From NCBI RefSeq assembly GCF_900215605.1, contig NZ_OBEL01000001.1, positions 434,001 through 498,000 on the forward strand: DNA of 64,000 nt, given 5' to 3'. The translations under genes were made by a program, and so were the position numbers. Under the pieces are notes generated by a model, which was not told the origin of the DNA, did no database searches, and was given only the letters and a program-made list of their open reading frames with translations. Shown here piece by piece: positions 1 through 64,000 of this stretch (within the stretch, counting starts at the first letter, position 1; every line of letters begins with the position of its first letter). The DNA is from Cohaesibacter gelatinilyticus (GTDB lineage: Bacteria > Pseudomonadota > Alphaproteobacteria > Rhizobiales > Cohaesibacteraceae).

Positions 1-134
1 TGCATCCGATGAAACGCATGGCTTCGCCTCAGGAAATTGCTCAAGCGGCGCTCTTCCTGTTGTCGGATAGAAGCTCATTTGTAACAGGATGTCCTTTGAT
101 TGCTGATGGAGGTGTGTCGGTACGTCTCGCTTAA
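1..134 (+). CDS. Short-chain dehydrogenase/reductase, C-terminal end (partial)
   Basis: Only the last 44 codons are in the window; the reading frame begins at base 3 and ends at a TAA at 132-134. The visible tail has the standard SDR C-terminus: a proline-containing segment (RMASPQEIAQAALFL), then SDRSSFVTG and a terminal DGG (LIADGG). These residues follow the active site and close the Rossmann fold over the substrate pocket in classical SDRs. The catalytic Ser/Tyr/Lys and the cofactor glycine motif lie upstream of the window, so neither substrate nor cofactor preference can be judged. The family assignment is firm; the specific reaction is unknown. Confidence 0.8.
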   Translation, partial: HPMKRMASPQEIAQAALFLLSDRSSFVTGCPLIADGGVSVRLA

Positions 135-286
135 GCATGAAGAGATCCAAATGGTGACAGAGCAAACATATCCTTGTTTGACGGATGTGTTTGCCTTTAT
201 GTAAACAGGTAGGAAGATTCACTGCTTCCTAAAATTTCGAGAGATAGCGTCCGGCTTTCCAGCTAGCGCAGACAAACAGGTGTATC

Positions 287-532
287 ATGAGCGAGATTTC
301 TTCTCTGACCTTTGAACAGGCTCTGGCCGAATTGGAGCAGATCGTTCAGCGCTTGGAGCGTGGCGATGTGGAGCTGGAAAAGTCCATCGAAATTTATGAG
401 CGCGGCGAAGCGCTCAAGAAACATTGTGATGCTCTGCTGAAAAAGGCCGAAGAAAAGGTCGAGAAAATCCGCATGTCTGCAAGTGGCGAAGCACAGGGCA
501 CGGAGCCCCTGGATGTGAAGTGGGACGGTTAG
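287..532 (+). CDS. xseB: Exodeoxyribonuclease VII small subunit
   Basis: This is the small subunit of exonuclease VII, which together with XseA degrades single-stranded DNA from both ends in the cytoplasm. The 81-residue length is normal for the family. The diagnostic N-terminal stretch [18 protein letters not shown] is followed by a helical segment ([18 protein letters not shown]) and an acidic tail, as in other alphaproteobacterial XseB proteins. The gene stands alone: the SDR gene ends about 150 bases upstream and the next gene starts 135 bases downstream. No xseA is in the window, which is normal because the two subunits are often unlinked. Confidence 0.95.
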
Positions 533-667
533 AGCTCAAGCTGACTAACCACTGCTGGGCACCAAGCTATTCACTTATGATCTAACTGCATGAGGTTGCT
601 ACTTTACCGTGATCCGATCTGCGGGTTACGGTGATGCAATTAGAGATTTGCATCGGGGAAAGCAGAG

Positions 668-1423
668 ATGGCAATTGCATGTGAGCATATCGGGCTGGAA
701 ATCAAAGATGGTATGCGTTTGATCCGCATGCAGCGGCCGGAAAAGAAAAATGCCCTGACACAGCCGATGTATCAGGCTATGGCCGCAGCTATTTCAGATG
801 CGAATAGTGATGACGACACCAAAGTGACCGTTCTTCTGGGAGAACCGGGAGCTTTTTGTGCAGGCAACGATATCGCTGATTTTGCACAGATGGCCAAAGG
901 CGGTGCTTTAGGGCAGCCAATTATCGACTTGCTATATGCCTTGGCGCGCAGTGAAAAGCCAATCGTAGCAGGTGTTGACGGATTGGCTATCGGCATTGGC
1001 ACGACCATGCTGCTTCACTGCGATTATGTTGTGGCCAGTATGATCTCTCGCTTCAAAACACCCTTTACCGATCTGGCACTTGTCCCGGAAGCTGCGAGCT
1101 CTCTGATCGCTCCACGCCTCATGGGACATCAAAAAGCTTTTGAACTGCTTTGTATGAGTGAGTTATGGGATGCAAATCAGATGGCCCAAACTGGCTTGAT
1201 CAACAAGCTGGTCAGTTCTGAAGAGGTTGAAGGCAATGCACTGGAAGCGGCAAACGTCATTGCTTCAAAGCCACAGGCAGCAATGAAGGCTGCACGTGCT
1301 TTACTGCGTTCAGTTAGCCAGAGTGAGGTTGAAGCTCAAATTGAGAAGGAAGCGACGGCATTCCGCGCTCAACTGGCGTCAAGTGAAGCTCAAGCGGCTT
1401 TTGCCGCATTTCTGAAGAAATAG
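668..1423 (+). CDS. Enoyl-CoA hydratase/isomerase (crotonase family)
   Basis: A 251-residue crotonase-fold protein acting on acyl-CoA thioesters. The oxyanion-hole segment is GAFCAGNDIADF (about residues 61-72) and the second glycine-rich motif is GLAIGIGTTM (105-114). The segment LALVPEAASS places a glutamate at 141 in the PEgcSS-like context common in delta3-delta2 enoyl-CoA isomerases, rather than the PGAGG of typical hydratases, so isomerase activity is as likely as hydration. The start is supported by GGGGAAAG about 8 bases upstream. It is a single gene with no beta-oxidation partner beside it. Family is certain; the exact reaction is inference. Confidence 0.85.
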   Translation: MAIACEHIGLEIKDGMRLIRMQRPEKKNALTQPMYQAMAAAISDANSDDDTKVTVLLGEPGAFCAGNDIADFAQMAKGGALGQPIIDLLYALARSEKPIVAGVDGLAIGIGTTMLLHCDYVVASMISRFKTPFTDLALVPEAASSLIAPRLMGHQKAFELLCMSELWDANQMAQTGLINKLVSSEEVEGNALEAANVIASKPQAAMKAARALLRSVSQSEVEAQIEKEATAFRAQLASSEAQAAFAAFLKK

Positions 1424-1504
1424 CAGGCATTGATCTGAGAAACAAAAGACCCGATTTTCGAAACAAACCGAGCCTCTAGATAAGTGGAGTTTTTGGAGCC
1501 GCGA

Positions 1505-1762
1505 CTAATCGCTTCCACCATCACTGTCAGCTTGATGCTCGGCGTCGCTTTGAACTTCACTATCCTGTTTCACGATAGCAGGCATGAACAACACTACCAA
1601 AATGCCGGCCCCGAAGGTTGCGACAGAGAGAATAAACCAGATGGTCCCTGAGCGACCCTTGGCTTTTGCTGTAATTGCACCAATGATCCCGGCAAGCAGA
1701 AGTACTTGAAGCACAACCATCTCGTAACTGCCGATCTGAAAAATTCCCGGTAAACTTGGCAT
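1505..1762 (-). CDS. Small two-TM membrane protein of unknown function
   Basis: An 85-residue protein I do not recognise. It has two hydrophobic segments (about residues 15-32 and 40-60) joined by a short basic loop (KAKGRSG), followed by an acidic, Ser/Asp-rich tail (SDAEHQADSDGGSD). A GGAG ribosome-binding site sits 7 bases before the ATG. The positive loop between two helices and the acidic C-terminus suggest an inner-membrane hairpin protein. It is on the same strand as the SGNH hydrolase gene upstream (gap of about 67 bases), so co-transcription is possible. No function can be assigned. Confidence 0.65.
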   Translation of the reverse strand: MPSLPGIFQIGSYEMVVLQVLLLAGIIGAITAKAKGRSGTIWFILSVATFGAGILVVLFMPAIVKQDSEVQSDAEHQADSDGGSD

Positions 1763-1829
1763 TGAGGTCTCCTAACAAATATCGCCCCCAGATAGGCGCT
1801 TTAAGGCCAAAAATCAATGCGGCAATTAC

Positions 1830-2486
1830 TCAAGCCCAGCCTTCTATCAATGTCTTGCGCCATGCACCCCATTGATTGATGGCGTTTGCACATGATTGAT
1901 AGCCTGCGCCTGTCGGGTGAAGGCCGTCTCCTTGCTTCAATGCGGATTGATAATCTGCATCTCCCAGCATGGCTCCGAACAGATCGAAAAAGGGAATATT
2001 GAGTTCGCTACAGATATCAGCGTAAAGCTCTGTTCCTTCGGCGCAATCGATATTGCGAAAGTCAAAGCGCATGCCATCGGCCATGCGATAGGGCATTTGA
2101 GTTTCATCGATGGGAGGAGGACCAATAACCAGTACCGGAGCAATCTCTGACAATTCCTCGACAAGTGCCCTAAAGGTGCGCTCCAGGCCACGTCGCGGGG
2201 TGCGGGGTTTGTCTTTGTAATCTCCGTCGGCAAAGCGCGAAAGATCATTAGCTCCGGTCCCGAGCACAATGAGTGGCCCCAAGGCGCGCGGAAGACGAGC
2301 CTTGCATTCGGCAGCCGCACGGTTCTTGATTTGATGCATGGTTTGTCCGCGCACGCCGAGGTTATAGGAAGCAAAGGCGGTTACATCCTCCTGATGCATG
2401 CGCCATAGCCGACCCGGCCACCCAAGTCCACTTTCATCGCCCATTCCTTCCGTAGTGGAAGCACCAACAAAGCAAATACGTCTCAT
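1830..2486 (-). CDS. SGNH/GDSL-family hydrolase
   Basis: A 218-residue esterase/lipase-type hydrolase of the SGNH fold. The blocks are readable in order: nucleophile Ser in VGASTTEG (S10), the block II Gly in LGVRGQT (about G44), the block III Asn in GTGANDLS (N80), and the Asp/His pair in DGLHPTGAGY (D187, H190). I chose the ATG at 2486 because GAGGG lies just upstream; an in-frame TTG at 2504 is less likely. There is no signal peptide, so the enzyme is probably cytoplasmic. It lies 14 bases after the small zinc-ribbon membrane ORF on the same strand and may be co-transcribed. The substrate is unknown. Confidence 0.85.
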   Translation of the reverse strand: MRRICFVGASTTEGMGDESGLGWPGRLWRMHQEDVTAFASYNLGVRGQTMHQIKNRAAAECKARLPRALGPLIVLGTGANDLSRFADGDYKDKPRTPRRGLERTFRALVEELSEIAPVLVIGPPPIDETQMPYRMADGMRFDFRNIDCAEGTELYADICSELNIPFFDLFGAMLGDADYQSALKQGDGLHPTGAGYQSCANAINQWGAWRKTLIEGWA

Positions 2487-2500
2487 CTTCAGCCCTCGTT

Positions 2501-2647
2501 TCAATCAAGCAAGCTATAAATCCAATAATAGCCGCCTACAAGAAGCGCAAAACCAATTGACCAAATGAGGATAAGATCCTTGCGCAACTGTTGTCTTGTA
2601 GTGCCGATATCATGAAAGCAATTGTTGCAAACCCACCAGCTTTTCAT
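2501..2647 (-). CDS. Small CxxC membrane ORF (48 aa), possible C-terminal half of a split zinc-ribbon protein
   Basis: This frame reads MKSWWVCNNCFHDIG, then a basic stretch and one clear TM helix (about residues 26-45) ending in IYSLLD. It carries one CxxC (CNNC). The same frame continues open 5' of the ATG back to a TGA and includes REDHDHVYV, which looks like natural upstream protein sequence. A second CxxC (CNYC) lies in a different frame just upstream (2644-2715). Together they would make a two-CxxC zinc ribbon anchored by one TM. Either this is an independent small gene with an ATGA-type overlap, or a frameshift has split an original gene of about 70 codons. Confidence 0.5.
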   Translation of the reverse strand: MKSWWVCNNCFHDIGTTRQQLRKDLILIWSIGFALLVGGYYWIYSLLD

Positions 2648-2715
2648 GACATACACATGGTCGTGGTCTTCTCTATGGGCGCTTCGTGAAAATCATCACA
2701 ATAGTTGCAAAACAT
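2644..2715 (-). pseudogene. N-terminal CxxC half of a possible frameshifted zinc-ribbon gene
   Basis: This short frame reads MFCNYCDDFHEAPIEK and then drifts into a Thr/Met-rich end that stops at a TGA overlapping the ATG of the downstream CxxC-TM ORF. The CNYCDDFHE segment looks like the first knuckle of a zinc ribbon whose second knuckle (CNNC) is in the frame of 2501-2647. No convincing ribosome-binding site precedes the ATG at 2715. A one-base change within about 2650-2685 would fuse the halves. The assignment rests only on the complementary motifs, so it is tentative. Confidence 0.4.
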
Positions 2716-3042
2716 TGTTTGCGTGCGAGTGTCTCTGGCAGTTTTGAAAAAATTGATGACCATAATATTCTGCTCTGATGACGTGCCGGCATCATTGAAA
2801 TTTAAAAGAGCCAGAGCGACGTTAGGGAAGGGCATTTTGCCTGTGATCAGAATGGGGAGCAACCCTGAAGGGTGGCATATTTCTCTTGACCCTAAGAGGG
2901 TAGGGGGAAATGATGTCTGTCACCATCGACAGAAAACTTCGTTTGGTAAAGAGCCGATCGTCACAAAACTTTTGCGCAAACACCGTAGGTTTTGAGGCGA
3001 TTTTCTCTTTGCTCATCCGGTATCATTGGAGGTTCAAACATA

Positions 3043-4653
3043 ATGAATAAGCTTCTTACTGGCGTCGCAGCCCTGGCGGTAGGCGCCAGCTTTGCAGGCT
3101 CTGCCCAAGCGGATTTCTCTCTCAATATCTTGCACATCAACGATCTGCATTCCCGTATTGAGTCGATCAACAAATATGACTCCACCTGCAATGCCAAGGG
3201 TGAAGAAGAAGGCAAGTGCTTTGGCGGTATTGCTCGCGTCAAAACCATGCTGGATCAGCGTCGCGCCGAGCTGAAAGATGCTGGCAAGAATGTCCTGACC
3301 GTTGATGCCGGTGACCAATTCCAAGGCTCGCTCTTCTATTCAACTTATAAAGGCGCTGCTGCTGTTGAATTCATGAATGGCATCGGCTTCGACGTCATGG
3401 CAGTTGGCAACCACGAGTTTGATGATGGCCCGAAAGGTCTCGCTGATTTCCTGGCAAAGGCTGAATTTCCTGTCATCTCTGGCAACATCGATGTTTCTTC
3501 CGAGCCGCTGCTGAAGGGCAAGGTCAAAGGCACACTCGTTGTTGAGCGCGGCGATCAGAAAATTGGTATCGTGTCCACCTTGGCAACCGATACAGCTGAG
3601 ACCTCGTCTCCTGGTGACAAAGTCATCTTCATGGATTCTGCTGACTATCTGAAGCAGGCAGTGGCTGATCTGACAGCACAGGGCGTCAACAAGATCATCG
3701 CTGTGACCCATGAGGGCCTTCCAAAGGACATGGAACTGGCATCCCAGGTATCCGGTATTGATGTGATCGTTGGTGGCCATTCTCATACTTTGTTGTCCAA
3801 TACAGCAAAGCGCGCTGAAGGCCCTTATCCTGTCATGGTCAAGAACCCAGATGGAAAGGAAGTGCCAATTGTACAGGCCTACGCCTATTCCAAATATGTG
3901 GGCGACATCGAAGTCACTTGGAATGACAATGGTGATGTGATTTCTGCAAAGGGTGAGCCAATCCTGCTCGACAAATCTGTTGCAATGGATGAAGGCTTCA
4001 AAAAGCGCGTTGCTGAGCTTGGTGCTCCAATTGCGGATTTGAAAGCCAAAGTCATCGGTAATCTGTCCGCTGCCGTTGATGGCAAGCGCGAAAACTGCCG
4101 TACTGGTGAATGTGAGATGGGCAATCTTGTGTCCGACGCAATTCTGGATCGGGTAAAGGACCAAGGTGTCGATTTGGTGATCCAGAACGGCGGTGGTCTG
4201 CGTGCCTCCATTGATGCTGGCGAAGTGACCATGGGCGAAGTCCTGACTGTCCTGCCATTCCAGAACACTCTGGCTACCTTCCAGTTGAAAGGCGCTGATG
4301 TCATTGCTGCTTTGGAAAATGGTGTATCTCAGGTCGAGGAAGTCAAAGGTCGCTTCGCTCAGGTTGCCGGCATCAAATATAGCTGGACCCGAGCAAAGCC
4401 TGCTGGCGAACGTATCACTTCTGTTGAAGTCATGAAAGATGGCAAATGGATGGCAATCGACAAGGAAGCCGTTTATGGCGTTGCATCCAACAACTACATG
4501 CGGTCCGGCGGTGATGGCTACAAAGTCTTCAAGGCCAATGGTATGAAGGCATATGATTATGGTCCGGGTTTGGATGAAGTGCTGGCTGATTACATCTCCA
4601 AAAACCCTGATTACAAGCCAGGTCTGGATGGCCGAGTTTCCGAAGTTAAATAA
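3043..4653 (+). CDS. Periplasmic 5'-nucleotidase / metallophosphatase (UshA-like)
   Basis: A 536-residue secreted nucleotidase that would dephosphorylate nucleotides in the periplasm for nucleoside and phosphate scavenging. Residues 1-23 are a signal peptide ending AQA. The calcineurin-like metal site is visible in order: LHINDLHS (D34, H36), DAGDQFQGS, GNHEFDDG, THEG and GGHSH. The C-terminal nucleotide-binding domain has VIQNGGGLRASI and LPFQNTL. The start at 3043 follows GGAGG at 3028; the in-frame codons before it are leader sequence. A strong terminator follows, so it is a single-gene unit. Close to the usual UshA length of about 550. Confidence 0.9.
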   Translation: MNKLLTGVAALAVGASFAGSAQADFSLNILHINDLHSRIESINKYDSTCNAKGEEEGKCFGGIARVKTMLDQRRAELKDAGKNVLTVDAGDQFQGSLFYSTYKGAAAVEFMNGIGFDVMAVGNHEFDDGPKGLADFLAKAEFPVISGNIDVSSEPLLKGKVKGTLVVERGDQKIGIVSTLATDTAETSSPGDKVIFMDSADYLKQAVADLTAQGVNKIIAVTHEGLPKDMELASQVSGIDVIVGGHSHTLLSNTAKRAEGPYPVMVKNPDGKEVPIVQAYAYSKYVGDIEVTWNDNGDVISAKGEPILLDKSVAMDEGFKKRVAELGAPIADLKAKVIGNLSAAVDGKRENCRTGECEMGNLVSDAILDRVKDQGVDLVIQNGGGLRASIDAGEVTMGEVLTVLPFQNTLATFQLKGADVIAALENGVSQVEEVKGRFAQVAGIKYSWTRAKPAGERITSVEVMKDGKWMAIDKEAVYGVASNNYMRSGGDGYKVFKANGMKAYDYGPGLDEVLADYISKNPDYKPGLDGRVSEVK

Positions 4654-4688
4654 GCATTTTCAAGGGTATATCCGAAGGATATGGATGC

Positions 4689-4725
4689 AAACCCGGTGCC
4701 CTAAAGGGCATCGGGTTTGTTTTTG
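4689..4725 (+). terminator. Rho-independent terminator after the 5'-nucleotidase gene
   Basis: A 13-bp stem (4689-4701 with 4706-4718, one wobble pair) with a four-base loop TAAA is followed by GTTTTTG. It lies 35 bases after the stop codon. Confidence 0.9.
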
Positions 4726-4852
4726 CGCAAATGGAAGTTCAAATGGATCTTTTTTGTCGATATCGAGCGACAAATCTGATAGGTTCCGTCTTCTTGCCCC
4801 CCAACTCAAGCACGCAGAGCAAGATTTCTCTATTCTGCAAGCGGAGCTACCT

Positions 4853-5698
4853 ATGACCACATTGACCTTTCTTGCGGTAATTGCAGCTGCGGCTTTGCAT
4901 GCCCTTTGGAATGCGGTGGTCAAGGGGAGCGGAGATACGTATCTTTCCATGACAGCGGTGATGCTGGGGCAAGCTGTGGCAGGGTTGGCTCTTCTGCCAT
5001 TCTTTGCCTTTCCAGCCGAAGAAAGCTGGAGCCTTCTGGCTCTGGGAGTTTTCTTGCATCTTGGTTATCAGATTTTTCTTCTGCAGAGCTACAAATTTGG
5101 TGATCTGACGCAGGTCTATCCCATTGCTCGTGGCTCCGCACCTCTGATCGTTGCTGGTTTTTCTCTTGTTGTGCTAGGCGTGGAAATGTCTCGTCTGGAA
5201 TGGATTGCTATTCTTGTGATCGGGCTTGGTATCATGAGCTTGGTCGCTGTACGCAAGTCGGACGGCGCACGGAACGGTAAGGCGGGCTTGCTTGCCTTTG
5301 CAACCGGTTGTTTCATTGCTGCTTATTCCCTTGCCGATGGCATGGGGGCACGACTGACCGATTCAGCTCTGGGTTATTTTGCCTGGCTTTCGGTTCTGGA
5401 TGCTCTGCTCTATATGGCTGTTATCCGCTATTTGAAACCAGGAACCATTTCGGCCGTTCCTCGCAAAGGAAAAAAGGCGTTCTTCATTGGAGGTGGAGCT
5501 TCTTTCGTTGCCTACGCATTGGTGGTCTGGGCCTTTACTCAAGCGCCAATCGCCATGGTTACAGCTTTGCGCGAAACCTCTATCATTTTCGCTCTTCTGA
5601 TTGGCGTCTTTTTTCTTAATGAGCGCTTCAATTTCAGCAAGTTTCTCTCGACTATTCTGACGGTTGCCGGGGCAATCTTGTTGCGTCTGGCCCGCTAG
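4853..5698 (+). CDS. EamA/DMT-family transporter
   Basis: A 281-residue inner-membrane protein with ten hydrophobic segments arranged as two five-helix EamA repeats, the usual drug/metabolite transporter layout. The first repeat begins FLAVIAAAALHALWNAVVKG, a typical EamA opening, and the second repeat ends with an SIIFALLIGVFFLNERF segment, the conserved signature before the last helix. I chose the ATG at 4853, which follows GCGGAG, because the longer frame contains non-membrane sequence with the upstream terminator in it. Exported or imported substrate is unknown. It is a single gene between the terminator at 4689 and the hydrolase at 5834. Confidence 0.85.
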   Translation: MTTLTFLAVIAAAALHALWNAVVKGSGDTYLSMTAVMLGQAVAGLALLPFFAFPAEESWSLLALGVFLHLGYQIFLLQSYKFGDLTQVYPIARGSAPLIVAGFSLVVLGVEMSRLEWIAILVIGLGIMSLVAVRKSDGARNGKAGLLAFATGCFIAAYSLADGMGARLTDSALGYFAWLSVLDALLYMAVIRYLKPGTISAVPRKGKKAFFIGGGASFVAYALVVWAFTQAPIAMVTALRETSIIFALLIGVFFLNERFNFSKFLSTILTVAGAILLRLAR

Positions 5699-5833
5699 CA
5701 AAAACCCCACACTTGAGCCTGCCAAAGCACTCTTGCCGCATTGCGTTGCTAACCGGCAGACGCTATCGTTTCATGAGCCGTATCATGACCAAATATCGTG
5801 TTTGGTTGGTATGACTGATGGAGGGAAAGCATA

Positions 5834-6454
5834 ATGGATCTGATATTGGGCCTGGTTCTGGCTGGCATCGTTTTTCTGATGGCAAACGGGCTGTTCAAAC
5901 TGCTCAACCGACCCAAGATTATACGGATAGATCCAGAACAGCGTCCTAACACTGCTTTGTTGGTAATCGATATGCAAACTGATTTCACCAAGAACCACGA
6001 CAAAGCGAGCAAACACAGTGCTTTCGAGTTGATCAATAGTCTGGCTATGGAAAAACAGCGGACAGGAGTTGCTGTTATCGAGATCCGGCATGTTTTCGTT
6101 GCTCTCCATGAAAAACTCTTCATGCGTATGACTGCTGGCGGGGCAGGTGTGGAAGGAAGTCCGGGTATTGATCGGGATGACGCGTTAAGCTTTCAAGCTG
6201 ACCAGCTTTTTACAAAGCACCAGATGGACAGTTTTTCAGTCCCAGCCTTTGAAAGCTATCTGGATCAGCACAAAATCGGTCATCTTTATATTACAGGACA
6301 GGAAGCGAATGCTTGCATTCAGGCGACAGCCAATGGGGCATTGGCTCGCGGATATGAAATTACCCTTGTTGACGAGGGAATTCTGAGTGCTGATCAGCAT
6401 AAATGGCAGAAAAATAGGGAAAACCTTCTTCTGAAAGGAGCTCGGATCCAATAG
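5834..6454 (+). CDS. Isochorismatase-like cysteine hydrolase with N-terminal membrane anchor
   Basis: A 206-residue member of the isochorismatase superfamily. The catalytic triad is visible: Asp46 in LLVIDMQTDF, Lys128 in LFTKHQMDSF and Cys161 in QEANACIQATANGAL. Unusually for the family, residues 2-22 form a hydrophobic helix, so the enzyme is probably tethered to the inner membrane with its active domain on one face. A GGAGGG ribosome-binding site lies 8 bases before the ATG. Relatives hydrolyse amides such as nicotinamide or N-carbamoyl compounds; the substrate here cannot be told. Confidence 0.85.
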   Translation: MDLILGLVLAGIVFLMANGLFKLLNRPKIIRIDPEQRPNTALLVIDMQTDFTKNHDKASKHSAFELINSLAMEKQRTGVAVIEIRHVFVALHEKLFMRMTAGGAGVEGSPGIDRDDALSFQADQLFTKHQMDSFSVPAFESYLDQHKIGHLYITGQEANACIQATANGALARGYEITLVDEGILSADQHKWQKNRENLLLKGARIQ

Positions 6455-6701
6455 GTCTCAGATTTGGCTGCCCCTGTTCTGTATTGGAACTCGCGATCCT
6501 TTGCGCGCATGTCGAGACGGAATTATCTAAAATTTGAACAATCTACAAAAGGTCTGACTAAGGCTGGTTGTAGAATTCAGGAGTGCCTTAACGAGATTGA
6601 AGCGCTGTCGTTCCATTCTGTTTTTGAAAAATTGAAGAAGTTGGCAGATGCGGCGCTTGTTTGGCACGCATTGTCCGGCAAAACAAGACAGTGGGGATAT
6701 G

Positions 6702-7271
6702 ATGGAGATGCGAAAAGCTCTTTCTTCATTAGGATTTTTGGCGCTAGGTTATTGGTGCATGTTCTGGACCCTGAACGGGTTGGACAAATTTCTCAATCGA
6801 ACCGATATTGGACTCCTTACCTGGTATGGCAATGATCGAGATGAAAAATTTGCCATGTATTTTGACCGGCTAGGGATGTCTGATAGTGCCGTGAATCCGG
6901 TTTTGATGTTTGCTGGCGTTTGGGAACTGGCAGCTGCTGCGGTATGTCTAATTGCAATGATTGCCTTCTACAAAGGCGCTCCAATGGCTGAAAAAATGGA
7001 AAAAGCCAATCAGGCGATCATTATCTCGGCGATCACATTCATTGGTTTTTGTATCTTTGATGTAGTTGTTGGTGATCGGGCAGAATTGTTGGAGCATTCC
7101 ACCTATATCGGCGTGGTCATTGTCTCCTACATCTTGTTGGCATTGGAACCGGTTTTCTCGGAACTTCACAAAGATCTGGGCGTGGAAGAGGATGATGGGC
7201 AAGAGCTGCATATGAATCGATATCGCGGGGAAGCCGCGCCACTGGACCCGGCTGCTGTAGCAGCAGAATAA
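6702..7271 (+). CDS. Multi-spanning membrane protein of unknown function
   Basis: A protein of about 189 residues I do not recognise by name. It has at least four hydrophobic segments (about 7-22, 63-85, 100-120 and 127-145), an aromatic N-terminal part with WCMFWTLNGLDKF, and a hydrophilic acidic C-terminal tail (EEDDGQ, then an Ala-rich end). The start is not certain: tandem ATGs at 6699 and 6702 and another at 6708 follow GGGG at 6693-6696; 6702 gives the best spacing. The DoxX-like size and helix number are suggestive, but no signature residue supports that. Terminated by the hairpin at 7300. Confidence 0.65.
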   Translation: MEMRKALSSLGFLALGYWCMFWTLNGLDKFLNRTDIGLLTWYGNDRDEKFAMYFDRLGMSDSAVNPVLMFAGVWELAAAAVCLIAMIAFYKGAPMAEKMEKANQAIIISAITFIGFCIFDVVVGDRAELLEHSTYIGVVIVSYILLALEPVFSELHKDLGVEEDDGQELHMNRYRGEAAPLDPAAVAAE

Positions 7272-7299
7272 ACAGCTTACGTTTGACGTTATCAAAAAG

Positions 7300-7326
7300 A
7301 AAAGCTGGCTCAGGCCAGCTTTTTTG
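7300..7326. terminator. Bidirectional terminator
   Basis: A 10-bp stem (AAAAGCTGGC with GCCAGCTTTT) and a four-base loop has a T-run on the right and an A-run on the left. It sits between two convergent genes and can serve both. Confidence 0.9.
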
Positions 7327-7344
7327 CGTTGAAGCGGAACGTGT

Positions 7345-9468
7345 CTATTTTCGCGATTGATAGAGCTCGATCGCAGGATCGTTCGGAGTTTCAATGGCCG
7401 CCTTGAGACTATGGGCACAATCCTCGTTTTCCTGACGATGAGGATAGAGCAAATTGGGAGGATCTTGCAGGAGTTTTTCCATCTCCATCAGAGGTATAGG
7501 CCGAGAGAATATAAAACCCTGGTATTGATCACATTTGTTCTCTTCCAGCCATTGCAATTGTTCCGGTGTCTCCACACCTTCAGCAATGGCTGTGATATCC
7601 GTCAGACGGCAAAGTGATAGCACCAGATTCACCACAGGTGCCTGCTTATCGATAGCATTGATGAAAGAGCGATCAATTTTCAGGCATGAAATCGGATAGT
7701 CCTGGATATAGGCAAGATTCGAATAACCAGTTCCAAAGTCGTCAATCGAAATGGAGAAGCCTTCAGCCCTCAGTTTGGACAGGGTAGCCTTGGCATTGCG
7801 TTTGTCACCCATGAGCATGCTCTCGGTGATCTCCAGTTCGATGCGGTCGGTGGGGCAATTGGATTGTGCAAGCGCAGCGACCAATTCATGACAAAGGTCG
7901 TGATCATCAAATTGTTTGGGGGAAACATTGATAGAAACAGGTATATCAAAGCCTGCCCGCGTGAGGGTGCGCTGATCGTGACCGACTTGCTCGGCAACCC
8001 AGGTTCCTACATCGTGGATTAGTCCCGTTTCTTCCAGCGTATCGACAAAATGCCCGGGCAACAGGACGCCACGATTGGGATGATTCCACCTCAAAAGAGC
8101 TTCTATACTCCTGACTTCGTTGGTCCGACAGCAAACACGTGGCTGGTAATGCAGGAGAAACTCCTTGCGCTGGGTTGCTTGAATGAGATCGCGTTCCAAT
8201 GAACGTTGTTTCAAGACCGCCATCTGTAAGGCTGGACGAAAGAAGGAGAATGTATTCCGTCCTCTGTCTTTGGAATCATACAAGGCCAGATCGGCATGTT
8301 TCATCAATGTTGCGAGATCATCGCCATGTTCCGGAAAGAGGCTGACGCCGATAGAAGCTTTGGAACTCAGTCGGTGGTCTTCGATATGGCAGTCTGTAGC
8401 GATGGCTTTCAACAGATGATGGCACAATTGATTGAGCTCGTTTTTGTCTCTCATTGGAATGAGGATGATGAATTCATCTCCGCCAAGACGGGCGATATGG
8501 CCAGCGCTCCCGACTTGTTGTTCCAGAATTTGAGACACATGCATCAATAATTGATCACCCGAAGCATGCCCCAATGTGTCATTGATGGTCTTGAACTTGT
8601 CCAGATCAATCAACATCATGGCCATATCGAGATTTGACTGTTTGGCGCTCGAAAGCAATTCCGGGAAGGCGAGCTGAACATAATTCCGGTTATAAAGCCC
8701 GGTTAATGTGTCGTGGTGTGCCAGATACCGAACCTTATGTTCATTATCCTTCAGCTCGGTTACATCAACCTCGGACAAGATATAGGCCGGATTGCCGCTC
8801 ACAGCATCATGACAGTTGCGAGCTGAGATCTCATGCCAGCGTATGCCTTGTTCGGTCCAGACCTGTGAAATCAGGGTGGCATTCTGTTTTCGTTCAAGTT
8901 GTGCAACAAGATCTGTATGGGTGGATTGATCTACGAAGCGTTCTTTCAGAGGTATAGTGGAACTGCCATAAATGCTTCTGGCAGCAGCATTGGTATAGAG
9001 TGGAATGCCTTCCTTGCTGAAGAGCGAGATAGCGATTGGAATGTGATTCAGGGCTTCCGCCGAGCGCAGTCTCTCCGGTGTTTCCTGTTCTTCGGCCTTG
9101 GCTTCACACAGCATGCCCATACGGCCATCAGACATGACATAACCGCGGAACATCACCCGATAGGTATGAGGATGACCGTTTGGATAGAGCGTCCAGACTT
9201 CGCTGAATGTCTTTTTATCGGCAATGAAGTCGGATTGATATTGACGTAATCGCTCGGCGATGGAAGCAGACATATCCGCTCCCATATCACGTTTGTAGAG
9301 ATCTTCCTGATTGTCTGCATGCCACAGTTCCACTGCGGCGTCGTTGGCCCATACCACATGAGAATGATCGATATCGAAAACCCATAATGGTGTCGTCAAA
9401 TTCAAAACACTCTGGATATTGAAAGCATCATCTTTGATGCAGCAGGCAGTTGGGCAGATGTCGCTCAT
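7345..9468 (-). CDS. PAS-GGDEF-EAL protein (c-di-GMP turnover)
   Basis: A protein of about 707 residues with two N-terminal PAS-like regions, then a GGDEF and an EAL domain, expected to make and/or degrade cyclic di-GMP. The cyclase motif is intact (ARLGGDEFIIL). The expected RxxD inhibitory site is absent five residues before it (the sequence there is VGSAGHIARL). The EAL domain keeps its catalytic set: EALLRW, SINVSPKQF, ELEITESM, DDFGTGYS, LKIDRSF, AEGVET and YQGFIFSRP. Both activities are therefore plausible. No TM helix is seen, so it is cytoplasmic. The ATG at 9468 (MSDICPTACC) is chosen over 9495. N-terminal cysteines (CPTACC) are notable. Confidence 0.9.
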   Translation of the reverse strand: MSDICPTACCIKDDAFNIQSVLNLTTPLWVFDIDHSHVVWANDAAVELWHADNQEDLYKRDMGADMSASIAERLRQYQSDFIADKKTFSEVWTLYPNGHPHTYRVMFRGYVMSDGRMGMLCEAKAEEQETPERLRSAEALNHIPIAISLFSKEGIPLYTNAAARSIYGSSTIPLKERFVDQSTHTDLVAQLERKQNATLISQVWTEQGIRWHEISARNCHDAVSGNPAYILSEVDVTELKDNEHKVRYLAHHDTLTGLYNRNYVQLAFPELLSSAKQSNLDMAMMLIDLDKFKTINDTLGHASGDQLLMHVSQILEQQVGSAGHIARLGGDEFIILIPMRDKNELNQLCHHLLKAIATDCHIEDHRLSSKASIGVSLFPEHGDDLATLMKHADLALYDSKDRGRNTFSFFRPALQMAVLKQRSLERDLIQATQRKEFLLHYQPRVCCRTNEVRSIEALLRWNHPNRGVLLPGHFVDTLEETGLIHDVGTWVAEQVGHDQRTLTRAGFDIPVSINVSPKQFDDHDLCHELVAALAQSNCPTDRIELEITESMLMGDKRNAKATLSKLRAEGFSISIDDFGTGYSNLAYIQDYPISCLKIDRSFINAIDKQAPVVNLVLSLCRLTDITAIAEGVETPEQLQWLEENKCDQYQGFIFSRPIPLMEMEKLLQDPPNLLYPHRQENEDCAHSLKAAIETPNDPAIELYQSRK

Positions 9469-9503
9469 ATGAAACCGAAAAACCAAAAAATCCAAAAAAC
9501 TTG

Positions 9504-10124
9504 TTAGGCGGCGGGTTTGTAGGAAAGAATATGCTGATAACCAGATTGGTTCTCAACCCGCTCAATCCATTGACCAACAGCAGGATAGCAGCCGAAATCA
9601 AGGCCAGCTTCGTCAGCAACATGGACATAGCCAAAAATGGCGATATCGGCGATGGTGTAACGGTTCTCGATCATGAATGATCGTGTGGAAAGATGAGCAT
9701 TCAGCCGCTCCATACCAATTGCAGCACGCTCTTGCCATTCAGCAATTTGCGATGCCATCTCCTCTTTGCGCTGGGGTAGAATAACCGAGAAGAAACGGGC
9801 TGGAGAAATGAATGGTTCAAGTTTGGTTTGCTCAAAAATCATCCATTGAATGGTTTCAGCTTCGCTCATGCCTGTTTCAGGAAAAAGAGCGCTGCCTTTC
9901 GCCAGATACCAAAGCATTGCATTGGATTCTGTGATGCCTTTGCCCTCGGATGTGAGCAGGAAGGGAACAGTACCATTCGGATTCAGCTCCAGAAAGGAAG
10001 GGGCTTTTTGTTCTCCTTTCAGCACATCGATCCAGTGCAATTCGTGGGGGATTGATAATTGCTCCATTATCAAATGTGCCTTGAAGCAATTGCCCGATCC
10101 GAATGTCGCAAACAAAGTATCCAT
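9504..10124 (-). CDS. Glutathione S-transferase family protein
   Basis: A 206-residue GST. The N-terminal thioredoxin-like domain reads LFATFGSGNCFKAHLIMEQL, followed by the conserved cis-Pro and binding segment (LNPNGTVPFLL) and ESNAMLWYLA, which contains the glutathione-gripping Glu-Ser. The C-terminal helical domain carries the N-capping motif YTIADIAIFGYVH. The ATG at 10124 is chosen because AAGGA lies 8 bases before it. Expected to be a cytosolic enzyme conjugating or reducing electrophiles. Same strand as the GGDEF-EAL gene 35 bases downstream, so co-transcription is possible. Confidence 0.85.
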   Translation of the reverse strand: MDTLFATFGSGNCFKAHLIMEQLSIPHELHWIDVLKGEQKAPSFLELNPNGTVPFLLTSEGKGITESNAMLWYLAKGSALFPETGMSEAETIQWMIFEQTKLEPFISPARFFSVILPQRKEEMASQIAEWQERAAIGMERLNAHLSTRSFMIENRYTIADIAIFGYVHVADEAGLDFGCYPAVGQWIERVENQSGYQHILSYKPAA

Positions 10125-10380
10125 TAGCCAGTCCTTGATCAAAGGTGAATTGGTCAAAAATGCCTTACATTGCATGGAACTATACTTAGGTTAATCTACG
10201 CTTAAGCAGGTATTAATCCTTATATTATGGTTATTTCGAACTGAGTATGACTCATTTGCAAATGCGCTGCAATTGTCCAAAAAATACCCCGGCAACTGAC
10301 CGGACCAGTTGGTTGGTTGCCGGGGCGATATGCTGCGGTTCTTCTGATCTCGGGAAGGGAACAAAAGACAAGAGCAGCAC

Positions 10381-10914
10381 CTATCGAGATCTGAGCAATG
10401 ACATGCGATCCATAATCCCGTCCTTCTTGATGAAATGGTGATAAATCGTACCAACAACATGCAGAACAATACTGGCTACGAGTAATTTGGATCCGATACC
10501 ATGGACTATTAGAGGCTTTACACTTTCTGCTGCTGTCGAATATCCGGCATAATCGCCGCTATCGACATATTCACCGAGGCCAAAAAGCATCATGGATGCC
10601 ATACCGCTGGCAACCATCACAATGGGCAGAATATAGAGCAGCAGGTGGATCAGCTTGGCGAATTTGGCCTGCAAGGGTGGCCAGACTGGATCTGCTTCAG
10701 GCCGTGCATGTAGGAAGAAAAAGACCAGGCGAGCCAGAAAAATAACACCGGTGAGCAGTCCGATCTTGCGATGCAAATCGAGCAACTGCAGTTTTTCGGA
10801 TCCCTGCATGTCTTCCATCATCTGGCCGACAACAATCAGGCCAATGATAAGTAGAGCGGCAAGCCAGTGCAGAAGGATTGTAGCTTTGGAATAGCGGTTT
10901 GGAGAGGCAGTCAT
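10381..10914 (-). CDS. Cytochrome b561 family protein
   Basis: A 177-residue di-heme membrane cytochrome with four hydrophobic helices. Likely haem-ligand histidines are visible in ILLHWLAALLI (helix 1), LDLHRKIGLLTG (helix 2), IVHGIGSKLL and LHVVGTIYHHF (helices 3 and 4). These proteins move electrons between the quinone pool and periplasmic acceptors or superoxide. The start at 10914 follows AGGACC. It is divergent from the MarR regulator gene at 11241, with a perfect palindrome between them, so MarR control is plausible. Confidence 0.85.
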   Translation of the reverse strand: MTASPNRYSKATILLHWLAALLIIGLIVVGQMMEDMQGSEKLQLLDLHRKIGLLTGVIFLARLVFFFLHARPEADPVWPPLQAKFAKLIHLLLYILPIVMVASGMASMMLFGLGEYVDSGDYAGYSTAAESVKPLIVHGIGSKLLVASIVLHVVGTIYHHFIKKDGIMDRMSLLRSR

Positions 10915-11240
10915 GGTTGGTCCTGTTCTTGAAGTATAGATGCTTGGTGATGGGGCCCAACGGGAGCAATTATCCATTCTTGCTGTCGCTAGGATGCAAT
11001 TCAGATGAGCAGAAAGTTACTTGAATTATTTGTTACATGTAAATTATTGTCAAGGAATGCAATTGTAACCAATCGTATCAAAATGTATTTCTCTTGCAGT
11101 AGATAGCCGGGCATGTGCCGTTAAGGAGCTAGATATCTGGCATCCGCAAACGTGAAGAGAACGTCATTTGATATTCGCTACGAACTGGTGCAATTTGATT
11201 TGCCTGCCTGGGCAGGCAATAGTCACAATCAGGAGAGTGT
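10915..11240. promoter_or_regulatory. Divergent promoter region between cytochrome b561 and marR-type genes
   Basis: A 326-bp gap without a convincing gene. The left half is AT-rich and would hold the b561 promoter; the right half holds the 20-bp palindrome listed separately. Short frames here have no ribosome-binding sites or coding character. Confidence 0.5.
11200..11219. promoter_or_regulatory. Perfect 20-bp palindrome, candidate MarR operator
   Basis: The sequence TTGCCTGCCTGGGCAGGCAA has 9-bp perfect arms around a TG centre. It ends 21 bases before the start of the MarR-family gene, where an autorepressor would bind. MarR dimers typically recognise 16-20-bp palindromes. The role is inferred from position and symmetry. 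Confidence 0.6.
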
Positions 11241-11780
11241 ATGGCCAAGCAAACCACACCCACCCAAATACTGCCTTGCGATGGTCAGAAGCAGGAAAGC
11301 TTGCCGCAATCTCCTCCTTCACCCCCACATTCTCTTGGCAGCAGGCTCAATCGCGCAACTCGCTTCATCAATCAATTGGCAGAAAGCAACCTCGCGCGTC
11401 ATGATTTGACGTTGCCGCAATGGGTTGTTTTGACAGCACTTTGGCGTTCCAATGGTTTGAAAATTACGCATCTGGCCGATTATTGTAACAATGGCCAGCC
11501 AGCCCTATCTCGAATTCTGGATCGAATGGAAGCCAAGGACCTGGTTGAGCGATGCGCGTCTCCGGCGGATCGTCGCGAGGTAAGGGTTTTCCTGACCGAG
11601 AAGGGACGGTCTCTATCCTATCTCAAGGAATATTTACAGCAATTCAACCAGGCCATGATGACCGGGTTGAATGAACAACAACAACAGATGCTATTTGATC
11701 TGCTTGATCATTTGCTTGTGAATGGCAAGAAGATTGAAGCGGGCGAAATAACGCTTGCTCCAATCGGGCCTGAGGCCTAA
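11241..11780 (+). CDS. MarR-family transcriptional regulator
   Basis: A 179-residue winged-helix regulator. After a low-complexity N-terminus of about 35 residues, the family core runs from RATRFINQLAESNL through LPQWVVLTALWR, the recognition-helix region (LADYCNNGQPALSRILDRME) and the wing with the signature DRREVRVFLTEKG. It would bind DNA as a dimer and respond to a small ligand or oxidant. A CAGGAG ribosome-binding site precedes the ATG. The palindrome at 11200 is a probable autoregulatory site, and the divergent cytochrome b561 gene is a candidate target. Cys residues near 14 and in LADYCNN could be redox-sensitive, but that is speculation. Confidence 0.85.
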   Translation: MAKQTTPTQILPCDGQKQESLPQSPPSPPHSLGSRLNRATRFINQLAESNLARHDLTLPQWVVLTALWRSNGLKITHLADYCNNGQPALSRILDRMEAKDLVERCASPADRREVRVFLTEKGRSLSYLKEYLQQFNQAMMTGLNEQQQQMLFDLLDHLLVNGKKIEAGEITLAPIGPEA

Positions 11781-11824
11781 ATTTCAGTCGAATTCCTCCA
11801 AACCTGTTTCCACGAGCTTCTCCC

Positions 11825-12580
11825 ATGCCAGTGAGCGATACTATCAAAGCGGTTCTGTTTGATCGGGACGGAACCCTGCTGGATCTACAAGCAACATGGG
11901 CAGGTGCCTTCTATTTCATTATTCGTGATATGGCTGGTGGGGACGAAAGTAAGATTCAGACTCTGGCAGACTATTCCGGTTACTTCATGGATAGTCGCAA
12001 ATTTGATATGAGATCTCGTTTGTTGACCGGCGCACCATCAGATTATTGTGCTCGCTGGGCAGAGATTTGCGAACGTCCTTATGGCGAAGACTTCATGCGA
12101 GATTTCACTGATCTTTCGTTGAAATATTGCGATGTGTCGCCAACCTTTCTGCCCGGGGCGTCACAGGCACTTGATGCCTTGAAGCACGCGGGTATTCCCA
12201 TGGGAATCGCCACCAATGGAACAGAGAGCAGCGCTCGCCGGCAAATGGCGCATTTGGGATATGAAGATCACTTCTTTGCCGTCATCGGATATGATTCTGG
12301 TTATGGGGCAAAACCCGAAGCCGGACAGGTTCTGGCCTTTGCGGATCAATTGCAGATTGAACCCGGCGACGTATTGATGATTGGTGACAGTCTGCATGAT
12401 GTGCATGCAGGCAAAGCCGCTGGAGCAATGACTTTAGCCTTGCCAACAGGCGCTGCCAGTTCAGATGAGTTGCTGGCTGAAGCAGATCAGGTGATTTCCA
12501 GCCTTGCAGATTTGCCGCTCATGCTTGGGCTGCCATTGCCAGTCTCCGCACCACAGGCACGTCCGTCCTTGCCACTTTGA
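11825..12580 (+). CDS. HAD-family phosphatase (phosphoglycolate phosphatase-like)
   Basis: A 251-residue haloacid-dehalogenase-fold phosphatase. Motif I is LFDRDGTLLD with the nucleophile D13 and acid/base D15; motif II is GIATNGTESS; motif III Lys is in GYGAKPEAG; motif IV is LMIGDSLHDVHAG. The cap inserted after motif I fits the Gph/PGP subfamily. It lies 45 bases after the MarR gene on the same strand and could be co-transcribed. Its last 94 bases overlap the end of the convergent LysR gene. The true substrate is unknown. Confidence 0.85.
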   Translation: MPVSDTIKAVLFDRDGTLLDLQATWAGAFYFIIRDMAGGDESKIQTLADYSGYFMDSRKFDMRSRLLTGAPSDYCARWAEICERPYGEDFMRDFTDLSLKYCDVSPTFLPGASQALDALKHAGIPMGIATNGTESSARRQMAHLGYEDHFFAVIGYDSGYGAKPEAGQVLAFADQLQIEPGDVLMIGDSLHDVHAGKAAGAMTLALPTGAASSDELLAEADQVISSLADLPLMLGLPLPVSAPQARPSLPL

Positions 12581-13503
12581 GTGACGGGTTGCTTATAGCA
12601 ACACGGCAAATCTTTTGCGACTTGTTTGACCAGCTCCCGGAACCATCTATGCCGTGGTGAATGGCGATTCCTTACATGCCAGACCATATGAAAATCCATC
12701 GGTGTCAGCGCGATGGGAACCTCCACCCAGTCAAAGTCCCGAAAGACGGTATAGGCAAGACGAGAGGGTGCTGTTGCCAGCATGTCGGTTCCTCTGGCAA
12801 CATTGGCAACCGAGCCAAAGCTCGGCGCGCAATATGAAACATGCCGCTCCAGCCCTTCTTTGCGAAGGGTTATGTCAATGGCGGTCGTTTCATCATTCGA
12901 TAGTGCCAGAATGCCATGATGCCCGTCGGCATATTCGTGAACATCTTTGGGAGCCTCCCTCATGGTCGGATCATAGAAGGTGACCATCCGATCAGTGGTG
13001 ATGGTGGTCGCGACAATATCCGGGCTCTCATAATCCTTCAGAGGGCACAGTGCGATATCAGCCATACCCTCTTTCAAACAATCCAGACTGAATTCCTGAA
13101 AGACATGGGTGCGCATCGTCGCATTGGGAGCTTGTTCGCGAAGAGCTTGATAGATGGATGGAACGAACATGTCATGTTCAAAGTCATTGCCCATGACGGC
13201 GAAGCGATGATTGGAGAGGGAAGGATCAAAACTGCTCTTGTCATGAAGGGATTGCAGAGATGCCAGCACATGGCTCACTTCATCAATCATTCCATCCATG
13301 CGTTCGGTGGGCACCATGGCGCGGCCAACCTTGAGAAACAAAGGATCACCAAGTAAACCGCGCAATCGCTCCAGAGAATGGCTGACGGTGGACTGGTTCA
13401 CACCCATTTGTCGGGCTGCAACAGTAACGGAGCGATGCTCATGGATGAGTTTGAGCATATGAAGCGATCGTCCGTCCAATGATAAATGATCGAAATTCTG
13501 CAT
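12487..13503 (-). CDS. LysR-family transcriptional regulator
   Basis: A 338-residue LysR protein. The N-terminal winged helix is clear (HMLKLIHEHRSVTVAARQMG then NQSTVSHSLERLRG), followed by an effector-binding domain typical of the NodD/LinR-like group. The C-terminal 30 residues (polar, QPVTQSGKDGR onward) extend past the usual family end and overlap the HAD gene on the other strand by 94 bases. The gene is divergent from the flavodoxin-like gene at 13624, the classic arrangement for a LysR regulator and its target. The shared 120-bp gap contains the repeated ATGCAT motif. Confidence 0.85.
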   Translation of the reverse strand: MQNFDHLSLDGRSLHMLKLIHEHRSVTVAARQMGVNQSTVSHSLERLRGLLGDPLFLKVGRAMVPTERMDGMIDEVSHVLASLQSLHDKSSFDPSLSNHRFAVMGNDFEHDMFVPSIYQALREQAPNATMRTHVFQEFSLDCLKEGMADIALCPLKDYESPDIVATTITTDRMVTFYDPTMREAPKDVHEYADGHHGILALSNDETTAIDITLRKEGLERHVSYCAPSFGSVANVARGTDMLATAPSRLAYTVFRDFDWVEVPIALTPMDFHMVWHVRNRHSPRHRWFRELVKQVAKDLPCCYKQPVTQSGKDGRACGAETGNGSPSMSGKSARLEIT

Positions 13504-13623
13504 AATAAATATGATTATAATGCATTTGAATGCATGATTTCAATATGTATCTATGAGGGCAGACAACAAGCGGATTTTGACCCCGCGATTGCTAATTCAA
13601 GTCAAAATTTAGAGGAAGTTCCG
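13504..13623. promoter_or_regulatory. LysR/flavodoxin divergent promoter with ATGCAT-TTGA-ATGCAT motif
   Basis: This AT-rich gap separates the two divergent genes. At 13520-13535 two ATGCAT hexamers flank TTGA, close to the LysR start, as expected of an autoregulated LysR promoter. Binding by the adjacent LysR is inference. Confidence 0.4.
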
Positions 13624-14202
13624 ATGTCCGAGAATTCTGCCCCAACCGTCGCTATCGTATATCATTCTGGCTACGGCCACACCGAAGTGCTGGCACAATC
13701 CGTCCTGAAAGGCGCAAAGGATGCTGGTGTGAATGCACATCTGGTAAAAGCCGATGATGAGAACAAAGATTGGGATCTGTTGGAAAAAGCAGATGCCATC
13801 ATCTTTGGTAGCCCGACCTATATGGGATCCGTATCCGCTCAGTTCAAAACCTTCATGGATGAAAGCTCCAAAGTATGGATGAACCAGGGCTGGAAAGACA
13901 AGATTGCGGCTGGTTTCACGATCTCTGCCTCCCAGTCCGGCGATAAACTGAATACCTTGGTTCAGATGTCGGTTTTTGCCGCACAGCACGGCATGGTCTG
14001 GGTCGGCCTTGGTGAAATGCCTGGCAATAACAGCTCCGAAGGGAGCGCTGAAGACATCAACCGTATTGGTTCATATATCGGAATGATGGCACAGGCTAAT
14101 GCCGATCAAGGTGCGGATGTCACTCCACCTACTGCGGACCATAAAACCGCAGAAATTCTGGGTGCGCGCGTTGCAAATTCTACCAGACGCTGGGCTGCTT
14201 GA
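13624..14202 (+). CDS. Flavodoxin-like NAD(P)H:quinone oxidoreductase (WrbA/flavodoxin family)
   Basis: A 192-residue FMN-binding protein. The phosphate-binding loop is VYHSGYGHTEVLAQ and the isoalloxazine-contacting segment is FGSPTYMGSVSAQFKTFMD. The layout matches WrbA-type two-electron quinone reductases, which protect against quinone redox cycling. The ATG at 13624 follows GAGGAAGTT; the in-frame upstream codons have no such support. It is divergent from the LysR gene, its likely regulator. Confidence 0.85.
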   Translation: MSENSAPTVAIVYHSGYGHTEVLAQSVLKGAKDAGVNAHLVKADDENKDWDLLEKADAIIFGSPTYMGSVSAQFKTFMDESSKVWMNQGWKDKIAAGFTISASQSGDKLNTLVQMSVFAAQHGMVWVGLGEMPGNNSSEGSAEDINRIGSYIGMMAQANADQGADVTPPTADHKTAEILGARVANSTRRWAA

Positions 14203-14230
14203 TTTACCTGCGCGCGATGCTTCTTGTTTC

Positions 14231-14258
14231 AGGCCCCTACCATTTGGTGAGGGGCCTC
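14231..14258 (+). terminator. Terminator-like hairpin after the flavodoxin-like gene
   Basis: Arms AGGCCCCT and AGGGGCCT, extended by ACC/GGT with one bulge, form a stable stem 28 bases after the stop codon. There is no real T-run, so termination efficiency is uncertain. Confidence 0.5.
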
Positions 14259-14452
14259 ATTCATACCAATCCGTATGTAAATTTCTGAAAGGTATCAGAC
14301 ATTGAAACATGGCCAAATAGCTCAAGAATATTTATCATAATTTTTTCTTATTGATTTGGTCGGTATTTGCGATTGGAATTTATTGAAATGGCTGGGTAAC
14401 ATACCTCCACAACAATCTTGATCAGACCGTATCAAGCAATCAGGAGGCCTGA

Positions 14453-16630
<2,178 letters not shown>

Positions 16631-16682
16631 ATCTGATCATTGAGCAGTCTGAAAACAACTGCTCACAATATTGATGTTAACT

Positions 16683-16715
16683 GGCTCCTCCCAATTGGCG
16701 AGGAGCCTTTTTGCT
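16683..16715 (+). terminator. Rho-independent terminator of katG
   Basis: An 8-bp perfect stem (GGCTCCTC with GAGGAGCC) is followed by TTTTTGCTTTT. It lies about 50 bases after the katG stop. Confidence 0.9.
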
Positions 16716-16779
16716 TTTAATCCTTGGGAAATTTCATGTCTTCTATCAATTGCCAAGTGAAGAGAAATGCACATTTTCC

Positions 16780-17374
16780 GGGGCGCTGCCCACTGTTTGG
16801 TTGATGCTCATTAATCACATGCAAGAAAACGACCTCATGCTTTCCGATCTGGAGCGCGTGATTATCGGTGGTTCAGCCCGCCAAGGTCCATGACGCAAGC
16901 TTTCTGAGATGATTATGGTGCGGAAGTCATACATGACCAGGGATTACGGAAATGAGCCTGTTCGGCACTGTCGGTTCCATGAAGCCGGAACATCAAGATT
17001 TGGACGGGTAAGCATTGCTGGATGTGAAGCAAAGTGCTGGAACCGATCCATTCGGTATTAAAATGAAGATTGGCGATTAGGATAACAAGTCTCTGCCTTG
17101 GTATAATATTGCCATCGGTCGCCGGAATGGCAGTGATTGCTGTCAAACATTCGAAATGGGATGAGCGACCGTTGCTGATCCTTGTGCCATAGGATGGACA
17201 GGATATCGTCAAGGAAGACGTTTTCTCCTATATGGATGGAAAATTGCCAAATGGTGGAAGCCCGATGATATAGACGTTCTGGATGAACTTACCCATACCG
17301 CTACTGGAAAAATCAAGAAAGTAGCTCTGCGACAGCAGTTCAAAGAGTATCGTTTTCCTTCTGATCAACAATGA
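16780..17374 (+). pseudogene. Decayed acyl-CoA synthetase (AMP-binding, FadD-like)
   Basis: Segments of a class I adenylate-forming enzyme can be read across several frames. The first is GALPTVWLMLINHMQEN followed by SDLERVIIGGSA. A shifted frame has DDYGAEVIH, GTVGSMKPEHQDLDG and TDPFGIKMKIGD, interrupted by stops. The C-terminal domain then follows: [20 protein letters not shown], a TAG where relatives have a charged residue, [12 protein letters not shown], a frameshift, and [14 protein letters not shown] and [15 protein letters not shown]. About 100 residues between the GxPFG and AVI segments are missing. The remnant covers roughly the C-terminal 200 residues of a family of about 540. It is inactive. 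Confidence 0.85.
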
Positions 17375-17559
17375 TGTGGCTGGATACTCCTCGCTAGAGT
17401 GTTCATTGCGTCGCAGTTTCGAAAGATACCGGCAATTGCACCTCGTATTAGGTCGGAATAGTTGTGATATGGCCGTTGCCCGCATTGAGATTGTCAGGCA
17501 ACATCCTTAAACTGCGCTTCTTGGGAGCGAGACAGTAGCAAGGCGGGGCAGTCAGCTTT

Positions 17560-18447
17560 ATGAGCGGGCATTATTCATTTCATATTTCAAGACTGGCAGT
17601 CTGGGCCTTGTGGCTGGCTCGTTTGTCTATCCCGGTTGCCCTTATTTCCTTCTTGTTGATGCGGTTTGGCGGCCTGCACCCTTCCATTGCGATATATTGC
17701 TTTGCGACCGCCATCATGCTTGCACTTTTGTCACTCTTGGTGAGCATTGCGGCTTTTCCGGCTATTTGGTTTGATGGCCAAAAGGGCGGGAGGCGTCTTT
17801 GGGGGGCATTCCTGCGCGGCCTCGTTGTGTTGGTTCCTGCGTTTGTTGTTGCATTTTATTATTTCAACCGCCCGGCCTTTACCGATCTTTCTACCAATCC
17901 AGAGGATCCTCCAGTGTTTGAGATGGCATGGCAGGAACGTCAGGATTATGACAATCGCCTCGATATTGTGAGCATTGGTGAGCGGGAAGAGCAAGCAAGA
18001 GCTTACCCGGAGCTTGCGGGTAAGGATATCGAGCAAAGCCCACAATTGATCTATCTTTTGGTGCGAGATCTCATCAAGGAAAATGGCTGGACCCTTCTTG
18101 GTGAAAAGGTACCAAGCGAAGAGAATGCTGACGGCAATTTTGAAATTGGTATCCGTTCTATTGTTACCGGATTTCGCTATGTTGCCGCTATTCGTTTGCA
18201 GGACGATGGCAATGAAGGGACGCGGGTAGATATGCGTTCGGCTGCGCTATGGGGTGACCATGATTTTGGCCAGAATGCCAGACGTATCCGAAGTTTCTAT
18301 TCAGATCTGGATACGAAATTGGGTCAGGGTTTGAAGCTTTACCAATTGCAATTGGAAGAATTGGAGCGTCAGGAACGTTTGAAGCGCGGGCCATTGCCAC
18401 GGAGAAAGCCAAAACAGCCACCCAAATCATCGCAGAAGATTGGTTAA
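17560..18447 (+). CDS. DUF1499 family membrane protein
   Basis: A 295-residue protein with three N-terminal hydrophobic helices (about 12-35, 43-68 and 82-105), followed by a soluble DUF1499 domain. Family features seen are the NRLDIVSIGEREEQARAYPELAG region and the late SAALWGDHDFGQNARRIRSFY segment. The basic, proline-rich C-terminus (PRRKPKQPPK) is extra. Function of the domain is unknown. It converges on the MBL-fold gene with only 16 bases between stops. It follows a decayed acyl-CoA ligase, so an older operon partner may have been lost. Confidence 0.75.
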   Translation: MSGHYSFHISRLAVWALWLARLSIPVALISFLLMRFGGLHPSIAIYCFATAIMLALLSLLVSIAAFPAIWFDGQKGGRRLWGAFLRGLVVLVPAFVVAFYYFNRPAFTDLSTNPEDPPVFEMAWQERQDYDNRLDIVSIGEREEQARAYPELAGKDIEQSPQLIYLLVRDLIKENGWTLLGEKVPSEENADGNFEIGIRSIVTGFRYVAAIRLQDDGNEGTRVDMRSAALWGDHDFGQNARRIRSFYSDLDTKLGQGLKLYQLQLEELERQERLKRGPLPRRKPKQPPKSSQKIG

Positions 18448-18463
18448 GACCGCCGGTGAGCGA

Positions 18464-19387
18464 TCAATCGTTAAGTTTGTATTTGGCAGAGAGCGACGGA
18501 CTTTCCTGATTGCAGCTCACCAGACCTTGTTCGACCAGATCTTCAATATGCGCAAACATGGAAAGAGCCGCAGCTCCATGCAGCGCCTTGTCCACATCGC
18601 GATAAACGATAGAGACCATCTCCGGGATTGTTTCGTCTCCGGCTGTAAGACGATCCAACACAGACTTCTCACGCCCTTGGCGATGTGCTTTCAAGCAAGC
18701 AAGGAATGGAGCAACATCCTCAACAATTCCGCCATGACCTGGCCAATAAACCGCATCCTCGCGCGCCATCAATTTATCGAGACTTTTCATATAATCGCGC
18801 ATGGATCCATCAGGAGGAGCAACGATTGATGTTGACCAAGCCATTACATGATCAGCGGAAAATAGACCGCTGCCATCGGTAAAGGCAAAAGCCAGATGAT
18901 TGGCAGTGTGGCCAGGTGTATGCAACACTTCCAACTCCCAACCATTTCCCTTGATAAGGTCGCCGTCTTTCACATAGACATCGATCTCAAGAGAAGTATC
19001 TGCAGAAGCATCCAATGGGTTTACTTCGCCAAGATGCAAGGGACGAGCAGGGCGATGTCCACCTTCCGCATAGATGGGCGCACCAGTCTTCTCTTGGAGC
19101 AACCTTGCTCCGGGTGAATGATCGGCATGTGTGTGAGAAATCAATATCTTGGAGATAGTTTCGCCTTTGCAAGCTGCGATTAGGTTGGCGATATGCTCCT
19201 CATCCATTGGACCTGGGTCCAGAATGGCGACTTCTTTTTCCCCAAGGATATAGGTATTGGTCCCCATCCAAGTGAAAGGGCCGGGATTATTGCAGGTAAT
19301 TCTTCGTACATTGTGTAATAATTGAATAACTTCACCATAACGAGGATTAAAATCACGATTAAAAGTCAGTTTTGGTGCTGTCATCAT
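18464..19387 (-). CDS. MBL-fold metallo-hydrolase (LACTB2/glyoxalase II-like)
   Basis: A 307-residue metallo-beta-lactamase-fold hydrolase. The zinc motif is ISHTHADHSPGARLL (H85, H87, D89, H90). A further histidine is in LHTPGHTANHLA, the Asp/His of the late motifs in FSADHVMAW, and YWPGHGG closes the site. The C-terminus (about 235-300) is a small helical winged-helix-like domain typical of LACTB2-type proteins. Such enzymes cleave thioesters or RNA; the substrate here is not determinable. The upstream side is the long AT-rich gap. Confidence 0.85.
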   Translation of the reverse strand: MMTAPKLTFNRDFNPRYGEVIQLLHNVRRITCNNPGPFTWMGTNTYILGEKEVAILDPGPMDEEHIANLIAACKGETISKILISHTHADHSPGARLLQEKTGAPIYAEGGHRPARPLHLGEVNPLDASADTSLEIDVYVKDGDLIKGNGWELEVLHTPGHTANHLAFAFTDGSGLFSADHVMAWSTSIVAPPDGSMRDYMKSLDKLMAREDAVYWPGHGGIVEDVAPFLACLKAHRQGREKSVLDRLTAGDETIPEMVSIVYRDVDKALHGAAALSMFAHIEDLVEQGLVSCNQESPSLSAKYKLND

Positions 19388-19870
19388 TTGAACCCAGTGA
19401 AAAATCTTTCCTTTTCAATATGTAACGGATGAAATGGATTTGATCCAATAATTTTCTATTTGCTGCACTGCATAAATCAAAAAAAAATAATATACGCAAA
19501 ATTTTGAATATCAAATATAGCCTAATATTCAATAATATATGTCCTGTATCATGTATATATAAGAAATATACAGATGATATATATAATCAGTTTGAATGCA
19601 TGATTTTAATATTTAAGAGTATGTGTTGATTTTAATTTTTATTTTGATATGTATCAAAATTTTAAATTTTAGTATACTTTTAAATTAATAAATAATTAAC
19701 CCATTATTTCATGTTGTTTGTTTTAAACCAACTGGATTAATACTGGGTTCGGAGAAATTTAAAGTTACTTTTAATGAACTTTTAACGACAAGTGAGTGAC
19801 CATTCTCCTGACTGGTGCTTCAGGGGTGCGGCACCGTGTACGATATTGTTACCATCAGTAGGATGATCAC
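19388..19870. other. 483-bp AT-rich intergenic island
   Basis: From about 19430 to 19740 the sequence is almost entirely A and T, with many TATATA and AATATT runs, in marked contrast to its flanks. No ORF of coding character, repeat array or RNA signature was seen. It separates a divergent pair (MBL-fold and PAS genes), so promoters for both must lie here. Such tracts are often targets of nucleoid proteins or remnants of insertion, but neither is shown. Confidence 0.6.
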
Positions 19871-20422
19871 ATGGGGCAGGCAGCAGAGCTCACTGGAATA
19901 GAGCGATTTTTTGAGGATGATGACATAATTGTCAGCAAAACGGACCTCAAGGGGCGTATTACTTATGCCAACAAGGTGTTCCTGGATGTGTCGGGCTACA
20001 AGGAAAAAGAAGTTCTTGGGCAACCGCACAGCATGATCCGGCATCCGGAGATGCCAAGATGCATCTTTAAACTGCTTTGGGATTGTTTGACCTCCGGCAA
20101 AGAAATTTTCGCCTATGTCAACAATCGGGCAAAAAATGGCGATCATTACTGGGTTTATGCTCATGTCACGCCAAGCTGGGACAGGAGCGGTCAAGTGGTT
20201 GGATTTCATTCCAATCGCAGAGTGCCTGATCGTAACATACTCGATAAGGAAATCGTACCTCTCTATGACGAACTGAAGCGTTTGGAAAATGACCATCGTA
20301 ACGCCAAGCAAGGAATGCTGGCGGGTGCAGAACGCGTAAGCAAAATGTTGGAAGAACTCGGGATCGGTTACGATGAGTTTATGGCAACGATCGGCCAAGG
20401 TCGTCGTCGCGGTTTCCGTTGA
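19871..20422 (+). CDS. PAS-domain sensor protein (Aer-like)
   Basis: A 183-residue protein made of one PAS domain and a short C-terminal helical tail. The opening FFEDDDIIVSKTDLKGRITY and the following VSGYKEKEVLGQPHSMIRHP match Aer-type redox/energy PAS domains, and the later YWVYAHVTPSWD and GFHSNRRVP are typical of the same group. It has no output or TM domain. The next gene on the same strand is a soluble chemoreceptor, so the pair likely forms a split energy-taxis receptor. TAGGA precedes the start codon. Confidence 0.8.
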   Translation: MGQAAELTGIERFFEDDDIIVSKTDLKGRITYANKVFLDVSGYKEKEVLGQPHSMIRHPEMPRCIFKLLWDCLTSGKEIFAYVNNRAKNGDHYWVYAHVTPSWDRSGQVVGFHSNRRVPDRNILDKEIVPLYDELKRLENDHRNAKQGMLAGAERVSKMLEELGIGYDEFMATIGQGRRRGFR

Positions 20423-20547
20423 ACGGGTTCATGTCGTGGTGGTCGGCGGAACAAGGTTAAATGTAAAGGATTGTCTCTGGAGGCTGCAACATGGCACTTG
20501 GCAGTCCGGTAATATAGCTCCAGAGGAATATCGCAAGGGTGGGTAAG

Positions 20548-21708
20548 ATGTCGTTTCTAACTTCAAAAACAGCAATCGAGAAGGCAATTCAGGTTTGCCA
20601 GGCGGTTGCTGGTGGGGATTTCGAGGCACGAATTCTCGATATTCCGGACAAAGGTGACATGGCAGAGTTGATGCATGCCATCAACTTGCTGATCGATCGA
20701 ACTGATGCTTATATCAGGGAGTCAAAAGCCTGCCTGGATTATGTCTCTCGCAACCAGCATTTTCGCCTGATTGCAGAAAAAGGTATGGTCGGGAATTTCC
20801 AACAAGCAGCTCAAAGTATCAATCAGGCGACCTACTCCATTAAGCAAAAGCATGATGATTTTACCAAAATGGGAGATCGTTTCGAAAATGATCTCAATAA
20901 TATCACAGCTCAGATGTCCAGCATGATTGGTGATTTACAGGGGTCTTCGGACGAAGTTGGTACTGCATCGAAGAATGCTCAATCCGAGGCTTTGGTGGTT
21001 GCTGCCGGAGCCGAGGAAGCATCGGCCAATATGCAATCGGTAGCCGCAGCCACGGAAGAATTGACAACCTCCATTTCCGAGATCAATCGCCAGGTAAATG
21101 AAGCCGCTGGCATTGCACAGGCTTCTGTACAGAAATCTCAAGATATGAGTGAAGGAATCCTTGGTCTCTCAACTGCGTCTTCCCAGATTGGAGATGTGGT
21201 TTCCCTGATTTCCGATATCGCTGCCCAGACCAACCTTCTGGCCTTGAACGCAACCATTGAAGCCGCCCGTGCGGGAGAAGCTGGTCGTGGTTTCGCGATT
21301 GTGGCGCAAGAAGTGAAAAATCTGTCGGCGCAAACCGCTGCCGCAACAGAAGAAATTACTTCACAGATCTCATCCCTGCAAACTGCAACACAAAGAGCCG
21401 TAGGCGCTAACGATGAGATAAGCAAAACGATTGCAAGGGTAAGCGAAATTTCGACAGCAATTGCCGCAGCCGTTGAGCAGCAAAGCGATGCAACCAAGGA
21501 AATTGCAGCCAATCTTGATGAAGCAGCCAAAGGCACGACTGATGTCAGTATCGGCATCACCTCGGTGAATGAAGCGACCAAGATAACGGATTCTTCAGCT
21601 CAAAAAGTTTTGGCTGTTTCCAATCTGATGGTTGAACAGGAGAAAAACCTGGCCCATCTGAAAGATGAGCTGGGAACCTTCCTTTGCGAAATCCGCAAAG
21701 TTGGGTGA
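20548..21708 (+). CDS. Soluble methyl-accepting chemotaxis protein
   Basis: A chemoreceptor of about 386 residues without TM helices. The first 95 residues resemble a HAMP-type linker ([20 protein letters not shown] and [19 protein letters not shown]). The rest is the coiled-coil signalling domain, with the conserved hairpin tip [20 protein letters not shown] and [12 protein letters not shown]. It would transmit input to CheA/CheW. The start at 20548 follows GGGTGGG; a GTG at 20539 is the alternative. It lies 125 bases after the PAS gene, and a strong terminator follows. Confidence 0.88.
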
Positions 21709-21803
21709 CGGTTAGGGCATATTCCCGCAAAGTGTGTGCAGTTTTCGGATAAGAATATGCTCTGGAGTTGGACTGACAAAACAAAGTGGTGAGCATGTCA
21801 GAA

Positions 21804-21832
21804 AAAGGGCTCCTTTTCGGGGAGCCCTTTTT
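21804..21832 (+). terminator. Rho-independent terminator after the chemoreceptor gene
   Basis: A 10-bp perfect stem (AAAGGGCTCC with GGAGCCCTTT) with a seven-base loop leads into a T-run. Confidence 0.9.
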
Positions 21833-21863
21833 ATATTGGACTTTTGGTGTCACACACAGCCAA

Positions 21864-22685
21864 TTAATTTGAAGTGCCGTTTGGTGGAACTGGACATGAC
21901 CGCCCTTCTTCCCGAAGGTTTACCTGAATTGGCGCGTCATTGGCTTGCTTTTGTGCGACTTTACTCTGCATCACATCGGCGGTGAAACAATAGCCAATGC
22001 CATGGATGGTCTTCACATAGGTCGGATTGGCTGCATCAGGTTCAATCTTCTTGCGAAGACGCATGATATGAACATCGACGGTACGGTCACCTACATAACA
22101 TTGCCGCCCTCGTGCCAGATCCAGTAGTTGGTCCCGTGACAGGACACTATGGGGATGCTTGACCATGGCATGAAGCAACTCAAACTCGGTCGTGGTGAGA
22201 TTGACGTCTTTACCACTGATGGCATTGCGAAGTGTGCGTTCCTGAGCATTCATGACAAATTGATCGAACTGCAAGATAGGTGTGCCTTCACTGGTCTGGC
22301 GGACAGCGACATCTTCCAGGCGACAACGACGAAGAACCGTCTTGATGCGTGCCAGTAGCTCGCGAGCCTCAAAAGGTTTGGTGACATAGTCATCTGCACC
22401 AAACTCCAACCCCAAGACACGATCAAATGGATCATCGCGCCCTGAAAGTACAATGACAGGAAGGTTGGAATCCGTCCGCATGTCACGCAAAATATCGAAG
22501 CCGTCACGATCAGGAAGACCGATATCAAGGATGCAAAGATCCACAGTCTGCTGGTTCAATACTTTCGCCATTTCAGCAGCTGTGGCCGTGCAGCTCACCT
22601 GATAATGCTGCTTCTCCAAATATCTGGACAAGAAAGATGTGATCTGTGGATCATCATCCACGATCAATATATGGCCTGTTGTCAT
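21864..22685 (-). CDS. OmpR-family response regulator
   Basis: A 273-residue two-component regulator. The receiver domain has the acidic pair in IVDDDP, phospho-acceptor D54 in CILDIGLPDRDG and the conserved Lys in DDYVTKPFEARE. The C-terminal OmpR/PhoB winged helix follows (about 145-240, with TTTEFELLHAMVKHP and the late CYVGDRTVDVHIMRLRKKI). A polar tail of about 30 residues is extra. It is divergent from the hybrid histidine kinase at 22871. The kinase carries its own receiver but no histidine phosphotransfer domain, so the phosphoryl route may be direct. Control of the downstream Idr operon is inferred from linkage. Confidence 0.88.
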   Translation of the reverse strand: MTTGHILIVDDDPQITSFLSRYLEKQHYQVSCTATAAEMAKVLNQQTVDLCILDIGLPDRDGFDILRDMRTDSNLPVIVLSGRDDPFDRVLGLEFGADDYVTKPFEARELLARIKTVLRRCRLEDVAVRQTSEGTPILQFDQFVMNAQERTLRNAISGKDVNLTTTEFELLHAMVKHPHSVLSRDQLLDLARGRQCYVGDRTVDVHIMRLRKKIEPDAANPTYVKTIHGIGYCFTADVMQSKVAQKQANDAPIQVNLREEGRSCPVPPNGTSN

Positions 22686-22870
22686 GGTCGCTCTTCCCTC
22701 GGTTGAGCGGTATTTTATCAGGCGGTCTAAATTCTGACTTGATGTCGATCAACGCAAGCCGCTTGAGAGGGGATAAAATACGTCAAAAAACGTATATGGA
22801 GTGTATCATCAATCCGGTGCCGCATTTTTCCGACCATATGCACCAAGGCTCAGAAAGCGGAGAAACAATC

Positions 22871-25108
22871 ATGTTTTCGTCCTTACATCGATTTTTCTCC
22901 AAAGCCCCGGAACGTGTGGAAGGGATACCTGTAGGACTGTTTGCTGGTGGATTGCTGGCTGGCATCATTTTGACAGCATTGTTCCTGGCACTGGGAACTG
23001 TCACCCGCTTTGAGCAGATCAAGTCCGGCTGGATTTCCTTTTCGCATCAGGCCGAGGAAAAGGGCGTCTGGATTTCGCAGATTCGTGGCCATTTTGGGTA
23101 TGGGGGCATGATCCATAATTTCAAGAATTATGTATTGCGCCGTGATGATATCTATATTCAGAGTTTGCGCCAGGAATTCAAGGATCTGTATCAACCTATC
23201 GATGCCTATATTGCCTCTCATCCGTCATCCGAAGAAATCAAGGCCTTGATTGCCATCAGGCGTACAGTCAAGCGTTATGAGTTGAAAATTCCGGTGGTTC
23301 TGAAAGCCACCCAAGAGGGGTGGAATGCAGAACGGCTGGATAAAGCAGTAAAAGTCAATGACACGGCTGCGTTGCAAGGTTTGAACACATTGGAGACGAT
23401 CTGGTGGCAGGAGAGGCAAGACAATATCTCGGATCTGGTGAATGCTCTGTCGCGTGGAGAGCAGCTTACTCGTTACGCTTTCATTGGGTTGTTTGTGTTG
23501 ATCATTCTGGCGGCATTGCTGATCGGCTTGATGCATTTTCTTATTCAGCGCATCACAGCATCTGCTGATCAACTCTCAAAAGAGCTGTCAGCCCGCAGAA
23601 AGGCGCAAGAAGCAGAGAAAAAACTGCTGCGAGCGGTAGAGCAAAGTCCAACCACCATTGCCATCTCTGATACAAAGGGCAAAATCGAATATGTGAACCG
23701 CAAATTCTGCGAGCTCACGGGTTATGATCAGCAGGAATTGGTGGGACATAATCCCAATATTCTGAAATCAGGCTATACCAGCGAAGAAGCATATAAGCTT
23801 ATCTGGCAGCGGCTTAATACAGGACAGGAATGGCGCGGTATTTTCAAGAACCGAAAGAAGGATGGCTCATTTTATTGGGCTTCAACATCCATTCTGCCAC
23901 TGAAGGATGAAGATGGGAATGTCACCAACTTCATTGGGATTGGTGAGGATATCACGGAAAAAAAAGCCGCTCAGCAGCATATGGTCAAGGCCCAGAAGAT
24001 GGAGGCCGTTGGGCTTCTGGCTGGTGGAATTGCCCATGATTTCAATAATATCCTGATGGTCATTCTTGGCAATGTGCAGATTGCTTTGCTGGATGCCGAT
24101 CAGGCGGCCAATTCCGAGGAACTGGAACATATCGAAATAGCCGCCCGCCGTGCTCAGAGCCTTGTTAAACAATTGCTGACTTTTGCGCGTCGGCAGCCTG
24201 TAAGTCCCAGAAGCTTGCATCTGGGGCAGCAGATCGACGAAATTTTGGTTCTTCTGCGTGCCTCTATTGCAAATACGATCTCCTTGGGTTTTGAGCGTCT
24301 TTGCAAGCCCGGTGAATGCACGATCATGGCAGACCCGACACAGATTCATCAGATCCTGATGAATTTGTCACGCAATGCAGCTGAGGCGATTGGTGGCAAG
24401 GCAGGCTCTATCACTTTCGAGCTCTCTCGCATGACAGTGGAAGAGGAGCATGGTTTGAGCAAACTGCCAGAGCATGCCAAAGGCGTTGTAAAGCTCTCCG
24501 TAATCGATACCGGTCCCGGTATTCCAGCTCATATTGTTGAACGCGTGTTCGACCCTTTTTATTCCACCAAGCCAATTGGCAAGGGAACGGGGCTTGGCCT
24601 CTCTGTTGTTCGCTCACTGGTGGAAGACATGAATGGTCGCGTCGAGGTCGAGAATAATCCGCAAGGTGGCACGATCATGTCACTCTATTTCCCGTTGATC
24701 GAGTCAGATGATCAGGTGGAAACACAATCTGCCCAACTTGTTGGTGGTCATGAGCAGATTCTCTTGGTTGATGATGAGGAAGAGGTTCTTTTTGTCATGC
24801 GCCGCTTGCTGACCCGCCTTGGCTATCGGGTAGTGGCTTTTACATCCAGCCAAAGCGCGCTTGCAGATTTCGCCATGGATCCTCAGCGCTATCACTTGCT
24901 GCTGACCGATCTGGTGATGCCGGAATTGGGAGGGGAAGACCTCATCAAAGCGGCAAGGGCTATTCGCCCGGACCTGCCGATCATTCTTTCTACGGCCTAT
25001 ATGCAAGATAATGACAAACTGACCGATATCGAAGACCTGACCATTCTGCAAAAACCGGTCGATGTCATGGAAGTAGCCAACGCGGTTCGAGGCAAATTGG
25101 ATGGATAG
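22871..25108 (+). CDS. Membrane hybrid sensor histidine kinase (PAS-HisKA-HATPase-REC)
   Basis: A protein of about 745 residues. TM helices lie near 22-45 and 200-225 and enclose a helical periplasmic sensor domain with the motif GYGGMIHNFKNYVLR. A PAS domain (about 250-370) is followed by the kinase core with phospho-acceptor H389 in GGIAHDFNNILM, ATP-binding boxes IDTGPGIP and GKGTGLGLSVV, and a C-terminal receiver with D680 in LLLTDLVMPE. The start at 22871 follows GCGGAG; the longer frame is leader. It faces the OmpR regulator gene and lies upstream of the Idr operon on the same strand. Signal is unknown; iodate, redox state or periplasmic oxidants are candidates by context only. Confidence 0.88.
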   Translation: MFSSLHRFFSKAPERVEGIPVGLFAGGLLAGIILTALFLALGTVTRFEQIKSGWISFSHQAEEKGVWISQIRGHFGYGGMIHNFKNYVLRRDDIYIQSLRQEFKDLYQPIDAYIASHPSSEEIKALIAIRRTVKRYELKIPVVLKATQEGWNAERLDKAVKVNDTAALQGLNTLETIWWQERQDNISDLVNALSRGEQLTRYAFIGLFVLIILAALLIGLMHFLIQRITASADQLSKELSARRKAQEAEKKLLRAVEQSPTTIAISDTKGKIEYVNRKFCELTGYDQQELVGHNPNILKSGYTSEEAYKLIWQRLNTGQEWRGIFKNRKKDGSFYWASTSILPLKDEDGNVTNFIGIGEDITEKKAAQQHMVKAQKMEAVGLLAGGIAHDFNNILMVILGNVQIALLDADQAANSEELEHIEIAARRAQSLVKQLLTFARRQPVSPRSLHLGQQIDEILVLLRASIANTISLGFERLCKPGECTIMADPTQIHQILMNLSRNAAEAIGGKAGSITFELSRMTVEEEHGLSKLPEHAKGVVKLSVIDTGPGIPAHIVERVFDPFYSTKPIGKGTGLGLSVVRSLVEDMNGRVEVENNPQGGTIMSLYFPLIESDDQVETQSAQLVGGHEQILLVDDEEEVLFVMRRLLTRLGYRVVAFTSSQSALADFAMDPQRYHLLLTDLVMPELGGEDLIKAARAIRPDLPIILSTAYMQDNDKLTDIEDLTILQKPVDVMEVANAVRGKLDG

Positions 25109-25588
25109 GCTTCAGTTTTTACGAAAGCTATGATGCATGATTGTGTTTTCTGGCCTGATCATCAGTCATGCATAGTGGCTGAAACCTGTTTTGGCGTATT
25201 CCGGTAGATCAAACTGACTCAGGCAACGATTCTGTTTTCCCACCTAACCAAAATCAAGATCACATGTGAAAATCTGTGCTTCGATGGAGCATATGGAGTG
25301 CTGGCGTGCCTTTTCTGCAGGGCTGATGGTTGAGCTATGTCAATCTGGCGTATGATGCAAGTCAATTGCGTACTGAAAATTCAGGTAATTATTTGAATTT
25401 AGTTTGTAATTTCGTTTGTTACATCTCGTTACATCTTGTTTTGTATCGTCACGGGATTCCGCTCTTCTGGAAAAACCTGCGTTACAACGCCGCGCTATCT
25501 TCTGAGCCGTGGCTGGCTGTCTGGATTGCTGAGGACCAGTGATCATGACAAGGACTTGACCGCGCCAGCCCGACCAGAGGATACATCA
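25109..25588. promoter_or_regulatory. 480-bp leader region of the Idr operon
   Basis: No gene is seen in this gap between the hybrid kinase and the first peroxidase gene. No terminator was found after the kinase gene, so read-through is possible. The notable element is a set of tandem 10-bp repeats at 25418-25447. AGAGGA at 25576-25581 is the ribosome-binding site of the first peroxidase gene. Confidence 0.5.
25418..25447. promoter_or_regulatory. Tandem 10-bp repeats, candidate OmpR-type regulator site
   Basis: Two exact consecutive copies of GTTACATCT(C/T) (25418-25427 and 25428-25437) are followed by a looser third, GTTTTGTATC. Direct repeats with one-helical-turn spacing are typical of OmpR/PhoB-family binding sites. 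The site lies about 140 bases before the first gene of the operon. Confidence 0.5.
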
Positions 25589-26704
25589 ATGACGAAACAG
25601 TATACTGCAAGGATTGGTCTTCTCTCCGCAGTTTCTGCCATGGCAATGGGCGTTGCTTTTGTGGCAGGACCAGCGGTTGCGGCTGATCCGGGCCCTGTAC
25701 CCACAATCAAGGTAGACGCCAAGAAGGCGGCGCTTGGGAAACGGCTTTTCTTTGATCCGCGTTTGTCTGGCGATGCGGAACTTTCCTGCTCCAGCTGTCA
25801 CGATCCGGAAAAAGGCTTCACCGATGGTGAAGCGCTTTCTTCCGCCTATGCAGGCAGCAACGGCTTCCGCAATGTACCAACGCTGATCAATACAGCACAT
25901 AAAGCGGCCTGGTTCCATGATGGCCGTGTCGGGACCAATCTGAACGATATCACCCGTGAGTCCATTACGGAAACCTACAACATGAATATGGACATGCGCC
26001 TGATGCAGGAACGCATCAAGCAGGATCCGGTTTATGTGAAAATGTTCAAGGATGCCGGTTACGGAGAGCCATCCAACGGTTCGGTTCGCAAAGCCATTCC
26101 GGAATATCTGAAAACTCTGACTTCCCGAGGTTCCCCTTATGACAAGGGTGAAATGAGCGAGCAGGCGAAAGCTGGTTTTGAGCTGTTCAAAGGTAAAGCA
26201 GGCTGCATCTCCTGTCACTCCGGTGATCGCTTCACCGACGACAAGCCGCACAAACTTGGCGTGCCGAACAATCCAGCCATCTGGAATGAACCCGAGCGCC
26301 ATATCACCTTCGTGACCTTTGCAAAATTCCAGGGCTTGGAAAATTACATGAATCTGCGTCAGGACCCTGGTGCCTACATCCGTTATCACGACGAGACGTT
26401 GATGCCTATGGGGTCCTTCATGACACCGACTTTGCGTGAGCTGAAGCAGACTGGCCCTTACATGCATAATGGCATGTTCGACAGTTTGTTTGAGGTCGTC
26501 AATTTCTATGATCAGGGTGGCGGTCAGGACAAAGACAAAGATCCTGCACTTAAGCCTCTCGGCCTGTCCTTCGATGAAAAGAACCAGTTGGTCGCTTTCC
26601 TGGAAAGCCTGTCTGGTGACGTTCTGAACGGCAAAGACTTCGTGCCAGAAGAAATCGATACCGAATACACGGTGATTGATGACTGGCGTAAAGCGAAAAA
26701 CTAG
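25589..26704 (+). CDS. Di-heme cytochrome c peroxidase, IdrP-type (first copy)
   Basis: A 371-residue periplasmic di-heme protein of the CCP/MauG family. Residues 1-31 form a signal peptide ending AVA. The two c-type haem sites are CSSCH (67-71) and CISCH (206-210). The late segment GPYMHNGMFDSLFEVVNFYD is the conserved distal portion of bacterial peroxidases. It is the first gene of a tight four-gene operon (14, 13 and 14 bases between genes). In iodate reductase clusters two such peroxidases (IdrP1, IdrP2) accompany IdrAB and are thought to remove hydrogen peroxide formed in iodate reduction. Which of the two this is cannot be decided from sequence alone. The ATG follows AGAGGA. Confidence 0.88.
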   Translation: MTKQYTARIGLLSAVSAMAMGVAFVAGPAVAADPGPVPTIKVDAKKAALGKRLFFDPRLSGDAELSCSSCHDPEKGFTDGEALSSAYAGSNGFRNVPTLINTAHKAAWFHDGRVGTNLNDITRESITETYNMNMDMRLMQERIKQDPVYVKMFKDAGYGEPSNGSVRKAIPEYLKTLTSRGSPYDKGEMSEQAKAGFELFKGKAGCISCHSGDRFTDDKPHKLGVPNNPAIWNEPERHITFVTFAKFQGLENYMNLRQDPGAYIRYHDETLMPMGSFMTPTLRELKQTGPYMHNGMFDSLFEVVNFYDQGGGQDKDKDPALKPLGLSFDEKNQLVAFLESLSGDVLNGKDFVPEEIDTEYTVIDDWRKAKN

Positions 26705-26718
26705 GGGGCACGAATAAG

Positions 26719-27954
26719 ATGAAAGCGAAATCAAATCTGTTCGCATCCGTCGCCACCCTTGCAAGTGTAGCGACACTCACACTCGGTTCTGCCTTTGCTG
26801 GTGAGGTAGCCCCTCCAAGCATCGAAGAACTGCTGAAGCCTTTCGACAAGCCTTCCATGAAAATTGAAAGCGCGATCAAAGGCGGCGACCCTGACCCGGA
26901 TCCGGCATTGGAAGCTCTCGGTCCTCCACCAATCCCTGCGGACAATAAAATGACCGCCGAGAAAGTGGAATTGGGCAAGAAGTTGTTCTTCGATCCACGT
27001 CTGGGTGGCAACCCATCCACTCCATGTTCCGCATGTCACCTTCCAGAGGTTGGCTGGGACGTAGAGGACAAGGTCTCCTTCGGTTATCCCGGTGCTGTGC
27101 ACTGGCGTAATTCTCAGACCATCGTCAACTCTGCCTATTACAGCAAGCTCTTCTGGGCTGGTTCTTCAGGCAACCTTGAAAAGCAGGCGCGTTCTGCGGC
27201 TCGTGGTGCTGTGGCTGGTAACGGCGAAGACGATATGATGGAAAGCCGTCTGGCCTTCGTTCCGGAATATCGTGAAGCCTTCAACAAGGTCTTTGGTGAT
27301 CAATGGCCACTGGTTCGCAACGCCTATCGTGCGATTGCTGCCTTTGAACGGACAATCGTTCAGCGTGACACACCATTCGATAAATATCTGCTTGGTGACA
27401 AGAGCGCTCTGGATGATAGCCAGAAACGTGGTCTGGAATTGTTCCGCGGCAAAGCTGGCTGCATGGAATGCCACAATGGCCCACTTCTATCTGATCAGAA
27501 ATACTACAATACCGGCGTACCGCCGCTGGATGAGTGGGACAATGATGCACTGAAACAGATCACGTTCCGTTTCGAGCTCTATGCGAAAGGCTCCACCGAG
27601 AAGATGTATCGTCATACCAAAGACGATCCTGGCTTCTACTTCCGGGCCAAGAACAAGAAAGACAAGGGCAAGTTCCGTACGCCATCCCTGCGCTACACCC
27701 TCTATTCCGAGCCATACATGCATAACGGCATGATTGCGACCTTGGATGATGTGGTTGAGTTCTACAATCAGGGCGGCGGCACCAACGAATTTGCTGAAAA
27801 CAAAACCAAACTGATCAAGCCTCTAGGTCTGAGTGACAAGGAAAAAGCCGATCTGGTGAACTTCCTGAAATCTCTGTCCGGTGATGAGATCATCGTCGAG
27901 GAACCAGAGCTGCAAGACTATGCTCCGCTTCCCGCGCCAACGGCCATGAAGTGA
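26719..27954 (+). CDS. Di-heme cytochrome c peroxidase, IdrP-type (second copy)
   Basis: A 411-residue di-heme peroxidase with a signal peptide (1-28, ending AFA) and haem sites CSACH (103-107) and CMECH (248-252). It is clearly diverged from the first copy: it has an additional proline-rich stretch of about 40 residues before the first haem site (GGDPDPDPALEALGPPPIP) and an insertion between the haem sites. The conserved ERTIVQRDTPFDKYL and YMHNGMIATLDDVVEFYNQ segments are those of cytochrome c peroxidases. Its position next to the Rieske gene in the operon supports the IdrP role. Confidence 0.88.
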   Translation: MKAKSNLFASVATLASVATLTLGSAFAGEVAPPSIEELLKPFDKPSMKIESAIKGGDPDPDPALEALGPPPIPADNKMTAEKVELGKKLFFDPRLGGNPSTPCSACHLPEVGWDVEDKVSFGYPGAVHWRNSQTIVNSAYYSKLFWAGSSGNLEKQARSAARGAVAGNGEDDMMESRLAFVPEYREAFNKVFGDQWPLVRNAYRAIAAFERTIVQRDTPFDKYLLGDKSALDDSQKRGLELFRGKAGCMECHNGPLLSDQKYYNTGVPPLDEWDNDALKQITFRFELYAKGSTEKMYRHTKDDPGFYFRAKNKKDKGKFRTPSLRYTLYSEPYMHNGMIATLDDVVEFYNQGGGTNEFAENKTKLIKPLGLSDKEKADLVNFLKSLSGDEIIVEEPELQDYAPLPAPTAMK

Positions 27955-27967
27955 GGAGGACCCCATC

Positions 27968-28555
27968 ATGAATGCTCCAACTGCCATGGAAATGGAAAAA
28001 TCCCATACCTGCAGCTGTTCTGGCAAAGCCAAGAAAGCCTGCACCATGAACCGGCGTCAATTCCTGTTCGCTTCTGGTGCAACCACCTTCACCGTCATGG
28101 TCACCATGACGGCGGGCAAGGGTAAGGCAGAACAGGTGCCAGCTTTGGTATCGACCTATCCACGCAAGAAAATTGCCAAACTGTCCGAGTTGAAACAGGA
28201 CGAACCGGTGACCTTTGAATATCCTGATGAAGGCGAATATGCCAGCTCCATCCTTGTGAAAATGGGCAAGGAAGGCGGCGGCGGCGTCGGCAAGGACAAG
28301 GATATCGTAGCTTTCAACCTGACCTGTACCCACCAGGGTGGTGACATGACAGACGGCTACAAGCCAGAGCATAAAGTGCTTGGCCCATGTCCGTTGCATC
28401 TGTCCACCTACGACCTGACCCGTCACGGGATTCTGGTCTCCGGACAGGCCTATCAGTCCCTGCCTCAGGTACTGCTGGAAGTGGATGGCGATGATGTTTA
28501 TGCCGTCGGAATGTTCGGCCTGATTTATGGCCGCTATGACAACCTGATTTCTTAA
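27968..28555 (+). CDS. idrB: Rieske [2Fe-2S] subunit of iodate reductase (arsenite oxidase small-subunit family)
   Basis: A 195-residue Rieske protein of the AioB/IdrB family. The cluster ligands are C120/H122 in CTHQGGDM and C141/H144 in CPLHLSTYD; neither site has the extra Cys that makes the disulphide of bc1-type Rieske proteins. A twin-arginine motif NRRQFLFASG (RR at 29-30) directs export of the folded protein and, by analogy with AioAB, of the signal-less large subunit. The N-terminus before it is unusual: 28 residues with cysteines at 15, 17 and 25. The ATG at 27968 follows GAGGA; an internal ATG just before NRRQF is the alternative. It ends 14 bases before idrA. Confidence 0.88.
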   Translation: MNAPTAMEMEKSHTCSCSGKAKKACTMNRRQFLFASGATTFTVMVTMTAGKGKAEQVPALVSTYPRKKIAKLSELKQDEPVTFEYPDEGEYASSILVKMGKEGGGGVGKDKDIVAFNLTCTHQGGDMTDGYKPEHKVLGPCPLHLSTYDLTRHGILVSGQAYQSLPQVLLEVDGDDVYAVGMFGLIYGRYDNLIS

Positions 28556-28569
28556 AGGAGGGAGCAGTT

Positions 28570-31251
28570 ATGACAACTCCGTACTATGTTCCCGAAACCA
28601 ATGTGCCGTTGCCTCCCAAAGGGGCAGACGTTATCTCCACTGCATGTGACTATTGCATCGTAGCCTGTGGCTACAAGGTCTACCGCTGGCCAGTAACCGC
28701 CAAATCAGGTGGTACCACAGCTGACAGCAATGCGTTCAATGAAGACTTCCCTGTTGCGCCGCTTGGCCCATGGGTTGCTCCGAACCAGACCAACATTGTC
28801 ATGCATAATGGCCAGCCACATCATGTGGTTATCATTCCCGACAAGGATACCAACTTCGTCAACACTGACGGTGACAGTTCCTTGCGTGGTGGCTGTATCG
28901 CTCAAAAATGCTACAACCCGGAAACTCCGACCCGTGATCGCCTCAAAACACCAATGATGCGTATCTATGGCACACTGATGCCTGTGCCTTGGGATCTGGC
29001 TCTGGAAGTGGCTGCCGAAATCGGCAAATATGTCATCGAGAAGCATGGCACCAATTCCTATGCCGTGAAGACATTCTCCTATCAATACATGGAGAATACC
29101 TACGCCATCTCCAAATATGCCCTGCGGCACATCAAGACGGCCAACTTCACGTTCCATGATACACCATCTGACGTGACGTCCACTCCGGGATTCCGTGATG
29201 CTGGTTTCGACAATTTTGGTCCTTCTTACGAAGACTGGAAAAATGCCGAAACGCTGCTGATTTGCGGTACCGATCCCTATGAAACCAAAACCATTCTCTA
29301 TACCCAGTGGTTGATGAAGGGTATGCAGGAGCACGGCCAGAAAGAGATCTATCTCATTCCTCGTCGTTCTGCCGGTGTTGCTTACGCCGAGAAAATGGGC
29401 GGTTTGCATATCGACATTACCCCAGGGACCGACCTTCTGGTTGTCAATGCCATCGCCCGCGTCATCGTGGAGAATGGCTGGGAAGATGCCGAATGGATCA
29501 AGGACTGGGTCAACAACAAGTGGGAAAGCTCCTCAGGCTTCGGTCAGGGCACGCGGAACACGCCATGGCAATGGCGCACCACTTGGGGCAAATTCCAGAC
29601 CAAAGGGTTCGAGGACTGGAAAAAGTGGCTGCTGTCTCAGGATGAATTCAAGCCTGAAAATGCTGCTGCGATTGCTGAAATCGATGTTCAGAAGATCTAC
29701 ACTGCGGCCGAATGGATGGCCAAGCCCAAGAAAGATGGCTCCCGTCCCAAGACCTCAGTGATGATCGAGAAGGGCTTCTACTGGTCAAACAACACCGGTA
29801 ACACCCAGGCAATCTCCGCTCTCGGCATCATCGTTGGTGCTGGCGGTCGTCCAGGTCAGGTCATTGGCCGTGCAGGTGGCCACCAGCGTGGTGGTGTGAA
29901 GGGTGGTTCCTACCCTCGCAACAAGTCACCTGAGAAAGTACCTGGTCGTCGTCGTCGTGCGATGGATACTGACCGTTACCTCTTGGCTGGTCACACCCGT
30001 CTGGCTCACGTCATCGGGAACACCTGGATCCAGTCCATGTGTGGGTCCCAGCAATTGGCAGAGAAATTTGAGGAACTGACGGTGCGCAACCCGCATCAGA
30101 TCCGCTCTTTCATGAAGGAAGAGATGATTCAGGCTCTCAAGGATCGTGTCGATAGCGGTGGTATGGTTGTCTTCAATCAGGACATCTATCTGCAAGATCC
30201 GATCGGTGCCCGTTATGCCGATATCGTCTTCCCAGCCGCAACATGGGGTGAATCTGACTTCATGCGCGCCAACGGCGAACGCCGTGTGCGTCTGTATCAG
30301 AAATTCTATGATGCACCGGGCGCTGCGAAACCGGATTGGTGGATCATTGCTCAGCTTGCAAAACGCATGGGCTTTGATGGCTTCGATTGGCAAAATTCCA
30401 ACGAAGTTGCTGAAGAACTGGCGCGCTTCACCCGTGGTAGCCGCAAGGACTTCTTTGTGATCAAAACCTTGGCTCACAAGGAAGGCAAGACGCTACATCA
30501 GAAATTGGCCGAATTCGGTACAGACGGCGTGCAATGTCCTGCTATGCTTGATGACAATGACAACATCATTGAAACCAAGCGTTTGCACGATACCCAACGT
30601 GAGTTGCCTGAAATCGGTGCGGCGGGACCGAACATGCTTGGCAAGAAAGCCACGCATTTCAACAGCCAGACCGGTAAGTGCAACATTCAGAAATCCCCTT
30701 GGAATCTGTTCTCGGATTACTGGGCATGGCTGAAACCGCGCGAAGGTGAAGGCGAATTGTGGTGTACTTCCGGACGTATCAACGAACGTTGGCAGTCTGG
30801 CTTCGATGACCGTCGTCGTCCCTATATCGTTCAGCGTTGGCCTGAAAACTGGGTCGAAATCCATCCGGATGATGCGGCCGAGCGTGGCATCGAGTCTGGT
30901 GATTACGTGATGGTTTACTCCGAGCGTGTCCCTGGTCAGAAGCACACTATCGTTGGCGTGGAAGGCGATGACTTCCAATTCTCCAAACTGATGGAAAATG
31001 GCCATATCGAGCTGACCAAAGCAGCCATCACCGCCGTTGCAATGGTAACGCCTGCGATCAAGAAGGGTGTCATGTATATGGACTTCCTTCACATGTCGCA
31101 GCCTGCCAACGCACTGGAAGGCCGGGTGGTTGACTGGATCTCAGGCAACTACAACTACAAAATGGGTGTTGGCAAGATCAAGAAGCTTGGTCCAAGCCCG
31201 TACAAGACCGAATTCAGAACGATGTCTTTCGCCCCACGTGACATTGCCTGA
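28570..31251 (+). CDS. idrA: Iodate reductase large subunit, molybdopterin oxidoreductase (AioA/IdrA family)
   Basis: An 893-residue molybdenum enzyme of the DMSO-reductase superfamily, arsenite-oxidase branch. The [3Fe-4S] site is C26-x2-C29-x3-C33 in CDYCIVACGY with Ser104 exactly 70 residues after C33, the spacing known for AioA. Later molybdopterin-contacting segments include the GGHQRGGVKGGSYPR region (about 435-450), IVFPAATWGESDFMRANGE and WVEIHPDDAAERGI. It has no signal peptide, consistent with co-export with the Tat-tagged Rieske partner. Arsenite oxidase cannot be excluded from this gene alone; the two adjacent di-heme peroxidases and the lack of other aio genes favour iodate reductase. 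Confidence 0.85.
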   Translation: MTTPYYVPETNVPLPPKGADVISTACDYCIVACGYKVYRWPVTAKSGGTTADSNAFNEDFPVAPLGPWVAPNQTNIVMHNGQPHHVVIIPDKDTNFVNTDGDSSLRGGCIAQKCYNPETPTRDRLKTPMMRIYGTLMPVPWDLALEVAAEIGKYVIEKHGTNSYAVKTFSYQYMENTYAISKYALRHIKTANFTFHDTPSDVTSTPGFRDAGFDNFGPSYEDWKNAETLLICGTDPYETKTILYTQWLMKGMQEHGQKEIYLIPRRSAGVAYAEKMGGLHIDITPGTDLLVVNAIARVIVENGWEDAEWIKDWVNNKWESSSGFGQGTRNTPWQWRTTWGKFQTKGFEDWKKWLLSQDEFKPENAAAIAEIDVQKIYTAAEWMAKPKKDGSRPKTSVMIEKGFYWSNNTGNTQAISALGIIVGAGGRPGQVIGRAGGHQRGGVKGGSYPRNKSPEKVPGRRRRAMDTDRYLLAGHTRLAHVIGNTWIQSMCGSQQLAEKFEELTVRNPHQIRSFMKEEMIQALKDRVDSGGMVVFNQDIYLQDPIGARYADIVFPAATWGESDFMRANGERRVRLYQKFYDAPGAAKPDWWIIAQLAKRMGFDGFDWQNSNEVAEELARFTRGSRKDFFVIKTLAHKEGKTLHQKLAEFGTDGVQCPAMLDDNDNIIETKRLHDTQRELPEIGAAGPNMLGKKATHFNSQTGKCNIQKSPWNLFSDYWAWLKPREGEGELWCTSGRINERWQSGFDDRRRPYIVQRWPENWVEIHPDDAAERGIESGDYVMVYSERVPGQKHTIVGVEGDDFQFSKLMENGHIELTKAAITAVAMVTPAIKKGVMYMDFLHMSQPANALEGRVVDWISGNYNYKMGVGKIKKLGPSPYKTEFRTMSFAPRDIA

Positions 31252-31350
31252 CCGGCTTAGCTTGAGGCGTCCGCTTCAAGCCCCGCTTTGAGCCTTCGCC
31301 GCATGCCATGTCGGCGAAGGTTCGGGGATGAATTTTCATCTCCGGTGAAG

Positions 31351-31378
31351 GGCCCCTCGCATGGGGGAGGGGCCTTTT
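31351..31378 (+). terminator. Rho-independent terminator of the Idr operon
   Basis: An 8-bp perfect stem (GGCCCCTC with GAGGGGCC), loop of eight bases, then TTTT. A second hairpin (CCTTCGCCG with CGGCGAAGG, about 31292-31320) lies between it and the idrA stop. It separates the HEAT-repeat gene from the operon. Confidence 0.85.
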
Positions 31379-31457
31379 ATCCCTGCTAACCGTCCCCCAC
31401 GATGCAATGGTTGGCAGTAATAATCCCCCATGAGAAACAACATGGCAGGTCCAAACA

Positions 31458-33863
31458 ATGACACAAATTTCTCCTTCTTTGAATGAAAGCCTTGCTGGAT
31501 TGACCAGTGCTCCCATTGGCAAAGCCGAGACATGCCGGGTGTTGGAAGTCTTCGCACAAAGTGATTTTGATATCCTGCGCGTCAAAGCCGTTCAGGGCTT
31601 GCGCGACCTCAAGGCAACCGATTCCGTTCCTTTGCTCATACAGGCCCTGCACGATGACGATGAAGATGTCCGTGTTGACGCAGCCGAAAGTCTGGGCCTT
31701 TTGGGCGATACAAGTGCCATTCCAGCGCTGATCGAAAATCTCACCTATGATCCCTGTGCGGAAGTGAAGCAAAATGCAGTTCAGGCTTTGGGACTGTTGA
31801 ATGCCAAGGAAGCGGCACCGCTCTTGCGCCAACTCGTGATCGGTCGTGGTGAGGAAATCCAATGGGATGAAGATGAATATCACCGCGATGAATGGGATGG
31901 CTGGCTGGATATTCAGATCATGGCTATCGATGCTCTGGCCAAACTGAAAGATGTGGAAGCCATCGAGCCCATCATGCTGGCGGTCAACGATCCGGAAAAC
32001 CAGGATCTGTCCGTTCAAGCCATGAATGCCTTGGCCCAAATCGGCGATGCATCCTTGCCAAGTCTCGGAGTTTGCACACAATCTTCCAGTCGCCGCCGCC
32101 GTTTTCATGCTGTGCGCGCCTTGGCGAGCATGTCGTCGGACAAGGCTTTGGAATTGCTGGACAAGGCTTTGGATGATCCCGATCATGATATTCGTATTCT
32201 TGCCTTTGAAACGCTGTTGAGGCGCAAGCCAAGCGTCGAATTGTTCGAGCGAGCTCTGGAAGACAATTCCGATCAGGTTCGTATGGCTGCTCTTGCCAAA
32301 CTCGATCTGGATCAGATGGGTTATTTGCAACGAGCTCTTTCCGACCCAAGCCCAAAAGTGCAGCTGGCGTTGGTCAGGCGTTTGAGTGATGCACAAAGCG
32401 GCGCACCGATCACCAGCAAAGAGCAGCCTTTCTTCAAGGCGCTTTATATCCTGTTTGAGAATTCCGGAGCAGAAGTTTCTTCCAGTGCTTTGGGTGCGTT
32501 GGCGGCCTTGGCACCAGAGCTGATCAAACAGGAATTGAAGGATCTGTTTGAGCGCTCCGACATGCCAAAGGATGAGCAGGAACAGCGTCAATGGGCTGTG
32601 GTTGATGGCCTTTCCAAGCGCGATGATGTTTTTTGTCTTGAATGGCTGCAACAGGCCTGCGGCAGTGCGTCTCGCTCTGTGCGCCTGAAAGCCCTCGCTT
32701 CCATTGGTTTATTGGCTGGTAAAGACGAGCTTGATGACAAGGTCAAGGCACAGGCCTTGGCAGTGCTCATTGCCTTTGGGCGTTCAAAAAGCTTTGCTGA
32801 TGAAGAAATTGAACAGATTGATGCTGATGGTGATACCGAAAATGAAGAGGTAGAAGTGTCAACCGATCAGGAGGAGTCCGAGGAAGAAGAGGCACAGCCT
32901 GATCTGGAAGCCATGAAGGATGCAGGTCTTGATCTGGGCCATGAGAAAGACCAGTCAGAAGGTCCAACTTCGTCGCTTGGCGCAATTCTGGGGCATGAGG
33001 CGATTGCCAAGGATCTGATCGAGGAAGCTGAGGATCAAGAAGATATTGGCGAGTTGAGCCTCAATGAACAGGCCTTGTTGAATCGTGCTCGTCGCAATCT
33101 GCGTCGCCGCAAAATTGATCTGGATGGCGATGCCGAGCAGATTGAGCAGGAACTGTGTCTCACAGCCATTCACCTGATGGGTGAGCATGATTGGACCATT
33201 GGGCAACTTATGGCAATTGCGCAAAGCGAACAGGCTGACAAAGCCTTGGCGGCGCTTGAAGCCCTGACCCGGTTGGCGGATCGGTCCGTTGATGCTCTTC
33301 TGTCAGCACAGGAGATCGTGGAAGAGACTGAGGGTGAAGAAGCAGAGGAATTTGACCCAAGAACAGCAATTGAAAAAGTGGTTTTCACTGCGCTGACCTC
33401 GAGCCAAATGACTGTGCAGAAACAAGGATTACGCCTGCTCGCCAAACTGCCACAAGACAAACTGGTGCGAGGCGATGTGTTCCGCGATCTGGTCGAAAAA
33501 TGCTTGCAAGATTCGGAAAGCACGCTGCGCATTGATGCAATGCCAGCCTATCTGGTTCTGGGTGGCGATGCCAGCAGGCTGGTTTCTTACTTGCAAGATA
33601 CTTCCACCTTGGTGCGCCAAGCGACTATGCGCCTGCTCGCACAAAAGGCACCAAATCTGGCGATAGACCATATCGTAGACTTCCTGCTTGGCAATCCGGA
33701 GCAGACATTGGACTCTCTTCTGGGAGAGGAAATGATGACCAAACACCTTTCTCAACAGGAAAAACAGAGGTTGGCATCATCTTTTGCAAGCAAACTGACC
33801 AACGACAAGGCAAAGGCTGAATGGACGATTATTCTGCCTGCCATGACACAGCTTTATGCATAA
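31458..33863 (+). CDS. HEAT-repeat protein
   Basis: An 801-residue protein composed of helical HEAT repeats, seen as successive units such as VPLLIQALHDDDEDVRVDAA, IPALIENLTYDPCAEVKQNA and LDKALDDPDHDIRILAFETL. A strongly acidic linker (about 450-490, EESEEEEAQPDLE) divides it into two repeat blocks. It has no signal peptide or TM helix, so it is cytoplasmic and probably a protein-binding scaffold. It starts about 80 bases after the Idr terminator on the same strand. HEAT proteins of this kind are known near molybdenum-enzyme operons as possible assembly factors, but a link to IdrA is only inference. Confidence 0.8.
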   Translation: MTQISPSLNESLAGLTSAPIGKAETCRVLEVFAQSDFDILRVKAVQGLRDLKATDSVPLLIQALHDDDEDVRVDAAESLGLLGDTSAIPALIENLTYDPCAEVKQNAVQALGLLNAKEAAPLLRQLVIGRGEEIQWDEDEYHRDEWDGWLDIQIMAIDALAKLKDVEAIEPIMLAVNDPENQDLSVQAMNALAQIGDASLPSLGVCTQSSSRRRRFHAVRALASMSSDKALELLDKALDDPDHDIRILAFETLLRRKPSVELFERALEDNSDQVRMAALAKLDLDQMGYLQRALSDPSPKVQLALVRRLSDAQSGAPITSKEQPFFKALYILFENSGAEVSSSALGALAALAPELIKQELKDLFERSDMPKDEQEQRQWAVVDGLSKRDDVFCLEWLQQACGSASRSVRLKALASIGLLAGKDELDDKVKAQALAVLIAFGRSKSFADEEIEQIDADGDTENEEVEVSTDQEESEEEEAQPDLEAMKDAGLDLGHEKDQSEGPTSSLGAILGHEAIAKDLIEEAEDQEDIGELSLNEQALLNRARRNLRRRKIDLDGDAEQIEQELCLTAIHLMGEHDWTIGQLMAIAQSEQADKALAALEALTRLADRSVDALLSAQEIVEETEGEEAEEFDPRTAIEKVVFTALTSSQMTVQKQGLRLLAKLPQDKLVRGDVFRDLVEKCLQDSESTLRIDAMPAYLVLGGDASRLVSYLQDTSTLVRQATMRLLAQKAPNLAIDHIVDFLLGNPEQTLDSLLGEEMMTKHLSQQEKQRLASSFASKLTNDKAKAEWTIILPAMTQLYA

Positions 33864-33873
33864 TAGAGCCTGG

Positions 33874-34008
33874 TCACGAATCCTTTTCCAACCTGGTTGA
33901 AAAAGGATTCACTTATCCGTCATGGCCGGTTGGTCTGGCTCGCAGTGAGGACCAGGCAAACCTAACGCGGGTAGCTGGAAACAGCCGGTTATGACGGATC
34001 TTTCCTTC
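33874..34008 (+). repeat. Structured intergenic element: two nested hairpin sets
   Basis: The first hairpin (33874-33911) has 15-bp arms GAATCCTTTTCCAAC and GTTGAAAAAGGATTC with one mismatch, but no T-run. The second element (about 33916-34000) is closed by a perfect 9-bp stem ATCCGTCAT/ATGACGGAT. Inside it are a TGGTC/GACCA hairpin and a GCTG-GAAA-CAGC hairpin with a GNRA-type loop. The CCGTCATGGCCGG end resembles intergenic palindromic repeats common in alphaproteobacteria. It could be such a repeat or the 5' RNA of the nitroreductase gene. Confidence 0.4.
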
Positions 34009-34141
34009 TAGTGCGCGTCTCGTTGGATTGGTTTCACGATCCAACGCAAAAGATTCGCATCAGCAATGAGTTAAACCATTCTTGGTGAGTCTGACACACC
34101 GAGAAATGGTTTAGAGGAAAAATATAAAGGTCCAGATTCCC

Positions 34142-34768
34142 ATGCATGCTAACGATTCCGATTTGGAGCCGTCATCCGTCATTGATGTTCATGATTTTGG
34201 CGAAGCAATGTTTTCTGCCATTACATCCCGTCATTCAGTTTCTCCTAAGGCGCTTCAAGCCCCTGGACCCAGCGACGAGCAATTGCAAAGGTTGATCGAA
34301 GTCGCTGCCTGTGCTCCGGATCATGGTTTGCTGCGTCCATGGCGCTTCATTCTTTTTCCGGAAGACAAACGTCCTGTACTGGCAGATCTGTTTGAAGAGG
34401 CCCTGCTTGAGCGACATTCGCAAGCAACAGAAGAAGACAGATTGCGGGCGAGAGAGAAAGCTGCCCGGGCACCGCTTTTGCTTGGTGTTGTTGTTCATAT
34501 CGACAAGGAAGATGAAAAGGTCGCCTTTGAAGACCAGATTGCATCGGCCGGAGCTGCGCTTCAAAATGTGCTTCTTCAGGTTCATGCCTTCGGGTTTGGC
34601 GCCAGAGCAACATCAGGTCGTGCTGTGCGCACGAACGCCTTCCGAAAGGCGTTGAACCTGCATGAAGATGAGGTTTTCCTATGCTTCCTGGCGATCGGTA
34701 CCGCAACCAGAAAAGCCAAGACCAAGGAACGACCTGATCCGAAATCTTTGCTGACCTCATGGCCATGA
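34142..34768 (+). CDS. Nitroreductase-family flavoprotein (YdjA-like)
   Basis: A 208-residue FMN-dependent nitroreductase-fold protein. The N-terminal FMN phosphate contact is in ITSRHSVSPKAL, the second region is CAPDHGLLRPWRFILF, typical of YdjA-type short nitroreductases, and the late segment FGFGARATSGRAVR contains the second FMN contact. Such enzymes form dimers and reduce nitro or quinone compounds with NAD(P)H. It lies between the HEAT-repeat and cupredoxin genes on the same strand but with gaps of 278 and 140 bases, so separate promoters are likely. Confidence 0.8.
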   Translation: MHANDSDLEPSSVIDVHDFGEAMFSAITSRHSVSPKALQAPGPSDEQLQRLIEVAACAPDHGLLRPWRFILFPEDKRPVLADLFEEALLERHSQATEEDRLRAREKAARAPLLLGVVVHIDKEDEKVAFEDQIASAGAALQNVLLQVHAFGFGARATSGRAVRTNAFRKALNLHEDEVFLCFLAIGTATRKAKTKERPDPKSLLTSWP

Positions 34769-34908
34769 GCTGAAGGGTTGCGACTTTTCAGTCCAAATTG
34801 ACTTGGAGCAAGTCAGAGCAGGTTCGCTTTGAGTAATGTCACTATAAGATGATTGTAATTGTCAACTTTGGAGCTCGATACCAAATTGGCAGAATAAACG
34901 AGACTGTC

Positions 34909-35514
34909 ATGCTTTTTTGTCACAAAAATGCTCGATCCCGCGCTTCCTCGGCCACCATTCCAATTGCTTGGAAAATGACCTTGATGTCGTTGCCTCTTGT
35001 TGCCTTGTTTTCCCAAACCGCACTGGCGGCAGGAAGTCAGCTGAAGGTCAGCCCCAAGCCAAAGCAGTCGCAGGAAAAGCTGGCAATCGCAACACCGACC
35101 GAAGTGATCGAAATTGATGTGGTCAATCAAATCATCGATCTCAATGCAAATTCTTCTTATGAAGCCTTTCGGTTCGAGCCTGACTATCTAAGCTTGAAGC
35201 CGGGTACTGTGGTCCGTTTCAAAGGCTCCACCGGACGTCACACAGTTAGTTCCGTGCGTGGTATGTATCCTGAAGGTGCGCGCCCGTTCGAGATTCGTGG
35301 CAAGCCTCAGATGGACGTCGCATTTGAGAAAGAAGGCGTGTACGGCATTCGCTGTCGCGTCCATGGTCGCCACGGAATGGCAATGCTGATCATTGTCGGC
35401 GATCCAAAGGTCAATCTGGATAAAGCCCGCTCTCAAAAGGTCGGCAAAAAGGAAGCTGTCAAATTCAAGCTTCTGTTTGAGCGCCTGGACAAGGAAATCG
35501 CAGCTAAAAGTTAA
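34909..35514 (+). CDS. Periplasmic pseudoazurin-like cupredoxin
   Basis: A type 1 copper protein of about 201 residues. The signal region ends ALAAG, followed by a linker of about 60 residues and the cupredoxin domain. Copper ligands are the His in STGRHTVSSV and the C-terminal triad in GIRCRVHGRHGMAM: Cys, His at +3 and Met at +8, the same spacing as pseudoazurin. The lysine-rich tail (about 30 residues) is extra. Start is uncertain: ATGs at 34849, 34909 and 34975 are in frame and none has a strong ribosome-binding site. It could carry electrons to a periplasmic reductase such as IdrAB; that is inference from proximity. Confidence 0.75.
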   Translation: MLFCHKNARSRASSATIPIAWKMTLMSLPLVALFSQTALAAGSQLKVSPKPKQSQEKLAIATPTEVIEIDVVNQIIDLNANSSYEAFRFEPDYLSLKPGTVVRFKGSTGRHTVSSVRGMYPEGARPFEIRGKPQMDVAFEKEGVYGIRCRVHGRHGMAMLIIVGDPKVNLDKARSQKVGKKEAVKFKLLFERLDKEIAAKS

Positions 35515-36434
35515 GTCGAAAAACTGCGTACGAGTGCGAGTACTTCCTTCTCCACATCACTACGAACGGGGTGAGGGACATGCGCATATAAGCTACGCTT
35601 CCATTTGTGGCCGCGAAAGGGGAGAAAGATCACACCCTTTTGCGGTTCTTCACTCATGGACGCGATGGTGATACCCAATCCGGCCCCAACCATCGCCAAG
35701 GCTCGGCCATCCTGATCGGTCCGATAGCGTACTTGAAATTCAACGCCTTTTTCCCGCATCCAGGCTTCCATTTGCGGTCGCATCTCACATTGCATGCGGG
35801 CAATGAAAGGCTCATCTTGCAGATCTTGTAGGCACATGGAATTGCGGGAGGCGAAGGGATGGTTCTCAGGCAATGCGACCCCAAACACATCTTCCTTGAG
35901 CAGGAATGTCTGCATATCACTACGGCCATCACCCAACCCCCAATCTGTGGGCTTCTTGTCTTGCAGAACCAAATTGTCTGAACCACTAGCTGAGACAGAA
36001 AAGATCATGTCAAAGATGCGATCATCTTGCGGGTCCAGACGATTGACCGGTCCAGTATCACTCACATCGAAAGTTACATGTGGTGTAGCGATGGCAAAGC
36101 CCTTAAGTAGATCGCCAAGATAACCAGCCGGGAATGAGTTGCTGGCCAGAATGCGTAAGATGCGACTGCTCTTTCGCTTGCGAAAGCGGCGCTTCAGAGC
36201 ATCTACCTCTGTTACAATGTGATCTGCGGAATGTTTCAGATGACGTCCTTCTGGCGTCAGGACCACATTGCGTTTGTTACGAACAAACAAATGACATTCC
36301 AGTTCAGCCTCCAGTTTGGCAATGGAAGCGGAAAGGGCGGGCTGAGATATATTGGCCAATGACGCTCCACGGGTGAAGCTTCCGGTTTCTGCTGCTGCCA
36401 GAAAGTGCTTGAGCTGCTTGATATCCATCATCAT
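35511..36434 (-). CDS. LysR-family transcriptional regulator
   Basis: A 307-residue LysR protein with the N-terminal helix-turn-helix LKHFLAAAETGSFTRGASLA and ISQPALSASIAKLEAELECH. The ligand-binding domain that follows includes the late MVGAGLGITIASM segment. Three consecutive ATGs open the gene; any could be used. It converges on the cupredoxin gene with a four-base overlap of stops and is divergent from the thioesterase gene at 36551, its probable target. Confidence 0.85.
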   Translation of the reverse strand: MMMDIKQLKHFLAAAETGSFTRGASLANISQPALSASIAKLEAELECHLFVRNKRNVVLTPEGRHLKHSADHIVTEVDALKRRFRKRKSSRILRILASNSFPAGYLGDLLKGFAIATPHVTFDVSDTGPVNRLDPQDDRIFDMIFSVSASGSDNLVLQDKKPTDWGLGDGRSDMQTFLLKEDVFGVALPENHPFASRNSMCLQDLQDEPFIARMQCEMRPQMEAWMREKGVEFQVRYRTDQDGRALAMVGAGLGITIASMSEEPQKGVIFLPFRGHKWKRSLYAHVPHPVRSDVEKEVLALVRSFST

Positions 36435-36550
36435 AACTTTTGTTTATGGTAATAAGAATTATTATCGATTAGACGGATGTAAAAAACAAGGCTAACCTCA
36501 TTACCAGAAACAAAAGAGATACCACAGCAAGAAGGATCAAGGCTTCAGCG

Positions 36551-36976
36551 ATGACATGGCTCGAAACCTATCGCGGAATGGTCACCCGCCCCAATGAAGA
36601 TCATATGGGCCACATGAATGTAGCTTTCTATACGGGCAAATTTGATGAAGCGACCTGGCAGTTCTTTGGCGCTATTGGTCTGACCAATCGGTATATTCGC
36701 TCAGAGAATAAAGGTATGGCAGCGCTGACGCAGACAACGAATTATAAGGCAGAAGTGACAGCCGGGGATCTGTTGGTGATCAGAACCCGACTTCTCGACA
36801 TTTCGGAAAAGAAAATTCGCTTTTTCCATAGCATGGAAAATTGTGAAACAGGCCAGGAAGTGGCCACGACAGAGTTGATGGGCGTGCATTTTGATAGAAA
36901 GGCACGCAAATCCTGTCCTTTCCCGAAAGATATTCTGGAGAAGGGCCAAAGCCTTATGAGCCAACAGCCGACATAG
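36551..36976 (+). CDS. Acyl-CoA thioesterase (hotdog fold, 4HBT-like)
   Basis: A 141-residue hotdog-fold thioesterase. The active-site region is RPNEDHMGHMNVAFYTGKFD, where the 4HBT family has an Asp/Asn-rich helix start, and the following FFGAIGL and NYKAEVTAGDLLVI strands are typical. It would hydrolyse a short-chain or aryl acyl-CoA in the cytoplasm. It faces the LysR gene across a gap of about 116 bases. A long hairpin terminator follows. Confidence 0.8.
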   Translation: MTWLETYRGMVTRPNEDHMGHMNVAFYTGKFDEATWQFFGAIGLTNRYIRSENKGMAALTQTTNYKAEVTAGDLLVIRTRLLDISEKKIRFFHSMENCETGQEVATTELMGVHFDRKARKSCPFPKDILEKGQSLMSQQPT

Positions 36977-37020
36977 TGATCACGTTCCTCGGATCATGAT
37001 ATGCCCCTGTTGGTATCCTC

Positions 37021-37059
37021 AGCCAGCCTTTGGCGTCACCACGCCAGGCTGGCTTTTTT
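37021..37059 (+). terminator. Rho-independent terminator of the thioesterase gene
   Basis: A 13-bp interrupted stem (AGCCAGCC-TGGCG with CGCCA-GGCTGGCT) is followed by TTTTTT. It abuts the stop codon of the convergent MATE gene. Confidence 0.9.
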
Positions 37060-38436
37060 CTATGTTGGGAATTTTACCGGAACTGTTCGATATTGTTGCA
37101 ATCGCCGGACTAGAACCAGAAGACGCAAACCTTCTTCGGCAATCAGAATACCGAGTGCCAACACCAATGGTAACTCGAAAAGAAGTGTCAGAACCAGCAA
37201 TAGCGGTATGCCAAGGCCCCATTGCAAACCGAGTTGTATACGCAAAACCCATTGTGGTTGATCAATCACTCTCAAAACTGCGCCAAGTGTCACGGAAATG
37301 GTTCGGATGAAAACCAGAATGAAGGCTAGTGGAATAAGTGTGAGGAAATGCAGGCGAACACTGCCTGAGACATGCAGCGAGAGCGCACAAACAAGCATGG
37401 TGACCAGCAAGAAGCCAAGTGAGAGCTTTGGAGTGAAGTCTTTTAAAGCTGCAAAAATTTGCGACAATGCATCTCTTAACGAAGGGCTGTAGGGTTTCAG
37501 GCCCGCGCTGCTGACAGTGGCAGATAAGGAAAGTCCGCGCCCCAATACATTGGCGATGGAAAGCCAGGGTACGAGCAGAGCCAGTGCTGCAAATTCCTGA
37601 TAAGGTAATTGTGCGAAGAGTAGATTATAAGCCTGTGCACCCGCAATCAAGGCGGCAACGTTGATTGCAATTGGTACCATCAACTGATGAAACAGGGACT
37701 GCTCTTGTTGGGAAGGCCAGGAAAGACGACTCCATTGACTAGTCTTGGACAGATCCTGATGTGTGATCCAGACCAGATACATCAATCTGGCCCCTTGCGC
37801 GCAAAGGGTTGCGATGGCGGCCCCTTCAATTCCACGGGCAGCAAAGCCAAACAAACCATAAATCAGGACAGAATTCAGAAACAGATTGAGCGGGATCTCA
37901 ATGGCAAAACCCCACAATTCCTTGGAGGATTGTTTGCGCACATCGAAGGAAAGACTCAATAGATAAGCAGCAAAGGAAATGGGTAATCCGTAAAGCAGAA
38001 TACTTAGATATCGCTTGGCCGCAAAGCCAACGCCAGAAGTTGTGGCCAGCCAATCTACCAAAAAATTGATGTTGAAACGGAACAGTAAGACGAGAATGAC
38101 GCACAATCCCAGTCCAATGATCAGACAATAGGCAAGGCGACGATAGAAACTGGCCCGAGATTCTGCGTCTGCACTTTGGCTCAGCAAAATCTGTGCGGCA
38201 GATCCAAGACCGAACAAAAGCGCCATGAACAGGCCATAGAGTCCAGCCGACAATCCCAAGCCTGCCAGAACTTCATCTCCCAAAGGAGCAACCATATTGG
38301 CGTCAATCAGGACAGCACTTGTCGCCAAAAGACCGGACAACGCAAAATAGGCCGCTTGCGCCAAAATACTCTTGGAAGAGGTTTGGATATCAGTCACGCT
38401 GGCTTTATCAGGCTCGGATTGTTGATTCTTGGGCAT
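37060..38436 (-). CDS. MATE-family efflux transporter
   Basis: A 458-residue inner-membrane antiporter with about 12 hydrophobic helices in two six-helix halves. The first half has LIDANMVAPLGDEVLAGLGL, the MATE opening motif with an acidic residue in helix 1, and GSAAQILLSQSADAES. The second half has ISLAL-type helices with a VPWLSIANVLGRGLSLSAT motif. It would export drugs or metabolites with Na+ or H+. The ATG at 38436 is preferred to the TTG two codons before it. It is convergent with the thioesterase gene. Confidence 0.85.
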   Translation of the reverse strand: MPKNQQSEPDKASVTDIQTSSKSILAQAAYFALSGLLATSAVLIDANMVAPLGDEVLAGLGLSAGLYGLFMALLFGLGSAAQILLSQSADAESRASFYRRLAYCLIIGLGLCVILVLLFRFNINFLVDWLATTSGVGFAAKRYLSILLYGLPISFAAYLLSLSFDVRKQSSKELWGFAIEIPLNLFLNSVLIYGLFGFAARGIEGAAIATLCAQGARLMYLVWITHQDLSKTSQWSRLSWPSQQEQSLFHQLMVPIAINVAALIAGAQAYNLLFAQLPYQEFAALALLVPWLSIANVLGRGLSLSATVSSAGLKPYSPSLRDALSQIFAALKDFTPKLSLGFLLVTMLVCALSLHVSGSVRLHFLTLIPLAFILVFIRTISVTLGAVLRVIDQPQWVLRIQLGLQWGLGIPLLLVLTLLFELPLVLALGILIAEEGLRLLVLVRRLQQYRTVPVKFPT

Positions 38437-38582
38437 GACCAAGGGCTCTGTGCTGAAGGGTTGTAATGTTTAAATTGGACTTGAGAAGGCGGCACAATAG
38501 GCTATTTTGACCTTAAACCCAAGCAAGCCTGTTTGCATTTGACATGCTTGTTCAAAAAATTCTCTTGCCGGATTTAGATTTG

Positions 38583-38777
38583 ATGGAAAATATGTCGATT
38601 ACATCTCCGCTCGCCGGTATTGCGCTTCTCGTGCTGTTTGTTGTCAGTGGTAAAGTCTTTCGCGATAATTGGAAGCAACAGGGGCCGAATTGGAAGAGGA
38701 ATTGCTGGGTATCGGGACTTCTGGCCCTTGGATGTTTTTCCATCCTGGCTTTTGTTCCTTTTGCTCCGAGCGCTTAA
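38583..38777 (+). CDS. Small two-TM membrane protein of unknown function
   Basis: A protein of about 64 residues with two hydrophobic segments (about 8-24 and 41-60) joined by a basic loop (KVFRDNWKQQGPNWKRN). No family is recognised. It ends 25 bases before the agmatine-deiminase-like gene on the same strand and may be translated in the same transcript. The start (38583, or the ATG at 38592) has only a weak ribosome-binding site. Coding status rests on composition and position. Confidence 0.5.
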   Translation: MENMSITSPLAGIALLVLFVVSGKVFRDNWKQQGPNWKRNCWVSGLLALGCFSILAFVPFAPSA

Positions 38778-38802
38778 TCTGCAAGCATGGCAGGGGATTG
38801 AG

Positions 38803-39885
38803 ATGGATAGACGGCTGTTTTTGAAGTCTGGTATGATGTTGGGAGCAACCAATATGATGGGCCTACCAGTTTATGCAAATGAAGACCCCGTATTCATTGT
38901 CCCACCTGAAGAAGATCCGCATGAACTGACTTTCATGCAATGGCCGACGGATGCCTATGGGGATGGTGACAAGGGTGCTCTGGCAGAGTTGCAGCAAACC
39001 ATCGCTGGCATCGCCAATGCCATTTCAGATTTTGAACCCGTTATTTTGCTGGCCGATGGTGCACTCCATCGCCAAACTCAACGTTTGCTGTCTGAGAATG
39101 TAGAGCTATGGGACATTCCAACGGATGACCTATGGTGCCGCGATTCCGGTCCTCTCTTTGGCAAGAAGCCAGATGGCAGCCTGATTGTCAGTCAAATCCA
39201 GTTCAATAGCTGGGGCGGGCGCTTCAATCTTTCCAACGATGAGCTCGTCGCCAAGCGTGTAGCTGAGCGCCTTGGGTTGGAAATCGTGCCAAGTGGCATT
39301 GTTGGTGAGCCTGGCGGAGCCGAGCAAAGTGGTCATGGCCTGTTGTTTGCGCATGAAAGTTCCTGGGTGAATGATAATCGCAATCCAAATCTGTCACGAA
39401 CAGAGATCGAAGAGGGCCTATTGGCTGCTTATGGAGCTGAAAAGCTGATCTGGGCCAAAGGAGTGAAAGGACAGGACGTCACGGATTATCACATAGACAG
39501 TCTCGCCCGTTTCACCGGTCAAAATACGGTCTTGATGAACTTGCCAGATGAGCCAAATATGGATGATGTCTTCCATCTGGCGGCTCTGGAGACCTACGAG
39601 ACCTTGAAGGCCGAAGGTCTGGAAATTGATGTCATCCCGGATCCGGTTGCTCATCGTGTACAAGAGGATGATTTCGTAGCGTCTTATGCAAACTATTATG
39701 TTTGCAATGGTGCCGTGATCGCTGCTCAGTTTGGTGACCGTGAGACTGATGCCATCGCCAAGCAAGCTTTGCAAAAGCACTATCCGGGTAGGGAAGTCAT
39801 CGCTCTGAATGTGGACGCCCTTGGCTATGTCGGCGGCGGAATCCACTGCGCTACCCAGCAAATGCCGGTGTCTGGACAATCTTAG
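38803..39885 (+). CDS. Agmatine deiminase family protein, Tat-type leader
   Basis: A 360-residue guanidine-modifying (PAD_porph) enzyme. The catalytic Cys lies in VGGGIHCATQQMP near the C-terminus, and upstream residues of the active site are in DDLWCRDSGPLF (Asp/Arg) and GEPGGAEQSGHG. An N-terminal MDRRLFLKSGMMLG leader looks like a twin-arginine or lipoprotein-type export signal, unlike cytoplasmic AguA. It would hydrolyse agmatine to N-carbamoylputrescine, or act on a peptidyl arginine, outside the cytoplasm. The ATG at 38803 follows GGGGATTGAG; the longer frame is leader. A repeat field follows the stop codon. Confidence 0.85.
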   Translation: MDRRLFLKSGMMLGATNMMGLPVYANEDPVFIVPPEEDPHELTFMQWPTDAYGDGDKGALAELQQTIAGIANAISDFEPVILLADGALHRQTQRLLSENVELWDIPTDDLWCRDSGPLFGKKPDGSLIVSQIQFNSWGGRFNLSNDELVAKRVAERLGLEIVPSGIVGEPGGAEQSGHGLLFAHESSWVNDNRNPNLSRTEIEEGLLAAYGAEKLIWAKGVKGQDVTDYHIDSLARFTGQNTVLMNLPDEPNMDDVFHLAALETYETLKAEGLEIDVIPDPVAHRVQEDDFVASYANYYVCNGAVIAAQFGDRETDAIAKQALQKHYPGREVIALNVDALGYVGGGIHCATQQMPVSGQS

Positions 39886-39937
39886 CTATGGAACAGAACC
39901 TCGAAGGCAAAATAACGTTGTCTTCGGGAGCCGACAA

Positions 39938-40069
39938 GATACGCCCTTGAGCCGTGGCGAAAGGACAAGCGTATCGTCAAAAAAGATACGCCCTTGAGTC
40001 GTGGCGAAAGGACAAGCGTATCGTCAAAAAAGATACGCCCTTGAGCCGTGGCGAAAGGACAAGCGTATT
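39938..40069. repeat. Three-copy array of a 38-bp hairpin repeat, 47-bp period
   Basis: Units start at 39938, 39985 and 40032. Each has an outer stem GATACGC/GCGTATC and an inner CCTT/AAGG stem around GAGCCGTGGCGA, and units are separated by the same nine bases, GTCAAAAAA. The units are nearly identical. The same unit length, spacer length and fold occur at 52387-52518 with compensatory stem changes. Confidence 0.9.
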
Positions 40070-40080
40070 GTCAAGAATAC

Positions 40081-40142
40081 CGACCGGACGAATGTCCGCG
40101 CCCTCGCAGGCCCGAGCCTTAGCGAGGAATAGCCGTGAGAGA
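40081..40142. repeat. 62-bp intergenic repeat, copy 1
   Basis: This copy shares its first 32 bases (starting CGACCGGACGAATGTCCG) and its last 12 bases (AGCCGTGAGAGA) with 40186-40247. The 18 bases between are variable and form different short stems in the two copies. It contains the hairpin CGGAC-GAAT-GTCCG. Confidence 0.85.
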
Positions 40143-40185
40143 TATCTTCAAATACGGAATAGCTTCGTGTTTGGGAGCCGATAGG

Positions 40186-40247
40186 CGACCGGACGAATGT
40201 CCGCGCCCTCGCAGGCCGCGCCCTTAGGCGCGATTAGCCGTGAGAGA
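40186..40247. repeat. 62-bp intergenic repeat, copy 2
   Basis: The second copy has the same ends and length as 40081-40142 and an internal GCGCC-CTTA-GGCGC hairpin. It ends three bases before the nqrM stop codon. Confidence 0.85.
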
Positions 40248-40249
40248 AA

Positions 40250-40501
40250 TTATGCCGTTGCCTCGCTGGCCAGCCGCTCGGCTTTTTCGCGTGCTGCTTT
40301 CTTGCGCGGGCATTCCAGTTTTTCTTTCAGCGGGCTGTTTGGATCAACCGGTGCATTGCAGACCAGACAATGATCAGCGTCCGAGATCGCATTCAAACCA
40401 CCACAAGAACCCGTGATCGGCTTGCGCATGAAAATGACACCCAAGGACATGCCCAGAACGATCAGAACCAATAGGCCAAATGCGAACAAAAAGGTGGTCA
40501 T
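40250..40501 (-). CDS. nqrM: NQR maturation protein NqrM
   Basis: An 83-residue small membrane protein with one N-terminal TM helix (about 3-24) and four cysteines: C33 in GSCGGLNAI, C45 and C48 in DADHCLVCNA, and C64 in LECPRK. This is the NqrM pattern. NqrM is needed to assemble the Na+-translocating NADH:quinone reductase, probably by delivering iron to the intramembrane centre of NqrD/NqrE. It follows apbE on the same strand (about 90 bases), and the pair is divergent from nqrABCDEF, as in other NQR loci. Confidence 0.92.
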   Translation of the reverse strand: MTTFLFAFGLLVLIVLGMSLGVIFMRKPITGSCGGLNAISDADHCLVCNAPVDPNSPLKEKLECPRKKAAREKAERLASEATA

Positions 40502-40592
40502 GGATTAGTCCTTGCGATGATTAAATCAGTGTCCAAAATTCCAGAAAGGGAACGCAGCCTGTCTATAGCGACAAATGAGTTCATTTGTCCAT

Positions 40593-41636
40593 TCACTTTT
40601 GTGCCATGAGGCGATCAAACGCGCCACTGGAGCTGGTCTGGTAGCCATCCTCATTGCGGGTGATGAAATATGCCGCGATATTTTCCCTTTCAGCCACTGC
40701 AAGGCCTTCCTTCTCCCCCAATACCAGTAGAGCAGTCGCCAATCCGTCGGCACGCATGCCACTGTCAGCCAAGACAGTCACAGATGTGAGGTTATGGTCA
40801 ACCGGACGACCGGTGCGGGGGTCTAGTATATGGGAGAGGCGTTTCCCGCCTTTCATGACGAAATTGCGATAATCACCCGATGTTGCCATACCCATGTCTT
40901 TGACTGAAACCACAAGCTGAACGGAGCCTCCTTCAATATTCGGTTTCTCGATTCCCACGCGCCAGGATTCGCCTCGCTCATTCATGCCACGTGCAAGCAA
41001 ATCACCGCCAATTTCAATCAGGAAATTTTCAATGCCATGGCTCTCCAGCTTGCGGGCGATCAGATCGGCCCCATAGCCTTTGGCAATGGCAGAGAGGTTG
41101 ATGGTCACCGTGCCTTTGCGCTTTCTAAGAGAAGCAGATTGCATGCCATTCTGGCTGCGAAATTCCAGCAGCTCATCTTGTCCAACCTGTTTCAAAGCTT
41201 CATTCACTTCCAGATCGCCCGGCAAGCGCTCATCATCATTTGGTCCGAACCCCCAAAGATCGATGAGTGGAGCCAAGGTCACATCAAAGCGGCCGTCACT
41301 CAAATGATGAATACGCATGGCCTCGACCATCACTTCCGAGAATGGATCGGATATGTCCTGCCAACGAGTGGACGGACTGGCGTTGAAGCGGGAAAGCTCA
41401 CTCTCCTTTTCCCAATTGGAAAAGATGTTAGTGGCCTCATCAAGGCTGCTTTTGATATCGTTATATAGGCGTTCTTTGTCCACCTTGCCGCGGGCATCCA
41501 GCGCTTTGACCATGTAGGTCGTTCCCATGACCTGACCACGCAGCAAATATTGCTCGGTCTTCGGGGCGATCAGATCGCATCCAGTCAACAGCGAACCAGT
41601 TGCGAGCATCAAAAACATGGTAAGATAACGGACCAC
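40593..41636 (-). CDS. apbE: FAD:protein FMN transferase
   Basis: A 347-residue flavin transferase that attaches FMN to threonines of NqrB and NqrC. An N-terminal lipobox (GSLLTGC, C20) predicts a periplasmic lipoprotein anchored in the inner membrane, the usual ApbE location. Family motifs include GTTYMVKA, LSAIAKGYGADLIARKLE, IGGDLLARG and HILDPRTGRPVDH. Its partners are the two flavinylation sites in this window, NqrB Thr229 and NqrC Thr240. It is divergent from nqrA across a gap of 311 bases. Confidence 0.95.
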   Translation of the reverse strand: MVRYLTMFLMLATGSLLTGCDLIAPKTEQYLLRGQVMGTTYMVKALDARGKVDKERLYNDIKSSLDEATNIFSNWEKESELSRFNASPSTRWQDISDPFSEVMVEAMRIHHLSDGRFDVTLAPLIDLWGFGPNDDERLPGDLEVNEALKQVGQDELLEFRSQNGMQSASLRKRKGTVTINLSAIAKGYGADLIARKLESHGIENFLIEIGGDLLARGMNERGESWRVGIEKPNIEGGSVQLVVSVKDMGMATSGDYRNFVMKGGKRLSHILDPRTGRPVDHNLTSVTVLADSGMRADGLATALLVLGEKEGLAVAERENIAAYFITRNEDGYQTSSSGAFDRLMAQK

Positions 41637-41947
41637 AAGGAACCTCTTTCACCTTAAAACCGGTTGCGGGTCGTGATGATCCGATATTGAGGTGGAAGTC
41701 AAGGAGATTTTGGAAAATTCGATGTTTATGAATATTGGATACATGAAGACATTTGAAATAGGTCGCAAATCAGACTTTGGGCGGAAAAATCGCCATCTCT
41801 GGCCATGAAATACCAATTGTGCACTGCGGAGATCTTGATTTGTTAACCGTCGCCCGTTAGTCAAAGGGCGAGATTGGGGCACGCGGGTTGAATGAGACGA
41901 CTCACGTGAGCTGAAGTGCTGTAGAACTTACTCTGTTAAGGTATGCT
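41637..41947. promoter_or_regulatory. Divergent promoter region between apbE and nqrA
   Basis: No gene was seen in these 311 bases. Promoters for apbE-nqrM (left) and nqrABCDEF (right) must lie here. A short hairpin (TCGCCC with GGGCGA, about 41849-41872) is the only obvious structure. The left two-thirds is AT-rich. Confidence 0.45.
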
Positions 41948-43297
41948 ATGAAGCTAAAAAAGGGATTGGACCTGCCGATCACCGGCGCTCCCGTTCAGAC
42001 CATTCACGAAGGGCCCAAAATAACAAAAGTTGCTCTGAGTGGTCGGGACTTCATTGGCCTGAAACCTAAAATGATGGTCGCAGAAGGGGATAAAGTGAAA
42101 AAAGGGCAGCCGCTCTTTGTTCATAAAGAATCCCCGGATGTAAATTATGTGGCTCCGGGTGGCGGGACTATCGTGGCAGTCAATCGTGGGGCACGCCGTG
42201 TTCTTGAAACGATTGTCATTGCATTGGATGAGAGCGAAGAAGAAATCTCCTTCGAATCTTGCGATAAAGATAGTCTACATGAATTGAGCCGCAAGGCTGT
42301 TCAGCAGAGGCTCTATGAAAGTGGGCTTTGGACGTCTTTCAAGACACGCCCTTTCTCTTACGTGCCGACGCAGGATAGTGTTCCCAACTCCATTTTTGTG
42401 ACCGCAATGGATACCGATCCATTATGTGCTGACGCTGCTACCATCATCAACGAAAAGCCGGAAAGCTTTTCCGCAGGTCTTGATGTTCTCGCGCATCTGA
42501 CCGATGGCTCGGTATTTGTCTGTCACAAGCCACACGATGTCATTCCAGCGAGCACCAGCACTTCTGTTCGTCAGGAAATCTTTGATGGTCCTCATCCAGC
42601 CGGTCTTGCAGGCACCCATATCCATTTCCTGGATCCGGTGAATGCTGAGAAAACTGTCTGGTCCATTGGTTATGCTGAAGTGATTGCCATTGGCGATCTC
42701 TTCCTGTCTGGCAAGCTGAACACTGATCGGGTGATTTCACTGGCTGGCCCATTGGCCGTCAATCCACGCTTGGTTCGCACTCGCGTGGGTGCATCAACCG
42801 ATGAGTTGACTGCAGATGAGGTGGAAATCGGAATCGATTGCCGCGTGATCTCCGGTTCCATCCTGTCGGGTGTTGCTGCTCACGATCAGTTTGCTTACCT
42901 GAGCTGGTGCGCCCGTCAGATCACTTTGATCAAGGAAGATCAGGACCAGAGCATTCTCGGCTGGATCAACCCATCTCCGAAGAATTATTCCTTCCTCAAT
43001 GTGCATTTGTCCTCGCTGGTGCGTTGGAGCAAGAAGTTTCCTTTCGGCTCCAACCTCAATGGTGGACGTCGTGCCATGGTACCAATTGGCTCCTATGAGC
43101 GCGTCATTCCTATGGACATGCTGCCAACCCAGCTTCTGCGTGCGTTGCTTGTGCTTGATACCGATCAGGCTCAGTTGCTTGGTGCTCTGGAACTGGATGA
43201 GGAAGATCTCGCACTTTGCTCCTTCATCTGCCATTCCAAATATGAGTATGGCGCTGCATTGCGGGAAAGTCTCACAAAAATCGAAAAAGAGGGCTAA
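41948..43297 (+). CDS. nqrA: Na+-translocating NADH:quinone reductase subunit A
   Basis: The 449-residue peripheral, cytoplasmic subunit A of the NQR complex. It opens KLKKGLDLPITGAPVQ, the conserved NqrA start, and later has the VAPGGGTIVAVNRGARRVLE biotinyl-lipoyl-like segment and CHSKYEYGAALRESL near the end. The start follows AAGG. It is the first gene of an operon of six with tiny gaps (3 bases to nqrB). The length matches known NqrA proteins. Confidence 0.97.
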   Translation: MKLKKGLDLPITGAPVQTIHEGPKITKVALSGRDFIGLKPKMMVAEGDKVKKGQPLFVHKESPDVNYVAPGGGTIVAVNRGARRVLETIVIALDESEEEISFESCDKDSLHELSRKAVQQRLYESGLWTSFKTRPFSYVPTQDSVPNSIFVTAMDTDPLCADAATIINEKPESFSAGLDVLAHLTDGSVFVCHKPHDVIPASTSTSVRQEIFDGPHPAGLAGTHIHFLDPVNAEKTVWSIGYAEVIAIGDLFLSGKLNTDRVISLAGPLAVNPRLVRTRVGASTDELTADEVEIGIDCRVISGSILSGVAAHDQFAYLSWCARQITLIKEDQDQSILGWINPSPKNYSFLNVHLSSLVRWSKKFPFGSNLNGGRRAMVPIGSYERVIPMDMLPTQLLRALLVLDTDQAQLLGALELDEEDLALCSFICHSKYEYGAALRESLTKIEKEG

Positions 43298-43300
43298 GTC

Positions 43301-44509
43301 TTGGGTTTGCGCAATTTCTTCGACAGCATTGAGCCGCATTTCCTGAAAGGCGGCAAGCTGGAAAAGTACTTTGCCATCTATGAGATGGTTGAGTCCTTTA
43401 TCTATTCACCAAAGACCGTAACCAAGGCTGCCCCACATGCACGAGATTATATCGATCTCAAGCGTGTCATGTCTTATGTCGTGGTCGCGACGGTGCCTTG
43501 TATTCTCTGGGCGCTATATAACACCGGTTATCAGACCAACATGGCCATCGCGCAGGTAGGCTTGGAAAATGCCACCGGTTGGCGCGTATCCTTGCTGTCT
43601 GCACTGGGTGTGGGTTTCGATGCGGGCAATATCTTTGCCAATATGTTCCATGGGATGCTTTACTTCCTGCCGATCTACATCACCACCCTGGTGGTTGGCG
43701 GCATCTTCGAAGTGATCTTCGCGATTGTTCGCGGTCACGAGGTCAATGAAGGCTTCCTCGTGACGTCCATGCTCTACACATTGATCATGCCTGCCTCCAC
43801 TCCGCTTTGGATGGTTGCTCTCGGCATCATCTTCGGTGTGGTGATTGGCAAGGAAGTGTTCGGTGGGACTGGCAAGAACTTCCTCAACCCGGCTTTGACT
43901 GGTCGTGCATTCCTTTATTTTGCCTATCCGGCAGCAATGTCGGGTGACAGCATCTGGACCCCGGTTGACGGTTTCTCTGGCGCTACCGCGCTGGGTATCA
44001 CCGCAGCAGAAGGTCATGAGGCATTGGCCAAGATTGATCTGACTTGGTGGGACGCTTTCATCGGTACCATGCAGGGCTCCATGGGGGAGACATCTGCTCT
44101 GGCTTGTCTGCTTGGCGGCCTGTTCCTGATGTATACCAAGATCGCTAACTGGCGCCTGATTGCGGGCTGTCTGATCGGTATGATCGGTTTTTCCACCCTG
44201 TTGAATGTGATCGGTTCTGACACCAACCCGATGTTTGCAATGCCTTGGTATTGGCATCTGGTGCTGGGTGGCTATGCCTTCGGTCTGGTCTTCATGGTCA
44301 CCGAGCCTGTCTCTGCAGCCATGACCAACAAGGGCCGCTTGATTTATGGCATTTTGATCGGTTTCATGGTGGTGATGATCCGTGTCGTCAACCCAGCTTT
44401 CCCGGAAGGCATGATGCTGGCGATCCTGTTCGGTAATATCTTTGCGCCGCTGATTGACTATTTCGTCGTCAAGGCCAACATCGCTCGGAGGATTCGTCGC
44501 AATGCCTGA
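43301..44509 (+). CDS. nqrB: Na+-translocating NADH:quinone reductase subunit B
   Basis: A 402-residue integral membrane subunit with about ten helices, carrying a covalently bound FMN and a riboflavin site. The flavinylation motif is DGFSGATALG with Thr229. The start is TTG at 43301 (reading MGLRNFFDSIEPHF), preceded by GAGGG at good spacing; the same N-terminus is found in relatives, so the rare start codon is probably genuine. The last eight bases overlap the beginning of nqrC. Confidence 0.96.
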   Translation: MGLRNFFDSIEPHFLKGGKLEKYFAIYEMVESFIYSPKTVTKAAPHARDYIDLKRVMSYVVVATVPCILWALYNTGYQTNMAIAQVGLENATGWRVSLLSALGVGFDAGNIFANMFHGMLYFLPIYITTLVVGGIFEVIFAIVRGHEVNEGFLVTSMLYTLIMPASTPLWMVALGIIFGVVIGKEVFGGTGKNFLNPALTGRAFLYFAYPAAMSGDSIWTPVDGFSGATALGITAAEGHEALAKIDLTWWDAFIGTMQGSMGETSALACLLGGLFLMYTKIANWRLIAGCLIGMIGFSTLLNVIGSDTNPMFAMPWYWHLVLGGYAFGLVFMVTEPVSAAMTNKGRLIYGILIGFMVVMIRVVNPAFPEGMMLAILFGNIFAPLIDYFVVKANIARRIRRNA

Positions 44510-45311
44510 AGCGAATGAGAAACTCAGCCCATGGGCGCGTTTTAAAGCGCTGCCAGTGGACTCAACTCCCAAGACCATCCTGGTCGCAGTCACTCTTTGT
44601 CTGTTCTGTTCCATGGTTGTGTCGGGCGCAGCCGTGATGCTGAAGCCTATTCAGGAGCAGAACAAGGTTCTGGATAAGAAGCGCAACATTTTGCAGGTTG
44701 CTGGCCTCTTCAAGGACGGCATCGACATCGAGGAAGCCTTCAAGTCTGTTGAGCCGCGCGTCGTTGATATCGCTGCCGGTACCTTCACTGATACTGTTGA
44801 TGCAGCAACCTATGATCAGCCAGCTGCTGCCAAGGATCCAGCTCAATCAATCGAGTTGGCCGATGATCCGGCATCCATTGGTCGTCAGGCCAAGCTGGCC
44901 TCCATCTATCTGTTGCGTGACGAAGCGGGCGAGATCTCCAAGATCATTCTGCCAGTTCATGGGTATGGTCTGTGGTCCACGCTTTATGGCTTCATCGCCC
45001 TGAAGCCGGATGGCAACGAGATCACCGGTTTGCAGTTCTACTCTCATGCTGAGACCCCGGGTCTTGGTGCCGAGGTAGACAATCCGATCTGGCGTGCCAT
45101 GTGGCCGGGCAAGAAGGTGTTCGATGACGCTGGCAGTGTTGCCATCACCGTCGCCAAAGGCGTGCCGTCTGCAGACAAAGCCCAGCATCATGTTGATGCA
45201 CTTGCCGGCGCAACCCTTACCAGCCGTGGAGTGGACAATCTGGTTCGCTTCTGGATGGGTGAGCAAGGGTTCAAGCGCTTCCTTGAAAACCTCAAAGCGG
45301 GGGCCGCCTGA
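44502..45311 (+). CDS. nqrC: Na+-translocating NADH:quinone reductase subunit C
   Basis: A 269-residue subunit with one N-terminal TM helix (about 24-45) and a periplasmic domain carrying covalent FMN. The flavin site is [11 protein letters not shown], with Thr240 as the probable attachment point (the serine usually first in the motif is Ala here). I chose the ATG at 44502, which follows GGAGG, rather than the longer frame from 44454. It overlaps the end of nqrB by eight bases and its stop overlaps the nqrD start. Confidence 0.96.
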
Positions 45312-45967
45312 TGTCTGAAAGCAAAAAAGAAATGCTTCTCGACCCGTTGGTCGATAACAACCCCATCACCTTGCAGGTGTTGGGAATCTGTTCCGCTCTT
45401 GCGGTGACCTCCTCCTTGCAGGTGGCGTTTGTGATGTCGCTGGCGGTGACTTTGGTGACGGCTTTCTCAAGCTTCTTTATCTCGGCCATCCGCAACTTCA
45501 TTCCCAGCTCAATCCGGATCATCGTGCAGATGGTGATCATTGCTTCTCTGGTGATCCTGGTGGATCAGGTCTTGAAGGCATATGCCTTTGAGATTTCCAA
45601 GACCCTGTCGGTCTTCGTGGGCTTGATCATCACCAACTGTATCGTGATGGGTCGTGCAGAGGCCTTCGCCATGAAAAATGGCCCGGTTGAATCCTTCCTT
45701 GACGGTATCGGCAACGGTCTTGGCTATAGCTTGATCCTGATGCTGGTTGGTGTGATCCGCGAGCTGTTCGGCACCGGCAAGCTCTTTGGTGTGACCATTC
45801 TCGAAACCGTCAACAATGGCGGCTGGTATGTACCAAATGGTCTTCTGTTGTTGCCACCAAGCGCATTCTTCGTAATCGGTCTTCTTATCTGGGCTTTTCG
45901 TACCTGGAAGCCAAATCAGGTTGAAGCCCGCGACTTCAAAATCATTGAACAAGAGGGAGGCCACTAA
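45311..45967 (+). CDS. nqrD: Na+-translocating NADH:quinone reductase subunit D
   Basis: A 218-residue six-helix membrane subunit, homologous to NqrE. The conserved cysteines C27 (VLGICSAL) and C110 ([14 protein letters not shown]) ligate the intramembrane iron centre shared with NqrE. The start overlaps the nqrC stop by one base (TGATG), indicating translational coupling. The sequence [21 protein letters not shown] is a family signature. Confidence 0.96.
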
Positions 45968-45969
45968 GC

Positions 45970-46578
45970 ATGGAAGGTCTCGTATCACTCTTCGTCAAGG
46001 CGATCTTTATCGAAAACCTTGCGCTCTCCTTCTTCCTGGGCATGTGTACCTTCCTGGCCGTGTCCAAGAAGATCGAAACTGCTCTGGGTCTGGGTATCTC
46101 GGTCACCGTTGTGCAGGCAATTACCGTTCCTGCCAACAATCTGATCCTGACCTATCTGCTCAATGATGGCGCGCTGGCTTGGGCTGGTTTTGCTGATGTC
46201 GATCTGCGCTTCCTGGGCTTGATCTCCTATATTGGTGTGATTGCTGCCATGGTGCAGATTCTGGAAATGACGCTCGATCGTTTCTTCCCGGCTCTGTATA
46301 ACGCGCTTGGTATCTTCTTGCCGCTGATCACCGTGAACTGCGCCATCCTTGGTGGTTCTCTCTTCATGGTGGAGCGCGATTACAACTTTGCGGAAAGCTC
46401 CGTTTACGGCGTCTCCTCTGGTATCGGTTGGGCGCTTGCCATCACTTTGATGGCTGGTGTGCGTGAGAAGCTGAAATATTCCGACGTGCCAGATGGTCTG
46501 CAGGGCCTCGGTATCACCTTCATCACAGCCGGTTTGATGGCCATGGGCTTCATGGCTTTCTCTGGCGTGAAACTGTAA
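45970..46578 (+). CDS. nqrE: Na+-translocating NADH:quinone reductase subunit E
   Basis: A 202-residue six-helix subunit, paired with NqrD in inverted topology. Its iron-centre cysteines are C26 ([13 protein letters not shown]) and C124 ([13 protein letters not shown]). Two bases separate it from nqrD. The C-terminal [13 protein letters not shown] is typical. Confidence 0.96.
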
Positions 46579-46592
46579 GGGAGGACTGATCA

Positions 46593-47816
46593 ATGCAAGA
46601 TTTTAGCCTCGGGATTACATTCTTCACGCTGATCGTTCTGGCGCTGGTCGTTGTCATCCTGTTTGCAAAATCCAAACTGGTGGCATCTGGCGACGTCGAA
46701 ATCACCATCAACAATGAACGCAAGATCATGGTGCCTGCGGGCGGCAAATTGCTTGGTGTTCTCGCTGGTGAGAAGATCTTCGTTCCTTCTGCTTGCGGTG
46801 GCGGTGGTACTTGTGCCCAGTGTCGCTGCAAAGTGCATGAGGGTGGCGGTTCCATTCTGCCAACCGAAGAATCCCACATTACCAAGCGTGAAGCTCGTGA
46901 AGGCGATCGTCTGGCCTGTCAGGTAGCTGTGAAGCAGGACATGAACATTGAAGTGCCGGAGGAAGTCTTTGGCGTGAAAAAATGGGAATGTACCGTTCGT
47001 TCCAACGAGAATGTGGCAACCTTCATCAAGGCGTTGATTCTGGATCTGCCGGAAGGCGAAGACGTGAACTTCCGTGCTGGTGGTTATATCCAGATTGAAG
47101 CTCCAGCTCACGTGGTCAATTACACCGAGTTCGATGTCGAGGAAGAATATCGCGAAGATTGGGACAAGTTCAATCTTTGGCAATATACCTCCAAGGTGGA
47201 AGAGCCTGTAGAGCGCGCTTATTCCATGGCCAACTATCCGGAAGAGAAGGGCATGATCATGCTCAATGTGCGTGTTGCATCGCCTCCTCCTGGATCTGAA
47301 GGCATTCCTCCGGGCAAGATGTCTTCCTACATCTTCAACCTGAAGCCTGGCGACAAAGTCACCATCTCCGGTCCTTACGGCGAGTTCTTCGCTCGTGAAA
47401 CCGAGAAGGAAATGGTCTTTGTGGGCGGGGGTGCCGGTATGGCGCCTATGCGTTCGCATATCTTCGATCAGCTGAAGCGTCTGAAGAACAAGGATCGCAA
47501 GATCACCTTCTGGTATGGTGCTCGCTCCAAGCGCGAAATGTTCTTCGTGGAAGATTTCGATCAACTTGCAGCTGAGTTCCCGAACTTCACATGGCATGTT
47601 GCGCTCTCTGATGCGCTGCCAGAAGATAATTGGGACGGATATACAGGTTTCATCCATAACGTTCTGTATGATGAATATCTGAAAGACCATGCCGCACCAG
47701 AAGATTGCGAATATTACATGTGTGGTCCTCCGATCATGAACTCTTCCGTGATCAACATGCTGGTTGATCTCGGCGTCGAGCGCGAAGATATCATGCTTGA
47801 TGATTTCGGCGGCTAA
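46593..47816 (+). CDS. nqrF: Na+-translocating NADH:quinone reductase subunit F
   Basis: The 407-residue electron-entry subunit that oxidises NADH. It has one N-terminal TM helix (about 8-26), a plant-type [2Fe-2S] ferredoxin domain with C68, C74, C77 ([11 protein letters not shown]) and C109 (LACQVAV), an FAD-binding domain with RAYSMANYP, and an NADH-binding domain with [14 protein letters not shown] and YYMCGPPIM. The end LDDFGG is the usual C-terminus. GGGAGGA precedes the ATG. A terminator follows and closes the operon. Confidence 0.97.
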
Positions 47817-47837
47817 CGCATCGTAACAGTAAAAACC

Positions 47838-47874
47838 AAAAGCCGGGTCTAGTGAATGGGCCCGGCTTTTTTGT
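47838..47874 (+). terminator. Rho-independent terminator of the nqr operon
   Basis: An 11-bp stem (AAAAGCCGGGT with GCCCGGCTTTT, one wobble) is followed by a T-run. Confidence 0.92.
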
Positions 47875-47975
47875 TCTATTCAAATGCATGCATTGTCAGA
47901 ACCAGCTTTACAACCAGGTGTTTGATATCAATCTGACAAAAGAGTTAGAGCAGGATCTGGAAGAGCAACAAGCTG

Positions 47976-48734
47976 CTATCGCATGAAGAAGGCGATGGAC
48001 ATTCCAAAGCCAACGGCGATCACAATTGCTCGAACAATATGAACGGGCAGCAAGCGGGCAAGATAGGCTCCCGCATAGCCACCAATGGTGGCGGCGACCA
48101 TCATGATGATGGCTTCCTGCCAATAGACCAGACCAGCCAGTGCAAGGGTAGTGACTGATGCTGCTGAGAGGATGAAGGAGAGGCCATTCTTGAGCCCATT
48201 CATCATATGCATGTCACGCATGCCAAGGCCGGAGAATAATGCCAACAATATGATACCCAGTCCGCCGTTGAAATAGCCGCCATAGGTCGTTACTACCAAG
48301 GTGGCTGTCTTCTTGCCAATGCTCTCGATTTGTCCCTCAGAAGCGCTCTCAGTGCTTTCACTCCGGCTCCAGCGTCGCAAGGACTTGTCAAAAGCAAAGA
48401 GCAAGGTCGCGACCAGTAACAGCCATGGCACGATGAAGTTGAACACGCTTGATGATGTCACCATCAATAGCAGTGCTCCCAACACACCGCCAAGGATTGA
48501 TAGGACCGTCAGGAGTGATAATGCGCGACGATCATAACTGAGCAGTTCTTCCTTGAAGCCAAGCGTGGATGAGAGATATCCGGGAAAGACTGCAACGGCG
48601 CTGGTGGCATTGGCCGGAATGGCAGGCACGCCTGCAAAGACAAGCGCGGGAAATGTCAGAAAACTACCACCACCAGCGATAGCATTCAGGATACCTGCCA
48701 TAAAGGCAGCTATGACCAAAACCATGATTTCCAT
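47976..48734 (-). CDS. Sulfite exporter TauE/SafE family protein
   Basis: A 252-residue membrane protein with about eight hydrophobic helices in two repeats. The family opening is AAFMAGILNAIAGGGSFLTFP, and the second repeat has GGYFNGGLGIILLALFSGLG. Members export sulfite, sulfoacetate or similar organosulfur anions. No sulfonate pathway gene adjoins it. It converges on the nqr operon terminator. Confidence 0.85.
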   Translation of the reverse strand: MEIMVLVIAAFMAGILNAIAGGGSFLTFPALVFAGVPAIPANATSAVAVFPGYLSSTLGFKEELLSYDRRALSLLTVLSILGGVLGALLLMVTSSSVFNFIVPWLLLVATLLFAFDKSLRRWSRSESTESASEGQIESIGKKTATLVVTTYGGYFNGGLGIILLALFSGLGMRDMHMMNGLKNGLSFILSAASVTTLALAGLVYWQEAIIMMVAATIGGYAGAYLARLLPVHIVRAIVIAVGFGMSIAFFMR

Positions 48735-49205
48735 TGCTTATGTCCTTAACTCACCGGAGCATGCCGAAATTGCATATCTCCCTGTTAATAGGCTTCTGCC
48801 ATAACAGGTGAGGAGATGGAATCAAACTCTTAAACACTCCCGCCAACTGGGGTGTGTATGGTTTTGAACAGAAGAAAACGCAGTAAAAATAGACAAGATA
48901 TGACTTTAAGTTGGATTCTATTTTCGATGAAAATCAAATACTTATCAACGATATGTGAATCTGGATGCTACGTTAAAAGTTCGTTGAATCAGTTTCTAGG
49001 CTAAATTCTGTTTTTCGCATTCTGCATGAATCAATGTCTGAGCCAGTGCAGCTAACCGGGGCATGGAGAGCTGGGGCAATAAGGGCACCATGATCCCTTC
49101 GCATGTGCGAAGCCTTGATCCTTGCGGCGCAACATGCACAATCAGGACAACATGATTTCAAGCATGGCTGCTTTACAGCCATTTGTTTTGTAAAGGATCT
49201 ATTCC
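48735..49205. other. 471-bp intergenic region
   Basis: No gene, repeat or RNA could be supported here. The middle (about 48880-48990) is AT-rich. AAGGA at 49193 is the ribosome-binding site of the crotonase gene. The promoters of the divergent exporter and crotonase genes must lie in it. Confidence 0.5.
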
Positions 49206-50015
49206 ATGTCTTCCCAGTCCCTGGAAATGCCGCAGCTAAAAGACGCACGCCTAACTCTTGAGAACCGTGTCGCCGTCCTCACCATGGATCGTCATGATGT
49301 GCGCAATGCACTGACAGGCACTGAATTGATCGACGATATTGGAACAGTCGCCAATTGGGTCAATCTCTGCCCGGATGTCTCTGTGCTCGTTCTGACAGGT
49401 GAGGGATCTGCTTTTTCTGCTGGTGGTAATATCAAGGATATGGCCGAACGTGGTGGAGACTTTGCTGGCAATGTTGCCGAGGTGGAAAACCGCTACCGTC
49501 GCGGTATCCAGCGCATCCCTTTGGCGCTGCAAAATGTCGAAATCCCAATCATTGCTGCGGTCAACGGACCAGCTATCGGAGCAGGCTTTGATCTGGCCAA
49601 TATGTGCGATATCCGCATCGCTTCCAGCCGTGCGAAATTCGGTGAGACCTTCCTCAATCTGGGTATCATTCCAGGTGATGGTGGCGCTTGGTTCATGCAG
49701 CGCCTGATCGGATATCAGCGAGCAGCGGAACTGACTTTGACAGGCCGTGTGATTGGTGCGAAGGAAGCGCAGGACTATGGTTTGGTTCTGGAAATTCATG
49801 AGCCAGAAGAGCTGATACCAGCCACCATCAAGCTAGCTGAAAAGATTGCGTCTCAGCCTCCCAAAGCGACCCGTCTGACCAAGCGCCTTTTGAAAATGGC
49901 GCAGCGTATGGAACTCAAAGATTTCCTTGATCTCTCTGCTGCCTATCAGGGTATGAGCCACAATGAGCCAGAGCATCTGGATGCGGTGAATGCCTTCATC
50001 GAAAAGATGAAATAG
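49206..50015 (+). CDS. Crotonase/enoyl-CoA hydratase family protein
   Basis: A 269-residue crotonase. The first oxyanion-hole segment is GSAFSAGGNIKDMAERGG, the second GPAIGAGFDLANMCDIRIAS, and the active-site region FGETFLNLGIIPGDGGAW has Glu in GETF and Asp in PGDGG. That is similar to hydratases of aromatic or branched acyl-CoA degradation. It differs from the crotonase at 668. AAGGA precedes the start. It stands alone; its stop is three bases from the end of the convergent PLP enzyme gene. Confidence 0.87.
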   Translation: MSSQSLEMPQLKDARLTLENRVAVLTMDRHDVRNALTGTELIDDIGTVANWVNLCPDVSVLVLTGEGSAFSAGGNIKDMAERGGDFAGNVAEVENRYRRGIQRIPLALQNVEIPIIAAVNGPAIGAGFDLANMCDIRIASSRAKFGETFLNLGIIPGDGGAWFMQRLIGYQRAAELTLTGRVIGAKEAQDYGLVLEIHEPEELIPATIKLAEKIASQPPKATRLTKRLLKMAQRMELKDFLDLSAAYQGMSHNEPEHLDAVNAFIEKMK

Positions 50016-50018
50016 AGT

Positions 50019-51122
50019 TCAGTCTCTTTGCGAAACTGCAAGGCGATCAAGGATTGCCTTGCACTCCTCCTGCTTCAACGGCACCAGTTCAAAGAGCAAC
50101 AAGCTTTGCTCTGCGAGATGATCTATCACCCAAATGTACGGCGAACTGTTCCGTAACCTATCCGCAAGTTCCGTAGCGCTGCAGCCATAAAGATCGCTAT
50201 CGACCTTCAGGCATGGTCTATCAAAGGGAAGACCTGTTGAATCGGGTTCAGCCCACGCTGTGATACCTTTGATTTCGTTTGCAGAGGTGACGAAATGATG
50301 TGCTTTTTCAGACTGTTCAGCTTTCCAGGCGGAAAGATCAAGGGATAGGCGCTCTTCAAGAGCGGCCAGTGCTCCCATCAACGCTTCTTTTGAAGCCTTC
50401 ATTGCCCGACCAATACCCGCCTCTTGTGCTTTGACAGCCGCGATGTGGGATGCTTTCCCGACAATCAAACCAGTCGTCGGAGCAGCCATATATTTCTGAG
50501 CACTGATCAGAATGAGATCAGCATCAGTTTCAACAAGCTCTCTAACACGAAAATCCTGGGCAGCTGCATCAAGGATGACGGGAACTGAATAGCTGTGGGC
50601 GAGGGCGACAGCAGCGTTAAAATCTATCGCATCTCCTTTTGTAAGACGTGAAGACACCAGGAGAAGAGCTGCAATGCCATCTGCTTTGAGCGCTTCCTCA
50701 AGATCTTGCAAGCTGTATGAATGCTCTGAGCCAACAATATATGGCTTCGCCCCGGACAGGCGAATGGCCTGAAGAATGGATTGCCCATAATTCACACAAT
50801 GCCCCGCCGGTATGAGGACTTTACGATGGGCCCCGTCATAATGGGGTAGTGATGCAATCGCTTCTTGGTCCGTGCTAGTCAGACAGGCGGCAACAGCTAG
50901 GGTGATGCTGGCAGCAGTGCAATGTGTCGCAAAGCCCGCTTCAGCACCGGACCATTTCTGCAAAGCACTTTCCAGCGTTATCTGAAGATCAGAGATCTTA
51001 TGAAACTCACTTAGTGCGTTTGCCGTTGCGTGGGCAATGGCTGCACTGGAGCGTGAGACGCCAAGAGGCGTAAAAGTGCCTCTGGCATTGATAAGTCCCG
51101 ACGAAGCTGGAGAATGTGACAT
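50019..51122 (-). CDS. SelA-like PLP-dependent enzyme (aminotransferase class V fold)
   Basis: A 367-residue PLP enzyme similar to L-seryl-tRNA(Sec) selenium transferase-like proteins and D-glucosaminate-6-phosphate lyase relatives. The cofactor Lys is in ILISAQKYMAAPTTGLI, and the Asp that contacts the pyridine N is in VILDAAAQDF. It lacks the N-terminal tRNA-binding domain of SelA and there are no sel genes nearby. A lyase or ammonia-lyase role on an amino sugar acid or amino acid is more likely than selenocysteine synthesis. It may be co-transcribed with nothing: the Gfo/Idh gene lies 100 bases upstream. Confidence 0.75.
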   Translation of the reverse strand: MSHSPASSGLINARGTFTPLGVSRSSAAIAHATANALSEFHKISDLQITLESALQKWSGAEAGFATHCTAASITLAVAACLTSTDQEAIASLPHYDGAHRKVLIPAGHCVNYGQSILQAIRLSGAKPYIVGSEHSYSLQDLEEALKADGIAALLLVSSRLTKGDAIDFNAAVALAHSYSVPVILDAAAQDFRVRELVETDADLILISAQKYMAAPTTGLIVGKASHIAAVKAQEAGIGRAMKASKEALMGALAALEERLSLDLSAWKAEQSEKAHHFVTSANEIKGITAWAEPDSTGLPFDRPCLKVDSDLYGCSATELADRLRNSSPYIWVIDHLAEQSLLLFELVPLKQEECKAILDRLAVSQRD

Positions 51123-51224
51123 GCAAGGCCTCCGAAAGTTTTGTGAAGGCTAGGGTATCGCTTTCCAGATTTCAATTCAGGACCTCAAGAGTCACTTGGA
51201 AAAAATGAAATGCTCACGCCTTGG

Positions 51225-52211
51225 TCATACCTGTACCCAGCCATCGATATGTTCGGCGGCAAACAGCGCGTCGACTGCGGATTGATTGGCTTTTGAGTTC
51301 TCCAGCGAGAAAATCTCACTCTCTTTCCCAGCAGTCTGTTCCGCAAATGCTTCGACTTGCAGCTGATATTGGTCGACTTTTCTGAACTTCCAGATCTGCT
51401 CGCCACCATTGCCTTGATCATGCAAAATTACATCCGCGCTGTCATAAGCGTTGGCATTGAAGGGAGCAGTAAGTTCAATCCAGCCTTTATCGCCATGGAA
51501 GATCATGGATTGGCGAGCGGCCATTTGAGTTGCGCAATAAAAGGATAGCTCAAAATCGTCAAAGTCCAGACGACAATTGGCGGCTATGTCGGTTCCAAAT
51601 TCAGGATCCCGGCGAATGCTGGCTTGCACTCTGATCGGCTCCTTGCCGGTAACAAAACGCGTCGTAACAGTTGGATAGACACCAATATCAAGAAGGCCAC
51701 CGCCACCAAGAGAGACTTGATTGCGCATATTGTCCGGATCCACCAGATGATAGGCAAAGCTTCCCTGAACCTGATGTAGAGTACCAATTGCGCCAGAGGC
51801 CAAGAGCTGACGCACCTTATGCCATTGCGGATGATAGGTGACCATGAAGGCTTCGCTGATCTGCTTGCCAGTACGATCCCTTGCTTCGATGAGCTGATCA
51901 ATCTGGGACGCTTTCAGTGCGATAGGCTTCTCACACAAGACATGTTTGCCGGCTTCTAAAGCCTTGAGGCTCCATTCGATATGCTGGGAGGTAGGAAGGG
52001 GGATATAAATCGCATCAACGTCATTGCTCGCAAGCAGCGCTTCATAGCTATCAAAAGTCAGATCAACATCATAGCGCTCTGCAAAGGATGCGGCACTCTC
52101 TGGGCGACGGCTTGCAATTGCCTTCAAGATACCATTCTCGCTGGCCTGAATGGCAGGTACCAAAGCTTCACGTGCAATTTTGGCCGTTCCTAAAATTCCC
52201 CAACGGATCAT
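51225..52211 (-). CDS. Gfo/Idh/MocA-family NAD(P)-dependent oxidoreductase
   Basis: A 328-residue sugar/cyclitol dehydrogenase-type protein. The N-terminal Rossmann motif is WGILGTAKIAREALVPA, the cofactor/catalytic motif is LCEKPIALKAS, and the following GLLDIGVYPTVTTRFVTG holds the conserved Asp and Tyr. I chose the ATG at 52211, preceded by GGGAG, over the TTG at 52226. A perfect LacI-type palindrome lies just upstream at 52234. The sugar substrate is unknown. Confidence 0.88.
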   Translation of the reverse strand: MIRWGILGTAKIAREALVPAIQASENGILKAIASRRPESAASFAERYDVDLTFDSYEALLASNDVDAIYIPLPTSQHIEWSLKALEAGKHVLCEKPIALKASQIDQLIEARDRTGKQISEAFMVTYHPQWHKVRQLLASGAIGTLHQVQGSFAYHLVDPDNMRNQVSLGGGGLLDIGVYPTVTTRFVTGKEPIRVQASIRRDPEFGTDIAANCRLDFDDFELSFYCATQMAARQSMIFHGDKGWIELTAPFNANAYDSADVILHDQGNGGEQIWKFRKVDQYQLQVEAFAEQTAGKESEIFSLENSKANQSAVDALFAAEHIDGWVQV

Positions 52212-52233
52212 CTGGCTCACTCCCAATAAAACT

Positions 52234-52247
52234 TGTTAGCGCTAACA
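52234..52247. promoter_or_regulatory. LacI-family-type operator TGTTAGCGCTAACA
   Basis: A perfect 14-bp palindrome with the central CG typical of LacI/GalR-family operators lies 22 bases upstream of the oxidoreductase start. No LacI gene is in the window. Repression by a sugar-responsive LacI protein is inferred from the motif and the enzyme family. Confidence 0.65.
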
Positions 52248-52293
52248 TATCTTTGTGAAGAGGATGGATGCAAGAGCAAATAGAACCGAACAA

Positions 52294-52321
52294 GATAGGC
52301 TGATCAAAAGATCAGCCTATC
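52294..52321. repeat. Perfect 28-bp hairpin GATAGGCTGATC-AAAA-GATCAGCCTATC
   Basis: A 12-bp perfect stem with an AAAA loop. Its outer stem GATAGGC/GCCTATC is the same as in the array at 52387, so it looks like a deletion derivative or a separate member of that repeat family. Confidence 0.85.
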
Positions 52322-52326
52322 ATCAG

Positions 52327-52383
52327 AAATGAGGCGTGGTGGACATGTCAAACATTCAGGTAAATTGACTGCTAAACCGCCGA
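52327..52383. repeat. Upstream copy of the sdaA 3' end
   Basis: These 57 bases match 52523-52579 (the last coding bases of sdaA and the bases after it) with a few differences, offset by 196 bases. Read on the minus strand it encodes VNLPEC, the final residues of SdaA, but the TAG stop has become TTG. Confidence 0.8.
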
Positions 52384-52386
52384 CAA

Positions 52387-52518
52387 GATAGGCCTTCGAG
52401 CCGTGGTGAGAAGATCAGCCTATCGCCAGGTAAGATAGGCCTTCGAGCGGAGGCGAGAAGACAAGCCTATCGACAGGCAAGATAGGCCTTCGAGCGGAGG
52501 CGAGAAGACAAGCCTATC
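52387..52518. repeat. Three-copy array of a 38-bp hairpin repeat, 47-bp period (second locus)
   Basis: Units start at 52387, 52434 and 52481. Each has an outer stem GATAGGC/GCCTATC, an inner CTTC/GAAG stem and nine-base spacers. Period and unit length equal those of the array at 39938. Compared with that array, pairs 5-34, 9-26 and 11-24 of the unit have changed on both sides of the stem. Confidence 0.9.
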
Positions 52519-52544
52519 GACAAAATGAAGCGAGGCGGACATGT

Positions 52545-53960
52545 CTAGCATTCTGGTAAATTGACTGCCAAACCGCCGAGCGACGTTTCCTTATATTTGG
52601 TGTCCATCTCCTGTCCGGTCTCCCACATGGTCTTGATGCAATTATCAAGGGGCATGTAATGGGTACCATCGCCGTGAAGGGCGAGGGAGGCGGCGGAAAC
52701 AGCCTTGATAGCCCCAAGGCCATTGCGCTCGATGCAAGGAACCTGGACAAGACCGTTGACGGGATCACAAGTCATGCCCAAATGATGTTCCAGCGCGATC
52801 TCTGCTGCATTCTCGATCTGCTCATTGGTACCACCAAGCGCAGCGCAAAGACCTGCCGCTGCCATGGCTGAAGCTGAGCCAACTTCAGCCTGACAACCGG
52901 CTTCAGCTCCGGAAATAGAAGCGTTATGTTTGATGAGACCGCCAACGGCCGCTGCCGTCAGCAAGAAGGTGCGGACACCTTCATGATTGGAAGCTGGAAT
53001 ATGATCGCGATAATAGCGAATGACGGAAGGAAGAACACCAGATGCACCATTGGTCGGCGAGGTGACCACACGGCCACCTGCTGCGTTTTCTTCATTCACC
53101 GCCATGGCATAAACAGACAGCCAGTCATTGACCACATGTGGCATGGGTTGGTTATTGGCTCTCTGATCAATAAGGCGATCCATGATGGCCTTGGCGCGTC
53201 GCTTCACGGCCAAACCACCAGGCAATTGGCCTTCCATGCGCAAGCCACGATCAATGCAGCTATTCATGGCGTCCCAGACCGCATCAACCCTGCTGTTCAG
53301 CTCTTCACGGCTCATGCCGGTTTCTTCATTGGCTTGCTTCATCTGGGCAATGCTCATGCCCGACTGCTGGCCCATGGAGAGCATTTCAGCCGCAGAGCCA
53401 AAAGGATAAGGATAGCCAATGGCTTCCTGTTCGTCATGAAGATCATGTGGATCGTGGCTGACTTCTTCATCCAATTCACTCGCCGTGACAATGAAACCAC
53501 CACCGATGGAATAGTAGGTTGCAGTCGCCAGCAATTGATTGCCCTCTCCAAAGGCAGAGAGTTTCATTCCATTGGCATGACCCGGAAGAGGGGGGCCATA
53601 GTCAAAGACAAGATCATCGTTTGGATTGAACCGAACTTCTCCGAAGCCTTCGGGTTGAATGACCTTCTTCTCATAGACTTCTTGTTCAAGCTGTTCTGCT
53701 TCATCCGGATCCAGATTATGAGGTTCAAATCCAATCAGACCGAGAATGACGGCGCGATCCGAGGCATGACCTTTGCCGGTAAAGGCCAATGATCCGTGAA
53801 GAGAAGCGGAGAAACGCCTCACCTGTGCGGCGTCAACGCCCATGAACATGCCAGAGCGCAAATCGCTAAGAAAGCGGGCAGCAGCACTCATTGGTCCCAT
53901 CGTATGAGATGAAGAAGGCCCGACGCCAATTTTGAAGATATCAAATACACTCAGGAACAT
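52545..53960 (-). CDS. sdaA: L-serine ammonia-lyase (serine dehydratase), single-chain
   Basis: A 471-residue iron-sulfur L-serine deaminase that makes pyruvate and ammonia. The start [20 protein letters not shown] is the family signature. Later [14 protein letters not shown] and [17 protein letters not shown] contain the three cysteines that bind the [4Fe-4S] cluster. It has both beta and alpha domains in one chain. The final codons are duplicated downstream in the repeat field. GAGGAG precedes the ATG. Confidence 0.94.
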
Positions 53961-54092
53961 AGGCTGGTCTCCTCCTCAGAACGGTCCAACACTTTCCCAG
54001 GTCATGGGCGTATTATTTTGCAGAAAGTTAAGTGTTTAACGGACCAAGAGCCTAATGAACGAAAAGCCGGGGAGCTTCGTTCAAGGTTTTCC

Positions 54093-54136
54093 AAAAGAAA
54101 AGGATGGCCCCTGTTTAGCAAGGGCAGGGGCCATCC
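54093..54136 (-). terminator. Rho-independent terminator of gcvP
   Basis: Arms GGATGGCCCCTG and CAGGGGCCATCC form a perfect 12-bp stem with an 11-base loop. On the minus strand it is followed by TTTTCTTTT. It lies about 65 bases after the gcvP stop. Confidence 0.9.
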
Positions 54137-54199
54137 AGTTGGCAGCTTTTCGCTGTCTTGTTTGATCACTCTAGCAGCCGGGTGATCTTTCTTTTTATT

Positions 54200-57079
54200 C
54201 TATTCCGACACCTCGTCCTCATAATCGGACATCGGAGGACAGGTGCAGACGAGGTTGCGATCACCAAAGGCGTTGTCAACGCGATTGACCGGTGGCCAAT
54301 ATTTGTCGACTTCGAACGCACCAACAGGGAAGCAACCTTCCTTGCGGCTATATGGGCGATCCCATTCACCAATCAGATCCTTGACGGTGTGAGGAGCATT
54401 CTTCAAAGGATTGTTGTCCTTATCGATGATGCCTTCCTCAATCGCACGAGCTTCTTCGCGGATCTGAAGCATGGAGTCGATGAAACGATCAATCTCTGCC
54501 TTCGGCTCGGATTCTGTTGGCTCAACCATCAAGGTGCCAGCAACCGGCCAACTCATGGTCGGTGCGTGGAAACCATTATCGATCAAACGCTTGGCAACAT
54601 CATCAACGCTGACATTGCAGCTATCTGCCAATGGGCGCGTATCGACGATACATTCATGAGCTACACGACCCGTGTCGGATGTATAGAGAATCTCATAAGC
54701 CCCTTGCAGACGTGCTGCAATATAGTTGGCATTGAGGATTGCGACCTTGGTGGCCTGGGTCAGACCCGCACCACCCATCAGCAGGCAATAAGCCCAGCTC
54801 ACCGGCAGAATGGAAGGTGAGCCGAATGGTGCTGCAGAAACAGGACCAATAGCAGCATCACGCTCTGGGTGACCTGGAAGGAATGGAGCCAGATGGGCTT
54901 TCACACCAATTGGCCCCATGCCTGGTCCGCCACCCCCATGGGGAATACAGAAGGTTTTGTGCAAATTCAAATGACTGACATCGCCGCCAACATCGCCCGG
55001 GCGCGCCAGACCAACCATGGCGTTCATATTGGCACCGTCGATATAGACCTGACCACCATGTTCATGAGTGATGGAACAAACCTCTTCGACGGTTTCTTCA
55101 AAGACACCATGAGTGGATGGATAGGTGATCATGCAGGCCGCGAGATTTTCGCTGTGCTTTTCCGCCTTTGCACGGAAATCTTCCAGATCAATATCACCGT
55201 TCTCGGCAGACTTCACTGGAACCACTTTCCAACCTACCATTTGCGCAGAAGCAGGGTTGGTGCCATGCGCAGAAGTCGGGATCAAACAGATGTTACGATG
55301 CCCTTCACCACGAGATTTGTGATAGTTCAGAATGGTCAGCAAACCGGCATATTCGCCTTGTGCACCAGAATTTGGTTGCTGGGAAATGGCATCATAACCG
55401 GTGACCTGACAGAGCTTGTCATTCAGATCATCGATCATTTCCTTGTAACCAAGAGCCTGATCCTGCGGGACGAACGGGTGCAGGTCAGCAAATTCTGGCC
55501 AAGTGACAGGGATCATCTCAATGGTTGCGTTGAGCTTCATGGTGCAGGAGCCAAGAGGGATCATTGCACGATCAAGTGCCAGATCGCGGTCAGCAAGACG
55601 GCGCATATAGCGGGTGATCTCAGCTTCCGCCCGGTTGAGATGAAAGATCGGATGGGTCAGATAGTCTGTATGACGCAAGTTGGCGTTTGGCAGGCGGTAA
55701 TCCTGTTCAAAATCGCTCTCGACTTCATGCTCGAAGCCACCATAGTCAAGATCGGAGCCACCAAAGGCAGCCCAAACAGCTTCAACCGTTTCTGGGCGTG
55801 TCTGCTCATCAAGGCTGATGCCGATCTTGCTATTGCCGATCTTGCGCAGGTTGACGCCTTGTGACACGGCAGCATCCATGATGACGCCTTGCAGAGCGCC
55901 AACTTCCACTGTGAGCGTGTCGAAAAAGACTTTCGGCTCAACGCTGAAGCCAAGACTCTCCAGACCTTTGGCAAGGCGAACGGTCTTCCGATGTACATAT
56001 TGCGCAATGGCCTTGATACCATCAGGACCATGATAAACCGCATACATGGATGCGATCACTGCCAGCAGTGCCTGAGCGGTACAAACGTTGGAGTTTGCTT
56101 TCTCACGACGGATGTGCTGCTCACGGGTCTGCAGAGCCAGACGATAGGCTTTGCGACCACGGCTATCGATGGAAACACCAATGATACGACCTGGCATGGA
56201 GCGTTTGAAGGCATCACGACAGGACATGTAAGCAGCGTGTGGGCCGCCGTACCCCATTGGCACGCCAAAGCGCTGTGTGGAGCCAATGGCAATATCCGCA
56301 CCCATTTCTCCTGGAGATTTCAGCAATGCCAGAGCCAGAGGATCGGCAGCGACAACAGCTAGTGCTTTGTTCTCATGCAACCGAGAAATCAGATCGGAAA
56401 AATCGCGCACATGACCATAGGTGCCGGGATACTGGAAGATTGCACCAAAGACAGTGCTGGCATCCAGTTCATCTGGTTGACCAATCTGCACCTCAATACC
56501 AAGAGGCTCGGCACGGGTCTGGATCACGGCAATATTTTGCGGATGACAATTGGCATCAACAAAGAAAATGTTTGATTTGGATTTGGAAGCGCGCTTTGCC
56601 ATGGTCATGGCTTCTGCTGCGGCAGTCGACTCGTCCAAAAGAGACGCGTTGGCGATTTCCAGACCAGTCAGATCGGAGATCATGGTTTGGTAGTTCAACA
56701 AGGCTTCAAGGCGGCCTTGCGAAATTTCCGGTTGATATGGAGTATAGGCGGTGTACCAGGCCGGGTTTTCCAGAATATTGCGCAGGATTACCGGAGGTGT
56801 TGTCGTGCCATGGTAGCCTTGACCGATAAGAGAAGTCAGTATCTTGTTTTTGTCAGCTATCTGACGCATGTGATGCAAAGTATCGCGCTCGCTCAGAGCG
56901 TCACCCCAATCCAATGGTTCCTTGATGCGAATGGAAGAAGGAACTGTGGCATCGATCAGGGCATCCAGACTGTCAAACCCGACAGTTTTCAGCATGTCGG
57001 ACATTTCCGACGGAGAAGGGCCAATATGACGACGGTTGGCAAAATCATAAGCCATATAGTCGGTCGGTTTGAAAGCCAT
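54200..57079 (-). CDS. gcvP: Glycine dehydrogenase (decarboxylating), P-protein
   Basis: A 959-residue full-length, homodimeric-type P-protein of the glycine cleavage system, with both the GcvPA-like and GcvPB-like halves. The PLP lysine lies in [20 protein letters not shown], and the N-terminal [15 protein letters not shown] and the later [12 protein letters not shown] are signature segments. It decarboxylates glycine and passes the aminomethyl group to GcvH. The ATG at 57079 follows AAAGGAG. No gcvT or gcvH gene is adjacent, which is uncommon; they must be elsewhere. Confidence 0.96.
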
Positions 57080-57137
57080 TGCGAACTCCTTTAAGTAGCA
57101 CACATGCTTGATGGTCAATCGCTTCAATCATGAGCGC

Positions 57138-57230
57138 CCCGACAATCAATGTCGGGACAGTCCCGGGATCCGAAACCAGCCGGCGGAGGCCGGCTGGCAG
57201 AGATCAGATGATCAACCGGATAATCCGGTT
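57138..57230. repeat. Three consecutive hairpins downstream of the usp gene
   Basis: The gap between gcvP and the usp gene holds CCCGACA/TGTCGGG (57139-57155), CCAGCCGGC/GCCGGCTGG (57176-57197, loop GGAG) and AACCGGA/TCCGGTT (about 57213-57230). None has a convincing T-run. The middle one could end the usp transcript; as a set they resemble REP-type intergenic palindromes. Confidence 0.6.
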
Positions 57231-57244
57231 ATGTCTCGCCTATT

Positions 57245-57658
57245 CTAATCCCGAATTACCAGAACAGAACAGTGGGCATTGCGTACAACACGTGCCAGAT
57301 TCGGGCCGATTTCGTAATTGGGGAAATCACCTTCTGCCGATGCAATCACAATCATTTCGATCTTCTCGGCATGGGCATATTTCAAAATTTCGCGATAGAC
57401 GCTGCCCTGACGGATTTCAACCTTCAAATCATCACAGCCTTGCTCGACCAGAATGGCTTTGATCTTGGTTTTGACATGTTCCGCAGCGCCATCGCCATAA
57501 TTGTCAGGCAAATTTGGCAAATGAAGGATTTCGGGAATCACCGTCAAGATGGTCAGGCTTGCACCATAAAAACCAGCCTGTTCCCGTGCCACGGGTAGAG
57601 CTTTTTCCCATGATTTGGGATCCGAATAATCGATCGGCAACAAAATAGATTTGGCCAT
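57245..57658 (-). CDS. Universal stress protein (UspA family)
   Basis: A 137-residue UspA-fold protein. It starts MAKSILLPIDYSDPKSWEK and ends NLARVVRNAHCSVLVIRD, the typical beta strands. The ATP-binding-type G-2x-G-9x-G(S/T) motif is not intact (ASAEGDFPNYEIGPNLARVV), so nucleotide binding is uncertain. It lies 90 bases downstream of the AGCS symporter gene on the same strand and may be co-transcribed with it. Confidence 0.85.
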   Translation of the reverse strand: MAKSILLPIDYSDPKSWEKALPVAREQAGFYGASLTILTVIPEILHLPNLPDNYGDGAAEHVKTKIKAILVEQGCDDLKVEIRQGSVYREILKYAHAEKIEMIVIASAEGDFPNYEIGPNLARVVRNAHCSVLVIRD

Positions 57659-57748
57659 TGATCAGTCCCCGCAGGAGTTCAGTGTTTCATTTATTGAAGA
57701 TTTGCCGGACAATTGATCATCAAAACCGGCAAATCTTCTTGCGATATC

Positions 57749-59101
57749 TTATTGGTCTTTATCGGACCCTTCGGCGAAATAGGCCTTGGTCATGCTGAAG
57801 ATGATCGGGCTAAGCAGTGCCAGCGCAATCAGGTTTGGAATAGCCATCATGGCATTCAGCGTATCAGCCAGTAGCCAGATGAAGCCCAAGTCAGCGGTTG
57901 CACCGAAATAGATCATCACGATCCATGCAATGCGGTATGGCAACAGCACCTTGTGACCCAGCAGGTAGCCAACGCATTTCTCACCATAGAAGGACCAGCC
58001 AAGAATGGTGGTGAAGGCAAAGATTGACAAAGCAATTGCAATCAGCGAGCCACCAATGCCCGGGAGAGTGGTTTCGAACGCCAGTGAGGTCAGAGCCGCC
58101 CCGGATTCGCCGGATGTCCAAGCGCCAGATGCAATGATAGCAAGACCGGTGATGGAGCAGACGATGATGGTGTCGATGAAGGTGCCGAGCATCGCGATCA
58201 GACCTTGATTGACAGGGCTGTTGTTGGACGCAGCGGCGTGAGCGATCGGAGCAGAACCAAGGCCTGCTTCGTTGGAGAATACGCCACGGGCAACACCAAA
58301 GCGGATCGCAGCCCAAACAGCCGCACCAGCAAAGCCACCTTCAGCAGCAGATGGTGTGAAGGCATGGGTAAAGACCAAGCCAATTGCATCACCAAGAGTG
58401 CCGATATTCAAAAGCAGAACCAGAAGACCTGCAACGATGTAGCTGACAGCCATGAAAGGAACCAGCTTACCGGCAACCATACCAATACGCTGAATACCGC
58501 CAAGGATAACAGCAGCGGTCAGAAGCATCAGGATCACGCCGGTAACAGAGGTATTTACACCAAAATTGCTATCCAGCACTTGTGCAACACCGTTGGCCTG
58601 CACGCCATTGCCGATACCAAAGGCTGCAATCGCGCCAAACAGGGCGAAGGCAAAGCCGAGCCAGGCCCATTTCGCGCCAAGACCGTTCTTGATGTAGTAC
58701 ATTGGGCCGCCAACATAGTTGCCCAGCTCATCTTTCTCGCGATATTTCACCGCCAGTACAGCTTCGCCATATTTGGTCGCCATGCCCACCAATGCGGTCA
58801 TCCACATCCAGAACAGAGCACCAGGTCCACCAAGAAACACAGCCGTTGCTACACCTGCAATGTTACCGGTTCCGATGGTTGCTGAGAGTGAAGTCATCAG
58901 GGCGTTGAATGGGCTGATTTGCCCTTCGCCTTGTCCTTCGCGGCCTTTGAACAAAAGGCCAAAGCCAGTGCCCAAGCGCAGGATCGGCATGAGTTTCAGG
59001 CCAACCTGAAGGAAGAAGCCAACCCCCAGGATAAGAACCAACATCAGTGGCCCCCAAACGATCCCGTTGATCGAGTTGACGATACTTGTAAGTGCTTCCA
59101 T
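57749..59101 (-). CDS. AGCS-family Na+:alanine/glycine symporter
   Basis: A 450-residue inner-membrane amino acid carrier with about eleven helices. Family signatures include SATIGTGNIAGVATAVFLGG, which contains Na+ and substrate contacts, and VARGVFSNEAGLGSAPIAH. It imports alanine, glycine or D-alanine with Na+. Its place near gcvP and sdaA fits glycine/alanine use. GGGGAGGA precedes the ATG. The XRE-cupin regulator at 59542 is divergent from it. Confidence 0.9.
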   Translation of the reverse strand: MEALTSIVNSINGIVWGPLMLVLILGVGFFLQVGLKLMPILRLGTGFGLLFKGREGQGEGQISPFNALMTSLSATIGTGNIAGVATAVFLGGPGALFWMWMTALVGMATKYGEAVLAVKYREKDELGNYVGGPMYYIKNGLGAKWAWLGFAFALFGAIAAFGIGNGVQANGVAQVLDSNFGVNTSVTGVILMLLTAAVILGGIQRIGMVAGKLVPFMAVSYIVAGLLVLLLNIGTLGDAIGLVFTHAFTPSAAEGGFAGAAVWAAIRFGVARGVFSNEAGLGSAPIAHAAASNNSPVNQGLIAMLGTFIDTIIVCSITGLAIIASGAWTSGESGAALTSLAFETTLPGIGGSLIAIALSIFAFTTILGWSFYGEKCVGYLLGHKVLLPYRIAWIVMIYFGATADLGFIWLLADTLNAMMAIPNLIALALLSPIIFSMTKAYFAEGSDKDQ

Positions 59102-59541
59102 TTAGCATTCCTCCCCGTTTGAAGACGGAAACCTGCCCGCTAAGAGGGTGAAGCGGGCTTTCCTCTTCTTCTGAAAGATACTTCAGACAAATGAGGGGAA
59201 CCGGTCCCAAATCTGGTATGCCGGATTTCCCTCAGTGATCGGACCAGTCTGTAAATGACAGCACAAATTGCCTTCCCGCAACAACCGCATCGGTCAATAA
59301 TCAGCATTTGAATTCACTTGATGGTCGACAGATTGGTTATTTGCAGGAATTTTGAGAGATGGCGGCCTCCATTTTCCACCAAACCTCAAGAGTGCTGCCT
59401 GCACGACTATAGTCTGATAAAGTTTCTTATAGGGGAATTTTCCCTTATTGGCAATATTGGGTGTGGTAAGAAATTTGATATTTCCCAAAAATGCTCTAGT
59501 GTCAGTCAGATAACGAGTTCTAATGGAGCAGTGAATCGATA

Positions 59542-60198
59542 ATGGGTGAGTTACAGGCGTCGGAACTGGCAAACGCGAGGAGTGAAGAGTCTCAAGGTGG
59601 CAAACGGCCAGGACAGTCTCATGCGGGGAAATCCGCTCCCACCCAGTCTGCTTTGGGGCAAATGGTGCGAGAAGCGCGCAAGAAAAAAGGCTGGACGCTT
59701 GAAGAAACTGGCCAACGTGCCGGTATAGGTCGTTCTACCCTATCCAAGATTGAAAATAATCAGACACGTCCCGGTTTTGAAATTGTACGTCGCCTGACAC
59801 AGGCTCTTGAGTTGGAAACGCCAAATTTGTTCCTCCAATCAGGAAAAAGTGATATTTCAGGCCGCCGTGATGTGACCCGCAAAGGAGAAGGGGAGCCAAA
59901 GCATACGGTGACCTATCATCACGAGCTTCTTTGCAATGAGCTGTCTTCCAAACAGATGCTTCCGTATTTTTCTACCATCAAGGCTCGCGATTTCTCCGAT
60001 TTTGATGACTGGATTCGCCACCGTGGTGAAGAATTCATGCTTGTCCTGTCCGGGGAACTGGAGTTGCTGACTGAGCATTATCGTCCGCTGCCAATGAAGG
60101 CTGGTGATTCCGTTTATTATGACAGTGGTATGGGGCATTGTTGTATTTCGACGTCCGAGGAAGATGCCGTAGTGCTTTGGGTGAGCCTCGAACGTTAG
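59542..60198 (+). CDS. XRE-family regulator with C-terminal cupin
   Basis: A 218-residue regulator. A basic, polar N-terminus of about 38 residues is followed by a helix-turn-helix of the XRE type (VREARKKKGWTLEETGQRAG, IGRSTLSKIENNQTRPG). A cupin sensor domain follows (about 130-215) with RGEEFMLVLSGELEL and DSVYYDSGMGHCCIS. Such HTH-cupin proteins commonly control amino acid or polyamine genes. Divergence from the AGCS symporter makes that gene a candidate target. The His/Glu pattern of the cupin (GEEF, GHC) could bind a metal or small ligand. Confidence 0.87.
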   Translation: MGELQASELANARSEESQGGKRPGQSHAGKSAPTQSALGQMVREARKKKGWTLEETGQRAGIGRSTLSKIENNQTRPGFEIVRRLTQALELETPNLFLQSGKSDISGRRDVTRKGEGEPKHTVTYHHELLCNELSSKQMLPYFSTIKARDFSDFDDWIRHRGEEFMLVLSGELELLTEHYRPLPMKAGDSVYYDSGMGHCCISTSEEDAVVLWVSLER

Positions 60199-60514
60199 AG
60201 CTATTCCGCAAGTTTAGAAATACGAGAGCAGCAATTACAATGTTGCGTATTTTGAAATTGGCTTTCGTCTTGGTTCAATGGATGGTGATGAGAACCGGCG
60301 TGTTGCCGTCTGGCCATATGTGGCAATTTCACCCATGCTCAAAGACTGCAGATTTCCAGTAAAGGCACGGATGTCTTGTTCAATGGCTATAGAAAGTGAT
60401 TTGTGATTATTTGGTGCATTTTCTGGATCAGTGTTGAAGGAATAGCTGACATCGACGATTAGCTGTTTTTAAGGTAGCATCGAAGAGTTCCTGTAACTGA
60501 ATTGGTAATTGATC
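60199..60514. other. 316-bp intergenic region
   Basis: No gene, terminator or repeat that I can support. Short frames lack ribosome-binding sites. It presumably contains the promoter of the small secreted protein at 60515. Confidence 0.4.
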
Positions 60515-60874
60515 ATGTTTTTTCGAACTATTGTTTCTGCAGTTTTTATGGTGATAGGGTTTGGTTCTTTCAGCGCCAAAGCTGGCAATGTCCCATATAA
60601 TCCCAAAATCAAATTGAAAGTGGGACAAGCTATTGTCATGAAAGGTGTGCGTCACCGGGATTGTGACAAAGGAAAAGCTCCATCTGCAGCCGCGCTTCCA
60701 AAATTGCCAAAACTTAAAACCGGCACAATCCGGATTGGTGGTGTTGGTAAAGCTAACAGTGGACATTGCAAGGCTGTTGTGCCCGTCCGTATTATCAAGT
60801 TCCACGCCATGCGCCCGGGACGGGAAAATGTAAAAGTCTACGGTGACAAATTTTCAATTACTGTTACGAAATGA
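60515..60874 (+). CDS. Small secreted protein of unknown function
   Basis: A 119-residue protein with a signal peptide (about 1-23, FFRTIVSAVFMVIGFGSFSAKA) and a basic mature domain. Mature residues contain two cysteines (RDCDKGK and SGHCKAVVP) that could form a disulphide, and a run of short beta-like segments (TGTIRIGGVGKAN, VKVYGDKFSITVTK). No family is recognised. The ATG at 60515 has only a weak ribosome-binding site. Confidence 0.6.
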   Translation: MFFRTIVSAVFMVIGFGSFSAKAGNVPYNPKIKLKVGQAIVMKGVRHRDCDKGKAPSAAALPKLPKLKTGTIRIGGVGKANSGHCKAVVPVRIIKFHAMRPGRENVKVYGDKFSITVTK

Positions 60875-60896
60875 GCGCCTGCCGAGTTTGAGCAAA

Positions 60897-60933
60897 AAAG
60901 TGGCGAGTTGCTTCCTGAACAACTCACCACTTT
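60897..60933 (-). terminator. Rho-independent terminator of the TerB/DUF533 gene
   Basis: A 14-bp stem (AAAGTGGCGAGTTG with CAACTCACCACTTT, one mismatch). On the minus strand it is followed by six T residues. On the plus strand the run is weak, so it may only partly stop the secreted-protein transcript. Confidence 0.85.
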
Positions 60934-61004
60934 GTGGGCATTGAGGTTATGAAGCTCAAGAGGGAGAAACCAAAAGCTTAAACTTTTTAATACCCTTGGA
61001 AGCT

Positions 61005-61769
61005 CTAGTCGCCTGCTGCAATCAGGGTCTGATGAATTTGCTGCGTTAAGGCTGGCTCCAGTCCAAGGCGTGCTGCGAGCATGGAGAGATAAGCTTGCTC
61101 CGCTGGAGTGTCCACTTCGATGGCCATAAGAGAAGCGATGTAGATTTCCATCGCTTGTTCCTGACTTCGGGAAGCAGCAACCAAACCATCAATATCCATT
61201 GGCTTGTTCAACTGGTCAAACAAGAAGGCCTTCTCGTCGCTTGAGAGGTCGAGTTCGTTAATTTTACCAAAAATGGCCTGATGTTCGTCGGCATCAATCT
61301 GTCCATCAGCCTTGGCTGCGGCAATCATCGCGCTGACCAGCACAGATCCAAGGCCGTCACTATCCGTTACTGTGTCTGTAATCTCAAAACCTGATCCCAC
61401 CGGTGCGGCTGGCACATGTGATATTTGTGGAACTGTGCGGGTCGGGGCAGTGTTCCCTGGAGCGGAAGTTGTATTGGCAGAACCATCAATAGTCTGAGCA
61501 CCGGGATTGTTGGATTTGTAGTCTGTGTAAGCCTTGTATGCGAGGCCGGCCACAAGGGCGAGACCACCATAAGTGGCGGCTTTCTTTGCCATCTTGCGCC
61601 CCTTCTTGGAGCCCATCATATAGCCGGCCAAGCCGCCAGCAAGTGTACCACCGGCAATGCCACCGGCATTTTGGCTGAGATAGTCCTTACCCTTTTGCAT
61701 CGCGCCGGAGGCATTGCCGTTGCCACTGGCACCAAGAATTTCGTTGATCAGCTTGGATGCGTCAAACAT
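61005..61769 (-). CDS. DUF533/TerB-family protein (YebE-like)
   Basis: A 254-residue protein. The N-terminal part is a Gly/Ala-rich, membrane-inserting region (GGIAGGTLAGGLAGYMMGS and a following GLALVAGLAYKAY helix). A polar linker (about 90-130) leads to a C-terminal TerB-like helical domain with AAAKADGQIDADEHQAIFGK, whose Asp pattern is that of tellurite-resistance TerB metal sites. The function of DUF533 proteins is unknown; they are widespread inner-membrane or periplasmic proteins. Confidence 0.85.
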   Translation of the reverse strand: MFDASKLINEILGASGNGNASGAMQKGKDYLSQNAGGIAGGTLAGGLAGYMMGSKKGRKMAKKAATYGGLALVAGLAYKAYTDYKSNNPGAQTIDGSANTTSAPGNTAPTRTVPQISHVPAAPVGSGFEITDTVTDSDGLGSVLVSAMIAAAKADGQIDADEHQAIFGKINELDLSSDEKAFLFDQLNKPMDIDGLVAASRSQEQAMEIYIASLMAIEVDTPAEQAYLSMLAARLGLEPALTQQIHQTLIAAGD

Positions 61770-62037
61770 GGATAAGGATCCCCTTTTCGATCTCTGGACT
61801 ATGGTGGAGCTGGCTACTCAGCCTTGTGCCTTACAACTCATATAGGCCGCAAAAAAGGCAGAACAAGCACTTGATAGTCATTCCTTGACAGGAATTTTGT
61901 ATCTTATTGTGTAAGCTTGATTTGATAGGATGACGGCTCCAACCATTTGCTTGTTGCGTGATGTCGCAAGAAGAGATAGGCAAGAAACTTCGCGAAATTG
62001 TTCTGCCAGGCTACGAATGAATGAGGAAGCTGGAATC

Positions 62038-62280
62038 ATGTTGAAATGGATTGACCAAATTCCACTTCATATGCTGGTCATTGTTTCACTGACCTTGGGG
62101 CTTGCGCCTTTTGTGCCTGAGCCGCACATCGTTGAGAAGTTACGCATGTTGGGGCAAGGGATTTTATCCAGGCCCATCGATATTCTGGATTTATTTATGC
62201 ATGGGACCCCATGGCTTTTGCTGATCCTGCGTTTGCTGCGGTTGAAGCAATCAAAGTCAGAAGCCAAAGATCAATCCTAA
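62038..62280 (+). CDS. Small membrane protein (RND-transporter-like annotation family)
   Basis: An 80-residue protein that resembles the short proteins often labelled RND transporter in alpha- and gammaproteobacteria. It has an N-terminal hydrophobic helix (IPLHMLVIVSLTLGLAPFVP), a central amphipathic region (VEKLRMLGQGIL and PIDILDLFMHG), a second hydrophobic segment (TPWLLLILRLL) and a basic tail. The ATG at 62038 follows GAGGAAGC. It does not itself form a transporter. It converges on the TetR gene with three bases between stops. Confidence 0.65.
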   Translation: MLKWIDQIPLHMLVIVSLTLGLAPFVPEPHIVEKLRMLGQGILSRPIDILDLFMHGTPWLLLILRLLRLKQSKSEAKDQS

Positions 62281-62283
62281 GCC

Positions 62284-62904
62284 CTATCTTGAACCCAGTA
62301 ATGGTTCCAGTGATGCCACATATGCTTGAATATCGTCACGATCTTCATCAAACCATTCCAGCGACCAGTTCAATGCGCCGAGAATAGCATGTCGAAGGTG
62401 CCGTACTTTGGCTTGTTGCTCTTCGTTGGTTAACTTATGATTGGAGGCCCGAATATGACTGGTCAGCAAGTCAGTCCAGATGCGATCATAAGAACGGCGA
62501 TGATCCAGCAGATCCTGTCGAACGGCTTCTGGTACAAATGGGTAGCAGCGGATATGCGCAGAAGAAAAATCGCTGGCTGAGAGCAGAGTTCTGAGATGAA
62601 TGTGCATGGCGGCCAATACTCGATCATGAGAAGCCGTCTCGGTCGGCAAGGTCTGTAGCTCTTCGATAACGGCGGAACTGACAATATCGACTCCAACTCG
62701 CATGACTTCGCCCACCAATGCATCTTTGGAGGAGAAATGGTAGTAAAGGCTACCTGCCTTCATGTCGACTTTCTGCGCAAGATCCCTCAAAGACATATGG
62801 GAGTAACCGACGTCTCGCATCATCTTTGCCGCAACATTCAAGATTTCCTGTCTCGAGATAGAGGCTTTGTTTTGTTTGATTTTTCCTGACTTGCTTTTCG
62901 ACAT
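62284..62904 (-). CDS. TetR-family transcriptional regulator
   Basis: A 206-residue TetR protein. The N-terminal helix-turn-helix is ILNVAAKMMRDVGYSHMSLR, then LAQKVDMKAGSLYYHFSSKD and ALVGEV, a standard TetR DNA-binding unit. The C-terminal ligand domain resembles fatty-acid or acyl-CoA-responsive TetR regulators. The ATG at 62904 follows AAGGAG at a long spacing; the TTG-extended frame to 62955 is less likely. Its target is unknown. Confidence 0.87.
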   Translation of the reverse strand: MSKSKSGKIKQNKASISRQEILNVAAKMMRDVGYSHMSLRDLAQKVDMKAGSLYYHFSSKDALVGEVMRVGVDIVSSAVIEELQTLPTETASHDRVLAAMHIHLRTLLSASDFSSAHIRCYPFVPEAVRQDLLDHRRSYDRIWTDLLTSHIRASNHKLTNEEQQAKVRHLRHAILGALNWSLEWFDEDRDDIQAYVASLEPLLGSR

Positions 62905-63219
62905 GCAGTGCGCGCGCTCCTTCACGGATTGTGAAATCGAGACAATCCTGACCATGTATATGCAGGAATTTCAGATTAGAGAGACTCGACTGCTTCCGCA
63001 AGCGTCACATCTCTTTCAAATGCTTAAGTTCAGATCATGCACTGATATTGTTCTTTGAGTGCAAATCCATATGGCCTGATGCTGAGTATCAGGAGAGGAG
63101 TGTCAGTTGATCGATAACGCCAGCGATTGCCTTTTCTGATGAGGTGAGCTCCAATGTGAAGCCAAGGCCTTCATTCTAAAGCGTGGGCTTTTGTTTGCCA
63201 TGCCCATCATGGCCAGACA

Positions 63220-63486
63220 ATGCTCTGCGGCACGCTTCTCTATTTCTATCATGTCGTCAATGTTGTGATGGAAGTAACAGCTGCTCTTGCACGCCATGAT
63301 GACATAACGACCAATCAGCAGGATTTGGCCATACAGGCATCACCTCTTCAGGACATATTGGAAGATACGCCCATTCAGTTTGAGGATGTGGAGAATCTGT
63401 TTGGCCAGCAAGTGGCGCAAGTCATCAATGCATTGAACAAGAATTTGGCCTTACCGGCAAGTAAGGCTCGGATGAAGGACAGTCTT
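63220..63486 (+). pseudogene. Decayed HD-domain (RelA/SpoT-type hydrolase) fragment
   Basis: The frame has the landmarks of a (p)ppGpp-hydrolase-type HD domain: YHVVNVVMEVTAALARHDD, then DILEDTPIQFEDVENLFGQQ and VINALNKNLALPASKARMKD. The catalytic HD of the HDxxED motif is QD here (SPLQDILEDTP), so the metal-binding His is lost. The N-terminal residues are missing, and after about 63486 the frame no longer resembles the family and soon stops. It is probably a remnant of a small alarmone or nucleotidase HD protein. Confidence 0.55.
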
Positions 63487-63559
63487 TGGTGCATTCTACC
63501 GCGACTTCGGGTCTTGGATGGTAGATCTTTGATGGAATATTGTTGTCTTCGTCATTGAT

Positions 63560-63971
63560 TATCGGAGTGTATTTTACAGTATTCTCCAAAGGCAGGGCCA
63601 ACTCTGTGGCGTAGTGATCTGAAACAATCGATCCAGACAAGTATCATTTCTCCCAATTGATCTCAGGAAATTTCAAAAACCGCCTAAAATCCGGATATCA
63701 GCGCCGAGCCAAATATCTGTTCGTCTTGCTTGCATTTTCTCTGCCTGGATAAGTAAGTTTCCTATAGGGAAAAATGCTTCATTTTCGGAGCGGGATAACT
63801 GCTAATATCATCATGCAATCATTTGGAAAGTATGATTTTTTTGCCTCGATAAATTGAATGGAAGAAATGTGATTGGGTGTGGAATTGAAGGGCCAGTGGG
63901 TAAGCTTGGCGATACAACCAGTCGCAAATTCCATTTGAATGAGTTCGAATTGCCAGAGTGAGAGAAAAGAT
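63560..63971. other. 412-bp intergenic region
   Basis: No gene or repeat is supported. It follows the decayed HD gene and leads to the gene starting at 63972. It may hold further degraded coding sequence, but no similarity could be read. Confidence 0.4.
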
Positions 63972-64000
63972 ATGAACCTGGTCCTGAAAATTACCTGTCC
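63972..64000 (+). CDS. Start of a CDS leaving the window (possibly PurU, ACT-domain start)
   Basis: Only nine codons are present, reading MNLVLKITC, preceded by GTGAGAGAAA as a weak ribosome-binding site. This opening resembles the first beta strand of ACT-domain proteins such as formyltetrahydrofolate deformylase. With so little sequence the identity is a guess. Confidence 0.3.

Follow-up and report, generated by a model that had tools for sequence, protein, structure and literature searches.

A probable IdrABP1P2 iodate reductase cluster in Cohaesibacter gelatinilyticus and a HEAT-repeat gene that co-occurs with idr

Organization of the locus

The stretch of DNA analysed here, referred to as the window, comprises 64,000 nucleotides of the Cohaesibacter gelatinilyticus genome (contig NZ_OBEL01000001.1, positions 434,001 to 498,000). 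The following genes were identified at and around the predicted iodate reductase (idr) operon, the first and second genes of which are designated idrP2 and idrP1 in line with the nomenclature described in PMC10989891:

21864-22685, minus strand: response regulator of the OmpR type, encoded divergently to the kinase gene and a candidate iodate-response regulator (Pfam Response_reg and Trans_reg_C)
22871-25108, plus strand: hybrid histidine kinase with PAS, HisKA, HATPase and receiver domains (Pfam), located directly upstream of idrP2, with its start codon picked by eye within ORF 22646-25108
25589-26704, plus strand: idrP2, first di-heme protein, with a predicted Sec-type signal (by eye), two CxxCH motifs and the Tyr of an FYxxGG motif (Pfam CCP_MauG, E 2e-39)
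26719-27954, plus strand: idrP1, second di-heme protein, with two CxxCH motifs (Pfam CCP_MauG, E 1.2e-40)
27968-28555, plus strand: idrB, Rieske [2Fe-2S] subunit, predicted to be Tat-exported (Pfam Rieske; TIGR02694)
28570-31251, plus strand: idrA, catalytic Mo-bisPGD/[3Fe-4S] subunit, without a signal peptide of its own as judged by eye (Pfam Rieske_3 [3Fe-4S], Molybdopterin and Molydop_binding)
31458-33863, plus strand: HEAT-repeat protein of 801 aa, without a signal peptide by eye, a near-constant genomic partner of idr; working name IdrH
34849-35514, plus strand: pseudoazurin-like blue copper protein that may donate electrons to IdrB (TIGR02375, 74.3 bits, below the cut-off of 109.85)

The four idr genes, all on the plus strand, are separated by 14, 13 and 14 bases according to their ORF coordinates. 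The make-up proposed in the initial annotation, i.e. a pair of di-heme CxxCH proteins (here of the MauG/CCP type), a Rieske protein with a Tat tag and an AioA-like molybdoenzyme at intervals of 13 to 14 bases, was thus borne out. The extent proposed there (25589-31251) covers these four genes but is one gene too short, as the HEAT gene (31458-33863) should be counted with them.

IdrP1 and IdrP2 are 35% identical to each other, and the closest solved relative of the idrP1 product is PDB 6e1c, a 'Di-heme enzyme' (E 6e-44). The F and Y of the FYxxGG motif are invariant in all complete alignment rows of both IdrP2 (79/79) and IdrP1 (81/81). Since this Tyr occupies the position at which aligned CCPs carry Met, both proteins may act as MauG/MbnH-type di-heme enzymes and not as classical peroxidases. 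IdrB carries a twin arginine at residues 29-30 (RRQF) and a CxHx18CxxH motif (C120-x-H122 and C141-x2-H144), with the RR, CxH and CxxH elements being invariant in 87 rows. IdrA exhibits the arrangement C26-x2-C29-x3-C33-x70-S104; all four positions are fully conserved, both in those Idr-side rows that have letters at them (89-90 of 92) and in 14/14 AioA-side rows.

For comparison across genomes, 93 distinct loci were retained after removal of eight of 101 in which the C-terminal IdrA stretch was the same as that of another locus (one such pair, L053 and L054, comes from two different MAGs). Homologues of all four genes in the order P2-P1-B-A were found in 81 of the 93 loci, indicating that the arrangement is not due to chance, and 11 of the other 12 are cut by contig ends. 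The notion of an unusual gene order, raised by the initial annotation as a point of interest, was consequently rejected: the order is shared by 81/81 loci in which all four genes are visible, and it has been published as characteristic (described in PMC10989891 and PMC8801600). The four-gene set and its order are thus already known. The alphaproteobacterial host is likewise no novelty, as three marine Alphaproteobacteria with idr have been described as reducing iodate (PMC11445184).

A HEAT-repeat gene accompanies idr

Presence of the HEAT gene was compared between genomes with and without idr in three samples. Among relatives, it was found in 9/10 idr genomes vs 0/51 others (thresholds: IdrA 1e-30, HEAT 1e-10; Fisher p 6e-10), in the class sample in 11/12 vs 2/373 (IdrA 1e-60, HEAT 1e-8; p 2e-18) and among Gammaproteobacteria in 9/10 vs 1/229 (IdrA profile 1e-100, HEAT profile 1e-40; p 2e-14), where all p values ignore kinship among the related genomes sampled. 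Within the genus, the gene was present in 3/3 idr genomes vs 0/15 others. One genome, G000, is common to both alphaproteobacterial samples, and the named scan, confined to the best 80 of 403 relatives, leans to close ones. The HEAT profile (A2) includes idr-linked gammaproteobacterial rows; moreover, G463, the centre of the gammaproteobacterial sample, was chosen for having idr and G444 was a known idr carrier too, and removal of these two genomes leaves 7/8 vs 1/229. In each alphaproteobacterial sample, the sole idr genome without a HEAT match (G043 and G119) is one whose contig breaks off within idrA.

The family is characterised by a WDxWxDxQ motif, an acidic linker and an S[TS]LxAI motif, represented in the window protein by WDGWLDIQ and TSSLGAIL, although in some members linked to idr one of the motifs did not match the strict pattern used. 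The reading of the HEAT gene as a generic HEAT match was rejected: the two matches in non-idr genomes among the 385 of the class sample are proteins of 389 and 382 aa with neither motif. The predicted structure has a mean pLDDT of 84.5, and the PDB matches listed for it are generic solenoids (PP2A A subunit, SF3B1 and importins), mostly with low TM-scores. A HEAT-repeat partner is not mentioned in the iodate literature searched, and its co-occurrence with idr across many bacteria is new here.

This co-occurrence could reflect a passenger gene that is linked to an idr island, moves along with it and plays no part in iodate reduction. HEAT proteins serve as general scaffolds, the gene lies directly downstream of idrA in 56/93 distinct loci, and it is fast-evolving, with a median identity to the window copy of 24% vs 77% for IdrA (50 loci), all of which would suit such a passenger. 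Linkage of this kind is nevertheless unlikely to account for the pattern, as the gene also occurs where it is no direct neighbour of idr: among 20 idr genomes from outside the Alphaproteobacteria (two of them, L112 and L116, known positives), 16 encode a full-length HEAT protein, two yielded only fragments or ambiguous matches and two none. Of 14 of these HEAT copies traced to their contig, eight lie on a contig that differs in length from that of idr, where draft contigs may still be neighbours, and six on the idr contig beyond the stretch first examined. The gene is also kept in Cohaesibacter, the genome of which is without the bd-like module described below.

A different partner for the HEAT protein would be a membrane electron-transfer module (a bd-oxidase-like protein, a di-cytochrome c and a cytochrome c/EB_dh protein), which accompanies idr in many other hosts and in several Gammaproteobacteria (loci L215, L217 and L219) is inserted between idrP2 and the HEAT gene. 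Genes of this module occur near idr in 15 to 17, depending on the gene, of the 51 distinct loci flanked by 7 kb or more on each side (long-flank loci). That the HEAT protein serves this module instead of IdrAB is improbable, given that 29 of the 42 HEAT-bearing long-flank loci lack a bd-like gene in the stretch examined and that searches for the bd-like protein found none in the genome of the window nor in seven of nine other idr-positive relatives, some of them incomplete genomes. An EB_dh match in the window's genome (G000:C1:1744478) is a different protein from the cytochrome c/EB_dh of the module in Gammaproteobacteria, and the latter did not turn up in that stretch.

We propose that the HEAT protein helps IdrAB to mature. 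Not every Idr requires it, since genome searches did not find it in Vibrio splendidus and V. tasmaniensis, nor was it found in G588, of the Azonexus/Thiothrix branch, or in the outgroup genome G057.

If used as a marker of most idr carriers sampled, the HEAT gene would provide a second diagnostic marker for metagenomes, and it offers a handle on how IdrAB is assembled. Its divergence (about a quarter identity, compared with about three quarters for IdrA) may explain why the idr neighbourhood has been called poorly conserved. Iodate reduction affects marine iodide and thereby sea-surface ozone loss (as outlined in PMC11445184).

Comparison with known idr systems

The idr clusters of Pseudomonas sp. 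SCT, Denitromonas sp. IR-12, Azoarcus sp. DN11 and Aromatoleum TC-10, compared by means of their published descriptions (PMC8692401, PMC8801600, PMC10149662 and PMC10989891), contain the same four genes, with the order P2-P1-B-A of the window stated for SCT and IR-12. Deletion of idrA in Denitromonas is reported to abolish iodate respiration (PMC8692401). As in the window, A of DN11 is described with a CX2CX3CX70S motif, B with a Tat signal and a CXHX18CX2H motif, and the two di-heme proteins with signals of the Sec type. These four clusters are described with a two-component pair (in DN11, sigma-54-type atoC with atoS) and some with moaA and cytochrome c551, whereas the window instead encodes the OmpR-type regulator and hybrid kinase, the HEAT-repeat protein and the pseudoazurin-like protein.

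Plasmid clusters of Azonexus hydrophilus and Thiothrix subterranea (L164 and L165) encode an AioA-like large subunit on the Idr side, and the Azonexus cluster contains paired peroxidases, B and A in the order of the window. They differ in an IdrA only 49% identical to that of the window and in a neighbourhood with a sigma-54 regulator, a c-type cytochrome and moaA; no HEAT match was obtained in the stretches examined. The Azonexus neighbourhood resembles that of proven iodate respirers, and is absent from the window, where the regulator is OmpR-type and moaA was not found among the neighbours scanned.

The marine Alphaproteobacteria Roseovarius azorensis, Notoacmeibacter marinus and Aliiroseovarius sediminilitoris carry idrABP1P2 and are described as reducing iodate under oxygen limitation (PMC11445184). 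Judging from the class sample, in which 11 of 12 idr genomes have the HEAT gene, these three strains probably share both the branch of the window and this gene. In R. azorensis, all four idr genes were induced during iodate reduction under oxygen limitation (PMC11445184). The three strains, all aerobes, are reported there to show no anaerobic growth on iodate, and possession of idr therefore does not imply iodate respiration.

Such findings bear on whether this AioA/Idr family member may primarily act on a marine oxidant other than iodate, such as bromate, chlorate, hypohalite, selenite or an organic N- or S-oxide, and reduce iodate only as a side substrate. The absence of growth on iodate of the tested alphaproteobacteria (PMC11445184) and the roughly half-identical sequences of the window branch and the branch with the Azonexus/Thiothrix neighbourhood are compatible with this reading, which is nonetheless distinctly improbable: the paired peroxidases and the gene order are common to both branches, and transcription of idrA in R. 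azorensis is reported to respond to 0.1 uM iodate (PMC11445184).

A tentative reading, possible but short of probable, is that most Idr systems have a fifth component, a cytosolic and fast-evolving HEAT protein required for IdrAB maturation, which would make it a HEAT-repeat maturation factor of a molybdoenzyme exported by Tat. Its presence would split Idr into a HEAT branch, acting as an oxygen-limited electron sink in aerobes, and a HEAT-less respiratory branch of the Azonexus/Thiothrix type.

Distinction from arsenite oxidase

The initial annotation had suggested placing the large subunit in a phylogeny. In the resulting tree, a branch with support 100 separates IdrA of the window and 91 Idr-side rows from 14 AioA-side rows, so that the window protein does not fall inside AioA; the Idr side was defined by the neighbourhood and names of the carriers, with PMC8692401 listing Moritella and Vibrio among the bacteria that have idr. 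Consistent with this placement, a scan of 26 neighbouring ORFs located between 668 and 47813, almost all of them 200 aa or longer, detected no arsenic or aio genes (aioX/S/R). A second match to the window IdrA was not found in the genome at E<=1e-30.

Two alignment columns separate the groups. At E207 of the NT-26 AioA, which we take to line the arsenite site, Glu is present in 14/14 Aio rows, compared with S (83), A (5), D (3) and E (1, locus L149) in the 92 Idr rows; at E453, Aio rows carry E (14/14) and Idr rows R (91/92). IdrA of the window differs from the AioA-side rows at both, with S204 and R440, respectively. Its identity to NT-26 AioA is 27%, compared with 49% to the Azonexus IdrA encoded alongside paired peroxidases.

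Likeness to AioAB (NT-26 and pSinA; L166 and L167) extends to the family, the [3Fe-4S] and Rieske domains and the gene order B-A, and AioAB is exported by Tat through its small subunit. The NCBIfam models call A and B arsenite oxidase subunits (TIGR02693, 407 bits vs a cut-off of 359; TIGR02694, 120.7 vs 95.65). As IdrAB score above these cut-offs, the models do not separate Idr from Aio, and such naming can mislead arsenic surveys. A true arsenite oxidase flanked by two unrelated cytochrome peroxidases, despite these scores and the 11 best solved structures all being AioA, AroA or arsenite oxidase, is highly improbable in view of the tree, the low identity to NT-26 AioA, the two lost Glu columns, the lack of arsenic genes among the ORFs scanned and the content of the NT-26 and pSinA aio stretches examined (aioX, a kinase, aioR and a cytochrome c, with no peroxidase annotated).

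The assignment to an IdrABP1P2-type cluster made in the initial annotation is thus supported, and the locus very probably encodes an iodate reductase belonging to the HEAT-associated branch of the family.

Proposed mechanism

The signal types, as judged by eye, provide a sound basis for assuming that iodate would be reduced in the periplasm. IdrA would fold in the cytosol and acquire Mo-bisPGD and its [3Fe-4S] cluster, with the HEAT protein possibly acting there as a scaffold for IdrAB assembly or quality control, before the IdrB signal carries IdrA through Tat. Electrons from the quinol pool would pass to a small periplasmic carrier, which might be a cytochrome c or the blue copper protein whose gene lies three genes downstream of idrA, and onwards via the IdrB Rieske centre and the [3Fe-4S] cluster to Mo. 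Iodate would then be reduced to hypoiodous acid, which in the model described in PMC8692401 disproportionates to iodide and iodate, while IdrP1 and IdrP2 may handle reactive oxidants.

Flanking genes

A sharply bounded island was not seen, with GC content ranging from 0.42 to 0.53 across 15-45 kb and from 0.50 to 0.53 over the operon; no tRNA gene was present in the 64-kb window and promoter-like sites were not above chance. The idr region may have been acquired by horizontal transfer.

A pseudoazurin homologue is encoded near idr in 13 of the 51 long-flank loci, and residues H131, C169, H172 and M177 of the window protein are invariant in 14/14 rows. Kinase homologues scoring above 800 bits are found near idr in 9 of the 51 long-flank loci. 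A homologue of the divergent regulator lies beside the kinase gene in L055, L056, L061, L073, L074, L087, L099, L104 and L132, and in two Ruegeria loci (L075 and L076) it is located downstream of the pseudoazurin gene.

Identity of the idr operon

The operon was shown by Pfam matches to consist of four genes:

25589-26704, + strand: idrP2, CCP_MauG di-heme protein
26719-27954, + strand: idrP1, CCP_MauG di-heme protein
27968-28555, + strand: idrB, Rieske protein
28570-31251, + strand: idrA, molybdopterin enzyme with an N-terminal Rieske_3 [3Fe-4S] domain

These genes are separated by 14, 13 and 14 bases, respectively. The motifs initially read in all four proteins were confirmed, with two CxxCH motifs each in IdrP2 and IdrP1 (motif scan), C26-x2-C29-x3-C33-x70-S104 in IdrA, and CxHx18CxxH plus a twin-arginine signal (RRQF) in IdrB. 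Judged by eye, IdrP2 and IdrP1 start with Sec-type signals, while IdrA carries none. The initial annotation was thus accurate for the four genes, though its range ended before a HEAT-repeat gene.

The phylogeny of AioA and IdrA proteins that had been proposed as a check (quick search, LG+G4 model) compared 92 Idr-side sequences, one of them that of the window, with 14 from the AioA side (NT-26, pSinA, T. thermophilus HB8 and 11 alphaproteobacterial AioA-like proteins). The two sides were split by a branch with an SH-aLRT of 100, with the IdrA of the window on the Idr side. This IdrA exhibits 27 % identity to NT-26 AioA and 49 % to its plasmid-borne counterpart in Azonexus, where the cluster includes paired peroxidases. 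The columns of NT-26 E207, which we take to be the counterpart of the arsenite-site Glu in the A. faecalis enzyme, and E453 hold Glu in all 14 AioA-side sequences, and Ser and Arg, respectively, in the IdrA of the window. Among the 92 Idr-side sequences, the E207 column contains S (83), A (5), D (3) or E (1, locus L149), and the E453 column R (91) or C (1, Azonexus). Judging from these sequence comparisons, the four-gene set is a genuine iodate reductase cluster, a member of a kind already known. The NCBIfam arsenite oxidase models exceed their cut-offs for both IdrA and IdrB, so automatic annotation will probably call the two 'arsenate reductase (azurin)', the label that the Azonexus idr-type genes bear.

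Gene order and host range

Gene order was compared across 93 distinct loci, i.e. the window, 19 from genome samples and 73 from a homologue scan (best 80 of 403 relatives), after removal of 8 of 101 loci whose C-terminal IdrA stretch was the same as that of another locus. All four genes were found in the order P-P-B-A on one strand in 81 of the 93, and no locus displayed any other order of the four; in 11, a contig end truncates the locus at no more than 2.2 kb upstream of idrA, and the remaining one, L062, lacks peroxidase genes in the 7.5 kb read upstream. The sections consulted of PMC10989891 report the order idrP2, P1, B, A for Pseudomonas SCT, Denitromonas IR-12 and Ca. M. iodofontis, where it 'seems characteristic', and those of PMC8801600 place the two peroxidases always upstream of idrAB. 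By the nomenclature in the former, the first gene of the window is idrP2 and the second idrP1; idrABP1P2 is a name that differs from the physical order. Gene order and the alphaproteobacterial host, both initially put forward as points of interest, are therefore not distinctive, the order being common and in print and the class already described for idr.

The idr cluster was found in 3 of 18 sampled genomes of the genus, the window's own included; the other two (G009 and G005) are tagged as this genus and hold idr contigs. Among the matches listed, the nearest relatives with a name are two Cohaesibacter MAGs (L073 and L074; 95 % identity in IdrA). Separately, L062 (G057:C228:3000-21000) encodes an IdrA-like protein (46 % identity) and a Rieske protein, with no peroxidase genes within 7 kb upstream; it branches first on the Idr side, on a long branch of unsure placement, and its genome yielded no HEAT-gene match. 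This locus is a candidate for the Aio/Idr transition.

A HEAT-repeat gene tracks Idr

The HEAT-repeat gene (31458-33863, + strand), which starts 206 bases past idrA and encodes 801 residues whose Pfam matches are confined to HEAT- and ARM-like repeat families, is what adds interest beyond the known cluster type. Among 61 relatives (E<=1e-10), the HEAT protein had matches in nine genomes, all within the ten with an IdrA of at least 74 % identity; in the tenth (G043), the contig breaks off inside idrA. None of the 51 other relatives, AioA-like carriers among them, had a match at this threshold. Within the genus, the gene is present in 3/3 idr genomes versus 0/15 others. Among 385 Alphaproteobacteria (E<=1e-8), the 13 matches comprised 11 of the 12 idr genomes (IdrA of at least 57 % identity) and 2 of 373 others, the latter being ORFs of 389 and 382 aa without the family motifs; the contig of the twelfth idr genome (G119) is cut inside idrA. 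In 239 Gammaproteobacteria, a HEAT family profile (E<=1e-40) and IdrA (E<=1e-100) each identified ten genomes, nine of them in common. G588 has idr only, with an Azonexus/Thiothrix-type IdrA (77 % and 84 %) and an adjoining ORF that is MoaA-like by eye, and G556 has the HEAT gene only, at a locus (L232) holding a bd-like fragment of a membrane module. Fisher p values, uncorrected for kinship, were 6e-10 (relatives), 2e-18 (Alphaproteobacteria) and 2e-14 (Gammaproteobacteria). Of 20 non-alphaproteobacterial idr genomes, including two positives known beforehand (L112 and L116), 16 carry a full-length copy and two only fragments or ambiguous matches, while Vibrio splendidus and V. tasmaniensis gave no match at E<=1e-8. 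The HEAT gene tracks Idr, not Aio.

Across the 93 loci, the HEAT gene follows idrA on the same strand at 56 and lies upstream and divergent at six (Moritella, Vibrio sonorensis, Oceanospirillales/Oceanospirillaceae and Chromatiales); it was not seen in 12 with less than 1 kb of downstream sequence and is missing from the stretch read in 19. Of these 19, L066 carries the gene on the idr contig at a distance of ~14 kb, in 11 a full-length copy was located at another place in the genome, and L149 has fragments; none was found in the genomes of L126 and L127 (Vibrio) or L062, and L123, L125 and L128 lay outside the genome search. The 206-base gap contains no promoter-like or terminator-like site, which is weakly suggestive of co-transcription with idrA.

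The HEAT protein diverges far more than IdrA (median identity to the window copy 24 % versus 77 %, 50 loci), and its pairwise identities track those of IdrA (Spearman 0.75, versus 0.82-0.85 between IdrA and other Idr proteins). Two motifs mark the family, WDxWxDxQ around residue 146 and S[TS]LxAI around residue 505, although some members miss one or other motif in the strict form scanned. An AlphaFold model (27 sequences, mean pLDDT 84.5) shows helical solenoids in two blocks, residues 20-441 and 559-800 approximately; the acidic linker between them, which contains the S[TS]LxAI motif, is modelled with low confidence. In Labrenzia sp. DG1229 (L082:10769-13146), two overlapping ORFs of 479 and 313 aa take the place of a single HEAT gene, owing to either a frameshift or an error in the sequence.

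Possible role of the HEAT protein

No signal peptide was recognised by eye in the HEAT protein, and no catalytic domain by Pfam. A cytosolic scaffold that helps IdrAB to mature, or checks its quality, ahead of export by Tat would fit best. Alternatively, the protein may elsewhere serve a membrane electron-transfer module, as several Gammaproteobacteria have genes for a bd-oxidase-I-like protein, a cytochrome c/EB_dh protein and a di-cytochrome c in the interval from the HEAT gene to idrP2, and module genes occur near idr in 15-17 of 51 distinct loci with at least 7 kb on both sides (long-flank loci). However, 29 of the 42 long-flank loci carrying the HEAT gene have no bd-like gene in the stretch read, nor did a search find one in the window's genome. 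Mere hitchhiking of the gene through linkage is less probable, given that copies are retained when not next to idr: of 14 non-adjacent gammaproteobacterial/SAR324 copies with a contig at hand, eight are on a contig that differs in length from that of idr and six further out on the same contig.

In many hosts, the HEAT gene and idr are flanked by a conserved group of genes, as at L217:7168-12663 and L217:16270-19698 (similarly at L215, L216 and L218-L223), encoding bd-oxidase-I-like, di-cytochrome c, cytochrome c/EB_dh, 244-aa CarboxypepD_reg-like and Usp/PCP_red proteins, which may supply Idr with an electron path of its own from quinol to the periplasm.

Literature linking 'iodate' with 'HEAT repeat' concerned eye or brain disease only, and none was found linking 'HEAT repeat' with 'molybdoenzyme'. 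No HEAT protein is named in the portions of text consulted of PMC8692401, PMC8801600, PMC10746228, PMC10149662, PMC10989891 and PMC10100899, whose figures or supplements may show the gene; the only words starting with 'heat' there are 'heat-killed' (once each in PMC8692401 and PMC8801600) and 'heats of formation' (PMC8692401). The gene may also be drawn or named in Yamazaki et al. 2020 (strain SCT), outside the literature searched. Its fast divergence could explain the poor conservation around idrABP1P2 reported in the consulted part of PMC8692401.

Branches of Idr and the di-heme proteins

In the tree, the IdrA of the window falls within a large branch of mostly Alpha- and Gammaproteobacteria, and those of Azonexus and Thiothrix split off earlier as a branch of their own. 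The neighbourhoods of the latter, with a sigma-54 regulator, a kinase, a c-type cytochrome and moaA, are similar to the published ones of iodate respirers and close kin, which in ten genomes include a two-component system (8), a c551-like cytochrome (5) and moaA (5) (PMC8801600, in part), with atoC/atoS near idr in Azoarcus DN11 (PMC10149662, in part). From this likeness, we infer that the proven iodate reductases sit on the Azonexus/Thiothrix branch. In R. azorensis, idrA expression responds to iodate from 0.1 uM (PMC11445184, in part), and for the Idr of the window a sink for electrons when oxygen is limiting would be at least as likely a role as respiration. The Azonexus hydrophilus cluster (L164, NZ_CP151407.1) lies near an IS21 element, an instance of idr on a plasmid.

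The best solved relative of IdrP1 is the di-heme enzyme 6e1c, presumably MbnH, and those of IdrP2 are CCPs. The F and Y of an FYxxGG motif are invariant in 79/79 IdrP2 and 81/81 IdrP1 sequences. Its Tyr aligns with Met of CCPs 3o5c and 1iqc in IdrP2, and with Met of CCP 1nml and Tyr of 6e1c in IdrP1. In CCPs, the Met at this position binds the high-potential heme, and MauG has a Tyr there. If these roles are right, IdrP1 and IdrP2 would be no more than putative H2O2-removing peroxidases.

Other neighbouring genes

Located 5' of the operon are genes for a hybrid kinase and, divergent from it, an OmpR-type regulator (Pfam); 9 of 51 long-flank loci have a strong homologue of the kinase near idr. 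For other idr islands, the two-component system has been proposed as an iodate sensor (PMC8801600, in part); the regulator in the window is of a different type. Downstream lie a nitroreductase-like gene and then a gene for a pseudoazurin-like protein; 13 of 51 long-flank loci have a homologue of it close to idr. H, C, H and M, which we take to be type-1 copper ligands, are invariant in 14/14 homologues near idr, and the protein is a candidate electron carrier.

Approximately 9 kb upstream of the operon, 14453-16630 encodes a 725-aa protein with PF00141 (peroxidase), probably a catalase-peroxidase by its length and two matches, which may help against oxidants. A Na+-translocating NADH:quinone oxidoreductase (nqr) gene set occupies 41948-47816, with an ApbE gene (40593-41636) on the opposite strand.
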